A program made the position numbers and the translations under genes. Below, one piece after another: positions 1 to 64,000 of a stretch of 64,000 nt of DNA. The stretch comes from Clostridia bacterium (GTDB taxonomy: Bacteria > Bacillota > Clostridia > Acetivibrionales > DSM-2933). Under the pieces are notes generated by a model. The model was given only the letters and a program-made list of their open reading frames with translations, made no database searches and had not been told where the DNA came from. The stretch covers positions 212,564 through 276,563 of the forward strand of contig JAOABQ010000049.1 in the NCBI GenBank assembly GCA_026418275.1, written 5' to 3'. Numbering within the stretch: the stretch's first letter is position 1; every line of letters begins with the position of its first letter.

Positions 1-159
1 CCCGGCTTCATTATGTCGGGGGACTTGGGAAAAATCACGTATGTGGATAACTGCCCCTGCGGAAGAAACGGTGTGTGCATCGATATTGTAAGAAGGGTCA
101 ACACCATAGAATCCAGGGGATGCGCTTTGAAAATTGAAAAGGAATATTTAGAGAGATGA
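1..159 (+). CDS. LuxE-like acyl-protein synthetase, C-terminal end (partial)
   Basis: This open frame enters from the left edge and ends at TGA 157-159, so only the last 52 residues are visible. They contain a Cys-rich stretch (NCPCGRNG) and the sequence SGDLGKI. Both fit the end of an ANL-superfamily acyl-protein synthetase of the LuxE/PaaK type, which activates a fatty acid as acyl-AMP and passes it to a reductase. The fragment alone would not be decisive. The assignment leans on the next two genes, which look like LuxD and LuxC, so the trio would form a complete fatty acid reductase complex. The stop lies 13 nt before the next start, so the genes are probably co-transcribed. Confidence 0.55.
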   Translation, partial: PGFIMSGDLGKITYVDNCPCGRNGVCIDIVRRVNTIESRGCALKIEKEYLER

Positions 160-172
160 GGTGAGACAAACG

Positions 173-1114
173 ATGAATACATCCTATTTTGAAATAAGCA
201 CTCAGAAAGGCTCCTTGTGGTGTGCCTATGATTATTTGGATTCACATGACAAAGGTTCACCCTTGGTTATCGTTGCTCCGGGTTATGAGAAGACGGCCAG
301 AGATTCACTAATGATTTCAAAATATTTGGTTTTGAATGGGTTTCGCGTTTTAAGGTTTGATGCCAGCAACTGCTGCGGACTAAGCAGCGGTTCTATAGAA
401 AAATTCACTTTATCCGGCTTAACAGAGGATATAAGGAATGTTGTAAGATATTCCATTATGAACCTGAAAGGAGTCAAGCCTTTGGCGCTTGTATCCTTGA
501 GCCTTTCGTCCAGGTGTGTACTGAAGTATCTGGCTACTGCTTTAGAGGATATTCAACATATAGAAGCTGCTGTTTCCATTGTTGGCGTAGTAGATGTTCG
601 TTATACAATTGCTCAAATTACAGGAGTTGATTATTTTAAACAATTTGATGAAGGAAACAGGTTTGGTGTAAGAAAGATGCTTACATATGAAATCGATTGG
701 GATTGTTTTGCCAGTGATTCTCTAGCAAATCATTACGATTCCCTTGAAACTGCAAGAGAGGATGCTAAAAGACTTAAACTAAAGCACTACTGCTCTATCT
801 TCAGTGAAAAGGATGAATGGAATGATGTAAAACACCAACAGAGTATTCAGGAATGTTTTAGGAGTACAAACTCAGAGCAGCTTGTAATAGAAGGGGCCTC
901 CCATCAAATATGGAAAAACCCTCGAAGTGGGGAAATTGCAATGAAGAACTGTGTTGGCTTTATCAAAAGACATCTACTGGGATCGGATGAAAGTGGGTAT
1001 GTTTTAAAGCCGAATATTACCGAAGTAATTGAACTCAACCGCAAAGAACGAAAGGTGATATTGAACTGGCCGAAAAGTACAGGAAAAGAAGTATGCGAGG
1101 GGGTGTCGGTTTGA
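173..1114 (+). CDS. LuxD-like acyl-transferase / thioesterase (alpha/beta hydrolase)
   Basis: The product is a roughly 313-residue alpha/beta hydrolase. The N-terminal part (APGYEKTARDS, NGFRVLRFDASNCCGLSSGS) resembles LuxD, the myristoyl-ACP thioesterase that feeds fatty acid to the LuxCE reductase. The nucleophile elbow is probably in LVSLSLSSR and the catalytic His in GASHQIW near the C-terminus. I chose the ATG at 173 because GAGGTGAG lies 7 nt upstream; a GTG at 161 is also in frame. The gene overlaps the following luxC-like frame by about 20 nt, which indicates translational coupling. Family-level identification is fairly secure. The exact chain length and acyl donor cannot be read from the sequence. 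Confidence 0.7.
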   Translation: MNTSYFEISTQKGSLWCAYDYLDSHDKGSPLVIVAPGYEKTARDSLMISKYLVLNGFRVLRFDASNCCGLSSGSIEKFTLSGLTEDIRNVVRYSIMNLKGVKPLALVSLSLSSRCVLKYLATALEDIQHIEAAVSIVGVVDVRYTIAQITGVDYFKQFDEGNRFGVRKMLTYEIDWDCFASDSLANHYDSLETAREDAKRLKLKHYCSIFSEKDEWNDVKHQQSIQECFRSTNSEQLVIEGASHQIWKNPRSGEIAMKNCVGFIKRHLLGSDESGYVLKPNITEVIELNRKERKVILNWPKSTGKEVCEGVSV

Positions 1115-2574
1115 TTATTGACTTACCTATTATTGTGTGTGGAAAAGTGATCCGGGGCGATGGGAGAGAAAAGATTCTTATCAAAACTGAAACTGGGATT
1201 GAAGTTAGGCTGCCGGCCCTTAATGAAGAAGATGTGGATAATATAATCCGGAGTAGGCTAAATACGGGTCTTCATACGACTCATTTTGATGATATAACTA
1301 TCTTCTTTAATAAACTTTCCCATTTTTGGCTAAGTAAAGAATGTCCATTGAGGGATGAAGCGGCAAGATACAGTGCCATGCTAACCGGATATCCTGAAGA
1401 AATTGTTCTTAGAGATTATCTCTTGTTTTTATACCTATTTAAAGAGCGGGCGGAAATGTATGACCAATTGGAAGCTGAACTTGGAAACAGATGGTATATT
1501 GATGAATGGGTACCTTCTCAAACCTGTCTTGTACATGCAGTACCAAGGGGATTGGTCACAAACATTTTAGTCGGTAACATTCCTGTTGCATCCACATTTG
1601 GTGTCTACAGAAGTTTGATTGTTAAAAACAACACTTTATGTAAATTGCCCAAAAGAGATCCTATAGGTGCACTTTATTTTGCATTATCATTTCTTGAAAT
1701 CGATCCCGAACATCCTCTAACAAAAAGTTTGTCAGTAGCATATTGGGAGCGGGAGTCATGGCAGGAGGAAAGACTTTTGGGCGAGTCGGATGCAGTTTGC
1801 GTCTGGGGAGGAGAAACTGCCATCAATGAGATTAAGAAAAAGGTAAAGATGGGAACAAAAGTATTGGAGTACGGTCCCAAGAGAAGCTTGTCATTAGTCG
1901 ATTTAACCACTATGGATCCGACAGATAATTTAAATGATATAGCCCTAAGAATCGGACATGATTTTAGTGTTTATAATCAGGAAGCTTGCTTTACTTCGCA
2001 GGAGTTATACCTTGTTGCAGATAATGATACTTTTGAAAAATTTTTAGAACATTTAACTGAAGCTATGGAGCACTACCTTTCGGTATATAAAAAAGGACAG
2101 CTTATGAGTGACAGTAAAGCACATGTTCTAATGACAAGAGAAGAATATCTGTTAGAGGGGGACAGGGTAATTTCAACGAAGGACCATGGATTCACAATTA
2201 TTGTAACGAAGGATGATAGACGTGTTCGTTCACATCCTTTAAACAGAACGGTCATTATCCACCGGATTGATAGATTGGAAGAGGCTGTAAAACACATAAC
2301 GAAATATACCCAAACTGTAACATTGTATCCATGGAAAGCACAAGAACGTTTGAGGGACATGATCGCGATTAGGGGAGCGGACAGAATTGTTGCTGTTGGA
2401 ATGGCTAATTTCCCCCGGACAGGGTTCCCCCATGATGGCATTTGGACATTGAACGAGCTGGTTCGGTGGGTAAATATAGAGAGGGATTTAGATTTTAAAG
2501 GAAAGTATTACTCAAATACAAAAGAAGAACTTATTGATGTTTTGTTCCGGACGAAAAAGATTAACTTGTTTTAG
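1093..2574 (+). CDS. LuxC-like acyl-CoA/acyl-protein reductase
   Basis: This protein of about 490 residues resembles the LuxC family (aldehyde-dehydrogenase fold), which reduces an enzyme-bound acyl group to a fatty aldehyde with NADPH. Recognisable stretches are the N-terminal LuxC signature region, a putative cofactor-binding stretch (VPRGLVTNILVGNIPVAS), and the QEACFTSQE segment containing the expected catalytic Cys near residue 300. The C-terminal FPRTGFPHDGIW also fits. The frame can start at ATG 1093 or at TTG 1111. The latter overlaps the luxD-like stop as TTGA and has GAGGGGG upstream, so the true start is uncertain. With the preceding genes it makes a luxE-luxD-luxC order in front of an NRPS, suggesting a lipid aldehyde or alcohol building block. 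Confidence 0.75.
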   Translation: MRGGVGLIIDLPIIVCGKVIRGDGREKILIKTETGIEVRLPALNEEDVDNIIRSRLNTGLHTTHFDDITIFFNKLSHFWLSKECPLRDEAARYSAMLTGYPEEIVLRDYLLFLYLFKERAEMYDQLEAELGNRWYIDEWVPSQTCLVHAVPRGLVTNILVGNIPVASTFGVYRSLIVKNNTLCKLPKRDPIGALYFALSFLEIDPEHPLTKSLSVAYWERESWQEERLLGESDAVCVWGGETAINEIKKKVKMGTKVLEYGPKRSLSLVDLTTMDPTDNLNDIALRIGHDFSVYNQEACFTSQELYLVADNDTFEKFLEHLTEAMEHYLSVYKKGQLMSDSKAHVLMTREEYLLEGDRVISTKDHGFTIIVTKDDRRVRSHPLNRTVIIHRIDRLEEAVKHITKYTQTVTLYPWKAQERLRDMIAIRGADRIVAVGMANFPRTGFPHDGIWTLNELVRWVNIERDLDFKGKYYSNTKEELIDVLFRTKKINLF

Positions 2575-2765
2575 TGAGGGAAATGCATAACTGCCAATTG
2601 TTTTATATGTGTGATTTATTATTAAACCCCCGTCATAAACAAACAGGCAAAGGAAGGCAGAGAAGGGATTTGAGCTTATATTCGGATGGATATATAGGTG
2701 AATTACTTTAACAGAAGCATGAGAAAGGATTTTTAAGAATATAATTGACTGAAAGCACATTGAAT

Positions 2766-2861
2766 ACTCATTTGCGTTATAAAGTAGTATTAACCGGTCT
2801 CAAAAAGCGATATCAAAGCCATTTGGTTTGCAAAATATTGCTATATTTAACGCAAATGAGT
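2766..2861. repeat. 14-bp perfect inverted repeat upstream of the NRPS gene
   Basis: ACTCATTTGCGTTA at 2766-2779 is the exact reverse complement of 2848-2861, with 68 nt between. The right arm ends 17 nt before the chosen NRPS start codon and 4 nt before its ribosome binding site. It could be a bipartite operator or a long-range RNA stem that shapes the 5' leader. The rest of the 2575-2878 intergenic space shows no convincing gene. Confidence 0.7.
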
Positions 2862-2878
2862 TTATGAGAGGTTTTGAT

Positions 2879-5800
2879 ATGATTCAAGAGGAGCAATTGG
2901 TCAAAAATCAGGAGGAACAAGTAGAATTAAGAAGGGAAAGGGATTATTGGCTCCAAAAATTGAGCGGTAATTTTACTAAAAGTACTTTTCCCCATTCATA
3001 TAAAGCAGATGAATCCAGTAAAAAATCAATGAAGAAGCTGGAGTTTGATATGGAAGGGGAGGTTTACTCACGTCTTAACCAATTGGCTAAAGGGTCGGAT
3101 CATAGTTTATACATTTTGTTTGTGACAGAAGTGGTCTTGCTTTTGACCAGGTATACCTCTCAAAATGATATTATAGTGGGAATTCCTGTGGCAAAGGATA
3201 TCGAAGAGGAACGGCCGGAGAATATCCTGCTTCCTTTAAGAAATCAGGCTGATGAAAAGGGATCTTTTAAAGATCTTTTAATCAATGTAAAACAATCCAT
3301 TGTTGAAGCATTGAAAAATCAGAATTATTCCATGAAAAAACTGCTTTACCAGCTTAATATGGTGTATGACGAGGATTCTTTTCCTCTCTTTGACGTGGTA
3401 ATCCTTTTTGAAAATATACATGACAAAAAAAGTTTAGCATCCATAAAACCCAATTTTGTAATCTCTTTGGTTAAAAATGACCACCGGATCCGGGTGACAT
3501 TGGAATATAACGAAGCCTTTTATGCCCCTTACTTCATTGGAAAAATAAAAACCCACTTTTTAAAGTTAACTGAGGAAACGCTTAACAATCTCAACATGCC
3601 TCTTGAAGAAATTCAAATGCTGTCTAAAGAAGAACTGCATGAAATCCTTTTTGGTTTTAACGATACAAAGACGGATTACCCAAAACATGAAACCATAGCG
3701 TCGCTGTTTAAACAACAGGCAGAAAAAACGCCGGGCCACACGGCTGTAGTATTTGAAGGAGAGACGATTACCTATGCCCAGTTGGATAAAGAGTCGGACC
3801 GGCTTGCGGGCTACCTGTTCCATGAAAAAAAGATCAAGCCCGATGACCGGGTAGGAATACTCATGGACCGGTCGTTGAGCCGGATTGTATCCATCCTGGG
3901 AGTTTTAAAATCCGGAGGCTGCTATGTACCCATGGACCCTGCACTTACGGAAGAGAGGTTGAGAGTTATCATTGAAGATGCGGGTATCGGTGTCCTGGTG
4001 TCCGAAAGGAAATATATCCGGCTTTTAAACAGGCTTCAATGGGAGTGCAAAGCCTTGCATACCTTTGTTTGTATGGACAGCAGCGATATTGACTCAGAGG
4101 ACGAAATGGAAAAAAGCGAACTGATGAATGAGAAAGTGTGGCATTATGTTGCGGAGAAGGCGGAAGACGATGTAGATGGAGGCGGTTGGGTCAGCAGTTA
4201 TACAGGAGAGCCTTTCAGCAAGAGGGAAGTTGATGAATGTGCGGAAAATGCGGTAATAAAGATTTCCCATATTTTAAGAAAAGACATGAAGGTATTGGAA
4301 ATCGGCTGTGCTACAGGTGTAAGCATGTTTAAGATCGCTCCTAAAGTAGGCTTGTATTACGGCACCGACCTTTCATCGCTGATTATAGAGCGGAACAAAG
4401 AAAAAATCGAAAAGGAAGGCTATAAGAATATTCGGCTCCAATGTTTGCAGGCCCACGAAATGGATCGGGTGGAAGAAAGGAATTTTGACCTTGTTTTTAT
4501 GAATAGTGTTGTTCAATGCTTCCACGGTCATAATTACCTGAGGAAGTTTATCCGAGAAGCAGTGGATTTACTGGGGGAGAATGGGCACATCTTTATAGGA
4601 GATGTCATGGACCAGGACTTAAAGGAAGAACTGCTCCGTGAATTGAAGCAGTTTAAAATAAACAATAGGGGAAAAGGCTATAAAACAAAAACCGACTTTA
4701 GTACTGAATTGTTTTTATCCAGAGAGTTTTTTGAAGATTTAAAGGTCGATATACCCGGGTTAATAAACCTGGAATTTTCCAAGAAGATTTATTCAGTAGA
4801 AAACGAACTGACAAAGTTTAGGTATGATGTCCTTATTACGGTGGATAAGAAAAGCGATGCTAAGAGGTCCTGCTTAAGCAAAAACAAATACCGGAACGAT
4901 TTAAGAGCCATTAAAAACAGTAATATAGAGGAAATCAACCCAAAAACCCAACCCGGCAATCTGGCCTATGTAATTTATACGTCCGGTTCTACCGGAAAAC
5001 CCAAAGGGACACTCATCAAGCAGTTTAATGTAGTCCGGATTGTAAAGAATACCAATTATATTGATATTTCAAGCCAGGACAGGATTCTTCAATGGTCCAA
5101 CTATGCATTTGACGGATCTGTCTTTGATATCTTGGGTGCCTTGTTAAATGGTGCTGGATTGGTTATTCCCAAAAGGGAAGATACTTTCATTTCCCACCGG
5201 CTGGCGGATATTCTGGAAAGAGAAAGGATTTCGGTTGTCTTCATGACCACTGCATTTTTTAACACACTGGTAGATTTAAATATTGAATGCTTAAGAAACC
5301 TTAGAAAGATCTTGTTTGGAGGAGAGAGGGTTTCCTTTGAACATGCAGGAAAAGCTTATCAATATCTAGGGAGCGGCAAGCTTGTACATATGTACGGTCC
5401 TACGGAAACCACAGTCTTTTCAACCTTTTACAACATCAACGGGACGGATGAAAATCTGGGGACGGTCCCCATCGGTAAGCCGGTTTCAAACACAACGGTC
5501 TATATTTTGGACCATCACCTAAACATCGTACCGGTAGGCGTAAGCGGAGAAATCTATATTGGCGGAGATGGTGTGGGAGCCGGATATCTTAATAACGCCG
5601 TGCTTACCCGAGAGAAGTTTGTAAAAAACCCTCATATAGAGGGAGAAATCCTATATAAAACAGGAGATTATGCCCGTTGGCTGCCGGATGGAAATGTTGA
5701 GTTTTTAGCGAGAAAAGATGATCAGGTTAAGATTCGAGGGTTTAGAATAGAACTTGGTGAAATCAAAAACCAGATATTAAAATTTGAAGGAATCACCGAT

Positions 5801-7579
5801 GCGGTTCTAGTGGTAATAGAGGAGAAGGATAAAGCTATCTGTGCTTATTTTACAGCTGGTGCACAAGTTGACCTTGTGGATTTGAAATCATATTTATCCA
5901 TGAAGCTTCCGGAATATATGGTACCTGCATTTCTTGTTCAACTGGATAAAATTCCTCTGAATGCAAATGGAAAAATCAATAAGGATGCCCTGCCGCTGCC
6001 TGAAAATACACTTAGGAAGAATATCATAAAACCAAGGGATGGGGTGGAAAAAAATCTTGCTCACATTTGGGCGGAGGTTTTAAATCTTAAACTGGAGAAT
6101 ATCAGCATAGACGATAACTTTTTTGATTATGGTGGACATTCGCTAAAGGCGTCGATTTTTATTTCAAAGATTTATGGAAGCTTGGGCATGAAGATTCCTT
6201 TAGATATCATATTCAAAATGCCTACTATTATGGAGCTTTCCGGTTATGTAAAAAAGGTAAAGGGAGAAGCTTTTATACCTATCGGGAAAGCTCCGAGAAA
6301 AGACTATTACGTTCTGTCCCCCGAGCAAACAAGGTACTATTCCCTTCAAAAGACCAATCCGGTGAATATGAGCAATAATGTTCCCTGGGCATGGACTATG
6401 GAAGGAAAGTTTGATATTGAAAGATTGAACGATGCCATCAACCTTTTGATTGAAAGGCATGAGAGCCTGAGGACCTATTTTAAAGAAGTCAATGGTGAGC
6501 CTGTACAAATTGTCCTGGATCAAGTTGATTTTAGTCTGGATTTCATGGAAATGGATGAAGCTGAGGCCATGGAACAGATTAGGAATTCCATAAAGCCCTT
6601 TGATCTAAGCAAGGCTCCTATTTTGAGGGGAATGGTTATCAAGGTCGGACAGGAAAAGCACATTCTATTTATGGATATGCACCATATTATTTGTGACGGG
6701 ACATCCATCGGAATTATGTTTAAAGAAATCAATAAGGCATATAATAGAGAGGAGCTTCCGGAAGTAAAGGTTCAATATCAGGACTTTGCCCAGTGGTTGA
6801 GAGGGCTCAATGATTCCGATGAAATGAAAAAACAAATGGATTATTGGCACAACCAGTTTAAAACAATTCCTGTTTTAAATATGCCTACAGATTTTGAAAG
6901 ACCTAAGGTTCAGAGTTTCGATGGAGATACCATCAGCAGGGAACTGGAAGACCATCTTTACATAAAGCTTAAAGATATTGCAAAGGAGACCCGGTCTACA
7001 CTCTACATTGTGATGTTGGCCGCATTCAATATACTTCTTCATAAATATACGGGGGATGAAGACATTATTGTAGGTTCTCCCATATCAGGCAGAAGGCATC
7101 CGGATTTTAATAACACCATTGGGCTTCTCATTAATATGATTGGCATGAGGAATTATCCTAGTGGGGAGAAAACCTATGCCCAATTTCTTGAGGAGGTAAA
7201 AAAGACTGCCTTTCACGCCTATGAAAACCAGGACTACAAGTATGAAGAATTAATAAAAGCGGTTTTGAATAAAAAGGATCCTTCGAGAAATCCGCTGTTT
7301 GATGTGGTATTTGTCTTGCAGAATATGGAGATCGGAGGAATTGATCTTCAGGGACTTAAGTCAACCTCTCATAAAATAAAGCATGACATAGCAAGAATTG
7401 ATATATTTTTCCAAGTTTATGAGATCGATGATTGCGTGAAGCTTTCCCTGGAGTATGCAACTGCTTTATTTAAGAGGGACACCGCCCGAAAAATGCTGGA
7501 CGATTTTAGCGGCATATTAAAACAGGTTGTTGAAAATATGTATATAAAAATAGAGGATATCACATTGGTGCAATCATAG
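2879..7579 (+). CDS. Nonribosomal peptide synthetase, partial C - A(MT-interrupted) - T - C
   Basis: This 1566-residue NRPS begins with only the C-terminal half of a condensation domain (about 15-265, starting at YWLQKL, with no HHxxxDG motif). An adenylation domain follows (from about 285). It is interrupted between core motifs A2 and A3 by a SAM methyltransferase (about 400-690, VLEIGCATGV), and resumes at YTSGSTGKPKG, FDGSVFDI, MYGPTETT and KTGDYARW. A carrier domain has GGHSLKAS near 1085. A full condensation domain (HHIICDG near 1267) ends the chain, with no thioesterase. The binding-pocket residues I read (D-G-F-F-L-G-M-V-F) resemble isoleucine codes, but this is tentative. ATG 2879 has GAGAGG 7 nt upstream; a TTG at 2828 is also in frame. 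The terminal C domain implies a partner enzyme elsewhere. Confidence 0.9.
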   Translation: MIQEEQLVKNQEEQVELRRERDYWLQKLSGNFTKSTFPHSYKADESSKKSMKKLEFDMEGEVYSRLNQLAKGSDHSLYILFVTEVVLLLTRYTSQNDIIVGIPVAKDIEEERPENILLPLRNQADEKGSFKDLLINVKQSIVEALKNQNYSMKKLLYQLNMVYDEDSFPLFDVVILFENIHDKKSLASIKPNFVISLVKNDHRIRVTLEYNEAFYAPYFIGKIKTHFLKLTEETLNNLNMPLEEIQMLSKEELHEILFGFNDTKTDYPKHETIASLFKQQAEKTPGHTAVVFEGETITYAQLDKESDRLAGYLFHEKKIKPDDRVGILMDRSLSRIVSILGVLKSGGCYVPMDPALTEERLRVIIEDAGIGVLVSERKYIRLLNRLQWECKALHTFVCMDSSDIDSEDEMEKSELMNEKVWHYVAEKAEDDVDGGGWVSSYTGEPFSKREVDECAENAVIKISHILRKDMKVLEIGCATGVSMFKIAPKVGLYYGTDLSSLIIERNKEKIEKEGYKNIRLQCLQAHEMDRVEERNFDLVFMNSVVQCFHGHNYLRKFIREAVDLLGENGHIFIGDVMDQDLKEELLRELKQFKINNRGKGYKTKTDFSTELFLSREFFEDLKVDIPGLINLEFSKKIYSVENELTKFRYDVLITVDKKSDAKRSCLSKNKYRNDLRAIKNSNIEEINPKTQPGNLAYVIYTSGSTGKPKGTLIKQFNVVRIVKNTNYIDISSQDRILQWSNYAFDGSVFDILGALLNGAGLVIPKREDTFISHRLADILERERISVVFMTTAFFNTLVDLNIECLRNLRKILFGGERVSFEHAGKAYQYLGSGKLVHMYGPTETTVFSTFYNINGTDENLGTVPIGKPVSNTTVYILDHHLNIVPVGVSGEIYIGGDGVGAGYLNNAVLTREKFVKNPHIEGEILYKTGDYARWLPDGNVEFLARKDDQVKIRGFRIELGEIKNQILKFEGITDAVLVVIEEKDKAICAYFTAGAQVDLVDLKSYLSMKLPEYMVPAFLVQLDKIPLNANGKINKDALPLPENTLRKNIIKPRDGVEKNLAHIWAEVLNLKLENISIDDNFFDYGGHSLKASIFISKIYGSLGMKIPLDIIFKMPTIMELSGYVKKVKGEAFIPIGKAPRKDYYVLSPEQTRYYSLQKTNPVNMSNNVPWAWTMEGKFDIERLNDAINLLIERHESLRTYFKEVNGEPVQIVLDQVDFSLDFMEMDEAEAMEQIRNSIKPFDLSKAPILRGMVIKVGQEKHILFMDMHHIICDGTSIGIMFKEINKAYNREELPEVKVQYQDFAQWLRGLNDSDEMKKQMDYWHNQFKTIPVLNMPTDFERPKVQSFDGDTISRELEDHLYIKLKDIAKETRSTLYIVMLAAFNILLHKYTGDEDIIVGSPISGRRHPDFNNTIGLLINMIGMRNYPSGEKTYAQFLEEVKKTAFHAYENQDYKYEELIKAVLNKKDPSRNPLFDVVFVLQNMEIGGIDLQGLKSTSHKIKHDIARIDIFFQVYEIDDCVKLSLEYATALFKRDTARKMLDDFSGILKQVVENMYIKIEDITLVQS

Positions 7580-7602
7580 CTATGGATGCTCCAAAATAAA
7601 CA

Positions 7603-7660
7603 AGTGAATTCCGGTGTAAAATCATTAAAAGCAGTTTGGAAGCCGGAACTCACTTTTGGA
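7603..7660 (+). terminator. Hairpin after the NRPS gene, possible weak terminator
   Basis: AGTGAATTCCGG (7603-7614) pairs with CCGGAACTCACT (7643-7654) over 12 positions with one mismatch, and is followed by TTTTGG. The loop is long (28 nt) and the T-run short, so readthrough into the hydrolase gene is likely. Confidence 0.35.
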
Positions 7661-7734
7661 TGAGGTTTGTTGGTTTACATTCATTACCGTGATGGCATAA
7701 TCAGGGTTTATGTTTTGGAATGGAGGGGAGATGG

Positions 7735-9222
7735 GTGCAGGAAGTATATTGGCCTACAGGCAAATGGCAGTATTCCGAGCCGGAGGAACAGGGGTTGGAT
7801 GCAGAAATACTGGAGAAAATGTTTCAATATATCCATGATACAAACATAAATCTTCATAGTTTGCTCATTGTAAAGAATGGATATATGGTGGTGGAAAAGT
7901 TTTTTGATCCCTATACCAAGGAGGACAAACATAATATATTTTCCATCACAAAAGGTGTCATATCTTCCTTGGTAGGGATTGCACTCCATGAAGGCTATTT
8001 TGAAACCCTTTCCCAAAAAGTAAAGGGTTTTTTTCCAGATGTGGCAATAGATCGTTCCAGCAGTTTGGAGAACATTACGGTGAAAAATCTTTTAACCATG
8101 ACAACCGGAATCAAAGACGGACAAGCAAGCAAGCCGGGGGTGTTTATAAGAAACTGGATTAAACACTTTTTTTCCTTGCCCGTAGAAGAAAAAAAGAGGG
8201 GGGCATTTTGCTATAACAATGAAAATGCACATATGCTTTCTATCCTGCTGCAGAGAGTAACCGGTGAAAATACTTTGGAGTTTGCCAAAAGGAAACTCTT
8301 CAAGCCCTTAGAAATCGAAGATGTAGAATGGGAATTGGGGCCGGAACGGGCAAATGCAGGAGGTTGGGGGATGAAAATGCTGCCCCATGATGTTGCAAAA
8401 CTTGGTTTGCTCTATTTAAGAAAGGGAAGCTGGAAGCATACACAAATACTTCCCGGGAAATGGATTGAGGAAGCATGGACTCCCCACATCAAGCTGGATT
8501 TTTACGAGCTCAGGCCTTCCATCAAAGGCTATGGATATATGTGGTGGCTGAACGCGTTTTCCGGGTATAGGGTGAATGGGTTTGGTGGGCAGTACCTTTG
8601 GGTTTTTCCGGAGCATGATATGGTGATGGTTGTAAATGGGGGCCTTACCTATGGGGAACAGGCGCAGCCGGTAAAAATGGCTGAAAAATATCTGATTCCC
8701 TCGGTAAAGCCAAAAAGCTTGAGCTCTTCTTATAGTCAGAAGCTGAAGGCTTTTAAGCATGCGCAATCGGTTACACTTGGGAAAAAGAGTGTATTTCCTT
8801 ATTTCCCAGAGAAATGGAGCAGTTTTTCCGGGAAAAAATTTTTAATGGAACTAAACAAGTACCAGTTTAAATCCTTTTGCTTTACATTTAACAATCTCTT
8901 CGATTGTACCTTGGAAATATGTCAGGGGAAAGGCCCCTTGCAGACCTTGAAAATGCAGTTTAACGGTACCTTTGCCAGAAGTACTGTTTTTAGGCTGGGA
9001 ACAGCGGTTCAGGGCGCCGGAGAGTTTGAAGTCGGGATTCGAGGCCAATGGCGGAGTGATAATGAACTGTTTTTGGAATGGAAAAATATTGGTGAGCCCT
9101 TTGAGGAAGAGTATGTATTTACTTTTTATGATGAAACTCTTAAGGTTGAAATAAAGGAAAAGGCAGCCATCGACCCTGAGAATGAGAATTCTGTTTTCGT
9201 TTTATGGGGGAGAGTGGAATAA
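7735..9222 (+). CDS. Beta-lactamase-family serine hydrolase
   Basis: The roughly 495-residue protein has a class C beta-lactamase / D-aminopeptidase-like fold. The SxxK nucleophile is in IFSITKGV near residue 70, and a YNNENAHML segment supplies the Tyr-x-Asn motif. A C-terminal extension of about 150 residues does not resemble the catalytic domain. No signal peptide is visible, so it is probably cytoplasmic. The GTG at 7735 is preceded by GGAGGGG at 6-nt spacing, better than the in-frame ATG at 7720. In biosynthetic clusters such enzymes hydrolyse amides or esters, for instance trimming a prodrug motif. That role is only an inference from position behind the NRPS. A weak terminator follows, before the rimP operon promoter. 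Confidence 0.75.
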   Translation: MQEVYWPTGKWQYSEPEEQGLDAEILEKMFQYIHDTNINLHSLLIVKNGYMVVEKFFDPYTKEDKHNIFSITKGVISSLVGIALHEGYFETLSQKVKGFFPDVAIDRSSSLENITVKNLLTMTTGIKDGQASKPGVFIRNWIKHFFSLPVEEKKRGAFCYNNENAHMLSILLQRVTGENTLEFAKRKLFKPLEIEDVEWELGPERANAGGWGMKMLPHDVAKLGLLYLRKGSWKHTQILPGKWIEEAWTPHIKLDFYELRPSIKGYGYMWWLNAFSGYRVNGFGGQYLWVFPEHDMVMVVNGGLTYGEQAQPVKMAEKYLIPSVKPKSLSSSYSQKLKAFKHAQSVTLGKKSVFPYFPEKWSSFSGKKFLMELNKYQFKSFCFTFNNLFDCTLEICQGKGPLQTLKMQFNGTFARSTVFRLGTAVQGAGEFEVGIRGQWRSDNELFLEWKNIGEPFEEEYVFTFYDETLKVEIKEKAAIDPENENSVFVLWGRVE

Positions 9223-9237
9223 AAACATTTTTTTCTA

Positions 9238-9270
9238 TTCCCATTGATTGGGAAATTCTTTTTGTTTTTA
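9238..9270 (+). terminator. Probable terminator of the NRPS/hydrolase unit
   Basis: TTCCCA (9238-9243) and TGGGAA (9249-9254) form a 6-bp stem with a 5-nt loop, followed by ATTCTTTTTGTTTTTA. It lies just after the hydrolase stop and before a strong promoter. Confidence 0.5.
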
Positions 9271-9302
9271 TTAAAAATATTATTAAAAAATTAATAAATT
9301 GG

Positions 9303-9331
9303 TTGATAACGGTGAAAAATAGTGATATAAT
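9303..9331 (+). promoter_or_regulatory. SigmaA-type promoter for the rimP-nusA-infB operon
   Basis: TTGATA at 9303-9308 and TATAAT at 9326-9331 are separated by 17 nt, a near-consensus vegetative promoter. It precedes the rimP leader hairpin and the operon. Confidence 0.85.
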
Positions 9332-9367
9332 ACATCTGGGTTAAAGCAAATAGTTTTTGAAACATTC

Positions 9368-9392
9368 AAAGAGTGGGGAAGTCCCACTCTTT
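9368..9392 (+). promoter_or_regulatory. rimP-nusA operon leader hairpin
   Basis: AAAGAGTGGG (9368-9377) and CCCACTCTTT (9383-9392) form a perfect 10-bp stem with a GAAGT loop in the 5' leader. From memory, a similar GAGTGGG/CCCACTC hairpin precedes rimP in other Firmicutes. No long T-run follows, so it is probably not a plain terminator. Confidence 0.65.
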
Positions 9393-9452
9393 CGTATTAT
9401 TATTTGAGTTTTACTTGTGATTTTAAAGTAGTATGTTTATTTGGAGGTAATT

Positions 9453-9917
9453 ATGGCAAGAAAAAAGATAGAAGAATTGGTTGCGGATTTTGCTTTGCCG
9501 ATAACGGAAAAACATTCTGTTGAACTGGTTGATGTGGAATTTTTAAAAGAGGGTACCAATTGGTACTTGAGAGTATATATTGATAAGCCGGGCGGTGTCA
9601 CTTTGGATGACTGCCAGGCAGTAAGTGAAGATATTAGCGACGAACTGGATAAAACAGATCCTATACAACAAAGTTATTTTCTTGAAGTTTCATCTCCCGG
9701 ACTTGACCGGCCGCTTAAGAAGGAAAAGGATTTCGAAAAATTCAAGGGTGAATTGGTCGAAGTAAAACTTTTTCAGCCAATCAACGGTAAGAAAATTTTT
9801 GAGGGTGAGCTTCTGGGATTAAAAGATGGCGTCATTTCTATCAAACAAAATGAAGATGCACCGTTGGAGTTTGAAAAAGATAAGGTTGCTATGGTACGAA
9901 GAGCAGTGAAATTTTAA
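9453..9917 (+). CDS. rimP: Ribosome maturation factor RimP
   Basis: The 154-residue protein matches RimP, which helps assemble the 30S subunit. The typical segments are VDVEFLKEGTNWYLRVYIDK, the following DDCQ..S..ISDELD region, and the YFLEVSSPGLDRPL motif. ATG 9453 is chosen because GGAGGT sits 5 nt upstream; the longer in-frame TTG at 9441 overlaps that site. It is the first gene of the classic rimP-nusA-rnpM-rplGA-infB-rbfA operon and lies 32 nt before nusA. Size and order are ordinary. Confidence 0.95.
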   Translation: MARKKIEELVADFALPITEKHSVELVDVEFLKEGTNWYLRVYIDKPGGVTLDDCQAVSEDISDELDKTDPIQQSYFLEVSSPGLDRPLKKEKDFEKFKGELVEVKLFQPINGKKIFEGELLGLKDGVISIKQNEDAPLEFEKDKVAMVRRAVKF

Positions 9918-9949
9918 AGAAACCGAATTTGGGAGGGGTATAGAAAAAA

Positions 9950-11077
9950 ATGAGTGCGGAATTAATACTAGCGTTAGATCAGTTGGAGAGGGAAAAAGGT
10001 ATTGATAAGGAAGTTTTGATCGAAGCGATTGAAGCAGCTCTGATTTCTGCATATAAGAGGAATTTTGGTTTGTCGCAGAATGTTAAGGTTACCATTGACC
10101 GTGGAAACGGAGAAGTAAAAGTTTTTGCGATAAAAAAGGTTACTGAAAATCCGATCAACGACTTGCTTGAGGTATCTTTGGAAAATGCGAAAAAGATCAA
10201 TAAAAAGCTTGAAGTTGAAGATGTTGTAGAGATTGAAGTAACGCCTAAGAAATTCGGAAGGATTGCGGCCCAAACGGCAAAACAGGTCGTTGTCCAGAGA
10301 ATACGGGAAGCCGAAAGAGGCATTATCTTCGATGAATTTTTGAATAAGGAAAGTGATATTGTTACCGGTATTATCCAAAGGGCAGAAAAGAAAAATATCG
10401 TGATCGACCTGGGAAAAACCGAGGCGGTATTACCTCCTACCGAGCAGACACCGGATGAAGAGTACCGTTTTAATGACAGGGTTAAAACCTATATCATAGA
10501 AGTGAAAAAGACTACCAAGGGGCCCCAGATTGTCGTTTCCAGAACACATCCCGGATTGGTTAAACGTCTTTTTGAACTGGAAGTTCCCGAGATACATGAT
10601 GGAACGGTTGAAATTAAAAGCATATCCAGGGAACCGGGATCAAGAACAAAAATCGCTGTGTATTCAAAAGATCCCAATGTGGATCCTGTGGGTGCATGCG
10701 TGGGTCAAAAAGGGACCCGGGTGCAGGCCATTGTGGATGAATTGAGAGGCGAAAAAATCGATATCATAAAATGGAGCAGTGATGCGGAAGAGTATATTTC
10801 CAGCAGCTTAAGTCCGGCAAAAGTAATCAGGGTGGATATCAACGAACAGGAAAAGTCAGCAAAAGTTACGGTTCCTGATTACCAGTTGTCCCTTGCCATC
10901 GGGAAGGAAGGCCAGAATGCGAGACTGGCCGCAAAGCTTACCGGATGGAAAATCGATATTAAGAGTGAATCACAGCTGAGGGCCACAATAGAGCAGCAGC
11001 TCTTAAACTTTGACGGCAGTTATCAAAGCGAAAGTCAAAGTGATGAAACGAGTGATGAAGAACAAGAAATCAATTAA
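9950..11077 (+). CDS. nusA: Transcription termination/antitermination factor NusA
   Basis: The 375-residue NusA contains the N-terminal RNA-polymerase-binding domain, an S1 domain (around 135-200) and two KH domains (around 200-345, with VGACVGQKGTRVQAI and LAIGKEGQNARLAAKLTGWKI). It ends in an acidic tail (DETSDEEQEIN). It acts with RNA polymerase at pauses and terminators. It lacks the extra acidic repeats of enterobacterial NusA, as expected for Firmicutes. GGGAGGGG lies upstream of its ATG. It is co-transcribed with rimP and rnpM. Confidence 0.97.
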   Translation: MSAELILALDQLEREKGIDKEVLIEAIEAALISAYKRNFGLSQNVKVTIDRGNGEVKVFAIKKVTENPINDLLEVSLENAKKINKKLEVEDVVEIEVTPKKFGRIAAQTAKQVVVQRIREAERGIIFDEFLNKESDIVTGIIQRAEKKNIVIDLGKTEAVLPPTEQTPDEEYRFNDRVKTYIIEVKKTTKGPQIVVSRTHPGLVKRLFELEVPEIHDGTVEIKSISREPGSRTKIAVYSKDPNVDPVGACVGQKGTRVQAIVDELRGEKIDIIKWSSDAEEYISSSLSPAKVIRVDINEQEKSAKVTVPDYQLSLAIGKEGQNARLAAKLTGWKIDIKSESQLRATIEQQLLNFDGSYQSESQSDETSDEEQEIN

Positions 11078-11120
11078 TCATATAATATTGAAATGTTCTA
11101 CTTTAAGGAAGGGGTTTTAA

Positions 11121-11396
11121 GTGAAGCAGCGTAAGATACCTTTGCGCATGTGCCTAGGATGCCAGGAAATGAAGCCCAAGAAGGAATTAATCCGAATTGT
11201 GAAAAACAAGGAAAATGAAATCTCGGTTGATTTGGTAGGCAAAAAGCCGGGACGGGGGGCTTATATATGTCATTCGGTTTCATGTTTTGAAAAAGCCAGA
11301 AAGACAAAAAAGCTTGAAAGGGCTTTTGAATCACAAATCAGCGAGGAAATATATGATACATTAAAGCAGCAAATGGAGGAGTCTAATGGAGAATAA
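11121..11396 (+). CDS. rnpM: RNase P modulator RnpM (YlxR family)
   Basis: The 91-residue protein begins with GTG and contains RKIPLRMCLGCQEMKPKKEL and GRGAYICHSVSCFEKA, the conserved features of the YlxR/DUF448 family. The Cys residues are typical of clostridial members. The Bacillus homolog binds the RNA of RNase P and modulates its activity. It overlaps the next gene by 11 nt, and the order nusA-rnpM-rplGA-infB is standard. Confidence 0.93.
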   Translation: MKQRKIPLRMCLGCQEMKPKKELIRIVKNKENEISVDLVGKKPGRGAYICHSVSCFEKARKTKKLERAFESQISEEIYDTLKQQMEESNGE

Positions 11397-11727
11397 AATA
11401 TACTCCTTTCTTGGTTTGGCAATGAAAGCAGGTAAACTGATATCCGGAGAAGAACCCTGTGAAAGGGCTTTAAAATCGGGAAAGGTTTTTCTTATTATAT
11501 TGGCGGAGGATACGTCCTATAATAACAGAAAGAAATTTGCTGATATGTGTCAATATAGAAATGTTGCAATTCGGTTTTTCGGTGAAAAAGAGAAAATTGG
11601 GAGGTATATAGGAAAAAGCGTGCGGACGGTAATTGCAGTTTCAGATGAGGGATTTTCTAAGCGTTTGATTGAATTGATTGATACTCAGGACTACGAAGGT
11701 GGGGGTGAACAGGTTGGAGAAAGTTAG
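11386..11727 (+). CDS. rplGA: L7Ae-family ribosomal protein YlxQ
   Basis: The 113-residue protein has the L7Ae/L30e fold: [26 protein letters not shown], then [18 protein letters not shown], and a C-terminal LIELID helix. It is the usual small kink-turn-binding protein between rnpM and infB in Firmicutes. It overlaps rnpM at its start and infB at its end, consistent with coupled translation. Confidence 0.9.
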
Positions 11728-14700
11728 AGTTTATGAACTTGCAAAAGAATTGAATACGACCAGTAAACGGCTGATGGAAAAGTTGGCCGAGATCAATGTT
11801 GTCGTAAAGAATCATATGAGTCTTTTAGAGGATAATGAGCTGCAAGCTTTGTATAATCATATAGGCGTTATCCGGCATGACGGCAAGAAGAATGAGACTG
11901 AGGAGAAAAAGGTTGCAACACCCGTTCCTGTGCATACTGAAGCGAAAACAGAAGCCAAAAAGGATGGGAAGAAGGATGGGAAAAGTGCTCCCAGAATCAT
12001 AAGAACCACGGAAATTATTATAGATACAAAGAACGAAGCGAAGGAAGAGAAAACTTCTTTAAAGCCTGAAATCCAAAGAAATGATGTGCGTGGGGACGTA
12101 CGTGGGGACGTTCGTGGGAATAACCAAAGAGTCAATACCAAGAGGGATATGGTAAGGTCGGCGGATAGCAATTCAGGATTAAGAGCAGGCTTTGTGAGGG
12201 ATCGGGGTGTAGATTACCTCAAGGCAATTCCCAACAAAGAGCAAAATCCTGTTATTAAACCAGAGGTGCAGGGCACGATGGCAAAGGAGCAGCTAAAAGC
12301 TGATGTAGGCCAGGAGATTAAGAATCACGAAAAACAGGAAATAAAACAGATCGTCAAGGAGCCCATTAACGAGAAAGAAGAAGCGGTGCAGATAAAAAAT
12401 ATAGAATCAAGTGGCGTGCAGGCAGAGAGGGTAAACGAAGTGAAGCAAGAAATAAAAGTGGATGAAAAAGCGGAAGTGAAACCGGAAATTATAGCAGCAG
12501 AGAAAGTAGAAGAAGCTGTTGAAAACAAACCTGTAGTTCAAAATAGGCATACGGATAACAAGGGAGCCTATGAAAGATCACAGAATGCACATTCAGGCAG
12601 GGAACAGAGCGAGAATCAGGATCATAATCCTCAACGGCAGAATTATGATAAAGGCGCCTATAATCGAGGTCAGGGTGGACAGCAGGGCGATTATAACAGA
12701 GGCCCGCAGCAGGGCGGTTACAATCGCAGCCAAGGTGGACAGCAAGGCGGCTACAACAGAGGACCACAGCAAGGTGGCTACAATCGGGGTCAGGATGGCC
12801 AACAAGGCGGTTACAACCGCGGCCCGCAGCAAGGCGGCTACAACCGTGGTCAAGGTGCAGGACAGCAGGGCGGTTACAACCGTGGCCCGCAGCAAGGCGG
12901 CTACAACCGCGGGCCGGGAGGCCAACAAGGTGGCTACAACCGTGGGCCGGGAGGCCAGCAGGGACAGTTCGAAAGAAGGGGACCAGGCGGTACAGCTGCT
13001 CCTTCAGACAGACCGAGAAACTTCAATAATAACAACAGGCCGCAGGGCGGTGGTTTCAGGACGGGTCCTAAAACACTGGAAATACCAAAGCCTGAATTGT
13101 CTGCTGCTCAGAAAGAGGAAATGAATTCCCAAAAGAGTGAATTGAGACGTGAGTATCAGAATAAAGACATGGATAAAGATGTTAAGCGTGAACAAAGAAA
13201 AGATACAGCAAGGACTCAAACCACTCCGGATAAAAATAAAAAATTCAAACCGCAAAAAATGGTATTGGGCGAGAAAAAAGGCGTATCTGAAGTTCTGTCA
13301 GAGGATTATATACTGGAAGAGTTTTATGATGACGACGGCGTAAAGAAAAAGAAAACGGTAAAAGGTAAAAAAGGCCAGCCTGAAGTAAAACACATACCGC
13401 CAAAAGCCGTTTTAACATCCATAACCATTCCTGAAAGCATTACGGTAAAGGATTTGTCCGAGGCTTTAAAGAAAACTTCAACAGAGGTTATTAAGAAGCT
13501 GATGATGGGATATGGCATCATGGCCACACTCAATCATGAGGTGGATTTTGATACAGCCACTTTAATCGCGGATGAATTTGGCGTAAAGACAGAAAAAGAG
13601 GTTGTAGTGAGTGAAGAAGATATTCTGTTTGACGATGCGGAAGACAAAGCAGCGGATTTGGAGTCAAGACCTCCTGTAGTTGTCGTAATGGGCCATGTTG
13701 ACCATGGTAAGACTTCCTTGCTTGATGCAATTCGGTCGGCAAATGTTATAGAGAGTGAAGCAGGGGGGATAACGCAGCATATTGGTGCGTATATGGTTAA
13801 GATCAACAATCGGAATATTACCTTCCTGGACACACCCGGCCACGAGGCGTTTACTGCCATGAGAGCAAGGGGGGCGCAGGTAACCGATATCGCGATTCTG
13901 GTAGTTGCAGCGGACGACGGTGTAATGCCGCAGACGGTTGAAGCCATCAATCATGCAAAAGCAGCCAATGTATCCATTATTGTAGCTGTAAATAAGATCG
14001 ACAAACCGGGTGCCAATCCGGATAAAGTAAAGCAGGAGTTGACCGAATACGGTTTGGTTGCTGAAGAGTGGGGCGGAGATACGATTTTTGTCAATGTTTC
14101 CGCAAAGAAAAGGGAAAATATCGATCATTTGCTTGAGATGGTACTGCTTGCTGCAGACATGCTTGAACTCAAATCCAACCCGAACAGCCAGGCAAAAGGT
14201 ACTGTTGTAGAAGCGAAGCTTGATAAAGATAGAGGTCCGATTGCTACCATGCTGGTACAAAGAGGTACACTCAATGTGGGTGATTCCATTGTAACCGGAA
14301 CAACAGTGGGCAGAATCAGGGCAATGGTAGATGACAAGGGGCACAGGATCAAAAAGGCAGGGCCTTCAACCCCTGTAGAAATTCTTGGTTTGCCTGAAGT
14401 ACCCGAAGCAGGAGAGATCTTCTATGCGATCACCGATGAAAAGGTTGCGAAACAGCTGGCAGAAAAGAGAAGATTAAAACAAAGAGAACAGCAGCTTAAA
14501 TCTTCGGCCAAAGTTTCGCTGGATGATTTGTTTACCCAGATTAAAGAAGGTAAGGTAAAGGATTTAAATATCATTGTAAAAGCGGACGTACAAGGTTCTG
14601 TTGAAGCTGTAAAGCAGTCTCTTGAGAAACTGACCAATGACGAAGTCAGGGTTAAGATTATTCATGGCGGTGTAGGTGCTATCACTGAGGCGGATGTTAC

Positions 14701-15163
14701 CCTTGCAATGGTTTCCAATGCCATTATTATCGGATTTAATGTAAGGCCGGGTGTAAACGTCTCTGAAGCGGCTAAAAACGCAGGTGTTGATTTAAGGCTT
14801 TACAGGGTAATATATAATGCGATTGAGGATATTCAAGCTGCCATGAAAGGGTTGCTTGATCCTACATTTAAAGAAGTTGTGCAAGGCCATATAGAAGTAA
14901 GAAAGATATTTAAGGTATCCGGGATCGGCACCATCGGCGGAGGGTATGTTACCGATGGTAAAGTATTTAGAAATTCCGAAATCCGGGTTGTCCGGGACGG
15001 TATTGTTATCCATGAAGGCAAACTAGCATCCCTCAAAAGATTTAAGGATGATGCAAAGGAAGTTGCGCAAGGATTTGAATGCGGTCTTTCGGTAGAGAAG
15101 TTTAACGACATAAAAGAAGGGGATATCATAGAATCCTTTGTTATGGAAGAAGTCGAAAGATAA
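11705..15163 (+). CDS. infB: Translation initiation factor IF-2
   Basis: This is a roughly 1150-residue IF-2. It has an N-terminal domain ([20 protein letters not shown]), a long low-complexity charged and Gly/Asn/Gln-rich linker, and a second IF2_N domain. The GTPase domain carries G1 [11 protein letters not shown]3 DTPGHEAF and G4 NKID, followed by domains II-IV. It places fMet-tRNA on the 30S subunit. The start lies within the rplGA end: GTG 11705, GTG 11699 or TTG 11714 are all possible, and I use 11705 with low certainty on the exact codon. The linker carries GGYNRG(P/Q) tandem repeats. Downstream, rbfA follows after 36 nt. Confidence 0.95.
12650..12990 (+). repeat. infB: In-frame tandem repeats in the IF-2 linker
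   Basis: About a dozen degenerate copies of a unit encoding GGYNRGPQQ or [11 protein letters not shown] lie within infB. They are rich in Gly, Asn, Arg and Gln. They stay in frame and so lengthen or shorten the linker without breaking the gene. Copy number is likely to vary between strains. Confidence 0.9.
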
Positions 15164-15199
15164 GTGTGGGGTTATTTATAACTAGGAGTTGGTCTTAAA

Positions 15200-15556
15200 A
15201 TGGATAGAATTCATCGGATATCCGAAGAAATGAAAAAGGAAGTTAGCAGTATTATTCAAAATGAACTGAAAGATCCCAGACTTCCTAAATTGATTAGTGT
15301 TGTTGCGGTAAATGTTACGAAGGATTTGCGGTATGCTAAAATACATGTAAGTGTTCTTGGGAATGAGGAAGAAAAGAAGAATGCGATTCATGGGCTAAAA
15401 AGCGCTGCCGGTTTTATCCGAAGAGAAGTGGGACACCGGATGCAGCTTAGGTACACTCCTGAAATGCAGTTTGAGCTGGATACCTCTATTGAGCATGGTG
15501 TCTATATCACAAAGCTGATCAATGATGCTGTAAGCAAAGATGAAAATAATAGTTAA
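15200..15556 (+). CDS. rbfA: Ribosome-binding factor A
   Basis: The 118-residue RbfA has the conserved start MDRIHRISEEMKKEVSSIIQ, the NELKDPRLPKLISVVAVNVTKDL segment and the C-terminal ELDTSIEHG region. It binds 30S precursors during 16S rRNA processing. It is the last gene before a clear intrinsic terminator. A ribosome binding site (AGGAGTTGG) lies upstream of the ATG. Confidence 0.96.
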   Translation: MDRIHRISEEMKKEVSSIIQNELKDPRLPKLISVVAVNVTKDLRYAKIHVSVLGNEEEKKNAIHGLKSAAGFIRREVGHRMQLRYTPEMQFELDTSIEHGVYITKLINDAVSKDENNS

Positions 15557-15563
15557 TATAACG

Positions 15564-15590
15564 AACGGCCTTAAAAGGCCGTTTGTTGTA
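15564..15590 (+). terminator. Terminator after rbfA
   Basis: AACGGCCTT and AAGGCCGTT (15564-15583) form a GC-rich hairpin followed by TTGTTG. It is placed 8 nt after the rbfA stop. The 15590-15751 gap that follows probably carries the promoter for nrnA, though I see no clear match to consensus. Confidence 0.75.
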
Positions 15591-15751
15591 AATTAAGGTT
15601 AATTTCGTAATATGTGAGGTTGAATATAAATAGCAAAATCATAACCCAAGTTATGGTTTTTAGTACATCTTTATGGACACTTACTTTTCACAAGATGGTG
15701 AATACCTTGTATGATAAATAGATATAAGGTAACTGCGAAAGAGGTTTAGGC

Positions 15752-16705
15752 ATGATTATAAATAAAATTATCTCAATTTTAAAAGAAGCAGGGAGTATTG
15801 CGATACTGCCACATGTTTCGGCAGATGGAGACGCTTTGGGATCCAGTTTTGCACTGGCCTTGGCACTTCAAAAAATGGGAAAAAACGTAAAAGTTTATAT
15901 TGAGGAAGAAGTGCCTTATATATATGGCTTTTTACCTGGAAAGGACTTTTCAGAAGTTTACCGTGGCGATAAGGAACACTTTGATGTTGTTGTGGCTCTG
16001 GATACGGGAGATATGGACCGGCTTGGTAAACGGAGGGAAATTTTTAGCAGGGCAGAAAAAACGGTGAATATCGATCATCATACCACAAACTCTATGTTTG
16101 CTTTGGTTAATTACGTCAACACAAGTTCTTCGGCAGTGGGAGAAATTATATACCAACTGATTAAAGACATGGGTGTTGATTTGGACGAAGAAATATCTTT
16201 GGATCTTTATGTAGCGATTGCAACCGATACAGGAGGGTTCAGGTACAGTAATACTACTTCCCTGACTCACCAAATATCAGCCCACTTGGTAGGAAACGGT
16301 GTAAATGTATCTGAAGTATCGCAAAAAGTTTTTGAAACGACCTCTTTTGAAAAATTAAAGCTCATGAGTTTGGCAATTGATTCTATAGAACTCTTGGAAA
16401 ACGGAAAGGTAGCTTTTATGGCTGTCACAGATGAGATGATAAAAAAATCCGGAGTGAGGGAAGAGGATTGTGATATTATAGGACTGGCCAGAAATATCCG
16501 GGGTGTTGAAGTGGCCGTAATGATTCGGCAGAAGTTAAACGGTGAAGTTAAAGTTAATTTAAGGTCCAATACCCATATCGATGTTTCCGCAATTGCCATG
16601 AAGCATTCCGGTGGGGGACATAAAAAGGCGGCAGGTTTTTCAAAGGCGGCTTCCATGGAAGCTGTAAAGGAAATGATTATGAATGATATTAGGGAAGTGC
16701 TTTAA
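15752..16705 (+). CDS. nrnA: Bifunctional oligoribonuclease / pAp phosphatase NrnA (DHH family)
   Basis: The 317-residue DHH/DHHA1 phosphoesterase has PHVSADGDALGSS, VVALDTGDMDRLG and the NIDHHTTN motif that names the family. The C-terminal substrate domain has the signature HSGGGHKKAAGF. It degrades very short RNA oligomers and 3'-phosphoadenosine 5'-phosphate. Its stop abuts the truB start (16705/16706), as is common in Firmicutes. Confidence 0.94.
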   Translation: MIINKIISILKEAGSIAILPHVSADGDALGSSFALALALQKMGKNVKVYIEEEVPYIYGFLPGKDFSEVYRGDKEHFDVVVALDTGDMDRLGKRREIFSRAEKTVNIDHHTTNSMFALVNYVNTSSSAVGEIIYQLIKDMGVDLDEEISLDLYVAIATDTGGFRYSNTTSLTHQISAHLVGNGVNVSEVSQKVFETTSFEKLKLMSLAIDSIELLENGKVAFMAVTDEMIKKSGVREEDCDIIGLARNIRGVEVAVMIRQKLNGEVKVNLRSNTHIDVSAIAMKHSGGGHKKAAGFSKAASMEAVKEMIMNDIREVL

Positions 16706-17632
16706 ATGAACGGAATCATAAGTGTTTTGAAACCTCCGGGAATGACATCCTTTGATGTTGTTGCTTTTTTGAGAGGGGTCTTGAAGGTCAGAAAAATCGG
16801 ACATACAGGAACTTTGGATCCTGGCGCAGTGGGGGTTTTACCTGTTTGTGTGGGAAGTGCTACGAAAGCTATCGAATTTATGATGGATAAGGACAAGGTC
16901 TACCGGGCAGAAATGACCTTAGGTCTTACTACCGATACGGAGGACAGCTCCGGTGAAATCCTTGCTGTAAATAATGTGGTTGCAGGCAGAGAAGAAATTG
17001 AATCTGCCGTAAAATCCTTTATCGGAAAGTATGCACAAACTCCACCCATGTATTCTGCTGTAAAAGTAGGAGGAAAAAAGCTTTATGAGCTTGCCAGGAG
17101 CGGGATTACAGTAGACCGTGAGGAACGGGTTGTTGAGGTTTACTCTGTTAGAATCCTTCAAATCCGTGAGGAACAGGCAATAATAGCTAATCAGGAATAT
17201 AGGATAGTCAAGGTAGTATTCGATGTAGCGTGTTCTAAAGGCACCTATATTAGGACCCTTTGTGCAGATATCGGTAACCGGCTTGGGTGCGGGGGCCTGA
17301 TGTCATTTTTGATCCGGCTTAGAGCGGGGAGCTTTGATATATCATCAGCCTTAACTGTAGAGGAGATAATTGAGGCAGCCAATAACCAAACTTTGAAAGA
17401 TAAATTTTTTAGTATAGATAAAGCCTTCATGGATTTTCCAGAGGTAATTTTAAACGAAAGTGAAGAAAAAAGGTTTTTAAACGGACAATTTTTGGATTTT
17501 TCTGAAAAGCCCTATGCATTGAATGCTGTTTTGAAGGTATATAGTAAAAATAAACTTTTTATTGCATTGGGAGAAGTTATTAAAAGTCAGGGAAAGCCAA
17601 TGCTTAAATCAAAAAAGATTTTCAGCAGGTGA
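16706..17632 (+). CDS. truB: tRNA pseudouridine(55) synthase
   Basis: The 308-residue TruB shows the N-terminal GIISVLKPPGMTSFDVV and GHTGTLDPGAVGVLPVCVG, where the Asp is the catalytic nucleophile. It also has PPMYSAVKVGGKKLYELAR and the C-terminal PUA-like part. It makes pseudouridine 55 in the T loop of most tRNAs. Its stop overlaps the ribosome binding site of ribF. Length and motifs are ordinary. Confidence 0.96.
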   Translation: MNGIISVLKPPGMTSFDVVAFLRGVLKVRKIGHTGTLDPGAVGVLPVCVGSATKAIEFMMDKDKVYRAEMTLGLTTDTEDSSGEILAVNNVVAGREEIESAVKSFIGKYAQTPPMYSAVKVGGKKLYELARSGITVDREERVVEVYSVRILQIREEQAIIANQEYRIVKVVFDVACSKGTYIRTLCADIGNRLGCGGLMSFLIRLRAGSFDISSALTVEEIIEAANNQTLKDKFFSIDKAFMDFPEVILNESEEKRFLNGQFLDFSEKPYALNAVLKVYSKNKLFIALGEVIKSQGKPMLKSKKIFSR

Positions 17633-17637
17633 TCATC

Positions 17638-18570
17638 ATGGAAGTGATATACGGCAGTATGGATAATAACATTATAAAAGGAAATACCGGTGTAGGCCTG
17701 GGGAATTTTGACGGGCTTCATATCGGCCATATGGCATTGGTTAATACACTTATCAGTGAATCAAGGCTCAATGGCCTGGATCCCATTGTGTATACATTTA
17801 CCAAGCATCCGGAAAACATTTTGAGAAAAAAGCTTTTCACACCTCTTCTTATACCGAAAGAGAAGAAAATTCAGTTATTGAGTGAAATGCCCTTGAGTTT
17901 CCTTTGTTTTGACGAATTTGACGAGCGCTTTTCCAGGATGAAACCGGAGACTTTCGTGAAGGATATTCTAGTTGCAAAACTTAAAGCAAAGCTTGCCGTT
18001 GCGGGTTTTGATTACCGTTTTGGGTTTAAGGGAGAGGGAGATGCAAAGCTTTTAAAGGAACTGGGCAAAGTTTATAACTTTAAAGTAGTGATTATTCCAC
18101 CTGTAAAACTGGAGGATAAAATAATAAGCAGCACACTGATCAGGGAGAATGTTGCCAAAGGAAAAATGGATGACGTGTTTAAACTCTTGGGAAGGCACTT
18201 TTCTATTATGGGTGAGGTGGAAAAAGGAAGAAGGATTGGAAATACAATTGGGTTTCCAACGGCCAACCTAAATCCGGAAGGTTATCTTATTTTGCCTCAT
18301 GACGGAGTCTATATCACCAGGACCCTGCTCGATGGCAAACGCTATGACAGTGTGACCAATATTGGAAATAATCCTACCTTCGAAGGACTCTCAAAACCTG
18401 TGGTTGAAACGCATTTGTTAGATTTTGAGGGGGATATCTACGGAAAGAAAATTGAGGTGTTTTTCATTTCCAAAATCCGCGGTGAAAAGAAGTTTGATGG
18501 CAAGGATGAACTTGTTAAACAGATCCGGAAAGATGTAAAAAAGGCAAAGGAATACTTTGGTAACGGTTAG
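17638..18570 (+). CDS. ribF: Bifunctional riboflavin kinase / FAD synthetase
   Basis: The roughly 310-residue enzyme has an N-terminal FMN adenylyltransferase domain (GLGNFDGLHIGHMAL, with the nucleotidyltransferase HxGH-like site; GFDYRFG; SSTLIRENV). The C-terminal riboflavin kinase domain shows GRRIGNTIGFPTANL, DGVY and NIGNNPTF. Together they convert riboflavin to FMN and FAD. ATG 17638 has AGGTGAT 5 nt upstream; a GTG at 17629 is also in frame. It ends the truB-ribF unit before a long terminator. Confidence 0.95.
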   Translation: MEVIYGSMDNNIIKGNTGVGLGNFDGLHIGHMALVNTLISESRLNGLDPIVYTFTKHPENILRKKLFTPLLIPKEKKIQLLSEMPLSFLCFDEFDERFSRMKPETFVKDILVAKLKAKLAVAGFDYRFGFKGEGDAKLLKELGKVYNFKVVIIPPVKLEDKIISSTLIRENVAKGKMDDVFKLLGRHFSIMGEVEKGRRIGNTIGFPTANLNPEGYLILPHDGVYITRTLLDGKRYDSVTNIGNNPTFEGLSKPVVETHLLDFEGDIYGKKIEVFFISKIRGEKKFDGKDELVKQIRKDVKKAKEYFGNG

Positions 18571-18588
18571 TTAATAGATAAAGAATAA

Positions 18589-18636
18589 AATCCTTGGTAG
18601 GATGGTTTACCGTCCAACCAGGGATTTTTATTTTTA
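18589..18636 (+). terminator. Terminator after ribF
   Basis: A long hairpin (AATCCTTGGT paired with ACCAGGGATT, with an inner GGATGG/CCGTCC stem) is followed by a T-rich run. It closes the housekeeping operon. Confidence 0.8.
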
Positions 18637-18809
18637 GTCTATTGTTCTTATAAAATTTAAGGAGAAGTGCTTTTTGAGAATTTAACTATGTTTATACTCC
18701 GTTATCTGTAAGTATAGGTATGACAAGAAGTAGTAATTTTTATGAGTAAAAGTCCCGCAAATGGAAAAGATATTTAAAAGTATTGAATATTTTGTCAGGA
18801 TGGTAAGGC

Positions 18810-20423
18810 ATGAAGGATAATAAAAACTTTCTAAAGGCAATGTTATCATATATCACATATAAAAAGAAAAAGGAAGTAAAAAAATTTACCCTTTTAGAAA
18901 CAAACGAAGACAGTGATAGGAAGCAGGAGGATGATCAATATACTCAAAGTGCCGACAATGTGTTTGAAGAAAAAATGATAAAGGGTGTAAAAAAGCCCAT
19001 CCCTGCTTCAGAATATCATAAAGAAAAGAAAAAAATAGGGCTTCAGCCGGATGAAAAAGCCATTTCAACCGATATAAGCATAAACATGGATTTCATATTG
19101 AGGAAGTTTAACGCACCGGTCAATAAGGACATTGTGATCCGGGAACTTAAAATTACAGGAAAATATAAAGCCTTTATCGTTTATTTGGATGGCATGGTGG
19201 ATAAGATGGTCATCAATAACTTTATTCTGCGGCCGCTGCTTAGGAGCGAAAATTTTCTAAAAGCGCAAGAACTCTCCCAGCTTCATTTTACTTTAGAGAA
19301 CATACTTGAGACAAACCAGACGAAAAAAATTTATAATCACGATGATGTAATATCTGAAATTCTGGTAGGGAATACATGTCTTTATGTAGAAGGCAGCAGC
19401 TTCTACATTTCCAGTGAAACCAAAGGGTTTGAAAAAAGGGGAGTTGCAACACCTCAGACCGAGGGAGTGGTGAAAGGTCCTCAGGAAGCTTTTAATGAAA
19501 ATTTACGTACGAATATAACACTGGTTCGAAGGATTATTAAAAATAACAACCTTACTACCGAATTTTTAAAGGTTGGTGAAGAGAGCAATTCCATGTGCGC
19601 CATTTGTATGTACGTGGCATTGTCAATCCTGCCGTTGTGAAAGAAGTGAAAAGACGGGTACAGAGTATTAAAACGGATGCTTTATACAGTATGGGAATGC
19701 TTGAAGAATTTATCGATGAAAACCCATGGTCTTTGCTTCCCAGTATGTTAAATACCGAAAGACCGGACCGGACAGCATCGCATATTGTTGAAGGCCGGGT
19801 TGCCATATTTCTGGATGGAACACCTTTTGCCGTAATTGTCCCGGTTACACTGCATTCTCTTTTTCACTCACCGGAGGATGCAGCTCTGAAATGGCAGTTT
19901 GCAACACTCCTGCGGTATGTCCGCCTGTTAGCCGTGTTCATAGCAACACTACTTCCGGGAATTTATGTAGCGCTGACAACCTATCACAGAGAAATGATTC
20001 CCACAGACCTTCTGATTGCCATTGCAAAAGCAAAAGAAAATGTACCTTTTCCTACAATCTTTGAACTGCTCCTTATGGAAGTTTCTTTTGAACTGATCCG
20101 TGAAGCCGGAATCAGGGTGCCGGGGATTATCGGAAATACCTTGGGAATTATCGGTGCTCTAATCTTAGGGCAGGCTGCGGTTGAGGCCAAGTATTGATCA
20201 TCGTTATTGCTGCAGGCGGATTTTTAGGGTTCTTTGGGATTGCTGCTGCTGTTATTGTTTTGGGTGCATTTGTTATGGATATGAAGTCTTTCGGAGTGCC
20301 TTTCTATGCGGGCTCAATGTCAGCATAAAAGTGAATGTCCGAAGAACTGGGCTGATGTTTGAGGCGTACCCGATTTCTGAGGAACTTCAAAGCGAAAAGC
20401 TATCGGGAGGAAAAGAAAAATGA
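18810..20423 (+). pseudogene. gerA: Frameshifted spore germination protein GerA
   Basis: Three overlapping frames together read as a GerA-family germinant receptor A subunit. The first frame (18810-19640) has the N-terminal soluble domain. The second (from about 19600 to 20197) has RGIVNPAVVKEVKRR, NPWSLLPSMLNTERPDR and several membrane helices. The third (about 20188-20328) has LGFFGIAAAVIV and MKSFGVPF. Moving from one to the next needs a shift near 19610 and another near 20190. About 30 residues expected around the second junction also appear to be missing. A further shift near 20325 is needed to reach the end at 20423. GerA proteins sit in the spore inner membrane and respond to germinants. 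Sequencing error could explain one shift but not the deletion. Confidence 0.85.
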
Positions 20424-20587
20424 TATATCTGTTTGTACTTGTAATGCTTGCCAGCGGCTATTATACTCTAACATATGGGCTAAGTCTTTGGAAAGAGGAT
20501 AATGAAAAACAGGCGGGAGCAGGTGTGATAGCCATTGCGTGGCTGGGCAGCCTGGCTCCTATTGTAGTGATGTTTTTAAAAAGGTAG
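20420..20587 (+). CDS. Small membrane protein downstream of gerA
   Basis: The 55-residue ORF begins with two hydrophobic segments separated by a short charged loop (SLWKEDNEK), so a two-helix membrane protein is likely. GGGAGG lies 9 nt upstream of the ATG. It directly follows the broken gerA gene. Small membrane proteins sometimes accompany ger operons, but I do not recognise a specific family. The codon pattern is plausible for a gene. Confidence 0.55.
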   Translation: MIYLFVLVMLASGYYTLTYGLSLWKEDNEKQAGAGVIAIAWLGSLAPIVVMFLKR

Positions 20588-20928
20588 CACTAATCCAGGG
20601 TCTATGCCCTCTATTGATGATTTTTAATTAAACTTATTATTTCATTATTTATAACACCATTTTTCCAGCAGGAGGATATGCTTTTGTGGCATTGTACCCT
20701 CCAATTTTTTCATACAGAATATAGTATTTTTAGTATTTTTATTTTTTACAGACTAATAAAATGACCTGTCAAAATGAGAGCCAAAGCACTAAATGCGTTA
20801 CCAAATATTCAGTATATTGGATAAGTAAAAAATATTTTAACATAAAAACCATATATGCCTAAATAGTTTTATTCCAGCTTAATAATATTTTACCGTGCAT
20901 GTACAATGCTGATTTATCCTTATATATC
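20588..20928. other. AT-rich intergenic stretch
   Basis: This stretch holds no ORF or RNA I can support. A short AGGG/CCCT hairpin near 20597 might be a weak terminator. The rest is AT-rich leader before the CotA-like gene. Confidence 0.5.
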
Positions 20929-20956
20929 ACAATTAGCTGCGTGTTTACATAATATA
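20929..20956 (+). promoter_or_regulatory. Candidate sigmaK-type promoter of the CotA-like gene
   Basis: AC at 20929-20930 and CATAATATA at 20948-20956 are 17 nt apart. They match the sigmaK pattern (AC then CATANNNTA) used for late mother-cell spore-coat genes. It lies about 50 nt upstream of a spore-coat-type oxidase, so the context agrees. No sigmaA consensus competes nearby. Confidence 0.5.
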
Positions 20957-21005
20957 TACTATGTGAATTTGCTGTCTAAAAAAAGAGTGAAAGGAAGGAT
21001 ATGAA

Positions 21006-22871
21006 ATGCTATTTCCAGACATTCCAAACAATATTTGTCCAAACATTAACTTTTCAAGAGATGACATAGTAAATTTACTGCTCAATTCCATTGCCTTTGA
21101 GGAGCTTGGCATAGCCCATCTTATCAATGAAGAAGCTGAAATGATACAATCTGCTTTAGGGACACTAAAAGGTCAGCATGTAAAAAATCCTGTGATTGAT
21201 GAACTCTTAAGAATTGATAAAGCCGTAGGACAAGTGTTGGAAGATATAATTAAAAAAGAGATTCTTCTTGGATTTAAGTTTGAGGATATACTTGAAGTAT
21301 TGAAGAACATTCCCCAATGCGAGCCGTCAAAACCAAAATCGATTCCCAAGTATAAAGATCCGCTTCCTATTCCTCGGGTACTTGAGCCGAAGAGAACAGA
21401 CCAAGGCGCTACCTATTATGAAGTTGAGATGAGAGAGGTCAGACAAAAATTACACAAGTGCTTTCCCGAGACAACGGTATGGGGCTATGAAGGCTCATAT
21501 CCAGGCCCTACCATAGAAGCAAGAAGAAATGAACTTGTCAGAGTTAAATGGATAAACAACCTACCTGATAAACATATACTGCCGGTGGATAAAACCATTC
21601 ATGGTGCGGAACCCCAATATCCTGAAGTTAGGGCAGTGGTACACCTGCATGACGGCAACACCCCTGCAGACAGTGATGGTCATCCTGATGCATGGTTTAC
21701 GAGAGACTTTGCAGTAAAGGGGCCTAAATGGGTACATGAGGTATACGAGTACCCCAATGATCAGGAAGCTACAACACTCTGGTACCATGATCACGCACTT
21801 GGAATTACCCGACTTAATGTCTATGCAGGATTGGCAGCTTTTTATATTCTGCGTGATGATAACGAAGACTCTCTCAATCTGCCCAAAGGAAAATATGAAA
21901 TTCCAATAGTTATTCAAGATAGATTATTCAATGATGATGGTTCCCTGTTTTATCCAAGACAGCCTGATCCACCTATACCGGGAGTGGACCCTTCTATTGT
22001 GCCGGAATTCTTTGGGGAAATAGCTGTGGTAAACGGCAAAGTATGGCCATTCCTTAATGTAGAACCCCGAAAATACCGTTTCAGGCTCTTAAATGGGTCT
22101 GATTCCAGGTTTTATAGATTGAGTCTTTCCTCAGGACAGCCGTTTATCCAGATTGGTGTAGACGGCGGCCTGCTAGAAAAACCGGTATTGGTTAATGAGC
22201 TTCTGCTTGCTCCTGCAGAACGGGCGGATGTAGTTTTAGATTTCTCGGCCTTTAAAGACCAGTGTATTCTTCTTACCAATGATGCTGCATCACCATTCCC
22301 GAATGGTGATGCACCGGATCCTGATACAATAGGTCAGATTATGCAGTTTAGGGTGGCTCTTCCTCTTTCATCACCCGATACAAGTACAGTACCCCCCAAT
22401 TTAAATACAATTTCATGGTTAAAAGAATCCGATGCAGTTTTGACAAGAGACCTGACTCTTGTAGAGAGTGAGGATCCGTTTGGTCGCTTAATACTTTTGC
22501 TGAATGGATTGGAATGGGATGCACCGGTCACAGAAAACCCTAAACTAGGTTCAGTCGAAATCTGGCGTCTCATAAACGCAACACCGGATACACACCCGAT
22601 CCATCCGCATTTGATCAGATTTCAGATTCTTGACCGTCAGCCCTTTAATATATCTCAATTTGAGGATACCGGTGAAATAGTTTTTACCGGACCTGCTGTT
22701 CCTCCTGAGCCAAATGAAAAGGGATTCAAGGATACCGTTAGGGCAAATCCCGGTGAAGTGACCCGTTTTATTGCCCGTTTTGGTGACTTTTCCGGGCATT
22801 ATGTCTGGCACTGTCACATATTAGAGCATGAGGATCATGAAATGATGCGGCCCTTTGATGTAATACCTTGA
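21006..22871 (+). CDS. cotA: CotA-type spore-coat multicopper oxidase with N-terminal extension
   Basis: The 621-residue protein has an N-terminal helical region of about 105 residues (IAFEELGIAHLINEEAEMIQ) and then a complete CotA-like laccase. All four copper-binding motifs are present: HLHDGNTPADSDGHPDAWF, WYHDHALG, HPIHPHL and HYVWHCHILEHEDHEMM. Laccases oxidise phenolic substrates with reduction of O2, and CotA makes spore pigment. The extension resembles short helical segments seen in clostridial spore-surface proteins. That suggests it anchors the enzyme to the spore, but this is inference. The ATG at 21006 has AAGGAAGG upstream. The next plus-strand gene is far away, so this gene is probably transcribed alone. 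Confidence 0.88.
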   Translation: MLFPDIPNNICPNINFSRDDIVNLLLNSIAFEELGIAHLINEEAEMIQSALGTLKGQHVKNPVIDELLRIDKAVGQVLEDIIKKEILLGFKFEDILEVLKNIPQCEPSKPKSIPKYKDPLPIPRVLEPKRTDQGATYYEVEMREVRQKLHKCFPETTVWGYEGSYPGPTIEARRNELVRVKWINNLPDKHILPVDKTIHGAEPQYPEVRAVVHLHDGNTPADSDGHPDAWFTRDFAVKGPKWVHEVYEYPNDQEATTLWYHDHALGITRLNVYAGLAAFYILRDDNEDSLNLPKGKYEIPIVIQDRLFNDDGSLFYPRQPDPPIPGVDPSIVPEFFGEIAVVNGKVWPFLNVEPRKYRFRLLNGSDSRFYRLSLSSGQPFIQIGVDGGLLEKPVLVNELLLAPAERADVVLDFSAFKDQCILLTNDAASPFPNGDAPDPDTIGQIMQFRVALPLSSPDTSTVPPNLNTISWLKESDAVLTRDLTLVESEDPFGRLILLLNGLEWDAPVTENPKLGSVEIWRLINATPDTHPIHPHLIRFQILDRQPFNISQFEDTGEIVFTGPAVPPEPNEKGFKDTVRANPGEVTRFIARFGDFSGHYVWHCHILEHEDHEMMRPFDVIP

Positions 22872-23006
22872 ATAAGATATTCGAATAAAAAAATTCAATC
22901 TGAATTAAATAAACCATATTCTGAATGAAAAACATTAGCCAATCCAATTACCTGTTTTGTTTAGCTTGTTAGTGGAGTAATTGAAAATACTATAGCATAA
23001 AAACAA

Positions 23007-23031
23007 GGGTTTCAGTTCAAAACTGAAACCC
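23007..23031. terminator. Perfect hairpin between convergent genes
   Basis: GGGTTTCAGTT and AACTGAAACCC form an 11-bp stem with a CAA loop. On the minus strand it is followed by TTGTTTTTATG, so it would terminate the minus-strand remnant. It may also work for cotA. Confidence 0.75.
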
Positions 23032-23042
23032 CTGTTACATCT

Positions 23043-23285
23043 CTATTCCTGATTTTTTACTAAGTTTATTATTTCATTATTCACAATATCAGGAGAGTAA
23101 TGAGGTATTGAATGCCTTGAGCCCTTAACAATCATTTGTTTACTATCCGTAGACCATTCTTTTAAAGCTTCCTGGCTATTTTTCCACTCAGATATCAAGC
23201 TGTTACTTTCAGAAGTAAGTATTCTAAGTGGTAGATTACCTAATTTCCCATTATCTAAAACCGTTTTTGCATTAGGGCTTGCCAT
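23043..23285 (-). pseudogene. Alpha/beta hydrolase, C-terminal fragment
   Basis: This 80-codon frame looks like the last third of an alpha/beta hydrolase. LPLRILTSES and the catalytic His region GSRHSIPHYSPDIVNNEI are recognisable. The nucleophile and N-terminal half are absent, and upstream sequence on the minus strand breaks into stop codons. It is therefore a remnant next to the tRNA-Leu integration site. It keeps a terminator downstream, which suggests the original gene ended here. Confidence 0.65.
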
Positions 23286-23326
23286 TCTAGCCTAAGAAAT
23301 GTAATCTGGACAGCCTTAATAACTCC

Positions 23327-23665
23327 CTACTCATTCAAGGATTTGGCGAATGCTTTTAAATGTTTTAATCCAGTATTGATTGTTGTGGGATTATCCAAGA
23401 CTTCTAGTAGATGTGAAACATAGTCATAGATTGTATTCTGGATTAGCAACATAATATCTGTATCATCCCCAAAATACTGAAAGAACTTCGCCAAATGATG
23501 CCTGTAACTCTTAATTGTAGCTTCTGAAAGGTTTTTCCTTTTACAATGTTTGATAAAATCTTCAAAGCACTGCGACAGTGTTTTTACTTCCTGTTTTTGA
23601 ACAGCCATTTTAATTCTTGCCATAATCTTAGTCCACTCCTTTGTAACTGGATTATTTGCTGCCAA
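23327..23665 (-). pseudogene. Tyrosine recombinase, N-terminal fragment
   Basis: The 112-codon frame matches the SAM-like core-binding domain of a phage-type integrase (CFEDFIKHCKRKNLSEATIKSYRHHLAKFF). It stops before the catalytic domain, with none of the R-H-R-Y residues. Stop codons follow in all frames. It lies just outside the left boundary of the present element, so it is probably the relic of an older integration at the same tRNA-Leu gene. No ATG start is visible, only TTG. Confidence 0.7.
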
Positions 23666-23692
23666 CAGAAAATCCAGTGGTCAAGGTTATAA

Positions 23693-23728
23693 AAGCAAAA
23701 AACCCTGTAACTGTTTAGTTACAAGGTT
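23693..23728 (-). terminator. Original tRNA-Leu terminator, displaced by the element
   Basis: On the minus strand AACCTTGTAACT and AGTTACAGGGTT form a hairpin followed by a T-run (GGGTTTTTTGCTTTT). It sits directly after the partial tRNA-Leu copy at 23737-23797, where the host tRNA gene would have ended before integration. Confidence 0.7.
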
Positions 23729-23736
23729 CTTAAGAA

Positions 23737-23797
23737 GTTTGGTGCCGAAGGCCGGACTCGAACCGGCATGTACTCACGTACGCTGGATTTTGAGTCC
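23737..23797 (-). repeat. attL, partial tRNA-Leu 3' half
   Basis: These 61 bp are identical to 38590-38650 and encode the anticodon-to-3'-end portion of tRNA-Leu on the minus strand. The sequence then diverges after GAGTCC, so no functional tRNA can form here. It is the displaced host copy. Confidence 0.92.
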
Positions 23798-23933
23798 CAT
23801 GGATGATATGTTATTTAGCTTTCTCATAGTACTTTTCTTTTTATTAAAATTTACAAAACACAGATATAAAGCCTATTGTAGGATTATTATATTTTATCAT
23901 TGTTTAAAGCATGTTATTATTAATTTTTGTTTT

Positions 23934-23951
23934 TAGTAGAAAATTAGTAGA
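23934..23951 (+). repeat. 18-bp repeat near attL, possible integrase arm site
   Basis: TAGTAGAAAATTAGTAGA occurs here and again at 38515-38532, inside each end of the element and in the same orientation. Each copy contains two TAGTAGA-like half units. That is what arm-type binding sites of tyrosine integrases look like. Confidence 0.55.
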
Positions 23952-24081
23952 TGATTTTTATATTGAGTTGGCAGGACCTATAAAACTATTCTTCAGTCAT
24001 AGAGATGCTTACATATACCTTCCTGTTCATCAGCAAGATTTCCACCGAAATGAAAGTACTTCATCGTTGGGCGCACACAGA

Positions 24082-24110
24082 AAAGAGAGGATTGTAAGAA
24101 TCCTCTCTTT
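24082..24110 (-). terminator. Terminator after the integrase gene
   Basis: AAAGAGAGGATT and AATCCTCTCTTT form a perfect 12-bp hairpin with a 5-nt loop. It lies 12 nt downstream of the integrase stop on the minus strand and is followed by TTTTCTG. Confidence 0.8.
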
Positions 24111-24121
24111 AAGCCCTAAAT

Positions 24122-25264
24122 TTAGCTCTGCAATATATCTTCCAAAACACCTACAGCTTCATCTTCCATTTCAGCTAAAACATGTCCATAAATATTAAAT
24201 AAAGTATATATATTTGAATGTCCCAACATTTGCTGTACAGTTTTATGGTCAATTCCACGTTTTAACATAATGGTTGCAAAAGTATGTCTCAAATCATGAA
24301 GTCTAATTTTGGATAAATCATTTTTTGCAAGGAAATTAGAAAATAAATGGGTTAAAGTACCTGGATCTATAAGTTCCCCGTCTTGGTTCTTAAAAACAAA
24401 ATCATTACTAATATATTTTTCACCATATAATAATTTGTATTCCATTTGTTTCTTTCTTTCATTCTTTAATAGTGTTAATAAAGTAGTCCCAATCTTTAAT
24501 TTCCGATTACTGGATTTATTTTTTGTTCTAGGCTTAGTTTCAAACCCATTACTTGTATGTACTCTTGTATTTTTAATATGAATTGTACCTTTGATCAAAT
24601 CAACATTTTGCCATTGCAATCCACAAATTTCACTTCTACGTAACCCCAGTATCAATCCTAAAAATACTGGTATTTCTAAACGTGTATCTTTTACTTTTGA
24701 TAGTAAAGTTTTCATCTGTTCTTCATTATAACTTTGGCTAACATCAGAGCTTTCTTTTTTAGGAATTTCTATGGCTTCCATTATATTACGATAAATAATT
24801 TCGTTTTTTAAAGCATATTTTAATGCTTTATTTAATAAAGCATAATGTTTGTGAATAGTATTTGCTGATAACCCACCCTTACCATCACAACGACCTTCAA
24901 TTTTTAATTTGTTAAAATAGTCTTGAACTGTCATAATATTTAATTTTTGAAGCTTTAAGTGTCCTAATTGAGGAATTAGGTGTACATTGATAATACTTTT
25001 ATAGCCATCGTATGTAGTAATTTCTTTTGCAGGTTTAATAATTGTTTCTAACCAGTATTCAAGAAACTCTTTAACAGTCATATTATCAGGGGCAACAAAA
25101 ATACCTTTGTAAATTTTTGATTGAATATCTGTCAACTTTTTATTTGCTTCAGACATTTTTGTTTCTCCAAGAGTAATCCATATTTTTTTGTACTTCCCAT
25201 CCGGCATCTTTTTATTATACGTTACATAATAGTTATTTCCTTTCTTCGTTAAGCTGCACTTCAT
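24122..25264 (-). CDS. int: Tyrosine-type site-specific integrase
   Basis: The 380-residue protein has three parts: an N-terminal arm-binding domain, a core-binding domain (TVKEFLEYWLETIIKPAKE) and a catalytic domain. The catalytic residues are visible as R in LGLRRSEICGL, H-x-x-R in LHDLRHTFATIM, H in LGHSNI, and Y in FNIYGHV. It resembles Tn916/ICE-type integrases of Gram-positive bacteria. ATG 25264 follows GGAGGAATTAATT; the longer in-frame TTG at 25279 overlaps that site. It lies next to attL, as expected for the enzyme that inserts the element into tRNA-Leu, and appears intact. Confidence 0.93.
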   Translation of the reverse strand: MKCSLTKKGNNYYVTYNKKMPDGKYKKIWITLGETKMSEANKKLTDIQSKIYKGIFVAPDNMTVKEFLEYWLETIIKPAKEITTYDGYKSIINVHLIPQLGHLKLQKLNIMTVQDYFNKLKIEGRCDGKGGLSANTIHKHYALLNKALKYALKNEIIYRNIMEAIEIPKKESSDVSQSYNEEQMKTLLSKVKDTRLEIPVFLGLILGLRRSEICGLQWQNVDLIKGTIHIKNTRVHTSNGFETKPRTKNKSSNRKLKIGTTLLTLLKNERKKQMEYKLLYGEKYISNDFVFKNQDGELIDPGTLTHLFSNFLAKNDLSKIRLHDLRHTFATIMLKRGIDHKTVQQMLGHSNIYTLFNIYGHVLAEMEDEAVGVLEDILQS

Positions 25265-25342
25265 AATTAATTCCTCCAATATTTTTTAAAAATTCGAATA
25301 GGTGGGTGACATCCTGATTATAAGATATGTCACCCACCTATG

Positions 25343-25537
25343 TCAATCAAACTTCATAAGTTGATCAGCTTGTTTTTCTGCATATGCAATCACTTTAGAT
25401 TTTAGAATACGATGTGGCTTTGTCAGAAATGGCGGTATTTGTCCAGAATTCACTAACTCATATGCCTTATTTCTACCGATTCTTAACATTTTCATTAAAT
25501 CTTCTATTGATAATACTTCTGGATAACTTTCAAACAT
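25343..25537 (-). CDS. xis: Excisionase-like helix-turn-helix protein
   Basis: The 64-residue protein contains YPEVLSIEDLMKMLRIGRNKAYELVNSGQIPPF, the MerR-like winged helix of excisionase-type DNA-binding proteins. ATG 25537 has AAAGGGGAAT upstream; a longer in-frame start at 25570 is less likely. It lies about 80 bp upstream of int in the same direction, the usual xis-int order. It probably bends DNA at the attachment sites and directs excision. Confidence 0.85.
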   Translation of the reverse strand: MFESYPEVLSIEDLMKMLRIGRNKAYELVNSGQIPPFLTKPHRILKSKVIAYAEKQADQLMKFD

Positions 25538-25709
25538 TTTGATTCCCCTTTTATATTTTATATAATTCAATATCCTTACTTTTGAGCAATGTTCTAACTG
25601 GCAGCTTTCTTGTAAAGAATTCTCATAAGGTTTCTTTAGCTACTTTGTCTTCTCATGCAATAAAACAAAAGCTTCACCTCCAATTTTGTTTTTGAAAATC
25701 AGAAAAATC

Positions 25710-25780
25710 CCTCTATAGTTAGGTCAGCTACAAGTGCAAAAATTCGGGTTTTTAAAAATTTTTTTAAATTTCATAAAGGA
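25710..25780 (+). repeat. 70-bp imperfect direct repeat, left copy
   Basis: The stretch starting CCTCTATAGTTAGGTCAGC recurs at 28437-28507 in the same orientation. The first 22 bases are identical and roughly 85 percent match by eye over 70. The two copies flank the repA block (25.7 and 28.4 kb) and both run into A/T tracts. They may be regulatory regions of two minus-strand genes or recombination relics. Confidence 0.75.
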
Positions 25781-25890
25781 GATAAATGGAAGTCCCCAAT
25801 ATAACAAATATATATAGGGCTTGCTTGTAATTCTGCTTAATAAGAATTAAATACACCCCTGTATATTTACAGTTATGTAAAAAAATATTA

Positions 25891-25951
25891 TGTATAACAT
25901 TTGTTATACACTTTTGGGTTTTGTTATACACGTTGAACGCTTTGCGTTCAA
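25891..25951. promoter_or_regulatory. TGTTATACA operator-like sites and hairpin
   Basis: TGTATAACA (25891-25899) and TGTTATACA (25902-25910) form an inverted pair. A third copy, TGTTATACAC, lies at 25922-25931, 20 bp from the second. A perfect hairpin TTGAACGC/GCGTTCAA follows at 25933-25951. Helically phased sites like this usually bind a repressor, Rep protein or Xis. Confidence 0.55.
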
Positions 25952-26174
25952 GATGTTTCATGGCGAATGTAATACGCCTGTTCCTGCCTTACGAAATCCT
26001 CTCGCCTTAACTCGGAAATTTCGTTGCGTAAAGAATGGTTATTGAGAGAAAAGTATTAAATACAAAAGAAAACGTGTAACTATTTACATGTTTTGCAATA
26101 GTATCTTTATTATTGCCTTGTGATAATATCCTTCAATAAAATTTTTACTCAACCTTTTAATTGAGTACAGTATT

Positions 26175-26723
26175 TTTGTCGCAACTTGCGACAAACCGTC
26201 AAAGACATTACTATAAGTCGGTTTGAAGTCTTTTATCTCATTTATTAAGTCTCTTTTTACTGGCAATATAACCGTTTAATAAATGATGTCTTGTTTAGAA
26301 AACAACTTTGCCCTAAGTTGGGGCTATGACTCATAAAGGATTACAGAGAAAAATTCGGGAGGGTTGGGCTAGAAGTTCTGAGTTGTTAGACAACTGAAAT
26401 TTTCTCTCTCAATATCATACCAAGAGAGAAGAAACGACCTAGAAAATTCGTAAAAGGATTTTGGCCAAGTTGGCCAAAACCCTCACAAGCTTTTGAATAT
26501 AGCAACCAATATGCCATCAATCTATATTTAAGTTTATTCGTTTTTTGTAAATTTTGATTTTTTTAGTTAGTCCTATATTCATAAGACATTTTCACACCTC
26601 AATATCATATAAATGATGGTGAATTATATACTATGTAGATCTTGGTTTTACCGTCATTTTCTGCTGGTATCACATTTTTTGTTTCTGGTAACAGCATAAC
26701 TTTTTGTCCCAACTTGGGACAAA
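26175..26723. repeat. Four palindromes with a constant AAGTT/AACTT loop
   Basis: The four sites are 26175-26195 (arms TTTGTCGC/GCGACAAA), 26310-26324 (GCCCT/GGGGC), 26459-26479 (TTTTGGCC/GGCCAAAA) and 26703-26723 (TTTGTCCC/GGGACAAA). The arms differ in sequence but stay complementary, while the 5-nt centre is AACTT or its complement. On the minus strand the first and last also read as similar peptides, so they may be remnants of a duplicated gene segment. Confidence 0.6.
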
Positions 26724-26913
26724 CCGCTAAACCCGTTGCTATCAGTAACTCTTCAGGCCTTTTTATTTCATTTTCAATTTTTTATTTTTTATTTTTATAG
26801 TTAGTCTTACATTCCTTCATAAAGCATTCTTTTATCTCAATATAAAATTAATGACGGTGTGTCGATAATGACGGTAAATTATATACCGGGTTGTAGTTCC
26901 AAATTTCCGTCAT
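26613..26913. repeat. Iteron-like ATGACGGT repeats, left group
   Basis: ATGACGGT or close variants occur at 26613, 26650 (reverse), 26851, 26868 and 26906 (reverse). More copies lie at 28252, 28656 and 28673 on the other side of repA. The clustering around a replication ATPase gene suggests binding sites of an initiator, that is, an origin region. Confidence 0.6.
26851..26885 (+). repeat. 35-nt inverted repeat, left copy (partner 28646-28680)
   Basis: Positions 26851-26885 are the reverse complement of 28646-28680 with a single mismatch. Each copy holds two ATGACGGT units 17 nt apart. The left copy overlaps the repA stop codon, so the two copies precisely bracket the repA gene. Confidence 0.8.
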
Positions 26914-28228
26914 TTACTTGGATTAAAGAGATAATCTTCCTCTGACTTGTCCGCCTGTAATTATACTTGATGCCAGCTTGTAGCAAGCTCCCACTGCATT
27001 GATTCAATGTCTTTGAAAGAAGACTGGGATGGATCGAAAGCTCTTTTATATCTTCCTGAATTTTCTCAAGAAGTTCCGATGCTGTACCTTGCCAATCACC
27101 TTGAGAATTTATCAGCTTTACTACAGAGTTAATAACAGGATTCTCCCTTACAATAGAGGTTTTATTATCATTAATAGCATCGCAGTCTATTAGTTCCCAA
27201 ACGTGCTCCTTTTGAAATTCTAAGGCCATTTCTTTATATTCAATATCCCTACCCACAGCATAAAGTATTGCTTTATTTGTGTTTCGCTTGTCTTTTATCA
27301 ATACAAGACTTCCATCCACAGCCCCCGTCAGTCCGGTTGTACCTGAAACCATATTAAAAGGATCATTGTCACTCATCTTCCGAAGATGATGTACAAGTAG
27401 GATTGCAATCCTATATCGGTCAGCAATTTCCTTAAGAATATTGATATCCTTGTAGTCATTTGCATAGGCATTGCCATCATTTTCATAACCTCTTATCCTT
27501 TGTAATGTATCAATAACAATTAACACTGTATCTGGATATTGATATATGAAATTTTCTATCTGCTCCACTAACCCATTTTCTATATTCTCTGCCATAGTAG
27601 CAAAGTGAATACTTTGAGGTGCTTCATCCGTCAAAAGTAACAGCCTGTTCTGTATTCGCTGAATACTATCCTCCAGACATAGATATAGAGTAGTTCCTTT
27701 TTGAACCTCAAAATTCCAAATAGGCTTTCCTTTTGCAATTTGTAGACATATCCAAAGTGTCAGCCATGACTTACCGATTTTTGGACTGCCCGCCAACAAG
27801 TGCAACCCCTGTGGTATCAGTCCTGGAACAATATTTTTTATTGGATCAATAGGCATGGCTAAAAGACTTTCGCCGTCAATAGTTTGAAAGAACTTTTTTG
27901 ATTTATCAATTGAAATGTTAAATCTTTCAGCTAAATCCGGTATTATTGAAGCCTTGTCTTTCGGCAATTCTGCAAGTTCATACAAGTCAAATATATCACC
28001 TCGGAAGCCACATTGCGTACAACTCCAGATTTCGTTGTTAGTGAAATATTCTATTTGAGCCGTAGCATAGTATTCTGTTCGGCTCTTCATGTTTTTACTG
28101 CTACACTTAAAACAGCGGAATCTGCCTTCTGAATCCTCAAGTCTCATTTCTTTTATGTACTGAGGTAGTTTTGCACGTATCTTTGCAATCAGCATTTGTT
28201 TTTCAGTTTTCAATAACCATTCCTCCAT
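26879..28228 (-). CDS. RepA-like AAA ATPase / replicative helicase with zinc finger
   Basis: The roughly 450-residue protein has an N-terminal primase-type zinc finger (CFKCSS and CTQCGF), then a RecA-like AAA_25/RepA ATPase. The Walker A is GSPKIGKSW (near 155), the Walker B is VLIVIDTLQRI, and a sensor segment is LLVHHLRK. Such proteins unwind DNA for plasmid or element replication. The start is uncertain. ATG 28228 has no strong ribosome binding site, while a TTG 15 nt further on follows GGAGGA at 7 nt. An upstream TTG at 28243 is also in frame. It is bracketed by a 35-nt inverted repeat and iteron-like repeats, which supports a role in replication. Confidence 0.82.
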   Translation of the reverse strand: MEEWLLKTEKQMLIAKIRAKLPQYIKEMRLEDSEGRFRCFKCSSKNMKSRTEYYATAQIEYFTNNEIWSCTQCGFRGDIFDLYELAELPKDKASIIPDLAERFNISIDKSKKFFQTIDGESLLAMPIDPIKNIVPGLIPQGLHLLAGSPKIGKSWLTLWICLQIAKGKPIWNFEVQKGTTLYLCLEDSIQRIQNRLLLLTDEAPQSIHFATMAENIENGLVEQIENFIYQYPDTVLIVIDTLQRIRGYENDGNAYANDYKDINILKEIADRYRIAILLVHHLRKMSDNDPFNMVSGTTGLTGAVDGSLVLIKDKRNTNKAILYAVGRDIEYKEMALEFQKEHVWELIDCDAINDNKTSIVRENPVINSVVKLINSQGDWQGTASELLEKIQEDIKELSIHPSLLSKTLNQCSGSLLQAGIKYNYRRTSQRKIISLIQVNDGNLELQPGI

Positions 28229-28233
28229 TTGCT

Positions 28234-28262
28234 GGAGTGACAATTATTTTGACCGTCACTCC
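28234..28262. promoter_or_regulatory. Inverted repeat upstream of repA
   Basis: GGAGTGAC (28234-28241) and GTCACTCC (28255-28262) form an 8-bp inverted repeat with a 13-nt spacer. It lies immediately upstream of the repA start and includes one ACCGTCAC iteron variant. It is probably an autoregulatory operator. Confidence 0.5.
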
Positions 28263-28436
28263 TAAAACTATGTTAAAAAAAGATTTACCTCCATGCATTC
28301 AATTCAACTACACTACCCATGCAACAAACCCGAAACTTTCAAAACACGAATGCGATAGAACATTAACATTTTTAAAATCTAATATTTGTGTCCATACAAT
28401 TCCTCCCAAGAATTTAATTTTTGAGTACAAAAAAAG

Positions 28437-28507
28437 CCTCTATAGTTAGGTCAGCTACGATAGCAAAAATTCGGTTTTTTAAAAATATATTTTTTAAACT
28501 TTATGAA
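28437..28507 (+). repeat. 70-bp imperfect direct repeat, right copy
   Basis: This is the partner of 25710-25780. The remaining sequence from 28263 to 28935 has no supported gene. It holds this repeat, the right copy of the 35-nt inverted repeat and the AT-rich leader of the parB operon. Confidence 0.75.
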
Positions 28508-28645
28508 ACGCAAAAGAAAAAAATAAGAGAATGTAAATCTATCGGAATTATAATTGAATCGGCTATCAACTGATATGACATCATAATTAAATGCACGCAA
28601 AAGAATGTTGAAAGTTGTTTTGGGGTAAAATACATATATCCCCAC

Positions 28646-28680
28646 TATATAATTTACCGTCATTACCGACACACCGTCAT
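28646..28680 (-). repeat. 35-nt inverted repeat, right copy
   Basis: This copy pairs with 26851-26885 and contains two reversed ATGACGGT units (28656 and 28673). It lies about 255 nt before the start of the parB operon. Confidence 0.8.
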
Positions 28681-28935
28681 TTTGATTCAAAACCTTGTCA
28701 GTTCCGCATACATATAAGTCCAAAGTCAATTCTATATATTCTAAAATTGATTTTACATGAGTATTCCAATTTTCTTGAACGCATGTTTGATTTTTTGCAA
28801 ATTTTTTTGTATAATTATAAAGGATAATATAGGGATTTAATGTCGATAAAAGTTTCTAATATTATGTCTAATACTAATATTTAACTTTAATATATCAAGG
28901 AGTCAAAGATTATGTATTTTTAGGGGGTTGGACTT

Positions 28936-29316
28936 ATGTCTATAATATGGAGCCCAGAACTAAATATAAGTCTAAGAATTATTCTTCTGTCTTTAGTTGG
29001 TGGAAATAAACTTAATTTAGAAAGCATCGCTAAAGAACTTAATATTGAATTGCATGGCTCAAAAGATAAAGATTTTTTAAAACGAAAAATGAGATATTTG
29101 GCAAATACCGATAATGATTTGAAGTTTCTTGGTTACTTTAAGGGAAAGTATTTAATAGCTGAAACCGAAACATTAAGGAAAGAAATTGCTATTCGCTTTT
29201 TAAACACAAGTACAACATATAAAATAAAAGCAACTACTTGGTTTGAAGGTGCAGAAAATGCAAAAAATTATGATAAATATGAACAACTATCACTATTAGA
29301 GGAAGGAATTAAATGA
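28936..29316 (+). CDS. Hypothetical protein upstream of ParB
   Basis: The 126-residue protein has no motif I recognise. A helical N-terminus (LESIAKELNIELHGSKDKDFLKRKMRYL) could be a winged-helix-like DNA-binding fold. AGGGGG lies 7 nt before the ATG. Its stop overlaps the parB start (ATGATG), so the two are translationally coupled. It may be a partner of ParB in partition or replication control. Confidence 0.75.
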   Translation: MSIIWSPELNISLRIILLSLVGGNKLNLESIAKELNIELHGSKDKDFLKRKMRYLANTDNDLKFLGYFKGKYLIAETETLRKEIAIRFLNTSTTYKIKATTWFEGAENAKNYDKYEQLSLLEEGIK

Positions 29317-30347
29317 TGAATGTAGCGAACATTACTATCGAATTAATTGACGAAGATGATGGACAACCAAGAAATAGCTATAATGAAGAGTCTATGTCTG
29401 ATTTAGTACAAAGTATTAGAGAAATCGGATTACAAAGTCCAATAAAAGTAAGACAAACAGAAAATGGCCGATACAAAATCATTTTCGGCCATAGACGCTA
29501 TAGGGCTCATAAAATATTAGGTATTCCTACAATTGCTGCTATACTCTCTGTTAATGAAAGTGAGCAGGATATTTTTTTTCAGCAACTAGCTGAAAACATT
29601 CAAAGGGATGATTTTACACCTATTGAAGAGGCTAACGCATTTAAAAAAGCACTGGATAATGATAAATGGAGTATTTCTATTAAGTATCTTGCTGGAAAAC
29701 TTGGTAAACAAGAAAAGTATATTTCAGACAAAATTCATCTTTTAGGTTTCGGCAGTTCTGTAAAAAATATTATACATAGTAAGAAAGAAATAATTCCTGA
29801 TAAACTTAGTGAGCAGCAAGTATTACCGCTTAAAGATTTACCAATTGAGTACAAAGACCGAGTTGCATTAAAAGTTGCATCTGAACAAATTCCTGTCAAT
29901 GATGTCAAGAAAATAGCTTCACTATTTTCTTCAAAAGACATATCAGAGGCAAATAAGGAATCATTTTTGGAGTATAGTTCTTTTAAGCTGATTGAAATAT
30001 TTAAAGATTATGATTTGGAATTAAAAAAAAGACGAGAGCCCGAAAGTAAAAAAGGAATTCCTGCTAAACCTAAAATAGTAGATGACAATTATATTGATGC
30101 TAATAATTCGATTGAATTTAAGGTACTCCCAATTGAGGAGGAAGTACATAATTTATTAAAAAGAGTTCCTCCAGCACATCCAATATCTGAAAAAGATATT
30201 TTATCTTTTAAAGAAATGAAATTAGATGGTAGAAAGGAACTTAACTTTGCTATTGACTGTTTAATTGGTAACCTTGAAGGTCAATTAGCTCAATGGAAAA
30301 AAATCAGAGAAATGATTCAAAAAGATGGTATACAACGTGTAAAATAG
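29313..30347 (+). CDS. parB: ParB/Spo0J-family partition protein
   Basis: The 344-residue protein has the ParB N-terminal nuclease/CTPase-like domain. Visible segments are QPRNSYNEESMSDLVQSI, IGLQSPIKVRQ, IIFGHRRYRAHKILG, and the box-II segment FFQQLAENIQRDDFTPIEEA. A helix-turn-helix segment follows (KLGKQEKYISDKIHLL). The C-terminal third has a KKRREPESKKG linker and does not match ParB. No ParA partner is seen next to it, so it may act as a Noc-like or copy-number regulator of the element. The gene overlaps the preceding ORF. Confidence 0.85.
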   Translation: MMNVANITIELIDEDDGQPRNSYNEESMSDLVQSIREIGLQSPIKVRQTENGRYKIIFGHRRYRAHKILGIPTIAAILSVNESEQDIFFQQLAENIQRDDFTPIEEANAFKKALDNDKWSISIKYLAGKLGKQEKYISDKIHLLGFGSSVKNIIHSKKEIIPDKLSEQQVLPLKDLPIEYKDRVALKVASEQIPVNDVKKIASLFSSKDISEANKESFLEYSSFKLIEIFKDYDLELKKRREPESKKGIPAKPKIVDDNYIDANNSIEFKVLPIEEEVHNLLKRVPPAHPISEKDILSFKEMKLDGRKELNFAIDCLIGNLEGQLAQWKKIREMIQKDGIQRVK

Positions 30348-30427
30348 GCTATTACCGTGGGTTTTCATATTCGAGTTTCTCAACTTTGGTCCAAAAAGTC
30401 TAAAGCCAATAAAGGAGGCTATCCCAA

Positions 30428-30601
30428 ATGGATAAAATCACTGATGCCAAAACTGAATTCCGGCTAAGGCAGTGGACTCAAATCATCTAAGACTGCCAAG
30501 CGAGTGGTATGACAGTTGTATATCAACTCAAAGAAAATCATGAAAAACTGCGGGTATGGCTTCCAAATAGTTATAGTGCTATTGTAAAAGGATTTTGCTA
30601 A
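30428..30601 (+). pseudogene. IS66-family accessory gene (tnpA) remnant
   Basis: The frame starts at ATG 30428 after AAAGGAGG and reads MDKITDAKTEFRLRQWTQII, then TAA at 30488. It continues as DCQASGMTVV before becoming unlike the family. This matches the start of the small IS66 accessory protein (RLRQW..II.DCQASGMTV). The in-frame stop and loss of the rest show it is dead. No transposase gene follows, so only a fragment of the insertion sequence remains. Confidence 0.7.
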
Positions 30602-30755
30602 TATCTTTAGCTTTTCTTTTGGGAACTGTAATTTCAAGTCTTATTATTGTGGCAGTCTTTGCAAGTCTTAGGGTGAGAAGCAGGGGGGGATCTCTGTTTC
30701 TCTTGGAATGTTCCTAGCCGCAAGTATCCTGATTGAGCATACCTATAGATATTGA
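30595..30755 (+). pseudogene. Broken membrane protein fragment
   Basis: A hydrophobic frame (ISLAFLLGTVISSLIIVAVF) runs to a seven-G run at 30682-30688. There a one-base shift is needed to continue as SVSLGMFLAASILIEHTYRY. It reads as one or two membrane helices of an unidentified protein broken at the homopolymer. Confidence 0.4.
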
Positions 30756-31229
30756 CGAAGCAAATATGTTATTTTGCTTTCTATTTTTACTTTTCTAACA
30801 AGTTTACCCATTTCAAAAGTATGCTCAAAGGGATACACCAATAGGCCAATCATTGACCCTCTGGAAATAAGGAGATTTAAAATAAAAGGCGGTCAATTAT
30901 TCATATGTGTATATTTTTTATTGTATGCTTAATCTTAATATCCTTAAATCCTTAAATAAAAATTCATATGTGTTTTTCGGGTGTTTGGGAATTTTGCTGG
31001 AGTTGTTTGCAATCTCTAATTTAGGGCATAAGTTTTTGATAGAATTAGTGGAAAATCAAGTATTTAAATTTAATCAAAGGAAACGTTTTGTTACAGTTTA
31101 TTGAATATTATGTCGAAAAATGGGAATATAAACAAAACAATACATTCCATTTACTAATTGCTTTATACTTAAAGGGTTTAATATTTTTATGTTGAGTTAT
31201 AAAAATTTTTGTGAGGTGTAGTTGTATAT
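30756..31229. other. Intergenic stretch with a doubtful 65-codon ORF
   Basis: An ORF at 30907-31104 (start MYIFYCMLNLNILK) has a hydrophobic N-terminus but no convincing ribosome binding site, and its sequence is unlike any family I know. The rest is AT-rich. I do not call a gene here. Confidence 0.3.
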
Positions 31230-31937
31230 ATGGATAAGATGAGTTTATTTAGTATTTTGTTAGTATCAGTTCCAGAAGCGATTTGTAATATCTTTGTGGG
31301 TTTTGTTCTAACAGGTCAAAGAAACAAGCTGTACTTGAATGATTTTTTAAATATAATCCGGTTTGTGGCTGCTGTAATTCTAATGGTTTTAACAGCGGTC
31401 GTCTCAAGATCTCTGTTTAGCAATCTTTTATTGATTTTGTTATGCAATGTGGTTTTGTATACGATTACATTGAAATATGTCTATAATATAAAATGGCTTG
31501 ATGCATTTCTGAGTGTTTTTCTTTTTTGTGGGCTTCTCATAACTGCCGAAATACTTTATCTCCCGCCATATGCAAAGTTTCTTAATAAAAATATCTCCGA
31601 GTTGATTTCAAGCGATGTTATTAGATTTCTAACTTGTATCCCGGAGAGAGCTATCCAAATCTGGGTTGCGATATCCTTTTGGAAATGGGATTTAGTCTAC
31701 TTGTATTTGAAACTAAAGGGTCATAAAAAAATCCTATACACCTTTTTTGTACTTGCCATTATTCTATTATCAACCGAAGTTTTTTTTGCATATGCTACTA
31801 TGCATAACTTAGATAAAATGACCAACTCATTTGCGATTCTTTATGCAGCAGGAAACTCAATGTTTGCAGTGGTTAATTATCTGATTTGTAAGCTTATTAT
31901 CATGCTTGCAAAAAATATCAATCCCCCCAATGAATAA
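31230..31937 (+). CDS. Integral membrane protein next to AgrD-like peptide
   Basis: The 235-residue protein has about six hydrophobic segments and begins VSVPEAICNIFVGFVLTG. That resembles the N-terminal membrane sensor part of clostridial AgrC-like receptors, yet no histidine kinase domain follows. GTGAGGTG precedes the start. It is directly followed, 79 nt later, by the AgrD-like gene, so it may sense or handle the peptide. An alternative is an AgrB-like processing protein, but I do not see the His and Cys catalytic residues of AgrB in the expected places. Confidence 0.7.
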   Translation: MDKMSLFSILLVSVPEAICNIFVGFVLTGQRNKLYLNDFLNIIRFVAAVILMVLTAVVSRSLFSNLLLILLCNVVLYTITLKYVYNIKWLDAFLSVFLFCGLLITAEILYLPPYAKFLNKNISELISSDVIRFLTCIPERAIQIWVAISFWKWDLVYLYLKLKGHKKILYTFFVLAIILLSTEVFFAYATMHNLDKMTNSFAILYAAGNSMFAVVNYLICKLIIMLAKNINPPNE

Positions 31938-32016
31938 TCAAAACTTTTAAATAAATTGTCCTGTTGGCTTTAAGTAATCAAGAAAGGAGTGGATGTATAA
32001 AAAAGGAGGTGGAAGA

Positions 32017-32160
32017 ATGAAAGGAAAAATGAAACTGCTCGGTATTACTCTATTAACATTTTTAAGCACATTCATTATGCTCTTATCTCAAATTAAAGCA
32101 GCCCATGCCTGTACTTTGTTTCTTTATCAGCCTAAGGTTCCAAAATCTTTAAGAAAATAA
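32017..32160 (+). CDS. agrD: AgrD-like cyclic lactone autoinducer precursor
   Basis: The 47-residue peptide has an amphipathic N-terminal leader (LLGITLLTFLSTFIMLL), a core ACTLFLYQPKVPK and a short basic tail SLRK. The Cys followed by hydrophobic residues, and the downstream QPKxPKSL, are typical of clostridial AgrD-family precursors. In those the peptide is cyclised through a Cys thiolactone. AGGAGGTGG lies 6 nt upstream of the ATG. No intact AgrB or AgrC with kinase is in the element, so maturation would need a host enzyme. A strong terminator follows. Confidence 0.85.
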   Translation: MKGKMKLLGITLLTFLSTFIMLLSQIKAAHACTLFLYQPKVPKSLRK

Positions 32161-32180
32161 CTTAATATCAAATTGGCTGA

Positions 32181-32217
32181 AATCACAAATAATAAACTAA
32201 TTATTTGTGATTTTTTT
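32181..32217. terminator. Terminator between agrD-like gene and repressor
   Basis: AATCACAAATAA and TTATTTGTGATT form a 12-bp stem, followed by a run of seven T. It ends the plus-strand unit and overlaps the 3' end of the minus-strand repressor gene. Confidence 0.8.
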
Positions 32218-32559
32218 GATCAATAGAGCATTATCTATCATTTTCTCTATGGCTTCAATATCCAAATCGTTTTCTATGATTTTCGTGACAAGACCTAAAA
32301 AATTCTTGTCCTTCATCAGTTGCTCAACCTTATCATTTTGGGAATAATGATTTCTAACATTTGTTCTACCGAAAAGGTAATCTACCGAAACATCGAAGTA
32401 GTCAGTCAGCATAGCAACTGCTTGCCGATCCGGTTCTCTATCGTTATGCTCGTATTTTGATAAGGCGCTTCTGCTTAGTCCCAATAATTCAGCAATTTCC
32501 TGTTGTGTTTTTCCCTTTTCTTCTCTCAATAGCTTTAATCTTTCTCCGAAACTAGCCAC
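32197..32559 (-). CDS. XRE-family (Cro/CI-type) repressor
   Basis: The 120-residue protein has an N-terminal helix-turn-helix (FGERLKLLREEKGKTQQEIAE, then SRSALSKYEHNDREP) and the DYFDVSVDYLFGRT segment usual in these repressors. I chose GTG 32559, which has GGTGGG upstream, over ATG 32574, which lacks a ribosome binding site. It is transcribed divergently from 32799. The gap between them carries two nested inverted repeats that look like its operators. It probably keeps the element quiet. Confidence 0.88.
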   Translation of the reverse strand: MASFGERLKLLREEKGKTQQEIAELLGLSRSALSKYEHNDREPDRQAVAMLTDYFDVSVDYLFGRTNVRNHYSQNDKVEQLMKDKNFLGLVTKIIENDLDIEAIEKMIDNALLIKKITNN

Positions 32560-32601
32560 TAAAACCCACCCCATATATTAAAAGTGAAACAAAATATATT
32601 C

Positions 32602-32693
32602 TTCATACATTCACATAAATGTAAAAAAATTGTATGAATAATATTGACTAATTCCATTTTGTCAATTATAATTACAAATGTGACAAAATGGAA
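32602..32693. promoter_or_regulatory. Operator-like inverted repeats of the XRE repressor
   Basis: TTCATACA (32602-32609) pairs with TGTATGAA (32631-32638). TTCCATTTTGTCA (32652-32664) is the exact reverse complement of 32681-32693 with a 16-nt spacer. Both lie in the divergent promoter region. Confidence 0.65.
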
Positions 32694-32798
32694 CTAAAGT
32701 GTTTATAATACTATAATTATTTAGTATATCGCAAAAATTAAAAAACTGCAAAACGTAATTGAAAAATATTTTGTAAAAGAAAAAGGAAGGTGAAATAT

Positions 32799-33143
32799 AT
32801 GCAAAGTCTAAAAAAGCCTGTATCTTATTATTTTGATAGGATTGATAAAATTATTACAGAAATTGAAGCAACAAGTGAATGCAAAGAAGTTAATAAGAAA
32901 ATAAAACAATACTTTACAGAAATCCAAAAATACCTCCCAAAAGATAAAAAAAATCTAACAGTTTTAATAGATGACTGTATCACAGAAATGCTTATTATAT
33001 ATGAAAAATTATACGATAGTGGTTTTGTTGATGGGATAAGTTTATACAGTAATCATTCTTGTAAATCATATCATTCGGATTTTAAAAGCCAACCGGATAT
33101 CTATAATGGAAATGAAAAAAGTGATCGTTCAACTAAACATTAA
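32799..33143 (+). CDS. Small helical protein, DUF6809-like
   Basis: The 114-residue protein begins MQSLKKPVSYYFDRIDKIITEIE and has a central LTVLIDDCITEML...YDSGFVDGISL segment. This pattern is seen in small helical proteins of clostridial mobile elements, often annotated DUF6809. ATG 32799 has AAGGAAGGTG 8 nt upstream; a GTG at 32790 is also in frame. It is divergent from the repressor and likely controlled by it. No function is known. Confidence 0.65.
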   Translation: MQSLKKPVSYYFDRIDKIITEIEATSECKEVNKKIKQYFTEIQKYLPKDKKNLTVLIDDCITEMLIIYEKLYDSGFVDGISLYSNHSCKSYHSDFKSQPDIYNGNEKSDRSTKH

Positions 33144-33220
33144 TGCAATATGAATATCATTAAATTTTGAACACAGTGTTCATAAGTGCATACTTGAATA
33201 TCTAAGTTCTCTAAAAAAAG

Positions 33221-33275
33221 TGACTTCAGCTAAAAATTAATGACTATCAGCTATAAGAAAATGACTTTTGGCAAA
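33221..33275 (+). repeat. Three TGACT(A/T)TCRGC direct repeats upstream of the response regulator
   Basis: TGACTTCAGCTA (33221), TGACTATCAGCTA (33241) and TGACTTTTGGCAAA (33262) are spaced 20 and 21 bp, close to two helical turns. A fourth copy, TGACTTTCGGCATATGG, lies at 34045 and a fifth at 62248. They look like binding sites for a dimeric activator. Confidence 0.55.
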
Positions 33276-33340
33276 TGGTAATTAAATTATAAATAGGTTA
33301 TATTATACACAGTGCAGTTGCTAGGAGAGGGAGGATTAAA

Positions 33341-33982
33341 ATGATTAAGGTTCTAATTGTCGATGATGAAAGAATTTTAACCGAAAGTTTAAAAGTCATT
33401 ATTGAACAAGATATTGATATTAACGTAGTGGGTATTGCTGATAATGGCTTTCAAGCTGCTGATATGGTTGAAAAGTTTAAACCTGACATTGTATTGATGG
33501 ACTTGAAAATGCCTGAGTGTGATGGGATAGAAAGCACCAAATTAATTAAGCAAAAGAACAAAACCATTAAAATTATTATTATGTCAACCAATTGTACAAA
33601 TACTGATATTTCGGAAACAATATCTAATGGTGTAAATGGGTATATAATGAAGGATATTTTTCCGGATGAGTTAATCATGGCTATTAAAAGTGTGCAAAGC
33701 GGTTTAAATGTATTTGACCCTTCGGTTTTTAACAATAAAGGTGGCATTGTTGTTACTCGATCAAAATTAGATACAAAGAATATACTTGATTTTGAATTAA
33801 ATGATAGGGAGAAAATAATTTTGAAATTAATATCGGAAGGAAAGGATAACAAACAGATTGCAGAAAGTATTGACTTATCTGTGGGTACAGTTGCAAATAC
33901 TATTTCAAATATGTTAAAAACACTTAACCTTGATAATAGAATAAGCTTGGCAGTATATGCTGTTAAAAATGGTCTTGTTTAA
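33341..33982 (+). CDS. NarL/LuxR-type response regulator, no adjacent kinase
   Basis: The 213-residue protein has a receiver domain (VLIVDDERIL, phospho-acceptor Asp in IVLMDLKMPECDGI, conserved Lys in YIMKDI). The C-terminal LuxR-type helix-turn-helix is NDREKIILKLISEGKDNKQI, then IDLSVGTVANTI. No histidine kinase lies nearby, so it is an orphan within the element. Three phased repeats stand in its own promoter region. Because it sits between the AgrD-like gene and the secreted proteins, it could link peptide sensing to their expression. Confidence 0.92.
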   Translation: MIKVLIVDDERILTESLKVIIEQDIDINVVGIADNGFQAADMVEKFKPDIVLMDLKMPECDGIESTKLIKQKNKTIKIIIMSTNCTNTDISETISNGVNGYIMKDIFPDELIMAIKSVQSGLNVFDPSVFNNKGGIVVTRSKLDTKNILDFELNDREKIILKLISEGKDNKQIAESIDLSVGTVANTISNMLKTLNLDNRISLAVYAVKNGLV

Positions 33983-34000
33983 TTTATGTGGTATTACCAA

Positions 34001-34061
34001 AAGTGAAACCTTTCACAAAAAAGTGAAACCTTTCACAAAAGTTGTGACTTTCGGCATATGG
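34001..34061 (+). repeat. Tandem 20-bp palindromic repeats and a TGACTTTCGGC box
   Basis: AAGTGAAACCTTTCACAAAA occurs twice back to back at 34001-34020 and 34021-34040. Each unit contains the palindrome GTGAAA-CC-TTTCAC. A TGACTTTCGGCATATGG box follows at 34045-34061. The rest of the 33983-34336 gap has no gene. The sites probably bind a regulator of the secreted-protein genes. Confidence 0.7.
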
Positions 34062-34336
34062 AAATTCTGGAATTAATCTATTATAATAAATAACAGATAA
34101 ATTAAAAACTTAATGATAAACCATCCCCATACAAAACGTTTAAGGTAAGAGACTTTTTGTATCTTAGCAGTGAGTATTTACTATGAGTAGCTTTGATGAA
34201 ATAAAAACCTTTTCCCTAATATTGGAATCTTGAATCTATGAACAACAAATATCTGGCCAGATAGTTTGTATATAACCCCTAATTTTACCGTATCTGTAAC
34301 TTTCAATAATTTAATTGATTAACAAAGGAGGATATT

Positions 34337-35371
34337 ATGAAAATTAAAACATTAACAAAAGTAATCTCTATATTTCTGGTAATTGTGTTTTTCTCATGTA
34401 ACAGTTTTGCGGTTGAGGATACCAGTAATTCATTAAGTATAACTGAAGCGGAAAAAGTACTCTTAGATAAAGGATTTATAAAGGAATATATAGAAAGAAT
34501 GAAATATGAAGATAAGATTGAACTAGCAACTGCCATAGTAAATGAACCGGAAAAAGTCCAAATTTCTAAGACAGTTGTGCAGTTTGATGAACTGAGTGCA
34601 ATTGAAACTATGGTTAATACTGATGATAAGGAATTAAAAGAATTATATAAACTAAAGGATGAAGATATAAAAGAGACTAAAGAAAATATTAAGAAATTGC
34701 AGGATGCTTCTGATAGTGAGTTGCAAAAAAGATTTGGAAGAAGTAACTCAGAAATTAGATTGCTCCGAAAAGCACTAAAGAAAAATAAAGACTTTAAAAA
34801 AGTAAAAAAAGAAGGGAATATAGTAACTGCATCAGGTTCAGTTATTGGCACCAATACATTAACGTATAATATGGTTGCCCATAATGATTCATCTGCTCCA
34901 GTAAGTTATAAGATTTATTCAAGTTTTTATTGGAGTTCTGCCCCTTACATACATTGGCTTGATGATAATATTGCTTATGCTTGGGGGGGGAATTTAGCTT
35001 TAGATGATCGTTCTATTAGTTCATATGTACAATATAAACATATGGGGCCATTCCCAAAGATAGATAGCTATTTCGGGACTCCTAACTTTACAGAAAACCC
35101 TGTTAATGCCGGACTAATTGCTGAATTTGATCAATCCCAAGACCACAATGGGCTAGCATACCAAGCACAAACTGGAGGTATTAGTTTTAGAATATATCAA
35201 TATGCAAAGAATAATCCGGCGATTGCTACAAAAATACTTTCTGCTTATGCACATCAGGTATTAGTAATTGGATTAACCATTTCCATCTCAAAAGATGGTC
35301 CAGAAGTTGGTTTGTCATTTGGTTATGGTTTTGACACATCACCTCAAGTTAGGCAAACCATTCTATATTAA
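34337..35371 (+). CDS. Secreted protein of unknown function
   Basis: The 344-residue protein has a Sec signal peptide (TLTKVISIFLVIVFFSCNSFA). A charged helical region (about 30-170, with EDIKETKENIKKLQD) follows, then a C-terminal domain rich in Tyr, Trp, Gly and Ser (about 175-344, with SFYWSSAPYIHWLDDNIAYAWGG). I do not recognise the family. AAAGGAGG precedes the ATG. It is followed by two more exported or membrane proteins and a subtilase, so a secreted locus is likely. The C-terminal domain could be a beta-rich binding domain. Confidence 0.8.
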   Translation: MKIKTLTKVISIFLVIVFFSCNSFAVEDTSNSLSITEAEKVLLDKGFIKEYIERMKYEDKIELATAIVNEPEKVQISKTVVQFDELSAIETMVNTDDKELKELYKLKDEDIKETKENIKKLQDASDSELQKRFGRSNSEIRLLRKALKKNKDFKKVKKEGNIVTASGSVIGTNTLTYNMVAHNDSSAPVSYKIYSSFYWSSAPYIHWLDDNIAYAWGGNLALDDRSISSYVQYKHMGPFPKIDSYFGTPNFTENPVNAGLIAEFDQSQDHNGLAYQAQTGGISFRIYQYAKNNPAIATKILSAYAHQVLVIGLTISISKDGPEVGLSFGYGFDTSPQVRQTILY

Positions 35372-35460
35372 TTTCTTTTGAAGAAATAAGTAAAAAATGG
35401 TTAACATATCACTAGAATAATCATATAATATTTAAAGTACAGATGGGTAATGTAAATTAT

Positions 35461-35520
35461 TTGAAATTGTGGTATAATAAAATATAATAAAGAGGTATGG
35501 GAAAATCATACCTCTTTATT
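35461..35520 (+). promoter_or_regulatory. Promoter followed by a 14-bp hairpin at the transcript start
   Basis: TTGAAA (35461) and TATAAT (35483-35488) are 16 nt apart. A perfect hairpin, AATAAAGAGGTATG with CATACCTCTTTATT (35486-35520), overlaps the predicted transcription start. It may be a terminator for the upstream gene or a 5' stabilising stem. Confidence 0.5.
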
Positions 35521-35542
35521 AAAATTTTAGGAGGTGGAATTT

Positions 35543-36181
35543 TTGAACAAATCTAGAAAAAATTCAATAGTTATTTTGTCCTTATTAGCATTTATTTTAG
35601 TTGTGGGTACAATAGTAGTTTTCAGTAGTTCAAAAAACGAGGGGGAAATAAATAAAAGTGATTTAATACAAGTCACAAATGATGTGAAGCCACTAGTTCT
35701 AGATCATATTAAAAATAAATCGATTTTTATCAATGAAAATGTAGATTTTACTTTGGATTATATTGATACAATGAAAACCTTAAATAATAAAGTATATGTA
35801 TTTTATACATTTAAAGCAAGGGGTCAAAGTAGAATACCGAAAGAAATTTTAGAAAGAAGTACTTATTATGGTTTTAATGAAATGAAAGCCCAAGCCAATG
35901 GTAAATATAAATTTATTGATAGTGGTTTTGGTAGTTATGATAGTGTTCTAAAGAATGACCTAAAGTTTATTAGTTATTCTGGTCAGGGTGATACTGACTT
36001 CGGACTGATACTTAATAAAGATGTTGATAGACTAGAGTTTTATATAGATGATGAATTGTCTGGGAAACTGAACGTTGCAGGAAAAGCCTATTATTTAATG
36101 AATCTACCCGATACAGGAAGCAAAAAACATAAAATTAAAGTTTATGATAAGCATGGAAAGTTGCTTTTTACACAATTTTAG
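35543..36181 (+). CDS. Membrane-anchored extracytoplasmic protein, unknown
   Basis: The 212-residue protein has an N-terminal membrane anchor (SIVILSLLAFILVVGTIVVF) and an extracellular part without known motifs. TTG 35543 is chosen because AGGAGG lies 8 nt upstream and overlaps the in-frame GTG at 35534. It stands between the secreted protein gene and the subtilase gene on the same strand, 39 nt before the latter, so the genes are probably co-expressed. Confidence 0.7.
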   Translation: MNKSRKNSIVILSLLAFILVVGTIVVFSSSKNEGEINKSDLIQVTNDVKPLVLDHIKNKSIFINENVDFTLDYIDTMKTLNNKVYVFYTFKARGQSRIPKEILERSTYYGFNEMKAQANGKYKFIDSGFGSYDSVLKNDLKFISYSGQGDTDFGLILNKDVDRLEFYIDDELSGKLNVAGKAYYLMNLPDTGSKKHKIKVYDKHGKLLFTQF

Positions 36182-36220
36182 ATGTAAGTACTAACTTTTT
36201 TAAGGAGTATTGATATACCA

Positions 36221-37318
36221 ATGTATAAACAAAAAATTATTGTCGGGACTTTTTTTGTTGGAGTTTTTGTTCTACTCTCCTTTATTGTATCAGGCTCTAG
36301 TAATAATAAAGTTAAGGAAACTATTAAACTTCCCAAAGATGATATATTTTTTAGAGAATGGGGGTTATATAATAATGCCCAGGAAGTTGAGGGGCAAAAG
36401 GGAGACGTCGGGGTAGATATTAATATTTTAAAGGCATGGAATCTAACAAAGGGTTCTAATAGAGTTGTAATAGGTGTTTTAGATACTGGAATTGATATAA
36501 AACATCGTGAAATTTCCAATAATATCTTTATTAACAGAAATGAAATTCCAGATAACAAGATTGATGATGATAAAAATGGTTTTATAGATGATATTAATGG
36601 TTGGGATTTCTATAATAATGATAACACAGTATATGATTACGAATTGGCTGATTATCATGGAACAAGTGTAGCTGGCATAATTGCATCTGCTATTAATGGT
36701 GATGGAATTTGTGGAGTTTCACCAAATGTTAAAATACTACCTCTCAAATTTATGAATGGAAGTTCTGGTAGTGTAAAAGATGCGATAAGAGCAATTGAGT
36801 ATGCAAGTTCTCTTGGTGTAAAAATAATTAATTGTAGTTGGGATAATAACGTTTTTGATAAGGAACTAAAAAGAGTTATAGAAAAACATGAGGATATACT
36901 ATTTATCTGCTCAGCAGGAAAACAAGGGGCTGATTTAGATAAAACACCAGCATATCCCGCATGTTATAATCTACCCAATATACTAACAGTAGCTGCAATT
37001 AATAATAAAGGAGAATTATATAAAATTTCTGGTTATGGAAGTAAAGCTGATGTTGCAGCGCCAGGGGAGAATATAGTAAGTATAATGCCTGATAATAACT
37101 ATGATATTTCAAGTGGAACTTCTATAGCTGCACCTTTTGTAACAGGAACAGCCGCTTTAATAAAAAGTTGCAAATATAATATTAGCCCAAAAGAAATGTG
37201 TGCTGTAATAAAACAAAATGTGAAGTTGATTAAGTCGTTACAGGGAAAAGTGTCAACAGGTGGAATTGTGGATGCATATGCTGCGGTAAAAAGTGTCTCA
37301 ACGAAGGAAAAAAAGTAA
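36221..37318 (+). CDS. Subtilisin-like serine protease (S8 family)
   Basis: The 365-residue protein has an N-terminal signal or anchor (IIVGTFFVGVFVLLSFIVSG) and then a subtilase domain. The catalytic triad is visible: Asp in GVLDTGIDIKH, His in YHGTSVAGIIAS, Ser in SGTSIAAPFVTGTAAL. The oxyanion Asn is not obvious in the usual position (FICSAGKQGAD). No inhibitor-type propeptide is encoded, although the next gene could supply one. Its place near an AgrD-like peptide leaves open a role in peptide processing, but a general exoprotease is equally likely. Confidence 0.88.
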   Translation: MYKQKIIVGTFFVGVFVLLSFIVSGSSNNKVKETIKLPKDDIFFREWGLYNNAQEVEGQKGDVGVDINILKAWNLTKGSNRVVIGVLDTGIDIKHREISNNIFINRNEIPDNKIDDDKNGFIDDINGWDFYNNDNTVYDYELADYHGTSVAGIIASAINGDGICGVSPNVKILPLKFMNGSSGSVKDAIRAIEYASSLGVKIINCSWDNNVFDKELKRVIEKHEDILFICSAGKQGADLDKTPAYPACYNLPNILTVAAINNKGELYKISGYGSKADVAAPGENIVSIMPDNNYDISSGTSIAAPFVTGTAALIKSCKYNISPKEMCAVIKQNVKLIKSLQGKVSTGGIVDAYAAVKSVSTKEKK

Positions 37319-37358
37319 TTAGTTAGTTTAGATATGTCATAAGGTGGAGGATGTAAAA

Positions 37359-37826
37359 ATGATTTTAAAAAAGTATATCCCTTTAATATTTGTCAGTGCA
37401 CTTATTTGCATTAGTATCCCAATATTCGCAACTGTCTTTGCAAACAGAGGTTCAGAGGAAAAACCTTATGATATAGTACAAAATTTAAACAAAGAGGATT
37501 ATGCAGGATCGTATGTGGACGATGAAGGTAAACTCAATGTAAACATGATAGATGGAAAAAATATAAAAGAGCAGTTTAAAAATTATGATGTTAAATATCA
37601 TAATGCAAAATATTCTTTAAAGTACTTAGAAGATATAATAAATAAATTAAATGAGAAAATGATTGAGTTGGGTATATCTTCCATGGGGGTTTCTGAAAAA
37701 GACAATAAGGTTTACGTTTACTTAAAAAGTTTAGAAGAGTCCAAAATTAAAAAAATAAAACAAGTTGTCGACTCCCTTGCGATTGAATTCGTTAAAGAAG
37801 ACCCTAATCTTAGTATTCAATTTTAA
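37359..37826 (+). CDS. Exported protein, possible stand-alone protease propeptide
   Basis: The 155-residue protein has a signal peptide (PLIFVSALICISIPIFATVFA). Its mature part resembles propeptide-like domains of secreted proteases (EDYAGSYVDDEGKLNVNMIDG, then MGVSEKDNKVYVYLKSLEE). ATG 37359 has GGAGG 8 nt upstream. It follows the subtilase gene by 40 nt, so it could assist folding of, or inhibit, that enzyme in trans. This is inference from the sequence style and position. Confidence 0.6.
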   Translation: MILKKYIPLIFVSALICISIPIFATVFANRGSEEKPYDIVQNLNKEDYAGSYVDDEGKLNVNMIDGKNIKEQFKNYDVKYHNAKYSLKYLEDIINKLNEKMIELGISSMGVSEKDNKVYVYLKSLEESKIKKIKQVVDSLAIEFVKEDPNLSIQF

Positions 37827-38130
37827 GTTAAAAATCTGAGGTTTAATAGTTCCATCTTTTAGGTTAAGGAAACATATACAAATAAAAGGCTCTAAATATA
37901 TGATATGTTAATAGGGCTTTTCATTTTTCCTTCTACAAAATCACATAAATTTAGAAAAGACTCATCAGTTTTCCATAGAGTCTTTTGCATTGTCGAGATT
38001 TACTTAGCTCGTAATTTATTAATTGCTTGTGTTAATGTATTCACTAATTTTTACGGTTATTTCTGATTTTTAGACGAGTACGACTAAATATAAACAATAA
38101 TTTTAAATAAGTTTCAGAGCTAATTACGGG
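37827..38130. other. Intergenic stretch at the right end of the element
   Basis: No gene is visible. An imperfect AAAAGGCTCT/AGGGCTTTTC hairpin near 37884-37922 may terminate the subtilase operon. Confidence 0.4.
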
Positions 38131-38439
38131 TTACATATCATTTACCTTGCTTACTCTTAATTTAGCACATCCGCGTTTTGCATTTTTTTGATCTATTTTA
38201 ATAACTTCAATCGTTTTGTTAATAATTTTCAAAGCATTATTCTCTGAAAGTATTACATTATTTGCATTTATAAAATCAGTTACCTCTTTTTCGGAGATAG
38301 AATTCCTAAAACATTCTCCCCGTTTATCATAGTTTCCACAAACATATATTTTCTTTTTTCTATCCATTTTGCCTTTTAGATGCCAACCACACATGCCACA
38401 TATTAATATCCCTTTAAAAATATAATCCGATTCACTCAT
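38131..38439 (-). pseudogene. Zinc-ribbon fragment of a large serine recombinase
   Basis: The 102-codon frame begins like the recombinase zinc-ribbon domain: FKGILICGMCGWHLKGKMDRKK, then YVCGNYDKRGECFRNSIS, giving four Cys ligands. Neither the catalytic serine domain nor the long coiled coil is present on either side. It may be a relic of a second mobile element, or a small free-standing DNA-binding protein. It lies close to attR. Confidence 0.6.
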
Positions 38440-38514
38440 TATTTTTCACCAAATTGTTAACTTGTTATAGTTTAATCCAGTTTATTTTTCATTTTTTATA
38501 GTTATATTTGCTTC

Positions 38515-38532
38515 TAGTAGAAAATTAGTAGA
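38515..38532 (+). repeat. 18-bp repeat near attR, possible integrase arm site
   Basis: This TAGTAGAAAATTAGTAGA copy matches 23934-23951 exactly and lies 58 bp inside attR. Confidence 0.55.
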
Positions 38533-38552
38533 AAGTAAATAATAAAACAAAA

Positions 38553-38586
38553 AAAGGATTTCATTTCCAGTTATTGAAACCCCTTC
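38553..38586 (-). terminator. Terminator of the tRNA-Leu gene
   Basis: On the minus strand GGTTTCA and TGAAATCC form a stem followed by a run of seven T. This copy belongs to the element and replaces the displaced terminator at 23693-23728. Confidence 0.6.
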
Positions 38587-38592
38587 TCTGTT

Positions 38593-38679
38593 TGGTGCCG
38601 AAGGCCGGACTCGAACCGGCATGTACTCACGTACGCTGGATTTTGAGTCCAGTGCGTCTGCCAATTTCACCACTTCGGC
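38593..38679 (-). tRNA. tRNA-Leu (anticodon CAA), intact, containing attR
   Basis: On the minus strand GCCGAAG pairs with CTTCGGC, and discriminator A and an encoded CCA follow. The anticodon loop reads ACTCAAAAT around CAA, and a long variable arm is present as in tRNA-Leu. Positions 38590-38650 are the 61-bp repeat shared with attL. The 5' part is host sequence and the 3' half comes from the element, so the tRNA is restored. Confidence 0.93.
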
Positions 38680-38844
38680 GTTCATTAACTTGTTGCTATG
38701 ATATAGTAACATAAAGATTCATAGAAATCAAGAGGGATTTTTATAAAATTTCTACCATTTTAAATATAATATTATGTTCCCACATAACATGTTCCTCCTA
38801 ATAATTGGTTTGCAGCAAAAGAATATGCATCAATGGAAAGTTTG

Positions 38845-38872
38845 TTGACAGAAGGGAAGAAAATGGTATAAA
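38845..38872 (+). promoter_or_regulatory. SigmaA-type promoter of the RNA-ligase operon leader
   Basis: TTGACA (38845-38850) and TATAAA (38867-38872) are 16 nt apart. The predicted transcript starts near 38880, about 35 nt before the leader peptide start. Confidence 0.75.
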
Positions 38873-38914
38873 ATCTTTATAACAAATTAAGTGGTTATGA
38901 AAGGAGGATGAACA

Positions 38915-39031
38915 ATGTATAAAGCAGCTTTAATAAATAATTCAATATTGAGTATGTTTATTCAAGAGCAAGGTGTTTATTCTAATATACATTGGCTTAA
39001 TCCTCTATTGTATCAATGTAAAGACAGGTAA
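38915..39031 (+). CDS. HWLN leader peptide 1 (attenuator of the RNA-ligase operon)
   Basis: The 38-residue ORF has a strong ribosome binding site (AAAGGAGG, 8 nt before ATG) and contains IHWLNPLLYQ near its end. Two homologous ORFs occur at 47949 and 48229. The conserved codons (CATTGGCTTAATC) can pair with the left arm of the terminator that follows. The peptide uses 19 of the 20 amino acids, lacking only Thr. These features fit a regulatory leader peptide rather than a functional product. A RiPP precursor is the main alternative, but no maturation gene is adjacent and the nucleotide pairing would be unexplained. Confidence 0.75.
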   Translation: MYKAALINNSILSMFIQEQGVYSNIHWLNPLLYQCKDR

Positions 39032-39059
39032 GATTTAAACTTATTACATTAAACAAATG

Positions 39060-39100
39060 GTGGTTAAGTCTAGGAAAAGGACTTAGCCACTTTTTATTTT
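39060..39100 (+). terminator. Attenuator terminator 1
   Basis: GTGGTTAAGTC (39060-39070) and GACTTAGCCAC (39080-39090) form an 11-bp stem with one G-U pair, followed by TTTTTATTTT. The left arm GGTTAAGTC is the same in all three cassettes and can instead pair over 9 bp with GGCTTAATC in the upstream peptide codons. Confidence 0.85.
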
Positions 39101-39165
39101 ATCTAAATTGAACGCGATAAAGATTTTACATCGGTTTCAATTTGTGAAGTTTTGGGGGTGAAAAA

Positions 39166-40410
39166 ATGAAAGGATATAACTGGAATCCGGTATTTAACCT
39201 GCTGTTAAAAATAAAAAACGATTATATAGAAACATTTGGTGCCTTAGATTCCAATAGGTTTGAGGATTGGTTAATGAGACTTGGCAAAAAAGAGTATGAC
39301 AATATATTTTGCTGCTTAGAGGTAAAACAACATAACCATTTTATTTTAATTCGGTATGGGATGAGTGAAATGCATGAAAGCATGTGGTTAGACCCGGAGA
39401 GTATTTACAGGGAGTGCAGAAGTATTGTCATCGATATTGATAGGGAGCAATTGGTACTGGTTCCCCTTAGGAAGTTCTTTAACTTAAACGAGGTTGATGA
39501 AAATAGGCTTGAAAGGGTGCAATGTGAAATTCAAAATGCAAAGTCTGTTGAGATAACGGATAAAATGGATGGATCAATGCAAAGTGCCAGGTACTATCAT
39601 GGAGATATTTTCATTTCGGGAAGCATGGCATTGGATAAAAGCTGCTCTTGGAGGCTTGCGGACGGGTACAGTAAATTGACTCAAAACCATAAAAAAATGA
39701 TTGTAGAAAACCCGGAGTTTACCTTTGTATTCGAGTATATAAGCATCAAGGATGCACATGTCGTTGTTTACTCCAAAGAGCAAGAAGGCATGTACCTTAT
39801 TGGGATGAGGAATGTTTTTACCGGAAAACAATTATCATACAAGGAAGTATGGGATTTTGCAGTCCGGTACCAGGTTCCTATGACAAAAATAGAGGACCGG
39901 AGTTTTGACGAAATTATGCAAGATGCAAAAAAATATAAATCAAACGAAAAAGAAGGATGGGTTTTAAATATTGACGGGCATTTAATTAAAATAAAATGTG
40001 ATGATTATGTTGATCTGCACCGGGTATTAAATAAATTTTCTTCAGTAAACACAATCATCAGGAATATTGCAGACGATACATATGACGACTTAATTGGTAA
40101 GGTGCCCGAGAACTATAGGGATAGAGTAAGGCGCATCGCAAAAGTTATTTATACATACAGAAATAACATCAATGAAAAAATTGAGGATTATTACACCAAA
40201 GCGCCTAAGGAAGACAGAAAGGAATACATGACGTGGGTTACCAACCATTGCCCTAAGGAAATACAAGGATACCTGCGTAAAAAGTACTTGAATGAAGATT
40301 ATCATGTTTTAAAAACGAATTACATTAAAAGTACCAAGTATAAAAATCTGAGTGAGCTGGGGTTAGATCACGAGTGTTCCGCTTTATTTAATGATCGGGA
40401 GGAAGCATAA
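39166..40410 (+). CDS. T4 Rnl1-like RNA ligase
   Basis: The 414-residue protein belongs to the T4 RNA ligase 1 type. Motif I is EITDKMDGSM, with the Lys (residue 133) that accepts AMP. Motif IV is near KEGWVLNIDG and motif V is LIKIKCDDY. An N-terminal segment (CRSIVIDI) matches the region before the nucleotidyltransferase core. These enzymes seal tRNA anticodon loops cut by nucleases. It is the first gene after leader cassette 1, and its stop abuts the start of the kinase-HD gene. Together they resemble the T4 Pnkp-Rnl1 repair pair, with an HD domain in place of the T4 phosphatase. Confidence 0.9.
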   Translation: MKGYNWNPVFNLLLKIKNDYIETFGALDSNRFEDWLMRLGKKEYDNIFCCLEVKQHNHFILIRYGMSEMHESMWLDPESIYRECRSIVIDIDREQLVLVPLRKFFNLNEVDENRLERVQCEIQNAKSVEITDKMDGSMQSARYYHGDIFISGSMALDKSCSWRLADGYSKLTQNHKKMIVENPEFTFVFEYISIKDAHVVVYSKEQEGMYLIGMRNVFTGKQLSYKEVWDFAVRYQVPMTKIEDRSFDEIMQDAKKYKSNEKEGWVLNIDGHLIKIKCDDYVDLHRVLNKFSSVNTIIRNIADDTYDDLIGKVPENYRDRVRRIAKVIYTYRNNINEKIEDYYTKAPKEDRKEYMTWVTNHCPKEIQGYLRKKYLNEDYHVLKTNYIKSTKYKNLSELGLDHECSALFNDREEA

Positions 40411-41304
40411 ATGAATAAATTGGTTATGATGGTGGGGCTGCCGGGAAGCGGAAAAAGTACAATTGCAAAAGAGATAGCAAAAAAGTTTGATGCTGTTTTA
40501 CATGCTTCAGATGACCTCAGAACGGAGTTGTTTGGAAATCCGCATGACCAGGTTAACAATGAAATACTTTTCCAGGAAATGAATAACAGGATCAACCGGG
40601 ATTTATCGGACGGGAAAAGTGTTGTATACGATGCAACAAATCTAAGCTACAAGAAGAGAAAAGCTTGTCTTCAAAGTCTCAAAACCAAGTGCTATAAAGA
40701 GTGCTTCCTGGTTGCTACGCCTTATGAAAAATGCTTAAGCCGAAATAAGCTTAGAAAAAGGGTTGTTCCCGAACCCGTCATTGAGAAAATGTATAAGTAT
40801 TTTTTTGTTCCTCAGTACTATGAAGGTTGGGATCACATTGAGATAATTTATACCGGTGACGATCGTTATGATTTGGATGAACTCTTTAATGATTTAGATA
40901 CCATTTCCCAAGATAATCCTCACCATACATTAACCATTGGAAGGCATTGCAAAAAGTGTTTGGAATATATAAGAGAAATACAAGATGATGATACTTTAAT
41001 GATGGCTGCGTTGCTGCATGATATCGGTAAAAAGTTTACCAAAGGGTTTTCGGATTTAAAAGGAAATCCGACCAAAGAAGCGCATTATTACAGCCATCAA
41101 AACGTATCGGCATATTTGAGCTTGTTTTATTTAAAGCATTTAAATATTGAAAATATTCTTGAGATTACAAATTATATTCAGTGGCACATGCAGCCCTTTA
41201 ACCTTCATTCAGGTAAGTCGAAGAAAAAATTTTTGAATCTTATGGGTCAAGAATTCTACGATAACTTATTGAAGCTGCATGAGGCAGATACTAAAGCGAA
41301 ATAA
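40411..41304 (+). CDS. Polynucleotide kinase fused to HD phosphohydrolase
   Basis: The 297-residue protein has an N-terminal P-loop kinase (MVGLPGSGKSTIAKEIA, then VVYDATNLSYKKR) of the polynucleotide 5'-kinase type. The C-terminal HD domain (about 170-290) has ALLHDIGKKFTKG and HYYSHQNVSAY. The kinase would phosphorylate a 5'-OH end, and the HD domain would remove a 3'-phosphate or cyclic phosphate. That would prepare both ends for the adjacent ligase. Known HD-Pnk enzymes have the opposite order (HD first), so this is the reverse fusion. It starts one base after the ligase stop. Confidence 0.87.
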   Translation: MNKLVMMVGLPGSGKSTIAKEIAKKFDAVLHASDDLRTELFGNPHDQVNNEILFQEMNNRINRDLSDGKSVVYDATNLSYKKRKACLQSLKTKCYKECFLVATPYEKCLSRNKLRKRVVPEPVIEKMYKYFFVPQYYEGWDHIEIIYTGDDRYDLDELFNDLDTISQDNPHHTLTIGRHCKKCLEYIREIQDDDTLMMAALLHDIGKKFTKGFSDLKGNPTKEAHYYSHQNVSAYLSLFYLKHLNIENILEITNYIQWHMQPFNLHSGKSKKKFLNLMGQEFYDNLLKLHEADTKAK

Positions 41305-41315
41305 GGAGGGTTTAG

Positions 41316-41447
41316 AAGTACTTTCGATTAACACTAAACGAATATGATTTGTGTTTTTGGTATGAGAATCGGATTGCCCAATTTTTGAGACCATTAGAGG
41401 AAATGGAGAAAGAGATGGGTGCTGAATGCCAAGAAGATATTTTGTGA
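41316..41447 (+). other. Open frame without start, possible gene remnant
   Basis: A stretch reading YFRLTLNEYDLCFWYENRIA then QFLRPLEEMEKEMGAE has gene-like composition, but an upstream TAG and no start codon. It may be the tail of a lost gene between the kinase-HD and ATP-grasp genes. I do not call it functional. Confidence 0.3.
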
Positions 41448-41510
41448 AACTGGGTAAGGTTATTTATACACCCTAGGAATAAATGCAAAGGGTATGAGAG
41501 GAAGAATTCA

Positions 41511-42365
41511 ATGAAGACACTAGTTTTATTTCCAGCCGATTTTAATGATATTCAAGTGGTCGATTATTGCTATAAAGATGAATATGAAACAGTATTGGGA
41601 TTTCCAGAATTTATGCCTATTTTATTTGATTTTGATGCTCTTATCAAGGGTGATGAAATAAAGCTATATCCCAATGTTACGCATCGGGCAAATTGTATCT
41701 ACCGTGGATGGATGTTGGACTGTATTCCGTATGAAAAATTATATAACAATTTATTGGAAAGAAATATTAGACTCATTAATAGTCCCGACGAATATAAATT
41801 ATGTCATATGTTTCCCAAAGTTTATTCATTTATTGAAAAATATACTCCAAAATCCATATGGTTTGAGAAAGAGCAAGATATCGATGTTCATGAGGTAAAA
41901 GCTAATTTTGATAAATTTATAATTAAGGATTATGTAAAATCTGTGAAAGGAACAGGGTTCCCTAAATTTTTTCTTAATACAATAAGTGATAGTAAATTAT
42001 TAAGATACATTGATGAGTTTATAAAACTTCGTTCGACGCTATACACCGGAGGAATTGTATTCAAAGAATATGTGGATTTGAAATTATATAATGGTTACAG
42101 CAATGAATATAGGGTGTTTTACTTTAAGTCCCATATTATATCCGTAAGCAGGAATTCTAATCAGGCAGCCTCGTGTCCTGTGGTAGATCATAGTTTTGCA
42201 AAGAAGTTTAAGGGGTTAAAAAGCAATTTTTACACAATTGATTTTGCAGAATTGTCCAACGGACGGTGGATTGTTATTGAAACAGGAGATGGTCAAGTGT
42301 CCGGATTATCTCCGGATCAATACATATTTAAATTTTATGAGGAATTGGCTTTGTTTTGTGAATGA
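41511..42365 (+). CDS. ATP-grasp domain protein (RNA-repair associated)
   Basis: The 284-residue protein has an ATP-grasp layout. FIIKDYVKSVKGTGFPKFF is the phosphate-loop region, and IVFKEYVDLKLYNGYSNEYR carries the hinge and metal-binding Glu. RWIVIETGDGQVSGLSPDQ is near the end. It resembles the DUF4343-type ATP-grasp proteins found near RNA ligases and receiver-like proteins in bacterial RNA-repair loci. The substrate is unknown. A second ATP-grasp gene occurs at 57950. AGAGGAAG lies before the ATG. Confidence 0.75.
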   Translation: MKTLVLFPADFNDIQVVDYCYKDEYETVLGFPEFMPILFDFDALIKGDEIKLYPNVTHRANCIYRGWMLDCIPYEKLYNNLLERNIRLINSPDEYKLCHMFPKVYSFIEKYTPKSIWFEKEQDIDVHEVKANFDKFIIKDYVKSVKGTGFPKFFLNTISDSKLLRYIDEFIKLRSTLYTGGIVFKEYVDLKLYNGYSNEYRVFYFKSHIISVSRNSNQAASCPVVDHSFAKKFKGLKSNFYTIDFAELSNGRWIVIETGDGQVSGLSPDQYIFKFYEELALFCE

Positions 42366-42428
42366 TAGCGTTGATATATGTTTTTATAGGTTGGTAGGGC
42401 TTTTAACGTTTTTTAAGGATGGTTTGAT

Positions 42429-42788
42429 ATGAATGAAAGGATAAATATATATGTAGATGATTTAAGGGATTGTCCGAAAGGCTTTGTTGCAGCTAGGACG
42501 GTAGAAAAAGCTAAATATTACCTTGAAACCTTTGAAGTTGATATTTTATCTCTTGACCATGATTTGGGAGAAGATCATGAAGGTAATTTGGCTCAGACAG
42601 GTTATGATTTAGTAAAGTACATTTGTGAAAAGGGCTTAAGAGCAAATAGAATCTACCTACATACTGACAATCCTGTCGGTAGAGAAAATATGTATCAGAC
42701 TTTATTGGGGGCACAGAGAAGAGGCTTTATAGATAGCGATATTGAAATATTTTACTATTCTATAACGTATAATCGGTACTCAAAGTAA
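42429..42788 (+). CDS. Cyclic-phosphate-processing receiver-domain protein (cREC)
   Basis: The 119-residue protein begins INIYVDDLRDCPKGFVAART and has ILSLDHDLGEDHEGNLAQTG and IYLHTDNPVGRENM. It matches the cREC family, a receiver-like fold with Asp and His residues. The family was proposed from comparative genomics to process cyclic 2',3'-phosphates at broken RNA ends. It is a single domain with no output region, unlike response regulators. Its place between the ATP-grasp and phosphoesterase genes agrees with that role. Confidence 0.82.
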   Translation: MNERINIYVDDLRDCPKGFVAARTVEKAKYYLETFEVDILSLDHDLGEDHEGNLAQTGYDLVKYICEKGLRANRIYLHTDNPVGRENMYQTLLGAQRRGFIDSDIEIFYYSITYNRYSK

Positions 42789-42932
42789 TTTGTAAGGTGC
42801 AAATTGAATTGCTTTGATTTAAAGAAAAAAGCTTTAAAGAATCATTGGATAGGGGTATCATACAGTCTATTGAAAATGGACTGTGAATTATGTGGGTAAT
42901 GAAAGGGATTCTTAAACAAATAGGAGAAAATC

Positions 42933-43739
42933 ATGAGAATAGAAAGGCTTAATGAAGAGCCGGTTGAGTACATTAATTATAAAACTGTAGCGGATGATGG
43001 GCATAGGGTTATTGACGTACAACTGCCAATAATTATAGGTAAAATATCAGGTTTGCCGGAATATCTTGATGCTCTTATTATTACTTCAGATTTGCAAGGA
43101 ATCTTTGTAGAAAATGAAAGAGAAATGTTACTTGGTGAAGCAATAGCTGAATTCCTACCGCTATATACTAAAATTGAATTAGGTCTAAGCCCGAAAAACA
43201 TTGGAGTTTTTTTATGTGGAGACCTATATGCAACTCTTGAAAAAAAGGGCGGCCTCGGTGACGTAAGAGCTGTTTGGAATAAATTTAATAATAACTTCAA
43301 ATGGGTTGGAGGGGTTGCTGGAAATCATGATTCTTTTGGCAGTGAAATTGAGTTTGATGAGTTTAAGAAAAGGGAAGGAATATTTTATTTTGATCGGGAA
43401 ATCCAAGTTATAGAAAACATGAAAACAGCCGGAATAAGCGGAATCATTGGAAAGCAAGACAGAGTAAATAGAATCAGGGAAGAAGATTATCTGAAGATAT
43501 TAGAGAAGTTATTAATGAAAAGGCCGGACATCTTACTCCTTCATCAAACTCCAAATAGCCCTATAGATAACCTTAAGGGAGAAGAAAAGATCAGAAGTAT
43601 AGTTGAAAAGTATACTCCAACTTTGGCTTTTTGTGGGCATTATCATTGGAAAAAGGCATTAACAGAGCTCTGTAACGGAACTCAAGTTTTAAACGTTGAC
43701 TCACGTGCTGCAATTCTAATTAATTGCAATAAAGTATAA
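42933..43739 (+). CDS. Calcineurin-like metallophosphoesterase
   Basis: The 268-residue protein shows the metallophosphoesterase motifs in order: ALIITSDLQG, VFLCGDLYA, VGGVAGNHDSFG, ILLLHQTPN and FCGHYHWKKA. The first motif has Gln where His is common (SDLQG). It probably hydrolyses a phosphodiester or phosphomonoester in the repair pathway. It follows cREC on the same strand after a 144-nt gap. The ATG has TAGGAGA upstream. Confidence 0.85.
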   Translation: MRIERLNEEPVEYINYKTVADDGHRVIDVQLPIIIGKISGLPEYLDALIITSDLQGIFVENEREMLLGEAIAEFLPLYTKIELGLSPKNIGVFLCGDLYATLEKKGGLGDVRAVWNKFNNNFKWVGGVAGNHDSFGSEIEFDEFKKREGIFYFDREIQVIENMKTAGISGIIGKQDRVNRIREEDYLKILEKLLMKRPDILLLHQTPNSPIDNLKGEEKIRSIVEKYTPTLAFCGHYHWKKALTELCNGTQVLNVDSRAAILINCNKV

Positions 43740-43843
43740 TAAAAATAAGGTATTACCATTATGTTTAAGATTTCTAACTGAAAAGGCACTAAAAAGATGT
43801 TTGTCAAAAGCGGGAGTATTGAAAAATACGAGGAGGAATTATA

Positions 43844-44551
43844 ATGAAAATTGGAATTGTAGGTGGAATCGGTCCAGAATCAACAGTGGATTATTATAAA
43901 AGAACCATCCATGAATATCAGAAAATGAAAAAGGACGGCAGTTATCCTCAAATCGTAGTCGACAGCATAGATATGAAAGAGATGCTCTACTACATTGAAA
44001 GAAAAGAGTTGTCATCTCTAGTAAATATGCTGATGAGTGCGTTAAAGAATTTGAGTAATGCAGGTGCGGACTTCGCGGTTATCGCATCAAACACTCCTCA
44101 TGTTGTATATGATGCGGTTAAGGAATTATCTTCAATTCCTGTTTTGAGTATCGTTGAAGAAACGGCAAAAAAGGCGAAAGAATTAAATCTAAAAAGAGTT
44201 GGCTTACTGGGTACTGCTTTTACCATGAAAGAATCATTTTACAAAAACGGTTTATTAAAATATAAGATAGATATTGTGGTTCCTGATGAAAGTGAACAGG
44301 CAACTATTCATGAAAAAATATTTAGTGAACTGGAAATGGGTATTGTAAAAATTGAAACAAAGAATGAGTTCCTTAAAATAATAAAAAGGATGATTGTAGA
44401 AGATTCAATTGAAGGGCTTGTTTTAGGATGCACGGAATTGCCCCTAATTTTAAAAAGTGGTGATAGTGACGTTCTGATTCTAGACACTGTAGAAATCCAT
44501 GTGCAGAGCATAATTCGTCAAATAAAGAACGGATTAACACAAAACCGGTAA
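43844..44551 (+). CDS. Aspartate/glutamate racemase family protein
   Basis: The 235-residue protein has the Asp/Glu racemase fold: GIVGGIGPESTVDYYKR, FAVIASNTPHVVYD and LVLGCTELPLIL. The second catalytic Cys is present (GCTEL). The first position is Ser-Asn-Thr rather than Cys-Asn-Thr, so it may be a one-base or lyase-like variant, or have lost racemase activity. CGAGGAGG precedes the ATG. Its link to RNA repair is not obvious and it may be a passenger. Confidence 0.83.
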   Translation: MKIGIVGGIGPESTVDYYKRTIHEYQKMKKDGSYPQIVVDSIDMKEMLYYIERKELSSLVNMLMSALKNLSNAGADFAVIASNTPHVVYDAVKELSSIPVLSIVEETAKKAKELNLKRVGLLGTAFTMKESFYKNGLLKYKIDIVVPDESEQATIHEKIFSELEMGIVKIETKNEFLKIIKRMIVEDSIEGLVLGCTELPLILKSGDSDVLILDTVEIHVQSIIRQIKNGLTQNR

Positions 44552-44589
44552 AGGTCTCGGAAAAATAAAGATAGGATGGGGGGATGTGT

Positions 44590-44769
44590 ATGGAAAATAA
44601 CCTTATAAAGCAGATAAATGAACTGTTTGAAGCAGAAAATTTACATATGGATTTGCTTACAGAGAAATTTAACTGTCTATTGTCTAAAATGAATTATACT
44701 GATCAGTTAGGCTTGCATGACGCACTAACAGCTACAGGGGGTTCTTATGTTAATTCCATTAGAGTTTAA
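44590..44769 (+). CDS. Small hypothetical protein
   Basis: The 59-residue protein reads as two short helices (NNLIKQINELFEAENLHMDL, then FNCLLSKMNYTDQLGLHDAL) without a known motif. ATG 44590 has GGGGGG about 7 nt upstream, better placed than ATG 44584. Its end overlaps the start of the next gene by 23 nt, so the two are coupled. Confidence 0.6.
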   Translation: MENNLIKQINELFEAENLHMDLLTEKFNCLLSKMNYTDQLGLHDALTATGGSYVNSIRV

Positions 44770-45697
44770 TAAGGAATCAAACATTCTATTAGCAGGTGCC
44801 GGGGGCGGTTTTGATTTTTTATGTGCATTACCCCTTGCTTTAAAGCTAATGAACGAAGGGCACAACGTATTTTTTGCAAACTACTCTTTTACATCTTTAC
44901 TTAAAGTGGGAAATAGTCTATGGGTTTCTGATGAGATACTGGAAGTTACATATGAATCTTTCATCGAAGATACCGAGTATTTTCCCGAATTGTATTTGTC
45001 GAAGTGGTTTAAGGAAGTCAAAGGGATTAACATGCCTATTTATTGTTTTCCCAGAATAGGAGTTCGACCTCTTTTACGGGCTTATGATTTTTTAAAAGCC
45101 CATTTAAAGATTGATGAAGTATTAATTGTTGACGGTGGAGTAGACGGCATATTTAGAGGGGATGAATATGATCTTGGCACGCCATCCATGGACTCGATTT
45201 CCATTATAGCCGCCAGTTTGAGCAGTATTGAGAAAAAATACTATATTTTCACCGCGTTTGGCTCTGAAGGCGTTAATAAGGAGGTTTCCCACGGGGAAGC
45301 TTTAGAAAGAGTATCTGGCCTCATTAAAAATGATAAATTTTATGGCGTATCAAGCTTGTTAAAAAATACTGCCATTGGTAAAACGTTTTTGGATGCGGTT
45401 TATTATATTTTTGAAAGGATGCCGTCAAAGCATCATAGCAATATTGTCGGCTCTATTGTGAAAGCAATGGAAGGCTCTTTTGGAGACACTGCCGTAAATG
45501 AGAAAACAGCGGCCAACCCTATTTGGGTATCTGCATTTACAAATATGTTCTGGTATTTTGAATTGGAAGCTGTTGCTAAGATGAAATTGTTTTATGAAGA
45601 GGTCCTGGGAAGTAACACAGTTGAGGAGGTCTCAAATTCCATAGACAATATCCATTTGGCTTTCGGAAAGTCAATAAGAATGGATATACCGATTTAG
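44747..45697 (+). CDS. DUF1152 family protein
   Basis: The 316-residue protein has the N-terminal glycine-rich LLAGAGGGFDFLCALPLALK, then VLIVDGGVDGIFRGDEYDLG and IYCFPRIGVRP. This matches the DUF1152 family, which has a nucleotide-binding-like Gly-rich loop and no firm function. GGGGG lies 6 nt before the ATG. It is the last gene of the first RNA-repair block, facing a chemoreceptor gene on the other strand. Confidence 0.8.
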   Translation: MLIPLEFNKESNILLAGAGGGFDFLCALPLALKLMNEGHNVFFANYSFTSLLKVGNSLWVSDEILEVTYESFIEDTEYFPELYLSKWFKEVKGINMPIYCFPRIGVRPLLRAYDFLKAHLKIDEVLIVDGGVDGIFRGDEYDLGTPSMDSISIIAASLSSIEKKYYIFTAFGSEGVNKEVSHGEALERVSGLIKNDKFYGVSSLLKNTAIGKTFLDAVYYIFERMPSKHHSNIVGSIVKAMEGSFGDTAVNEKTAANPIWVSAFTNMFWYFELEAVAKMKLFYEEVLGSNTVEEVSNSIDNIHLAFGKSIRMDIPI

Positions 45698-45754
45698 GGT
45701 GATATTGAATGTAAGGCTTTACAAGCGCTTCTGTGGACTACTTTTATATTCAAA

Positions 45755-47242
45755 TTAGTGATTATTTGAGACTATTGTTTTCAGCTCCCCGGATAGATCA
45801 ACTAAATCCGTCATCTGGTCCTCAATACTTTTGATTTGTTGATCCTGGGTAAGTGTACTGTTTGTAATCTCACTCATCGTTGCCGCAGCTTCCTGAGAAA
45901 GTGCTGCTATATTTTGAATGTTGGTGAATACAGTATGGGATTCATTGGAAAGGGTACTTACCTTATTAAAAACATTTTCAACGATATCATTAATTTCACC
46001 AACCCATTCAATGATGTTTAAGAAACATGAATAGGTGGTGTTTGTAGTATCCCGCCCTTTTTCAATAGCATGATTTCCATCGGTGATCTGGCTGCTTAAC
46101 TGATTTACCTTTTGTGTTATGTTCCCTAAAATATTTGAAATTCCTTGAACAGCCTTTGCCGTCTGCTCTGCAAGCTTTCTAATTTCTTCGGCAACAACCG
46201 AAAATCCTTTACCGGCTTCCCCAGCTCTTGCTGCTTCTATGGATGCATTAAGAGAGAGAAGATTAATTTGACTTGCTATTCCGGTAATCAGGCCTGCAAT
46301 GTTATCTATTTCCTTAGAATTTAAACTCAGGGAGCTTATCATTTCAAGGGCTGCATTGATGGTATTCTCAATGACTTTAATTTGGTTTACAAGTTCTGTT
46401 ACAACACTTTTTCCATCCTGGGCAGAAATAAAAGCTGTAGAAGTGCTTTTATTCATATGTTGGGTACTTTCCTCAACCTCTACGATAAATTGTTCTATCG
46501 TTGACAGGGAATAGCTTGAATCTGAAGCACCCCGCGCTAAATCACCAATAACGTTGTTAAACTGCTGAATGGAATAAGTGATTCGTGAGGTTTCTTCCTT
46601 GGTTATTAAAGTATCATTGCTGATCTTGGATATATTACCGTCAAGGGCTATTGAAGTTTGACGGATCTTCAAAAATACTTCCTGCAACTTTTCATTCAAC
46701 TCGTTTGCTTCTTTGGTCTTTCTTCTGGCACTGAGGATTAGTTTACCTCCAAAATGTCCTTGTGCGGCAATGATAATGCCAATGGCAATAAGACTAAAAC
46801 AGAATGTGGCAAACTCATTTGGTTTTAGTACCGGAAAAAACAGTTTAGCGTTCCAGGTGTAAAGGACTACAGCCATTATAACTCCAAATGATGCTGTCAC
46901 AATGGCAACCCATTTATCAAAAAATATTGCGGTTACAGATAGTCCCACATAAAGCCAAAACAAGTTATCAATGACACCCTTTTGGACATAGAGTAAGCTA
47001 TACATAAGGGTAAACGTTCCACTTCCTATAAAATATCTTACAAAAATATTATCCTTTTTTATAAAATATAAAATAATCGCAGGAGAAATGATAGCAAATC
47101 CGGCTCCCCATATCGCAAGAGTGCCACCCATCTTATAATTTTGTGCAAAATATTCAGGAAGTCCTCCTACGAGAAGCGCAAAACAGAAAATGATTAATCC
47201 TAGCTTGTTTACTTTCTTTAAATCAAAAATACTTTCATTCAT
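45755..47242 (-). CDS. Methyl-accepting chemotaxis protein with multi-helix membrane domain
   Basis: The 495-residue protein has about six N-terminal membrane helices (roughly 15-185). A cytoplasmic signalling domain (about 200-495) follows, with the hairpin tip sequence [20 protein letters not shown] and long coiled coils. It lacks a periplasmic Cache or four-helix sensor and a HAMP domain. It may therefore sense membrane state or an intracellular signal. ATG 47242 has GGGGGG upstream; a longer frame from 47275 is possible. It separates the two RNA-repair blocks. Confidence 0.9.
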
Positions 47243-47948
47243 ATAAGCCAACCCCCCAGCATAAGATAGGTCCACAACAGCGATACTTTGAATATCCTAT
47301 AGGAATAGTTTTATATAATTCCGGAAATAATTTTGTTAACAGGAAATGATTTCAAAAGGTTATATAAATGGATATTTTGTAAAATACGTATGTTAAATGT
47401 GCTTACATGACTGTGATATCAGCAAATTGAGTCAAATTCTATTACAGAGCATAAGTTTATACGGGTAATCAGTTTACTTTTGGGATTATATATTAAGATA
47501 TACTAAGTTGGATTATTCTCAGATGTTTTTTAGATACGATATATGAACTTTACAATTCTATATTCGACATCCATAGATAGTATTCCTTTTTTTATAGCAA
47601 GTTTCTTGCTTACCTCACTGCTCATTATTTATAATTATGTGGATTAATTCAGTCCGAATTAAATATAACAGGTTTCAAAGGATTAAATTGCTGTAAATAA
47701 TATTAGTGATTTCAAAAAGTAGGTCACAGGGATTAGAACAATCAAAACCCAATAGATGCCTCAGTATAGTATAATACAAGAAGTTCAAGGGTTAAGTATG
47801 GCCAATATTACAAAAATATTACAAGTTAAAATATCCCTTGACGGGATAAGCTTACCTATGCTAACATATAAACACTATGCTTTGAAAAGTGATCTTGTGC
47901 TTAGCACTAGAAGAATTTTAAAAATGACGATTGAAAGGAGGATTATCA
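47243..47948. other. Intergenic stretch upstream of the tandem leader cassettes
   Basis: No supported gene lies in this 0.7 kb. A 76-codon frame at 47756-47986 overlaps leader peptide 2 and lacks a ribosome binding site. A candidate promoter (TTGACG at 47838, TAACAT at 47862, 18-nt spacing) would serve cassette 2. Confidence 0.45.
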
Positions 47949-48068
47949 ATGTATTACTTAAAACATGCAGCATTGGAACAAAATAATATTACGGCGAAGC
48001 TATCAGAGAAATCAGGTACAGATATTAACGTACATTGGCTTAATCCTCTGTTTAAAGTGTTGAGATAA
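47949..48068 (+). CDS. HWLN leader peptide 2
   Basis: The 39-residue ORF has GAAAGGAGG upstream of its ATG and contains VHWLNPLFKV. It aligns with leader peptide 1 over its start (MY) and the HWLNPL motif. Its codons CATTGGCTTAATCC are identical to those of peptide 1. It uses 19 of 20 amino acids, missing only Cys. The TTGGCTTAATC segment can pair with 11 bases of the terminator left arm. It is the first of two tandem cassettes in front of the tRNA/EF-Ts block. Confidence 0.75.
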   Translation: MYYLKHAALEQNNITAKLSEKSGTDINVHWLNPLFKVLR

Positions 48069-48095
48069 ACGATAAATATCTTTTCAGTTTATTAG

Positions 48096-48137
48096 AGCGG
48101 TTAAGTCAAGGGAATAAGACTTAATCGCTTTTTATTT
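48096..48137 (+). terminator. Attenuator terminator 2
   Basis: AGCGGTTAAGTC (48096-48107) and GACTTAATCGCT (48118-48129) form a 12-bp stem with one G-U pair, followed by TTTTATTTT. The right arm closely resembles the HWLN codons, as expected if both compete for the left arm. Confidence 0.85.
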
Positions 48138-48228
48138 TCCGCTAACTTTGCTTTGGGTATAAAGTGAGTTATATAAAGTAAACATAAAAGAACTGATGAA
48201 TGAGAAAATGAATGAAGGGAGATTAGCA

Positions 48229-48357
48229 ATGTTGTTATTTAGAAATACACATCATGAACAATTGAATATGGCGATTGAATGGACATATAAACCAGGTTTG
48301 GATTCAGAGAAACATTGGCTTAATCTTCTATTCTTAAAATGCAGGAAACGATTGTAA
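48229..48357 (+). CDS. HWLN leader peptide 3
   Basis: The 42-residue ORF contains KHWLNLLFLK, with codons CATTGGCTTAATC shared with the other two leaders. It lies directly behind terminator 2, so a transcript must pass two attenuators in series. It uses 19 of 20 amino acids, missing only Val. The ribosome binding site is GAAGGGAG upstream of the ATG. The sequence outside the motif is unlike peptides 1 and 2, so selection acts on the motif and probably on composition. Confidence 0.72.
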   Translation: MLLFRNTHHEQLNMAIEWTYKPGLDSEKHWLNLLFLKCRKRL

Positions 48358-48394
48358 CTCGGTAGAATTTTACAATAAAAGCATTTATGAATAA

Positions 48395-48438
48395 GAGTGG
48401 TTAAGTCTGATAAAAAGGATTTAACCACTCTTTTGTTT
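48395..48438 (+). terminator. Attenuator terminator 3
   Basis: GAGTGGTTAAGTCT (48395-48408) and GGATTTAACCACTC (48417-48430) form the stem, followed by TTTTGTTTT. The left arm again includes GGTTAAGTC while the right arm has diverged. Confidence 0.82.
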
Positions 48439-48493
48439 TATAAGAAAAAATTAATTTTTGTAGATGATAAGTTTAGCAGAAAGGATGATGTTT

Positions 48494-48730
48494 ATGATGA
48501 TTTTAAAAGTAACACCCGTAAGAAACGTTTTGATAGGCAAGGCTTCTTTTAAGAGCGAAAGACCAGATATGTTTTTTAACAAAGTGGTTGGAGAAGATTC
48601 AACGGTAAATATTTACGATGTTTCAGAAAGGAAACAAAAGGTTCTGAACGTTACTGAAATAAATAAAAGAAATCACAGAATGATTATCAATGATAAAAGA
48701 TACTTCATATGCTCAATCAATGCAGGGTAA
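48494..48730 (+). CDS. Small hypothetical protein ahead of the tRNA cluster
   Basis: The 78-residue protein reads as a beta-rich small domain (ILKVTPVRNVLIGKASF, ending INDKRYFICSINAG). AAAGGATG lies 7 nt before ATG 48494; further in-frame ATGs make the exact start uncertain. I recognise no family. It is the first gene after the tandem attenuators and about 90 nt ahead of the tRNA genes. Confidence 0.6.
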   Translation: MMILKVTPVRNVLIGKASFKSERPDMFFNKVVGEDSTVNIYDVSERKQKVLNVTEINKRNHRMIINDKRYFICSINAG

Positions 48731-48817
48731 TAAAGGCAATGAACTATGTACAATTGGCAATGCCAGAGGGTGACTGCCAATTGTACATGAGACATAAACG
48801 TAGATTTATAAATATAT

Positions 48818-48892
48818 CGGTAAGTGGCTTAATGGTAAAGCACCATGCTGATAACGTGGGGAGTGGGAGTTCGATTCTCCCCTTACCGACCA
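48818..48892 (+). tRNA. tRNA-Ile (anticodon GAT)
   Basis: CGGTAAG pairs with CTTACCG, followed by discriminator A and encoded CCA. The D stem is GCTT/AAGC, the anticodon stem CCATG/CGTGG (with a G-U) with loop CTGATAA, and the T arm GGGAG-TTCGATT-CTCCC. The first base pair is C-G rather than the usual G-C of Ile tRNAs, so it is an unusual, probably accessory copy. Confidence 0.85.
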
Positions 48893-48900
48893 ATTCATAT

Positions 48901-48976
48901 GACGGGTTCTTCTAATGGACAGGAAATGAGGCTTTCAACCTCATAACGGAGGGTTCGATTCCCCCACCCGTCACCA
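48901..48976 (+). tRNA. tRNA-Glu (anticodon TTC)
   Basis: GACGGGT pairs with ACCCGTC, followed by A and CCA. The anticodon loop is CTTTCAA in stem TGAGG/CCTCA, and the T loop is TTCGATT. The T stem GAGGG/CCCCC has an A-C mismatch and the D stem TTCT/AGGA has a T-G pair. It is therefore a less canonical copy than a housekeeping tRNA-Glu would be. Confidence 0.83.
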
Positions 48977-49017
48977 ATTCAATCCGTTGGAAATTACAAA
49001 TTGCTAACGAATACTAT

Positions 49018-49103
49018 GGGTGAGTGTGCCGAGCGGCGAAGGCAGCGGTCTGTAAAACCGTGACATGGAAACACCGGTGGTTCAAATCCGCCCTCACCCA
49101 CCA
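49018..49103 (+). tRNA. tRNA-Tyr (anticodon GTA)
   Basis: GGGTGAG pairs with CTCACCC, followed by A and CCA. The anticodon loop is CTGTAAA, a long variable arm typical of bacterial tRNA-Tyr follows (GACATGGAAACACC), and the T arm is GGTGG-TTCAAAT-CCGCC. It ends 24 nt before the EF-Ts gene. Confidence 0.9.
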
Positions 49104-49127
49104 AATAAATGAAAGAGGGGATTTAAA

Positions 49128-49778
49128 ATGATTACGACTGAAATGATTAAACAATTGAGGGAAAGAACAGGTGCGGGCATCATGGAATGCAAAAATACAT
49201 TGATTGAAGTGCAGGGTGATATGGATAAGGCAACAGCATGTTTAAATAAAAAAGGAATGGATTTTGTAAGTAAAAAAGCGGACAGAATAGCGGCAGAAGG
49301 AATCGTTGATGCATATATCCATGGGGATGGTAGGATTGGAGTGCTATTAGAGGTGAATATTGAAACCGACTTTGCGGCGCTGAATAAAGAATTTAGGTCA
49401 TTTGTCAAAGATGTGGCTTTGCAGATTGCAGCAAGCAAACCTCAATTTATTAAAAGGACGGATATTTCTGATGAAATACTGAATGAAAAAAGAGAGTCAT
49501 TTCGGACTCAGGTTCGGAATGAAGGTAAGCCGGAGAATATCATTGGAAAAATAGTTGAAGGTAAAATGGAAAAATACTTTAAACAAATCTGTCTGTTGGA
49601 ACAACCGTTTATCAAGGACCCGGACCGAACTGTTCAGGAACTCTTAAACGAAAAGGTTCTAACAATAGGCGAAAACATAATGATTCGTAGGTTTTCCAGG
49701 TTTGAAATGGGCGAAGGAATTGCAAAAAAAGAGGAAGACTTTGTTGAAGAAGTAAGAAAACAAGCTTGTAGTTACTAG
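49128..49778 (+). CDS. tsf: Translation elongation factor Ts, second copy
   Basis: The 216-residue EF-Ts has the N-terminal UBA part (MIKQLRERTGAGIMECKNTL), the core (EVNIETDFAALNKEFRSFVKDVA) and the C-terminal VGENI-like region. EF-Ts recycles EF-Tu by exchanging GDP for GTP. Housekeeping tsf sits with rpsB, whereas this one follows three tRNA genes inside an RNA-repair block. It is therefore probably an accessory copy used when translation is damaged. GAGGGG precedes the ATG. The length is typical of short Gram-positive EF-Ts. Confidence 0.93.
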   Translation: MITTEMIKQLRERTGAGIMECKNTLIEVQGDMDKATACLNKKGMDFVSKKADRIAAEGIVDAYIHGDGRIGVLLEVNIETDFAALNKEFRSFVKDVALQIAASKPQFIKRTDISDEILNEKRESFRTQVRNEGKPENIIGKIVEGKMEKYFKQICLLEQPFIKDPDRTVQELLNEKVLTIGENIMIRRFSRFEMGEGIAKKEEDFVEEVRKQACSY

Positions 49779-49814
49779 TAGGACAGAGTTATAAAAAAAA
49801 CAAGGGGAATGGTT

Positions 49815-50498
49815 ATGATGAGTCATGGGGTTTTTATCAAATACCCGGATATGAAAACACTATTTAAACTGGTTCCTTCCAGTAAGAAAGGAAAGAAATG
49901 GGATGCAACAAGTGGTGAAATACTGCCCGAAACAGCAGCACTGCATTTCATTTCCCTTGAGGAACTTGTTTTTACAGAAAAGATAGACGGTACCAATATG
50001 GGGATCCGAGTAACGGATGGGGTTGTTTCACATATTCAAAAAAGAGAACATATTTGCGTCAGGGAAGATAAGGGTGATGCTTTCTACTTTGAAATTGGGG
50101 AGTCCGTTACTGGTGTTATTGAAAATCAAAAAATTGAGCAATTACAAAATGTCATAATATACGGAGAACTTTGCGGAGAAAAGATACAAAAGGGCGGCAA
50201 CTATTTTAAAGGCAGGAAGTTTATTGTTTTTGACATATATGATACGGTTACAAATAGATTCTTAACCTGGGATGCAGTTAGACATTTTACAGGTGAATTA
50301 GGTTTTGAAACAGCTCCTGAAATCAATTACAATAAGGAAGATTTAAAGGTTCATAATGTAAAGGACTTTGTTCTTGCTCAAAAATCAGTTTTCAATCCCA
50401 ATTCTGATGCCGAGGGATTGGTAATAAGGCATAGAAAAGACACACTTCCAGTAAGACGGTGGATGGCAAAGATAAGGAAAAAGGATTTTATTTATTAG
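49815..50498 (+). CDS. Rnl2-type RNA ligase
   Basis: The 227-residue protein has the ligase core of the T4 Rnl2 family. Motif I is FTEKIDGTNMGIR with the AMP-accepting Lys. FIVFDIYD is the motif III-like strand, DAEGLVIRH motif IV, and WMAKIRKKDF motif V. It is shorter than T4 Rnl2 and lacks its C-terminal domain. It is a second, different ligase from the one at 39166, which suggests different broken ends are sealed. AAGGGG lies 7 nt upstream of ATG 49815; ATG 49809 and 49818 are also possible. Confidence 0.87.
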   Translation: MMSHGVFIKYPDMKTLFKLVPSSKKGKKWDATSGEILPETAALHFISLEELVFTEKIDGTNMGIRVTDGVVSHIQKREHICVREDKGDAFYFEIGESVTGVIENQKIEQLQNVIIYGELCGEKIQKGGNYFKGRKFIVFDIYDTVTNRFLTWDAVRHFTGELGFETAPEINYNKEDLKVHNVKDFVLAQKSVFNPNSDAEGLVIRHRKDTLPVRRWMAKIRKKDFIY

Positions 50499-50545
50499 AC
50501 TTAAGTCCGGTAAACCCAAAAATTTATCGGACTTAAGATAGATTA

Positions 50546-50742
50546 CTCTCCGTAGCTCCAGAAGGGAAGAGCGCCGAAAAAAGATTTGACTTGAGCGGGT
50601 CGCAGGGGAAGGGTTGAGGAAGCACCGAAAGGGATAAAGCCCGAAGCGGGTGAAATTCCCGCCTGCTGAAATGCGTAGGGAAGCGCATTGTCCCAACCCC
50701 ATGCTTAGGAAACGAGTGCGGGTTCGAATCCCGCCGGGGGGA
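50546..50742 (+). ncRNA. tRNA-like structured RNA with anticodon arm replaced by a branched domain
   Basis: CTCTCCG (50546-50552) pairs with CGGGGGG (50735-50741) as an acceptor stem with discriminator A. GCTC/GAGC forms a D arm (50555-50572) and GCGGG-TTCGAAT-CCCGC a T arm (50718-50734). No anticodon stem fits. Instead about 130 nt fold into CTTGAGC/GCTTAGG (50590/50703) and GGGTTG-GGA/TCCCAACCC (50611/50691) enclosing three hairpins. No CCA is encoded. It lies between the Rnl2 ligase and the RF2-like gene. No group I intron core is visible. It could be a Y-RNA-like or tmRNA-like molecule, or an unusual intron-bearing tRNA. Confidence 0.65.
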
Positions 50743-50930
50743 TTAAACTATATAATTAAGGATACGCGGTATGAATAATGTCAAAAGAGGTATGAGGGCG
50801 TCAAAAATAAAGGAAGATACCCTTATTCTTATAACGTTCTCTTGATGTATAATATTATATATATCCCTTGCAATAGATTGCCTGGAAAATTTAGATACCG
50901 GATTTTGAAGTTTTGAGGAGTTGATAAAAA

Positions 50931-51987
50931 ATGTTGGAATTTGAACAAATAAAACTTGAAATGAACGCGTGGGAAAACAAATTAAAAGAATTGCAGGTTT
51001 ATCTTTGACATAGTAAAAACTCAAAATGAGATGGCTGAACTTGAACAAGAAGCTTTGAAACAAGAGTTTTGGAAAGATGCTAAGAAATCTAAAAAAACAA
51101 TGAAGGAAATAAAAAGGCTAAAAGAGAAAAAAGAGCGTTATACCAATCTTATTGAAGCATGGGAAAATAATAAAATTCTATATGAACTTGTATCAGAGGA
51201 AAACGATCAAAGATTCATAAAAGAAATTAGAGAAAACTTTTGCCATATCCAAAAAGTCTATGAAAAGCTAAAAGTAGAAGCCTTATTTAAGGATGAGAAT
51301 GATAAACGAAATGCAATATTGATATTGAATTCTAAAGGCAAAGGGCTCGAAGCCCGGCAGTGGGTTCAGGAATTGCTTCAAATGTACATAAAGTGGTCTG
51401 AACATAAAGGGTTTATGATCCAGATGAATTTTGATGTCATAGACAGTACGTTATTGATTATTGGGACTTATGCATATGGCAATTTGAAGGGTGAGAAAGG
51501 TATACACTGTAAAATGATGAAATCTGAAAACCGGCTGGAGGGTATTCATGATTGCCTAGCCTATGTAGATGTTATACCGGAAATGGATGACGAGATAGAA
51601 TTTCAAATTGCCCCTGAGGATATTGTTATAAATCACTATTGTACAAGAGATGAGAATGGTGTTCCAGCTTCAAGTGCACGGATGGTTCATATTCCTACCG
51701 GTATTGAGGTGGCTTATAATAATCCTCTTTTATTTAAAAATAGGGAGTTAGCTATTAAAATACTAAAATCCAAGCTTTTCGAGCATAAACAATATTCCGG
51801 TTTGAAAGAGATTCCTTTAGGCATAGACTGGGAAAGTCAAATAAGGTCCTATATACTTGATCCTTCACCTTTGGTAATTGATAATAGGACTGATTATAGA
51901 GAAAGCGGTGTGAAGGATATTCTAAATGGAAAAATAGACGGGTTTATTTACGCGTGGCTTGAAATGCAGGGAAAGGATAAAAGATGA
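50931..51987 (+). CDS. Release factor 2 paralog lacking GGQ and SPF, with programmed +1 frameshift
   Basis: Reading begins at ATG 50931 and meets TGA at 51006 after CTT. A +1 shift at CTT-TGA-C continues to 51987, as in bacterial prfB. The joined roughly 343-residue protein has the RF2 N-terminal coiled domain (EMAELEQEALKQEFWKDAKK) and a C-terminal RF core with ARMVHIPTGIEVAY and GIDWESQIRSYILDPSPLVIDNRTDYR. The GGQ loop is replaced by ENGVPASS, and the SPF stop-codon motif is absent. It therefore cannot hydrolyse peptidyl-tRNA in the known way, but may bind ribosomes or a damaged site. It overlaps the endonuclease V gene by 4 nt. Confidence 0.82.
51003..51009 (+). promoter_or_regulatory. 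Programmed +1 frameshift site
   Basis: CTTTGAC is identical to the shift site of bacterial prfB, preceded by an AGG-containing stretch (GCAGGTTTAT) a few bases upstream. Zero-frame reading ends at TGA 51006-51008; the +1 frame continues with GAC. In prfB this couples synthesis to release factor 2 activity. Confidence 0.8.
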
Positions 51988-52688
51988 AAATAACTTGGGT
52001 GCACGATTTTATCAATAGAGATGAAAGTTACCTGTTAAAAATTCAAAAGGAGTTAAAAGAAAAGATTCATGTAAGACATTATGAGGGGAAGTTAGATATT
52101 GTTGCAGGGGTGGATCTTGCTTACTTTGATGTAGGCGGTAGGGAGTATGCAGTTTGTGTAATTGTACTTATTGATTTTAAGACTCTTAACATTATAAAGA
52201 CATACTATGAATACGGGGAAATCGACTTTCCTTATATCTCAGGTTTTTTGGCTTTCAGGGAACTTCCCTTGTTTTTAAAGGCCTGGGAAAAAGTTGAGGT
52301 TGAACCGGATTTGGTGGTGTTTGATGGACAGGGAATGCTGCATCCTCAAAGAATGGGTATTGCGACGCATGCTTCATTTTTTATAGAGAAGCCGACGATA
52401 GGTGTAGGGAAAACCTACTTCAAGTTTAACAGTACCGAATTTGTGATGCCTGACAATGCTGCAGGTACATATTCCTTTTTAAAGGATCATAATGAAACTG
52501 TCGGCGTTGCACTCAGAACACATAAGGACGTAAAGCCTATCTTTGTATCGGTAGGAAATTTTATCAGCTTGGAACAAGCCATGGATATTGTAATGAAAAT
52601 GGTAACAAAAGAAAGTAGATTACCTGTAGCAACCAGGTATGCCGACATTGAAACACACCGGTTGAGGGAGAAATATCTTTCCCAATAA
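51984..52688 (+). CDS. nfi: Endonuclease V
   Basis: The 234-residue protein is endonuclease V: IVAGVDLAYFDVGGREYAV with the metal-binding Asp, then FRELPLFLKAWEKV, VVFDGQGMLHPQRMGIATH and IGVGKTYF. Bacterial members nick DNA near deaminated bases, and some act on inosine in RNA. Inside an RNA-repair block, inosine-containing RNA is a plausible substrate. Its start overlaps the RF2-like stop (ATGA), so the two are coupled. All main motifs are present. Confidence 0.92.
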   Translation: MKITWVHDFINRDESYLLKIQKELKEKIHVRHYEGKLDIVAGVDLAYFDVGGREYAVCVIVLIDFKTLNIIKTYYEYGEIDFPYISGFLAFRELPLFLKAWEKVEVEPDLVVFDGQGMLHPQRMGIATHASFFIEKPTIGVGKTYFKFNSTEFVMPDNAAGTYSFLKDHNETVGVALRTHKDVKPIFVSVGNFISLEQAMDIVMKMVTKESRLPVATRYADIETHRLREKYLSQ

Positions 52689-52714
52689 GGAAGCATATAC
52701 GAGGAGGATATTCA

Positions 52715-53935
52715 ATGATATATAGGGCTGAGCCACATACACTGATGCTCTTTAATGCAGTGGAAGGCATTACAGCAGCCGTTTCGGGAAGCGAGCTTGA
52801 AAGCATGAAAGCTTATCTAAGAGAAGGATTGAGAGATGAGTTTATATCCAGGTTGTATGAGCTCAAACTTCTACCCGATGTTCTATCTGAAGATGATAAA
52901 CAAAATGTACTGAAAACAATAGAAAAAACAGAAAGCATTACTTCCCCTATAGCCTCTTTTGCGGCCCCTGAATCCTTACATATTGATTTAACTACGGCCT
53001 GCCCTCTGGCTTGTGCCCAGTGCTATAAAGATACTTCAAAGGGCATTGTGATGTCTTATGAAAGCTTTACTTCAATAATCAAACAGGCGAAAAACGTGGG
53101 TGTTTTTCAAATTGCATTAGGTGGCGGTGAACCATTGTCTGTTAAAGACTTACCCCGTTATGTAAAGTATGCAGCATCCTCTGGCGCGGCTTGTACGGTT
53201 ACAACCAGTGGATATGGACTCACTCCAGATATGCTGAAACAATTAACGGATTCTGGACTCAATCATATGCAGGTATCGCTCAACGGCTCTACCAAAGCGG
53301 TAAATTCATACTCCAGGGACGGCTATGATGAAGCGATTGCAGCACTGGGATTGCTATCCGAGGGCAATGTTTTATTTGGTATTAATTGGGTTGCAAGAAG
53401 AGATAACATCCATGACTTTAAAGCGATGATCTCAATGGCAAAGAAATTTGGTGCGGACAATATCAATATTCTTAGGTATAAGCCATCCCTTAAAGAGGAC
53501 TATGACCGGTTTGAATTGACCAAGGGTGAGTTTCATTCTCTCGTACAGGATATAAAGAATGCTAAAGGCATAAAATTGAAAGTTGATTCTGCATTTTCAA
53601 ATTTACTTTGTACTCTTTATGGAAATAGAATGAATCCGCTTCATGCCGGATGTGGTGCAGGGCGCAGGTTTATGATGGTGGATCCGATGGGCAGGCTAAA
53701 GCCATGCAGCCATCTAAGTGCGGTTTCAGAGGAACAGGACATTCTGGAATATTGGCGGAATTCACCTGACCTTTTCAAGCTTCGGAACATGGAAGAGATT
53801 ATGGATGGACAGTGTAAAAGCTGTAAGTACCTTTATTCCTGCCGCGGCTGCAGGGCTATTTGTGAAAGAATATATAACAATATGAATGCAGGAGAGCACA
53901 ATTGTCCCGCGTTTAATCAAAAGGAGATGCTTTAA
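52715..53935 (+). CDS. Radical SAM/SPASM protein
   Basis: The 406-residue protein has an N-terminal domain of about 85 residues, then a radical SAM core. The cluster motif is CPLACAQC, the SAM motif GGGEPLS, and the strand LNHMQVSLNGS. A C-terminal SPASM domain has several Cys (KPCSHL, CKSCKYLYSCRGCRAIC, NCPAF). Such enzymes modify peptides, proteins or cofactors. The next gene starts one base after its stop, so they act together. Neither a RiPP precursor nor a known partner is evident. The HWLN peptides are the only small peptides nearby and a link is speculative. Confidence 0.88.
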   Translation: MIYRAEPHTLMLFNAVEGITAAVSGSELESMKAYLREGLRDEFISRLYELKLLPDVLSEDDKQNVLKTIEKTESITSPIASFAAPESLHIDLTTACPLACAQCYKDTSKGIVMSYESFTSIIKQAKNVGVFQIALGGGEPLSVKDLPRYVKYAASSGAACTVTTSGYGLTPDMLKQLTDSGLNHMQVSLNGSTKAVNSYSRDGYDEAIAALGLLSEGNVLFGINWVARRDNIHDFKAMISMAKKFGADNINILRYKPSLKEDYDRFELTKGEFHSLVQDIKNAKGIKLKVDSAFSNLLCTLYGNRMNPLHAGCGAGRRFMMVDPMGRLKPCSHLSAVSEEQDILEYWRNSPDLFKLRNMEEIMDGQCKSCKYLYSCRGCRAICERIYNNMNAGEHNCPAFNQKEML

Positions 53936-55081
53936 ATGTTTACTTATTGGAAAGGGTATGAAATTGATGGTTCTTCAACTACCTACAACATTGTCATCCC
54001 CCAACGTGAAATAGTGTCGGAGGTGCTTCGATACTTTTTAAACTTGGAAATCATGGATCGTAAGGACAGCTTTTTTCTTTCTTATTCTAACTGTGATAAT
54101 GATATATCTGAGGATGTTGTTTTTAAGAATGAAACTTATGAACCGGATGAAATCGATAAAATTTTTGAGATATTAGAAAGACCCTCTACACGCTTTTTTT
54201 CTCTTGGTGCAAGTTGTATTCACCCGGATAAACTTTATCATAAGGTGCGGGAAGAACTTTATCGTATCACCAAAACCCGTCCTGGTGCTGAGCATATAGA
54301 ATGCAATTATAAAAATCCAACGATAAGTCCCCTTTATTCTCCACCTTTAAGTGTAGCCTTTGAAGTTTCCTTTGACAGGGAGGGTGAAGGTGAAGAAGCC
54401 TATGAACCTGAGGGGCTTGTATTCAATAGACAGGCTCTTATTGATAATATCCGGGGAAATCATCTAACCGTTGATTTAGGATGTGGTCCCGGTTTTATCT
54501 ATGAATATGCGGTATACATTGTTTCCAAAATAGCCGGACGTTTTCCCGACATCGGTATCGATGGAGGTCTTGATTGCGCCGGGGGCTTTGTTGATGGATG
54601 CACATATTCCTGCAGCTTGTATGCCTATGAGCGGGTAACACTTTTAACAGAAAATATTTCGCAGACAATTCAACGTATATTGCAAGAAGGTATCGTAGAG
54701 CCGCAAAAGCGAAGCGGAAAATATGGAAGAGATTTTTCCGCTAGTTCCAATCTATATCTATTAAACTTAAATGATGTAGATCAATGGAATGATGAGTTTA
54801 TGAATTCAAAACAAAAGTTTATAAAGGGTATTGCAGCAGGCAAAGACGGGCGCACGCCGGAGGAATATGAACAATTTGCCAGAAAAGTCTCGGAGATAAC
54901 GTTGTTTGACAGTACTGATTTTACGAAGTATTGTACTTGTGGTGTTAAAATAGGGGATCACATTGGTGCATTAACCTGTATTAAAGAGTATGGGCGGATT
55001 TGGTTGGAATTTAGAGTGGTTCCGGAAATTCGAGTTGAATTTGAGAATAAGTTAAGACAACTTGGGCTTATATTTAAATGA
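53936..55081 (+). CDS. Hypothetical protein paired with the radical SAM gene
   Basis: The 381-residue protein has no motif I recognise. It has a central Gly-rich segment (LGCGPGFIYEYAVYI) that might suggest a methyltransferase loop, but the context does not fit. A Gly/Cys-rich GGLDCAGGFVDGCTYSC segment follows. It directly abuts the radical SAM gene. It may be a scaffold or substrate-binding partner. Confidence 0.75.
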   Translation: MFTYWKGYEIDGSSTTYNIVIPQREIVSEVLRYFLNLEIMDRKDSFFLSYSNCDNDISEDVVFKNETYEPDEIDKIFEILERPSTRFFSLGASCIHPDKLYHKVREELYRITKTRPGAEHIECNYKNPTISPLYSPPLSVAFEVSFDREGEGEEAYEPEGLVFNRQALIDNIRGNHLTVDLGCGPGFIYEYAVYIVSKIAGRFPDIGIDGGLDCAGGFVDGCTYSCSLYAYERVTLLTENISQTIQRILQEGIVEPQKRSGKYGRDFSASSNLYLLNLNDVDQWNDEFMNSKQKFIKGIAAGKDGRTPEEYEQFARKVSEITLFDSTDFTKYCTCGVKIGDHIGALTCIKEYGRIWLEFRVVPEIRVEFENKLRQLGLIFK

Positions 55082-55212
55082 AACCAACTCCTAAAGTTTA
55101 ATGCCCTAATTTTTAAATGTATATTTAAAAGCAATGATCATTTTTTACTGCATTAACATGGAATTAACCGTGATTATTTTTATTAACTATATACCGTCTA
55201 GGAGGTGTCAGT

Positions 55213-55662
55213 ATGGAAGTTGTTATTTTTATAGGAATCCAGGCGAGCGGTAAAAGTACTTTTTATAAGGAAAAATTTTTTAAAACACATATGAGAGTCA
55301 ATCTGGATATGTTAAAAACCAGGAAAAGGGAAGAAATTTTGCTTGAAGCCTTGATAAAGGCTAAACAACCTTTTGTTGTGGACAATACCAATCCCACAGC
55401 AGAGGATCGGAAAAAATACATAGAGCTGGCAAAACGTGCGGAATTCAAGGTAATAGGCTATTTCTTTCAATCGAATGTTGATGAGTCCGTTTTAAGAAAC
55501 AGGCAAAGAGAAGGGAAGGAACGGATCCCTTTAATAGGAATCAGAAATACATATGCCAAACTGCAGCTGCCAAGTTTGGGGGAAGGCTTTGACATAATAT
55601 ACAGCGTACGGATTGATGAAGAAAATAGATTCGTAGTTGAGGAGTGGAAAAATGAAGTTTAA
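55213..55662 (+). CDS. P-loop polynucleotide kinase
   Basis: The 149-residue protein has a Walker A (IGIQASGKSTFYKEKFF), a NLDMLKTRKR segment and VVDNTNPTAEDRKKYIELAK. It matches the single-domain 5'-polynucleotide kinase type (AAA_33). It would phosphorylate 5'-OH RNA ends. GGAGGTG precedes the ATG. The 3' end overlaps the Thg1 start, implying that the kinase and the 3'-5' polymerase work on the same RNAs. Confidence 0.87.
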   Translation: MEVVIFIGIQASGKSTFYKEKFFKTHMRVNLDMLKTRKREEILLEALIKAKQPFVVDNTNPTAEDRKKYIELAKRAEFKVIGYFFQSNVDESVLRNRQREGKERIPLIGIRNTYAKLQLPSLGEGFDIIYSVRIDEENRFVVEEWKNEV

Positions 55663-56413
55663 TGATCTTGATTTAAAAATGAGAGTATATGAGACTGCGC
55701 ATGATTATTGTGTTGTTCCTGAAGTATATATGGTTGCACGTATTGATGGCCGGAATTTCACCAGGCTTACCAAAGAAGTTCACACCTTCGAAAGTCCTTT
55801 TGATGTGCGGTTTAGAGATTATATGGTTGCAACTTGTGAACACCTTATGAACTGCGGGTTTAGGGTGGTTTACGGGTATACCCAAAGTGATGAGATTTCT
55901 CTATTGTTTCATCGGGATGAAGGGGCTTTTGGACGAAAAGTCCGTAAGTTTAATTCCATTTTGGCAGGGGAGGCCAGCAGTAAGTTTTCTGTTTTGTTAG
56001 GCGATATTGCTTGTTTTGACTGCAGAATCTCGGAACTGCCCAATAGTAAGACCGTGATCGATTATTTCAGGTGGAGATATGAGGATGCGCATAGGAATGC
56101 TTTAAATGCGCACTGTTATTGGATGCTGAGAAAGAAAGGGAAGTCTTATCAGGAAGCTACCGATTATCTAAGCGGCATGACTGTCAGTGAAAAGAATGAA
56201 CTGTTATTTCAGAACGGAATTAATTTTAATGATCTGCCCAATTGGCAGAAAAGGGGTGTGGGATTATACTGGGAGGCCTATGACAAACCTTGTGTGAACC
56301 CGGTCACCGGTAGGGAAGGAACCGCCCAAAGAAGGAAGATCAATGTAGATTGTGATTTACCCATGAAGGACGATTATAACAATTTTATATTGAAGTTTAT
56401 AGAAAATATGTAA
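55652..56413 (+). CDS. thg1: Thg1-like 3'-5' RNA polymerase
   Basis: The 253-residue protein matches tRNA-His guanylyltransferase. ARIDGRNFTRLT contains the first metal-binding Asp (residue 32), and YTQSDEISLLF holds Asp80 and Glu81. Bacterial Thg1-like proteins add nucleotides in the 3'-5' direction to repair truncated tRNA 5' ends. ATG 55652 follows GAGGAG and overlaps the kinase gene by 11 nt. Thg1 is uncommon in clostridia, and its company here supports a repair role rather than normal tRNA-His maturation. Confidence 0.92.
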   Translation: MKFNDLDLKMRVYETAHDYCVVPEVYMVARIDGRNFTRLTKEVHTFESPFDVRFRDYMVATCEHLMNCGFRVVYGYTQSDEISLLFHRDEGAFGRKVRKFNSILAGEASSKFSVLLGDIACFDCRISELPNSKTVIDYFRWRYEDAHRNALNAHCYWMLRKKGKSYQEATDYLSGMTVSEKNELLFQNGINFNDLPNWQKRGVGLYWEAYDKPCVNPVTGREGTAQRRKINVDCDLPMKDDYNNFILKFIENM

Positions 56414-56429
56414 ACGGAGGGAGTATCGG

Positions 56430-57368
56430 GTGATAACAAGAATGGATCGGGTTAAAGGCGGTTTTTGGGGGTTGCTTATCGGCGATGCATTGGGAGTTCC
56501 CTACGAATTTCATTCAGCAGCCAAAATTCCTCCGGTTGAGCAAGTAGAGTTTGAACCTCCCAAAGGCTTCAGTCGGACTTATCCGGGAATTAAACCGGGA
56601 ACATGGTCGGATGATGGCGCTCAGGCACTTTGTTTATTGGATTCGCTCTTAACCTGCGGCAAATTGGATATATATGATTTCGCAAAACGTCTTTTGGCCT
56701 GGTATGAAAACGGAATGTGGGCAGTTGACAATGACGTGTTTGATTGTGGCTGCCAAACAGGGGAAGCTTTAAATGCTTTCCGAATGGGAGTATCTCCAAG
56801 GGAGTCCGGCATGGTAAGGCCGGAGGGTAAAGGGAATGGTTCTTTGATGCGGGTTTTGCCGCTTGCACTTTGGCATCGCGGTTCGGATTCTGATTTAGTG
56901 AGGGATGCACATGCCCAATCTGTGATAACCCATGGCCACCCTTGCAATCAGGTATGCTGTGCACTCTACTGCCTATGGGCAAGAAACTTATTGTATGGGA
57001 TTCAACACGAGGATGCTTTTGGCAAGGCAGTATCCGTACTAAGGGATGTATACCGCAATAATGAATTTTATCTTAAAGAGCTTGAATGGTCTCTTCGCCC
57101 TGACGACGAAGCCGTGGGTACCGGCACCGGTTATGTTGTGGATAGCATCAGAAGTGCCAGAATGCTTTTATCCAATGAATCCTATGAGCAGGTAGTGAAG
57201 TCCGCGGTTGCTTTGGGAAATGACACGGATACAACAGCAGCCATTGTAGGAGGATTAGCGGGTATAAGAGACGGAATGGAGGCCATTCCGGTACGCTGGC
57301 TTCAAAGTTTGAGAGAGCGTGATAAAGCACAAGGGCTATTGGATATGCTCCTTAATGTAATTGAGTAA
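56430..57368 (+). CDS. ADP-ribosylglycohydrolase (DraG family)
   Basis: The 312-residue protein has the DraG-type metal sites: GLLIGDALGVPYEFH, TWSDDGAQALCLLDSLL, GNGSLMRVLPLALWHR, and VALGNDTDTTAAIVGGLAG near the end. These enzymes remove ADP-ribose from proteins or nucleic acids. In a repair block it could reverse ADP-ribosylation of RNA ends or of a translation factor. GTG 56430 has GGAGGG 8 nt upstream; an ATG at 56442 is also in frame. It lies 16 nt after thg1. Confidence 0.88.
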   Translation: MITRMDRVKGGFWGLLIGDALGVPYEFHSAAKIPPVEQVEFEPPKGFSRTYPGIKPGTWSDDGAQALCLLDSLLTCGKLDIYDFAKRLLAWYENGMWAVDNDVFDCGCQTGEALNAFRMGVSPRESGMVRPEGKGNGSLMRVLPLALWHRGSDSDLVRDAHAQSVITHGHPCNQVCCALYCLWARNLLYGIQHEDAFGKAVSVLRDVYRNNEFYLKELEWSLRPDDEAVGTGTGYVVDSIRSARMLLSNESYEQVVKSAVALGNDTDTTAAIVGGLAGIRDGMEAIPVRWLQSLRERDKAQGLLDMLLNVIE

Positions 57369-57439
57369 TCGATGGAAGATTCGGTATTTTGGTAAGGGAT
57401 TATTTTTATGTTCGATTATATATTTAGGGGGTATAACGG

Positions 57440-57838
57440 ATGAAAAGTATGAGAGAGATAAAATTTGAAGGTTATTCTGCTGATGAGATATTGAACATGT
57501 CTGAAAATGATTTGAAAAGTTTTGTATTTGTTGGAGAGCCATTGGTTTTATTAGCTGGTTCTGCTCGTGTACTTGGAGAATTTCGGATATCAGGGGATAT
57601 CCTTATAGTTGAACTTGCACAGATTGAAGGAGGCGGCGAAGGGGTTCTTCAATCCCTTTGGGTCCTTACAGAGCAGTACGCCTGTAAAAGGAAATTAAAG
57701 CAGGTTGAGTGGATTGTTCATGCAATTAACTGTGCAAAGCCAAACCTTAAGCTAAAAAGAGTCCTTGAGAAAAAAGGCTTTGAAATAAGGAATGTAAACG
57801 GAGTTGGAAAAGCCTACTATTTCTTAAATAAAATTTAG
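57440..57838 (+). CDS. Small GNAT-like or hypothetical protein
   Basis: The 132-residue protein has SADEILNMSENDLKSFVFVG at the start, then a beta-rich centre (VLGEFRISGDILIVELAQIE). The end (KLKRVLEKKGFEIRNVNGVG) recalls the last strands of GNAT acetyltransferases. No acetyl-CoA loop is clear, so the family is uncertain. The ATG has GGGGG upstream. It stands in the same direction between the glycohydrolase and ATP-grasp genes. Confidence 0.65.
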   Translation: MKSMREIKFEGYSADEILNMSENDLKSFVFVGEPLVLLAGSARVLGEFRISGDILIVELAQIEGGGEGVLQSLWVLTEQYACKRKLKQVEWIVHAINCAKPNLKLKRVLEKKGFEIRNVNGVGKAYYFLNKI

Positions 57839-57949
57839 AGCTTTATGTATGCATATACCTCTTATGTTTATATATATGAAATCCAAAAATAAAGGGTGAG
57901 AGAAACGATTTATATATGGATGTAATTACTGTATGAAAGAGGTGTTACA

Positions 57950-58684
57950 ATGACTCAATATGGCATGATGCCTGATTTTACAGGACTTTCGCTTGTTGTG
58001 CCTGATAAACCTGACATTGAGCGTGATGCAGTGGCTAAAGCATGGGAGGAACACGGCGGGAATGTTGTGAGAATAGGCCGATTTTGGGAGCCGCCGGAAT
58101 TGGAGCGGGAAAAAGTGTGTTTATACGGCAACCATGTTTTTTGTATGATTCTTGCGCAAAAACTTAATCTTAAACTTTTATCCCCAACGGATGATTTATT
58201 AATAAATATGCGTCTCAAATGGATAAAACGAAAAGTTGGTATTAGCAGCATATTGGAGGCAGAGAATCTTATCTATCCATGTTTTGTTAAACCGCTCATT
58301 CCAAAGGTTTTTACAGCAGGAAAGTATGATTCCTATTCTGAGTTGTTGAAGGAATGTACACAATTAGAAGGTGCTACACCCATAATTTATTCAGATATTG
58401 TTGATATTTGTGCCGAAGTGCGTTCTTTTGTATTGAATGGGAAAGTACTTACTGCATCAGTTTATGAAGGGGAGGCGGATATTAATTCTGCAGAACATTT
58501 TTTAAAGGAATTTGTTTTAGAAAACTCCAATAGGATTCCATCAACTTGCGTCATCGATATTGGTTATATTGCTGATGCTGGATGGGCAGTTGTTGAGGCA
58601 AATGCAGTATGGGGGGCGGGATTAAATGGTTGTGACCCTTTGGGTGCAGCAGTTTGTATAGAAAAGGCAACAAGGATGGGGTGA
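57950..58684 (+). CDS. Second ATP-grasp domain protein
   Basis: The 244-residue protein has an ATP-grasp-like architecture: LIYPCFVKPLIPKVFTAGKY, IIYSDIVDICAEVRSFVLN and WAVVEANAVWGAGLNGCDP with the metal-binding Glu and Asn. It is related to the DUF4343-type protein at 41511 but only distantly. It overlaps none of its neighbours, and the PTH2-like gene follows after 4 nt. The substrate is unknown. Confidence 0.75.
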   Translation: MTQYGMMPDFTGLSLVVPDKPDIERDAVAKAWEEHGGNVVRIGRFWEPPELEREKVCLYGNHVFCMILAQKLNLKLLSPTDDLLINMRLKWIKRKVGISSILEAENLIYPCFVKPLIPKVFTAGKYDSYSELLKECTQLEGATPIIYSDIVDICAEVRSFVLNGKVLTASVYEGEADINSAEHFLKEFVLENSNRIPSTCVIDIGYIADAGWAVVEANAVWGAGLNGCDPLGAAVCIEKATRMG

Positions 58685-58688
58685 TATC

Positions 58689-58991
58689 ATGAAAATGTAT
58701 ATTCTGGTCAAGGAAAGTATTCCGTTAGGGTTTGCAGTTGTTGCAGTTGCGCATGCATCACTGGCGGCTTACCTCAAGTATAAAGAAACAGAAAATATAA
58801 AGGAATGGTTGGATGGGCCCTTTTACAAAGTGGTTTGTAAGGTGAGTGATAAGGAGTTTGACAAAGCAAAAGAGCTTGAAGATAATGTAGTTATTACAGA
58901 ATCGGCACTCAATAATGAGGAAGTAGCTATTGCTTACAAGCCAAGGGAAGAATGGCCGAAAGAATTTAAATTTTACCGATTATACAAGTAA
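58689..58991 (+). CDS. PTH2-like peptidyl-tRNA hydrolase family protein
   Basis: The 100-residue protein begins KMYILVKESIPLGFAVVAVA followed by HASLAAYLKYK, and ends with the ESALNNEEVAIAYKPREEWP segment. It has the small PTH2-type fold with the conserved His. True PTH2 enzymes free peptides from stalled peptidyl-tRNA. The substitution of the usual Gly-Lys-Gly stretch by SIPLGF leaves activity open. It is 4 nt downstream of the ATP-grasp gene. Confidence 0.75.
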   Translation: MKMYILVKESIPLGFAVVAVAHASLAAYLKYKETENIKEWLDGPFYKVVCKVSDKEFDKAKELEDNVVITESALNNEEVAIAYKPREEWPKEFKFYRLYK

Positions 58992-59015
58992 TTATGCTAA
59001 GTAAAGGGGGATCGT

Positions 59016-59096
59016 ATGTTATTAACGATTACATATTCAAAATCACCTGCTACCGATTTCCTCCGGAGGAGAAGGAATGGTTGTAAAGCCTTATGA
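59016..59096 (+). pseudogene. hen1: hen1 start fused by deletion to pnkp end
   Basis: ATG 59016, with AAAGGGGG upstream, reads MLLTITYSKSPATDF and then unrelated residues until TGA 59096. The first 15 residues match the N-terminus of bacterial Hen1, the RNA 3'-end methyltransferase. Right after it, in another frame, comes ligase motif IV of Pnkp (GGEGMVVKP). Hen1 and Pnkp are neighbouring genes in RNA-repair operons. The simplest reading is one deletion from hen1 codon 15 to pnkp motif IV. Confidence 0.68.
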
Positions 59097-59379
59097 CTTC
59101 ATCGTGAAAAATGGAAGAGAATTGCTGCAGCCGGCTGTAAAGTGCCGTGGAAAGGAATACCTCAGAATTATTTACGGACCTGAATATACAATGGATGAAA
59201 ATATTCAGCGGTTAAGAAGCAGATCTTTAGGGAAAAAACGTTCATTGGCACTTAGGGAATTTGCCCTTGGAATGGAGGCCCTTGAACGGTTTGTTAGGCA
59301 TGAGCCCCTTTATAGGGTTCATGAATGTGTGTTCGGAGTATTGGCCCTTGAAAGTGAGCCGGTTGACCCGAGGTTATAA
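59077..59379 (+). pseudogene. pnkp: Pnkp ligase-domain C-terminal remnant
   Basis: This 100-codon frame matches the end of bacterial Pnkp (kinase-phosphatase-ligase). It starts at motif IV (GGEGMVVKP, continuing upstream of the ATG), then AVKCRGKEYLRIIYGPEYT, RSRSLGKKRSLALREFALG and the closing HECVFGVLALESEPVDPRL. The kinase, phosphatase and most of the ligase domain are missing. By chance GGAGGAGAAGG lies just before ATG 59077, so a small protein could be made. The surviving C-terminus is almost perfectly conserved, so the loss is recent or the piece is still used. Confidence 0.72.
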
Positions 59380-59439
59380 ATTTTATAATAAACCAAGGGG
59401 AAGTAATATGTTTTATACTATGAAATCAGAATCGAAAGA

Positions 59440-59847
59440 TTGGAGACGTTGAGGGGTATGTATCAGTGGCTATATAAAGCAATGGTGTACATTCAAAATA
59501 AATGGAGGAAACACAATTCCGATTATCTATATGAGGGGATATGGTTTGCTTTACATGAGCCCATGGATGCTGATGCATATGCTTTGGACACTTCGGTAGT
59601 TAAAGTATGGTTTATAAGGAACCATTGTATTGAAGAGAAAAAGCTGATTGATTTTAAAGTTTTCCTTGAACATGGAATTGGATTTGAGAGAATATATAAG
59701 ATAGCATATTCGAATACAGCATTAGTAAAGCGATCCAATCTAATATATATAGGATATCAGTTAGGTGGGTTATGGGGGAGAGGGATGTTGTTTGAATTAA
59801 ACAGGGACGGGGAATTGGAGCAGAAGGGAGTTTTATGGATTTCATAA
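59440..59847 (+). CDS. Hypothetical protein
   Basis: The roughly 135-residue protein is rich in aromatic residues (YLYEGIWFALHEPMDADAYA, then LIYIGYQLGGLWGRGML) and has no recognised motif. The start is uncertain: TTG 59440, TTG 59449 and ATG 59458 are in frame, with a GGAG at 59442. It follows the pnkp remnant on the same strand. Confidence 0.55.
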   Translation: METLRGMYQWLYKAMVYIQNKWRKHNSDYLYEGIWFALHEPMDADAYALDTSVVKVWFIRNHCIEEKKLIDFKVFLEHGIGFERIYKIAYSNTALVKRSNLIYIGYQLGGLWGRGMLFELNRDGELEQKGVLWIS

Positions 59848-60110
59848 ATTCAATAATTTTCTGAAAGCAAATTTGGATAGATTATAAATTGCAAACTTTT
59901 TGTCTGTAAAAGAGGAAGGAAATGCATTAGTATTAATGGTGCAGGCAAGCCAATAGAACCGCTTAAGTAAAATACATAGGTTTAGCTTATCAGTATAGAG
60001 TACGACTAGTACCTTACATTCGGCAGAGAAACTGGTACTTGTGTTAGGAAGTGATTTTAAACACTATCATTAAATATTGGGTGTGTATATTTATTAGGGA
60101 GGGGTCAGGA

Positions 60111-60734
60111 ATGAAACTAACGATTACAAGAGCTTTATCCGAATTAAAATTACTAGATAAAAGGATAAGAAAAGAGATAGAAGCTGCGTATTTTGTTGCA
60201 GGTGTTCAGAAAAAAAAGAAAATAATGAGTTTATTTACTAAGGAAGAATTTACAAAAAGAACACTGGGGGATATGGACAGCATTCGCTCCTTGATAGAAA
60301 GAAGAAAAACCATCAAATCTGCAATTGTAAATTCCAACGCCAAAACGAGGGTTACCATCGCGGGTATGGCCATTACGGTTGCCGAAGCCATTGAAAGAAA
60401 AACCTCCATCGAATATGAAAAAGAGCTTTTACAAAAAATGAAAAAACGTTATCAGACAGTATACAATGAAGTGGAAAAAGCCAATACACAAGTGAAAGAG
60501 AAATTGGATATCTTACTCGAGAATAATTTTGGAAAGGATATCAAAGCATCCGTTACCGATGTGGAGGCTATTTCAAAGCCCTACCTGGAGCAAAATGAGT
60601 GGGAGTTGGTTGATCCCCTGGGTATCGTGGACAGCATGCAGAAGCTTGAAAAAGAAATTGATGTCTTTGAACATGAGGTTGACTTTATACTGAGCGAATC
60701 CAATACGATAACTACAATAGAAATCCCTGATTAA
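60111..60734 (+). CDS. Coiled-coil protein of phage-like type
   Basis: The 207-residue protein is mostly charged helix: KLTITRALSELKLLDKRIRK, then SNAKTRVTIAGMAITVAEAI and EVEKANTQVKEKLDILLEN. The SNAKTRVTIAG...VAEAIERK segment resembles small structural or accessory proteins of large phages. ATG 60111 follows GGGAGGGG; the longer frame from 60051 lacks such a site. A function in the repair block is unknown. Confidence 0.7.
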   Translation: MKLTITRALSELKLLDKRIRKEIEAAYFVAGVQKKKKIMSLFTKEEFTKRTLGDMDSIRSLIERRKTIKSAIVNSNAKTRVTIAGMAITVAEAIERKTSIEYEKELLQKMKKRYQTVYNEVEKANTQVKEKLDILLENNFGKDIKASVTDVEAISKPYLEQNEWELVDPLGIVDSMQKLEKEIDVFEHEVDFILSESNTITTIEIPD

Positions 60735-61028
60735 ACAATATTGCTGGTTATTCGAAAGTCAAAAATTTAAGCTCCCTTTGCGTTTGTGGGTTATCAAACG
60801 CTCTAAGTGGATTAGATACGATCAATTTAAAGCTCAAAGTTCAAAAATGAGAGCTCAGGTATCAAGTCTCAAAGATCTTATTAATCAAACTTTAGGCTTC
60901 AAAGGATAAACTTCGATAAAATCCTGGGTTTGGGTTAAGGTGATGGCTTAATTGACCGTTGGCTGCCACCAGGCTGGATAATCAGCATTTAATTATTTTA
61001 ATGATACTTTAATGTGGAGGTGAAATAT
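60735..61028. other. Intergenic stretch
   Basis: About 0.3 kb without a supported gene or RNA. Short direct repeats of CTCAAAG/CTCAAAGT near 60830-60890 are the only structure I noticed. Confidence 0.4.
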
Positions 61029-61055
61029 ATGCTGTGGAGGGATGCCGCCTTGTAA
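61029..61055 (+). CDS. Eight-codon upstream ORF (possible leader peptide)
   Basis: ATG 61029 follows GGAGGTG at 8 nt and encodes MLWRDAAL before TAA 61055. The next ribosome binding site (GGAGG) and the start of the small basic protein gene follow within 15 nt. It is very short, so chance is possible. Confidence 0.35.
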   Translation: MLWRDAAL

Positions 61056-61069
61056 CGGAGGTGGTGTAA

Positions 61070-61399
61070 ATGTCCAGAAGTTTTAAAAAGACGCCTGTCT
61101 GTAAAGATGGTACCGGAACAAAAGGTCTTCAGTGGGCAAAAAGGCAGGCCAACAAGAAAGTCAGAAGGATAAAGGAAATCTCAAGTAAAAAAGCATATAA
61201 AAAGGTATATGAAACTTGGAACATTCATGACTACTCATCTAGAAAAACACTCAAAAATTATAGAAAAAGCTTGGAAAGCCGGATGAAGCATTATATTCGA
61301 TGCCACATCGTGGATAATGATGTTATATCTGTGAATCTAAGCGATTTAGATGGCAGTCCCCGTTTCAAGCATTGGAGAAAATATTACTACTGGAAGTAG
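61070..61399 (+). CDS. Small basic RNA-binding-like protein
   Basis: The 109-residue protein begins MSRSFKKTPVCKDGTGTKGL and is very basic (QWAKRQANKKVRRIKEISSK). It resembles the small MSRSYKKxP-type proteins with ribosomal-protein-like N-termini found in many bacteria and phages. It may bind RNA. GGAGG lies 8 nt before the ATG. A strong terminator follows, so it closes the RNA-repair island. Confidence 0.7.
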   Translation: MSRSFKKTPVCKDGTGTKGLQWAKRQANKKVRRIKEISSKKAYKKVYETWNIHDYSSRKTLKNYRKSLESRMKHYIRCHIVDNDVISVNLSDLDGSPRFKHWRKYYYWK

Positions 61400-61410
61400 T
61401 GCAAGAGGGG

Positions 61411-61440
61411 TTCCCCGTAAGAAAGGCGGGGAATTTTTTG
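61411..61440 (+). terminator. Terminator at the end of the RNA-repair island
   Basis: TTCCCCG (61411-61417) and CGGGGAA (61427-61433) form the stem, followed by TTTTTTG. It lies 12 nt after the last stop codon. Confidence 0.88.
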
Positions 61441-61477
61441 CGTTTGGAATAAAAAAAGGATGGAAAGAAACACCATC

Positions 61478-61987
61478 TTAATCCACTTTGTGAAGGATTT
61501 CAATACCTAAATCCACCATTCTTGGCTCATTCATAAAATTCAGTTGCACTTTTGCTCTGTTGGTATGCTTGTTCAATTTCTTAATAAGCCCTTCCATGCC
61601 GTACAATGGGCCGTCTTTTACCAATATCTTTGAATTGAGTACAAAAATTCTGGAGAGATCAATGACCGCGTTATCTCCAAGGAGCCGCAGAATTAAGGAC
61701 ATTTCGTCAGGGTTGATTTGTGAATAGTATGTACCAGTATTCAAAACACGTATTAACCCGGGAATCTTTTTAATAACTTTATATTTATTGAAGTCCATAT
61801 CCGTTTGAATAAAAACATAGCCGGGAAATAGCTTTTTACATACCCGATAGGATATACCTCTTTTTTTCTCCCGGAGACATCTTTTAGGAATTAAAGAGCA
61901 CAAAGTTTCCTTATCAAAATGAAAGTCAAGCCATTTTTGTACTTCTTCCTCTTTACCCGATTCGACAAATAAAGCATACCACTCCAT
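61478..61987 (-). CDS. loaP: LoaP-type NusG paralog (antiterminator)
   Basis: The 169-residue NusG-family protein has an N-terminal NGN domain (EWYALFVESGKEEEVQKWL, LFPGYVFIQTDMD, IPGLIRVLNTG). The C-terminal KOW part is KILVKDGPLYGMEGLIKKLN. It differs from housekeeping NusG. It resembles LoaP, which promotes readthrough of terminators in long polyketide or polysaccharide operons by recognising an RNA hairpin in the leader. It lies divergently upstream of a PKS gene with a leader of about 650 nt. ATG 61987 has GGAGATA upstream. Confidence 0.85.
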   Translation of the reverse strand: MEWYALFVESGKEEEVQKWLDFHFDKETLCSLIPKRCLREKKRGISYRVCKKLFPGYVFIQTDMDFNKYKVIKKIPGLIRVLNTGTYYSQINPDEMSLILRLLGDNAVIDLSRIFVLNSKILVKDGPLYGMEGLIKKLNKHTNRAKVQLNFMNEPRMVDLGIEILHKVD

Positions 61988-62132
61988 AGGGAATATCTCC
62001 TTAAAGAAATTACAAAATTTTTACTGGAATACATTATATTACAGCTTATTCATATTGTAATAAGGATTAATCAAAACTTCAAGCAGGTTTTTTATGCGCT
62101 TAACTTAAAGGTGACTTTCATAATATTAGTGC

Positions 62133-62241
62133 TTTGTAACCTAATTCTTTTATAGAGGTATGTAAGGTACAAGCAGAGGAAATGCGCATTTAACACTTTG
62201 AAAAAAGAAATTTGTTGAGTTAAAAAGCATTAGGTTACAAA
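62133..62241 (+). repeat. Structured 109-nt element, copy A
   Basis: TTTGTAACCTAAT (62133-62145) pairs perfectly with ATTAGGTTACAAA (62229-62241). Inside, the sequence resembles copy B at 62701-62812 in several blocks (TAATTCTTTT, GGTATG, AACACTTT-like, GTTAAAAAGCA). The closing stem differs in sequence from copy B but stays paired, which points to an RNA element or a mini-transposon with terminal inverted repeats. Confidence 0.65.
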
Positions 62242-62293
62242 AAATGATGACTTTCGGTATAATCGGTTATAAAAAAATTATAACTTTCAGGAC

Positions 62294-62323
62294 TTGTCAA
62301 ATAATTTCAAAATATATTATAAT
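62294..62323 (+). promoter_or_regulatory. Candidate promoter of the PKS operon
   Basis: TTGTCA (62294-62299) and TATAAT (62318-62323) are 18 nt apart. A transcript from here would have a leader of about 650 nt that includes element B. The only other ORFs between 61988 and 62986 are shadow frames. Confidence 0.55.
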
Positions 62324-62700
62324 TAATATACACAAATTTACATAATTTCAATTAAAATTATATAATGTAATGTGTTTCATTTAAAGGTTAATTAATTAAT
62401 AAAAGTATTAGTGTTACTTTCATTCAATTGAATTCAAGCAATAGCAATAAAATTAGATTGAGAAGGATTTGTTGAAATAACAGCCTCCATACCGTTTGAT
62501 GTCATTTAAAAAGGTCAATCGGGAGAATGGTAGGTTTTATTGGTACTTACTTTTTTATTAGCGATTATCACGTATGCATTGAAAAATGCGTAGTTCATTA
62601 ACCTGAATGAATCCGATGAAGCTGCGGCACATGGGTGGAGTGAAGGGGTTATACTGCAGGTTGTTGAATGTATGTTAAATACATGTTGGGGCGAAGCTAT

Positions 62701-62812
62701 GCCTAGTGACTCGTAACGTAATTCTTTTCTAGGGTATGCGAGGCACAAACAGATGAAGTGCATTTGTAATACTTTAAAAACTAGAAATATGTTGTGTTAA
62801 AAAGCACTAGGT
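62701..62812 (+). repeat. Structured 112-nt element, copy B, in the PKS leader
   Basis: GCCTAGTG (62701-62708) pairs with CACTAGGT (62805-62812), including one G-T at the end. The interior resembles copy A. This copy lies within the predicted leader transcript, where LoaP would look for its RNA signal. Confidence 0.6.
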
Positions 62813-62986
62813 CCAATTTGTTGTATGACAACATTTTTGCAGTAATGGGATTACATGGTTCAGTAATTAAAAAATACCTAAATAAAATCGATAGCACTGG
62901 CGATATGCTTCCTTAGATATTTTTAAATCTGGGGGAGTTATTTTTTTAGCTGAAGGAATGTGTGGATTAAGGGGGGCAGTGAAAAA

Positions 62987-63981
62987 ATGAAAGAAAACAA
63001 ACCCAAAAAACAAGTAAGGAGCAATGGGCATGTTAGTATAAATCAAAGCAAAATAAATTATTGCAACGATATTGCCATAATCGGGATAGCCTGCCGGTTT
63101 CCCGGTGCACAGAATTATCAAGATTTTTGGGAGAATTTAATCAATGGAGTTGATTCCATAAAGGAAATTAATCGTTGGGATTACGATAAACACTATTCTA
63201 AAGATGGCAGCGAAAATAAAAGCATCAGCAAATGGTGCGGTTTACTGGAAGACATAGATCAATTTGATAATAACTTTTTTAATATATCTCCACGGGAAGC
63301 CAGGTATATGGATCCCCAGCAGCGGATTTTACTGGAGGAGACATGGGGGTGCATCGAGGATTCGGGAGTATCTTTGGAGATGCTCCAAAGGAATAGGACT
63401 TCCGTTTATGTAGGTGCCATGACCATAGATTCTTATCTGGGATCTCCTTCCGAAGAGGATGTGGATATCTATTCAGGTCCCGGAACCTATCCTTTTATGC
63501 TGGCAAATAAAATATCTTATTATTTGGGACTAAACGGAGAGAGTAAAGTTATAGAAACAGGCTGCTCTTCAGCATTGGTGGGGCTGTGCGAAGCCAAAAA
63601 CGCGTTGGCCGCTGGAGATAGTGATTATGCCATTGTTGCCGGGGTCAATGTGCATTTTTCTCCGCTGAAATATCTGATGTGGTCAAAAAACCGGATGCTG
63701 AGTATAGAAGGAAAGTGCAAAACCTTCGATAAAGATGCTAACGGATTTGTTTCGGGTGAGGGGGCCGGTGTATTATTGCTGCAGCCACTAGATAAAGCGG
63801 TGGAGCAGCAAAATCATATCTATGGTGTGATTAAAGGCTGTGCTGTTAATCATGGAGGCAAATCCGTTTCAATTTCAGCTCCCCGTGTAGAGGCACAGCG
63901 TGATGTCATTCTTGCTGCATATGAAAATGCCGGATTTGAGCCGGACTCAGTCACATACATTGAAGCGCACGGTACAGGGAC
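62987..63981 (+). CDS. Modular polyketide synthase, N-terminal ketosynthase (partial)
   Basis: The gene starts at ATG 62987 after GGGGGG and is open to the contig end. About 45 residues of linker precede a ketosynthase (IAIIGIACRFPGAQNYQDFW). It has GLLEDIDQFDNNFFNISPRE, the active-site Cys in ETGCSSALVGL and the first catalytic His in EAHGTGT. The second His region is not reached. A KS at the very start of the protein suggests an extending module in an assembly line encoded further right. The genuine sequence ends at 63981, before adapter. Confidence 0.93.
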
Positions 63982-64000
63982 CTGTCTCTTATACACATCT
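63982..64000. other. Sequencing adapter (Nextera/Tn5 mosaic end), not genomic
   Basis: CTGTCTCTTATACACATCT is the 19-bp Tn5 mosaic end used in Nextera libraries. It is fused to the ketosynthase frame after EAHGTGT, where the family consensus would continue. It marks the contig end and should be trimmed. Confidence 0.95.

Follow-up and report, generated by a model that had tools for sequence, protein, structure and literature searches.

Leader cassettes with probable trp-like attenuator function, using their own ribosome-binding site as segment 1, precede RNA-repair and tRNA operons in a clostridial order

Results

Three leader ORFs with a common motif precede RNA-repair and tRNA genes

Analysis of a 64,000-nt stretch of a clostridial contig (the window) identified three short leader ORFs, lying ahead of RNA-repair and tRNA genes, as real members of a chromosome-wide family of cassettes. 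The leader RNA is probably a trp-like transcription attenuator in which the leader's ribosome-binding site serves as segment 1, and which would fire when ribosomes initiate but stall early; its anatomy is seen in the pairing analyses below, whereas the direction of the switch and its trigger are what we infer.

The first-pass annotation had described three HWLN ORFs with identical codons and a terminator after each, as was borne out by the ORFs themselves, their Shine-Dalgarno sequences, a terminator scanner and folding. The ORFs starting at 38915, 47949 and 48229 encode 38, 39 and 42 aa with the motifs HWLNPL, HWLNPL and HWLNLL, each preceded by a Shine-Dalgarno sequence, and CATTGGCTTAATC has the same letters across all three cassettes, which are composed as follows.

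38845..38874, + strand: promoter-like site, cassette 1 (TTGACA-18-TAAAAT; 11/12 matches, with a regional site count not above shuffles)
38903..38921, + strand: segment 1, cassette 1; Shine-Dalgarno, start codon and leader codon 2 (fold, letters checked)
38915..39031, + strand: leader ORF 1, MYKAALINNSILSMFIQEQGVYSNIHWLNPLLYQCKDR
38985..39007, + strand: segment 2, cassette 1 (codons IHWLNPL), pairing partner segment 1 or 3 (pairing tests, folding)
39059..39091, + strand: segments 3 and 4, cassette 1, predicted intrinsic terminator (scanner; −18.8 kcal/mol, 0/200 shuffles)
47838..47867, + strand: promoter-like site, cassette 2 (9/12 matches, site count not above shuffles)
47937..47955, + strand: segment 1, cassette 2; ribosome-binding site and start codon (in the minimum-energy fold of 47931-48051; swap test)
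47949..48068, + strand: leader ORF 2, MYYLKHAALEQNNITAKLSEKSGTDINVHWLNPLFKVLR
48028..48050, + strand: segment 2, cassette 2 (pairing tests, folding)
48094..48131, + strand: segments 3 and 4, cassette 2, predicted terminator (−17.5 kcal/mol, 0/200 shuffles)
48217..48236, + strand: segment 1, cassette 3 (in the minimum-energy fold of 48211-48331)
48229..48357, + strand: leader ORF 3, MLLFRNTHHEQLNMAIEWTYKPGLDSEKHWLNLLFLKCRKRL
48308..48331, + strand: segment 2, cassette 3 (pairing tests, folding)
48393..48432, + strand: segments 3 and 4, cassette 3, predicted terminator (scanner; −22.3 kcal/mol, 0/200 shuffles)

U-tract hairpins after the leaders were listed by the scanner at 39059-39091 and 48393-48432; the middle hairpin is absent from that list, and folding of 48092-48138 gave −17.5 kcal/mol, as good in 0/200 shuffles. 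RNA of cassette 1 (38897-39008) folds at −29.8 kcal/mol, which was reached by 0/200 shuffles, and in cassette 3 GGGAGATTA of segment 1 fits the motif TAATCTTC through a compensatory C-G to U-A change. At gathering score, tRNA was the only Rfam family matched over the whole window, with no T-box, riboswitch or other family, and all Rfam matches at 47700-48500 were far below that score.

The family extends over the genome and the order

A genome-wide sequence search found seven exact motif copies in the 5.8 Mb genome. The terminator left arm GGTTAAGTC, called invariant in the first-pass annotation, is indeed unchanged in 7/7 own-genome cassettes, whose right arms differ mostly by G-U/G-C exchanges. 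Beyond what had been annotated, the family spreads over the genome and the order, with model matches upheld in 18/58 genomes of one clostridial order. An in-frame start, chosen by Shine-Dalgarno match, lies ahead of the motif in 51 of the 57 sites analysed. The distance from ATG to motif is 84 nt in 28/51 leaders and 72-87 nt in 49/51, an ORF of about 28 codons upstream of the motif is retained in most leaders, and the stop codon falls at a median of 48 nt past the motif start. A promoter/5′-end element, which in cassette 2 starts just downstream of the 47838..47867 site, is conserved in 23/51 leaders; the other 28 are under threshold, a few of them narrowly.

The profile models used for searching (R1 and R2) contain the columns of the antiterminator helix described below as sequence, so that conservation of these columns is partly built in; the upstream region that holds segment 1 is in none of the search models. 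Nine rows of alignment A3 (antisense strand or without the motif) were removed ahead of counting, A4 was remade at a stricter threshold, and the pairing tests exclude L111:643, L107:643 and L099:604. By script, L084, L096 and L102 have no in-frame start; L084 and L096 were inspected separately, and L102 begins too close to a contig end. L082:1047 entered the swap, folding, codon-choice, tRNA-codon and composition tests with a wrong start, and its better start gives −17.6 kcal/mol.

Several groups of candidates were rejected. Five IMG/VR viral stretches carrying the 16-mer were taken as chance (R1 at ≤ 23.6 bits or unlisted), the 45 genomic contig matches to an SD-gap-motif pattern are mostly not cassettes (R1 backs 9/45 at E ≤ 1e-4), and no leader was visible at matches beyond the order (G066, G191, G213, G353 and G425) or in G042. 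In amino acid content, the leaders are high in N, I, Q, Y and C and low in V, G, T, D and A, which may just mirror the low G+C (28%).

Motif codons pair with the ribosome-binding site and with the terminator left arm

According to the first-pass annotation, the left arm of the terminator can be taken either by the motif codons or by the right arm. This is supported, and the pairing is kept in homologues: the left arm is complementary both to the motif codons (2:3) and to the right arm (3:4). The scheme was incomplete as a two-way competition, since the IHWLNPL codons can in addition pair with the Shine-Dalgarno and start codon of the leader itself, which adds a third helix (1:2) that had not been annotated.

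Over 14 pairs in 39 leaders, 94.1% of 1:2 cells are paired, compared with 38-53% when the strands were slid, and the covariation score is 0.126 against 0.032-0.093 slid. Cells altered on both sides number 11 versus 2.2 in shuffles (0/500 shuffles), while the two-sided changes in 1:2 alone do not exceed those of slid controls (7 pairs and 10 cells at slide −2, 11 cells at slide −3). Covariation supports the 1:2 helix. The Shine-Dalgarno:motif part by itself is weaker than the whole initiation region, with its two-sided changes reached by 9/500 shuffles and a score of 0.072 at slide +2 versus 0.066. In a swap test between start codon and IHW codons, 0/20000 swaps matched the leaders' own pairing, and the result holds when each orthologous pair contributes a single site (N=41; z −6.4), though swap tests leave some relatedness among leaders in place. 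AT follows GGAGG in 37/44 leaders having GGAGG (51 examined) versus 6/53 other genes (201 examined). When RNA ending at segment 2 was folded, 1:2 formed in 51/51 leaders; folds of this helix were equalled by 17/200 shuffles in cassette 2 and 31/200 in cassette 3. The cassettes thereby possess the 1:2 protector helix of ribosome-mediated attenuators.

The pairing of motif and left arm had been put at 9 bp; it is real rather than due to chance, and longer, comprising about 9 bp, to which many cassettes add CCTCTAT:ATAGAG beyond one bulge. Of the 2:3 pair cells in 54 rows, 94.1% form, compared with 20-53% slid, and the swap test gave 0/20000 (6/20000 with N=41). Two-sided changes are few, with just 3 pairs (reached by 68/500 shuffles) and 6 cells (1/500), and the covariation score was reached by 23/500. 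Folds of 2:3 were equalled by 124, 4 and 38 of 200 shuffles in cassettes 1, 2 and 3, where the folded pieces ended inside segment 3, and in RNA beginning at codon 16 this helix formed in 50/51 leaders. For 3:4, 97.7% of cells are paired over 54 rows with 7 two-sided pairs. A 2:4 control slightly outperformed swaps (z −2.2; −1.3 with N=41), as would be expected of two segments that each match the complement of 3. In folding, naked RNA ending past segment 3 divides its pairing between 1:2 (mean 6.0 pairs) and 2:3 (mean 7.3), and thus the fold decision would rest on kinetics. Structural elements of a ribosome-mediated attenuator are recognizable: a leader ORF with a ribosome-binding site, a predicted intrinsic terminator before the operon, and an ORF-overlapping antiterminator exclusive with that terminator.

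The HWLN motif appears to owe its conservation mainly to RNA pairing

Most leaders conserve HWLNPL, and the first-pass annotation had spoken of HWLN leader-peptide attenuators. HWLN makes more sense as the imprint of an RNA segment on the coding sequence than as a peptide signal: for the most part, the residues conserved are the ones whose codons pair, codon choice in the motif favours both 1:2 and 2:3 beyond what the peptide needs, and IHWLNPL conservation thus appears to be mostly a by-product of RNA pairing. HWLN kept with the pairing lost, the pattern named beforehand as telling against the attenuator, is not how the homologues behave; conversely, the variants YWLS, HWPD, HWFN, HWLD, HWLY, YWRN and QWLN retain most pairs. 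Two leaders do not encode HWLN at all, L203 reading the motif in another frame and L084 stopping within it, and both keep the RNA segments: their 1:2 pairing is equalled by just 5 and 2 of the initiation regions of 139 other genes, and their 2:3 helices reach −16.0 and −14.5 kcal/mol, respectively. In L104, which stops at W, the helices are weak (1:2 equalled by 19/139; 2:3 at −7.0 kcal/mol). Given L203, L084 and the codon choice, the family as a whole does not show the requirement for a conserved peptide that marks arrest-peptide leaders. Leaders of the L203/L084 type are a minority, and the peptide may have a role in the others; of 17 leader pairs compared, 16 have a defined pN/pS, and in 13 of these it is <1.

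Genes for repair enzymes, divergent tRNAs and additional translation factors lie behind the leaders

Genes downstream in the window are listed below.

39166..40410, + strand: RNA ligase, T4 Rnl1 type (PF09511; family match)
40411..41304, + strand: AAA_33 kinase with HD domain, end-healing type (family match)
41511..42365, + strand: R2K ATP-grasp protein (PF14243; family match)
42429..42788, + strand: cyclic-phosphate processing receiver domain protein (PF20274; family match)
48494..48730, + strand: small protein family, 78 aa, recurring in leader operons (relative without Pfam or NCBIfam match)
48818..48892, + strand: tRNA-Ile(GAU), reserve type (tRNA search, comparison)
48901..48976, + strand: tRNA-Glu(UUC), 63% identity to the best housekeeping Glu(UUC)
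49018..49103, + strand: tRNA-Tyr(GUA), 70% to the best housekeeping Tyr(GUA) and 94% to the copy in the L074 leader operon
49128..49778, + strand: EF-Ts paralogue, second copy in the genome (family match)
49809..50498, + strand: RNA ligase (PF09414; family match)
51031..51987, + strand: release-factor-like protein (PCRF/RF-1; family match, prfB-like under the NCBIfam cut-off)
55637..56413, + strand: Thg1, tRNA-His guanylyltransferase family (family match)
56430..57368, + strand: ADP-ribosylglycohydrolase family (family match)

Family matches and gene order place genes for ligase, kinase and end-processing functions side by side, as in a bacterial RNA-repair operon. Repair genes had been annotated as the targets; they do lie downstream, alongside tRNAs of a divergent set and additional translation factors. 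Across the family, 47/55 sites precede RNA-repair genes (Rnl1, Pnkp, Hen1, RtcB and PF09414 ligases), tRNA arrays, extra EF-Ts/EF-G, Ro60-like proteins (Rsr is a Ro60 relative) or a PF04308 protein; the Pnkp and Hen1 relatives are 870 and 465 aa long. Leader-operon tRNAs of this genome have 58-70% identity to housekeeping copies of the same anticodon (8/10 comparable) and 76-96% to leader-operon tRNAs of other genomes (8/10). Leader codons fit the tRNAs encoded behind them in the operon (p 0.024 among tRNA operons; 0.0004 versus leaders without tRNAs), a modest fit with p 0.07 when scored by presence instead of count. RtcR was found in 0/58 genomes with a positive E. coli control, and no His/Trp biosynthesis family was found among the annotated recurrent clusters in the part of the downstream genes that was scanned.

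A stall upstream of segment 2 would permit readthrough

In the proposed mechanism, 1:2 would form when no ribosome initiates, leaving segment 3 free for segment 4 and leading to termination. Under normal translation, a ribosome on or near segment 2 during synthesis of segments 3 and 4 would likewise result in termination. With a median of 48 nt between motif start and stop codon, a ribosome waiting at the stop would leave the core of segment 2 uncovered; termination under normal translation requires a well-timed ribosome on segment 2. If a ribosome stalled upstream of segment 2 while this ribosome or the one behind it occupied segment 1, 2:3 would pair and block the terminator, and readthrough would express the RNA-repair, spare-tRNA and translation-factor genes. 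The signal would be failing elongation, not failing initiation. Its trigger is likely loss of usable tRNA, for example after tRNA damage, because the genes behind the cassettes are predicted to provide enzymes that seal broken RNA ends, along with substitute tRNAs and additional copies of EF-Ts and EF-G.

Four other readings were weighed against this attenuator. That the state of the ribosome-binding site alone sets readthrough, reporting free ribosomes or initiation factors with leader elongation irrelevant, would suit the identity of segment 1 with that site; we regard it as doubtful, since the ~28-codon ORF kept before the motif exceeds what an initiation sensor needs and codon content modestly follows the operon tRNAs. 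We also consider it unlikely that nascent HWLNP stalls the ribosome on a drug or metabolite, the stall site setting the fold as in antibiotic-inducible leaders. The conserved HWLNPL, the pN/pS values and the 72-87 nt from ATG to motif, which is near exit-tunnel length, agree with such an arrest peptide, but the pairing-codon bias, the persistence of pairs in variants and of RNA segments in L203 and L084 do not, and a ribosome stalled on the motif would hide segment 2, which would favour termination.

Binding of a trans-acting factor, protein or RNA, to the leader or to the conserved 5′ end, which would set the fold and make leader translation secondary, could explain the 5′-end element; with 28/51 leaders under the element threshold, the known RNA-repair regulator RtcR absent from all 58 genomes and no Rfam family other than tRNA at gathering score in the window, this is very improbable. 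Most improbable of all appears a classical attenuator stalling at the His or Trp codon from lack of charged tRNA. Both codons do occur at the motif in most leaders; however, they lie inside segment 2, where a ribosome would cover that segment and block 2:3 rather than free it as at an end-product codon run, several leaders have another residue in place of H or W and still keep most of the pairing, and the annotated genes are non-biosynthetic.

Discussion

In trp and his attenuators, a leader ORF with late regulatory codons precedes an intrinsic terminator, and ribosome position decides among exclusive 1:2, 2:3 and 3:4 pairings. The cassettes share the leader ORF, the predicted terminator and the exclusive pairings, and ribosome position would decide here too. 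Their segment 1 consists of the leader's initiation signals (ribosome-binding site and start codon) instead of late regulatory codons, their segment 2 codons are conserved across operons, and their targets are RNA-repair, tRNA and translation-factor genes rather than biosynthetic ones.

Among other known systems, the B. subtilis yxjB leader is an antibiotic-induced attenuator in which a stalled leader ribosome prevents termination (PMC6851288), as a stalled ribosome would do here before genes easing a translation problem. In the portion of that source available, no overlapping antiterminator is identified for yxjB and the sequestered Shine-Dalgarno is yxjB's own, whereas the cassettes sequester the initiation region of the leader and have an evident antiterminator. 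RtcR, described as a CARF-domain activator that binds tRNA fragments and controls rtcBA and rsr-yrlBA operons (PMC7790460), governs overlapping kinds of products (RtcB, Ro60-like) under control tied to tRNA damage; the present genomes lack it, and the cassettes would sense through translation. Relatives of the bacterial Rnl1, Pnkp and Hen1 repair proteins stand behind several leaders, and the accessible part of their description holds nothing on regulation of these genes (PMC4411300). Phage tRNAs are proposed to resist host anticodon nucleases (PMC10264068). They likewise form an extra set that differs from the host's and is thought to replace cleaved tRNAs; unlike them, the set described here is chromosomal, lies behind a predicted attenuator and is accompanied by repair enzymes.

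We lean, by a little, towards a broader view in which these cassettes form an order-wide response to elongation failure: dozens of attenuators, with their own ribosome-binding site as the sensor strand for "initiated but stuck", would switch on a hidden second tRNA set, RNA repair and back-up EF-Ts/EF-G, the leader codons being tuned to the replaced tRNAs. The findings suggest a form of attenuator in which, with the ribosome-binding site as sensor strand, initiation and elongation could be distinguished. They also suggest that a conserved "peptide" can be largely the shadow of RNA pairing, which is a warning for small-ORF annotation. For clostridia like Pseudobacteroides and Acetivibrio, the cassettes offer a candidate, testable answer to how Rnl1/Pnkp/Hen1 and RtcB genes may be controlled without RtcR, and they tie RNA repair to a conserved second set of tRNAs.

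Leader cassettes in the window and in its genome

The positions that the first-pass annotation had assigned to three HWLN-type leaders, their motifs and the hairpins following them were all confirmed. The sequence CATTGGCTTAATC has seven exact copies in the genome of the window (G000), three of them within the window and the other four distributed over contigs C17, C44 and C72. Each copy belongs to an in-frame leader that has a ribosome-binding site of the GGAGG or GGGAG type and is followed by a terminator-like hairpin with the left arm GGTTAAGTC. Within a cassette, we refer to the leader SD and start codon as segment 1, the IHWLNPL codons as segment 2, and the left and right terminator arms as segments 3 and 4, of which 1:2, 2:3 (antiterminator) and 3:4 (terminator) are alternative helices. 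Other window features referred to here are:

24122-25279: phage-type integrase, about 14 kb upstream of cassette 1
29313-30347: ParB-like protein, about 9 kb upstream of cassette 1
47838-47900: conserved promoter and 5′-end element
48494-48730: member of a 78-aa protein family
51984-59376, 3′ of cassette 3: Endonuclease V, radical SAM protein, Thg1, ADP-ribosylglycohydrolase, R2K ATP-grasp, PTH2-like protein and a 100-aa C-terminal PNKP ligase piece

The promoter and 5′-end element, which includes CACTATGCCTnAAAAAATGTTGTTGAG at the predicted transcript start, also lies 5′ of 22 other leaders and is therefore common to 23 of 51 leaders (threshold of at least 17 matches). Visual inspection suggests that its TGCC...GGCA may fold into a hairpin in several leaders.

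Distribution of the leader family

A covariance model built from the seven own-genome cassettes (R1) gave 32 matches in four of the five genomes of the family and 53 matches in 16 of the 58 genomes of the order, and R2, a second model constructed on 54 rows, gave matches in 19 of the 58. Upon inspection the R2 match of G042 was a bare terminator; with this genome removed, at least one leader was seen in 18 of the 58. Among 391 genomes of the class, matches were found in 13, eight of them belonging to the order, and no leader was present at the matches in the five outside it. Multiple leaders occurred in twelve stretches, usually arranged in tandem at a spacing of a few hundred bases; L099:604 is a degenerate partner in such a stretch.

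The motif codons pair with the leader's own initiation region

The initiation region of each leader, GGAGGATTA.CAATGTAT, is nearly reverse-complementary to segment 2 of the same leader (ATACATTGGCTTAATCCTCT, codons IHWLNPL), a pairing seen first with the SD and later, by folding, with the SD plus start codon. When partners were swapped between sites, the start-codon:IHW pairing was worse in 20,000 of 20,000 swaps both at N = 51 and at N = 41 (one site per orthologous pair), and the SD:LNPL pairing was worse in all but 15 (N = 51) and 148 (N = 41) of 20,000; the control combinations start:LNPL and SD:IHW showed no clear difference from swaps. Alignment A5 comprises 39 of the 51 leaders, namely those in which 81-87 nt separate ATG and motif, without L082:1047. 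Of the cells of its 14 pairs 94.1% are paired, and seven pairs are changed on both sides, a number reached by 0/500 shuffles. Slid controls gave 38-53% paired cells and lower covariation scores, but a slide of −2 also yielded seven two-sided pairs, equal to the true register, and thus the two-sided count alone is not decisive for 1:2. Matched changes include a GTG start with matching CATACTGG in the motif (L098:10420), GGAGAATT with matching AATTCTC (L077:4799), and GAGATTA with TAATCTTC in cassette 3 of the window.

Over all 51 leaders, a median of 0.7% of the initiation regions of 139 other genes pair as well as the leader's own. Six further sites were also checked, five absent from every model alignment and one, in G055, present in alignment A4 without its upstream region. 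The 1:2 pairing was matched by 0/139 in three, by 1/139 in one and by 10/139 in G023, while the G055 site has no start in the frame of the motif.

Antiterminator, terminator and codon choice

Helix 2:3 formed in 94.1% of cells (0/20,000 in the swap test), with scarce two-sided change, and helix 3:4 in 97.7%. When the seven motif codons were resampled synonymously at 40 sites, pairing was lost in both 1:2 (actual −474 versus −356 kcal/mol, sd 19) and 2:3 (−600 versus −414 kcal/mol, sd 22). At single sites, a median of 17% of synonymous versions for 1:2 and 10% for 2:3 pair equally well, so the codon-choice effect is clear only when summed over sites.

The motif as a probable coding shadow of an RNA segment

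A few leaders have lost the intact peptide and retained RNA pairing. The 40-aa leader of L203 (G055) crosses the motif in a different frame and so lacks HWLN; 2:3 is retained (−16.0 kcal/mol) and 1:2 is present, although weaker (−10.7, equalled by 5/139 other initiation regions). The stop codon of L084 lies inside the motif (MYMAGCREQKENYIYKQLIHKQDTYTLA), with both 1:2 (−13.9, equalled by 2/139) and 2:3 (−14.5) retained, and L096, which has lost HW (RLNPL), keeps 1:2 at −18.4 (equalled by 1/139). Hen1 lies directly 3′ of both L203 and L084. L104, with TAG where TGG is expected and weak helices, may be decaying. Over 17 leader pairs, which are not independent, pN was 0.17 and pS 0.27; the leader peptides are under weak purifying selection. 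We conclude that IHWLNPL is mainly the coding shadow of an RNA segment.

Genes behind the leaders

Genes and tRNAs were predicted downstream of 57 sites and the proteins clustered, with clusters named from Pfam/NCBIfam scans of representatives that covered part of the clusters. At 55 of these sites (two left out), the first six co-directional features were tallied, and 47 sites had at least one listed gene type. Since tandem leaders share operons, the tallies count sites rather than independent operons.

Gene types behind leaders (sites of 55; further types also contribute to the 47)
PF04308 RNase H-like: 19
tRNA genes: 17
78-aa protein family: 15
Pnkp or AAA_33/HD: 11
RtcB: 6
Rnl1: 6
Hen1: 6
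PF09414 ligases: 6 and 4
EF-Ts: 4
vWA/Ro60-like: 4
EF-G: 2

Among the eight remaining sites, L099:967 does in fact adjoin a PF04308 gene; L079, L092 and L091 are within about 0.5 kb of a contig end, L107 and L104 are degenerate leaders, and L090 and L096 precede genes outside the scanned set. The 78-aa family (also L081:9377-9610, a member without a match in Pfam or NCBIfam) often follows the PF04308 gene. An SPFH/Band 7 protein lies within one leader operon (L098:7324-8433).

Rnl1 (PF09511) is present in seven of 60 genomes, with an R1 match upstream of six. L162, the seventh, has lost its leader. The hairpin in front of Rnl1 (L162:1145-1222) survives with changes in its left arm, and 2 kb further on there is a Hen1 fragment of 48 aa. 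This cassette is decayed, as expected. A frame that by eye resembles SPFH/Band 7 precedes this Rnl1 (L162:1-1081). For Hen1 of G018, no R1 match was found within the 1.5 kb upstream examined.

A search of 58 genomes gave extra EF-Ts copies in just two, G000 with one copy, which is under a leader, and G001 with three, of which two are under leaders. Behind L073 in G003 there is an EF-Ts piece of 93 aa that fell below the search threshold. A leader sub-family, MQRxCMLCF..., occurs in L109, L110, L201 and L202. An EF-G gene of 689 aa follows it in L109 (identified by scan) and in L110 (by cluster membership), and L201 and L202 share with them the leader type and the start of the next ORF.

A second set of tRNAs

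Ten tRNAs lie behind leaders in G000. Eight have a same-anticodon housekeeping copy, with best identities of 58-70% (against 55 other tRNAs), whereas 21 of 24 same-anticodon housekeeping pairs share 89-100% identity, the other three (68-70%) all being Met(CAU), an anticodon common to different tRNA types. Eight of the ten have a same-anticodon relative at 76-96% identity among leader-operon tRNAs of other genomes, seven of these at 85% or more. In G001, four comparable tRNAs are 64-72% identical to housekeeping copies, with only 15 distinct housekeeping tRNAs compared. The leader-operon tRNAs look like a conserved reserve set. Bacterial tRNA-Leu is expected to carry a long variable arm; two reserve tRNA-Leu genes, UAG and UAA (L020:8434-8510 and 8880-8954), lack it, being only 77 and 75 nt long.

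By residue count, leader codons fit the tRNAs of the same operon (105 versus 91.0 permuted, p = 0.024, 16 tRNA-bearing leaders; p = 0.0004 against 34 tRNA-less leaders), with tandem leaders of one operon entering twice. The fit by presence was weaker (p = 0.07 and 0.024, respectively).

A proposed three-state attenuator

In the open-access literature, with subscription papers mostly outside the scope, none of the papers listed by our searches described such an attenuator system. The RtcR route to RNA-repair control (PMC7790460) is absent from the 58 genomes of the order. In the yxjB leader (PMC6851288), the sequestered SD is that of the regulated gene, whereas in the cassettes here it is the leader's own.

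For RNA ending at segment 2, folding predicted 1:2 in all 51 leaders. For RNA starting at codon 16, which mimics what lies ahead of a stalled ribosome, it predicted 2:3 in 50 of 51, and with naked RNA up to the end of segment 3 the outcome was split. For cassettes 1, 2 and 3 of the window, 0, 17 and 31 of 200 shuffles were as good as the 1:2 folds, and 124, 4 and 38 of 200 as good as the 2:3 folds on shortened pieces, with 0/200 for all three terminators. Based on these folding outcomes we propose a three-state logic, of which the ribosome steps are inferred: no initiation on the leader would lead to 1:2 and the terminator, smooth leader translation would also lead to the terminator, and a ribosome that has initiated and become stuck would allow the antiterminator to form.
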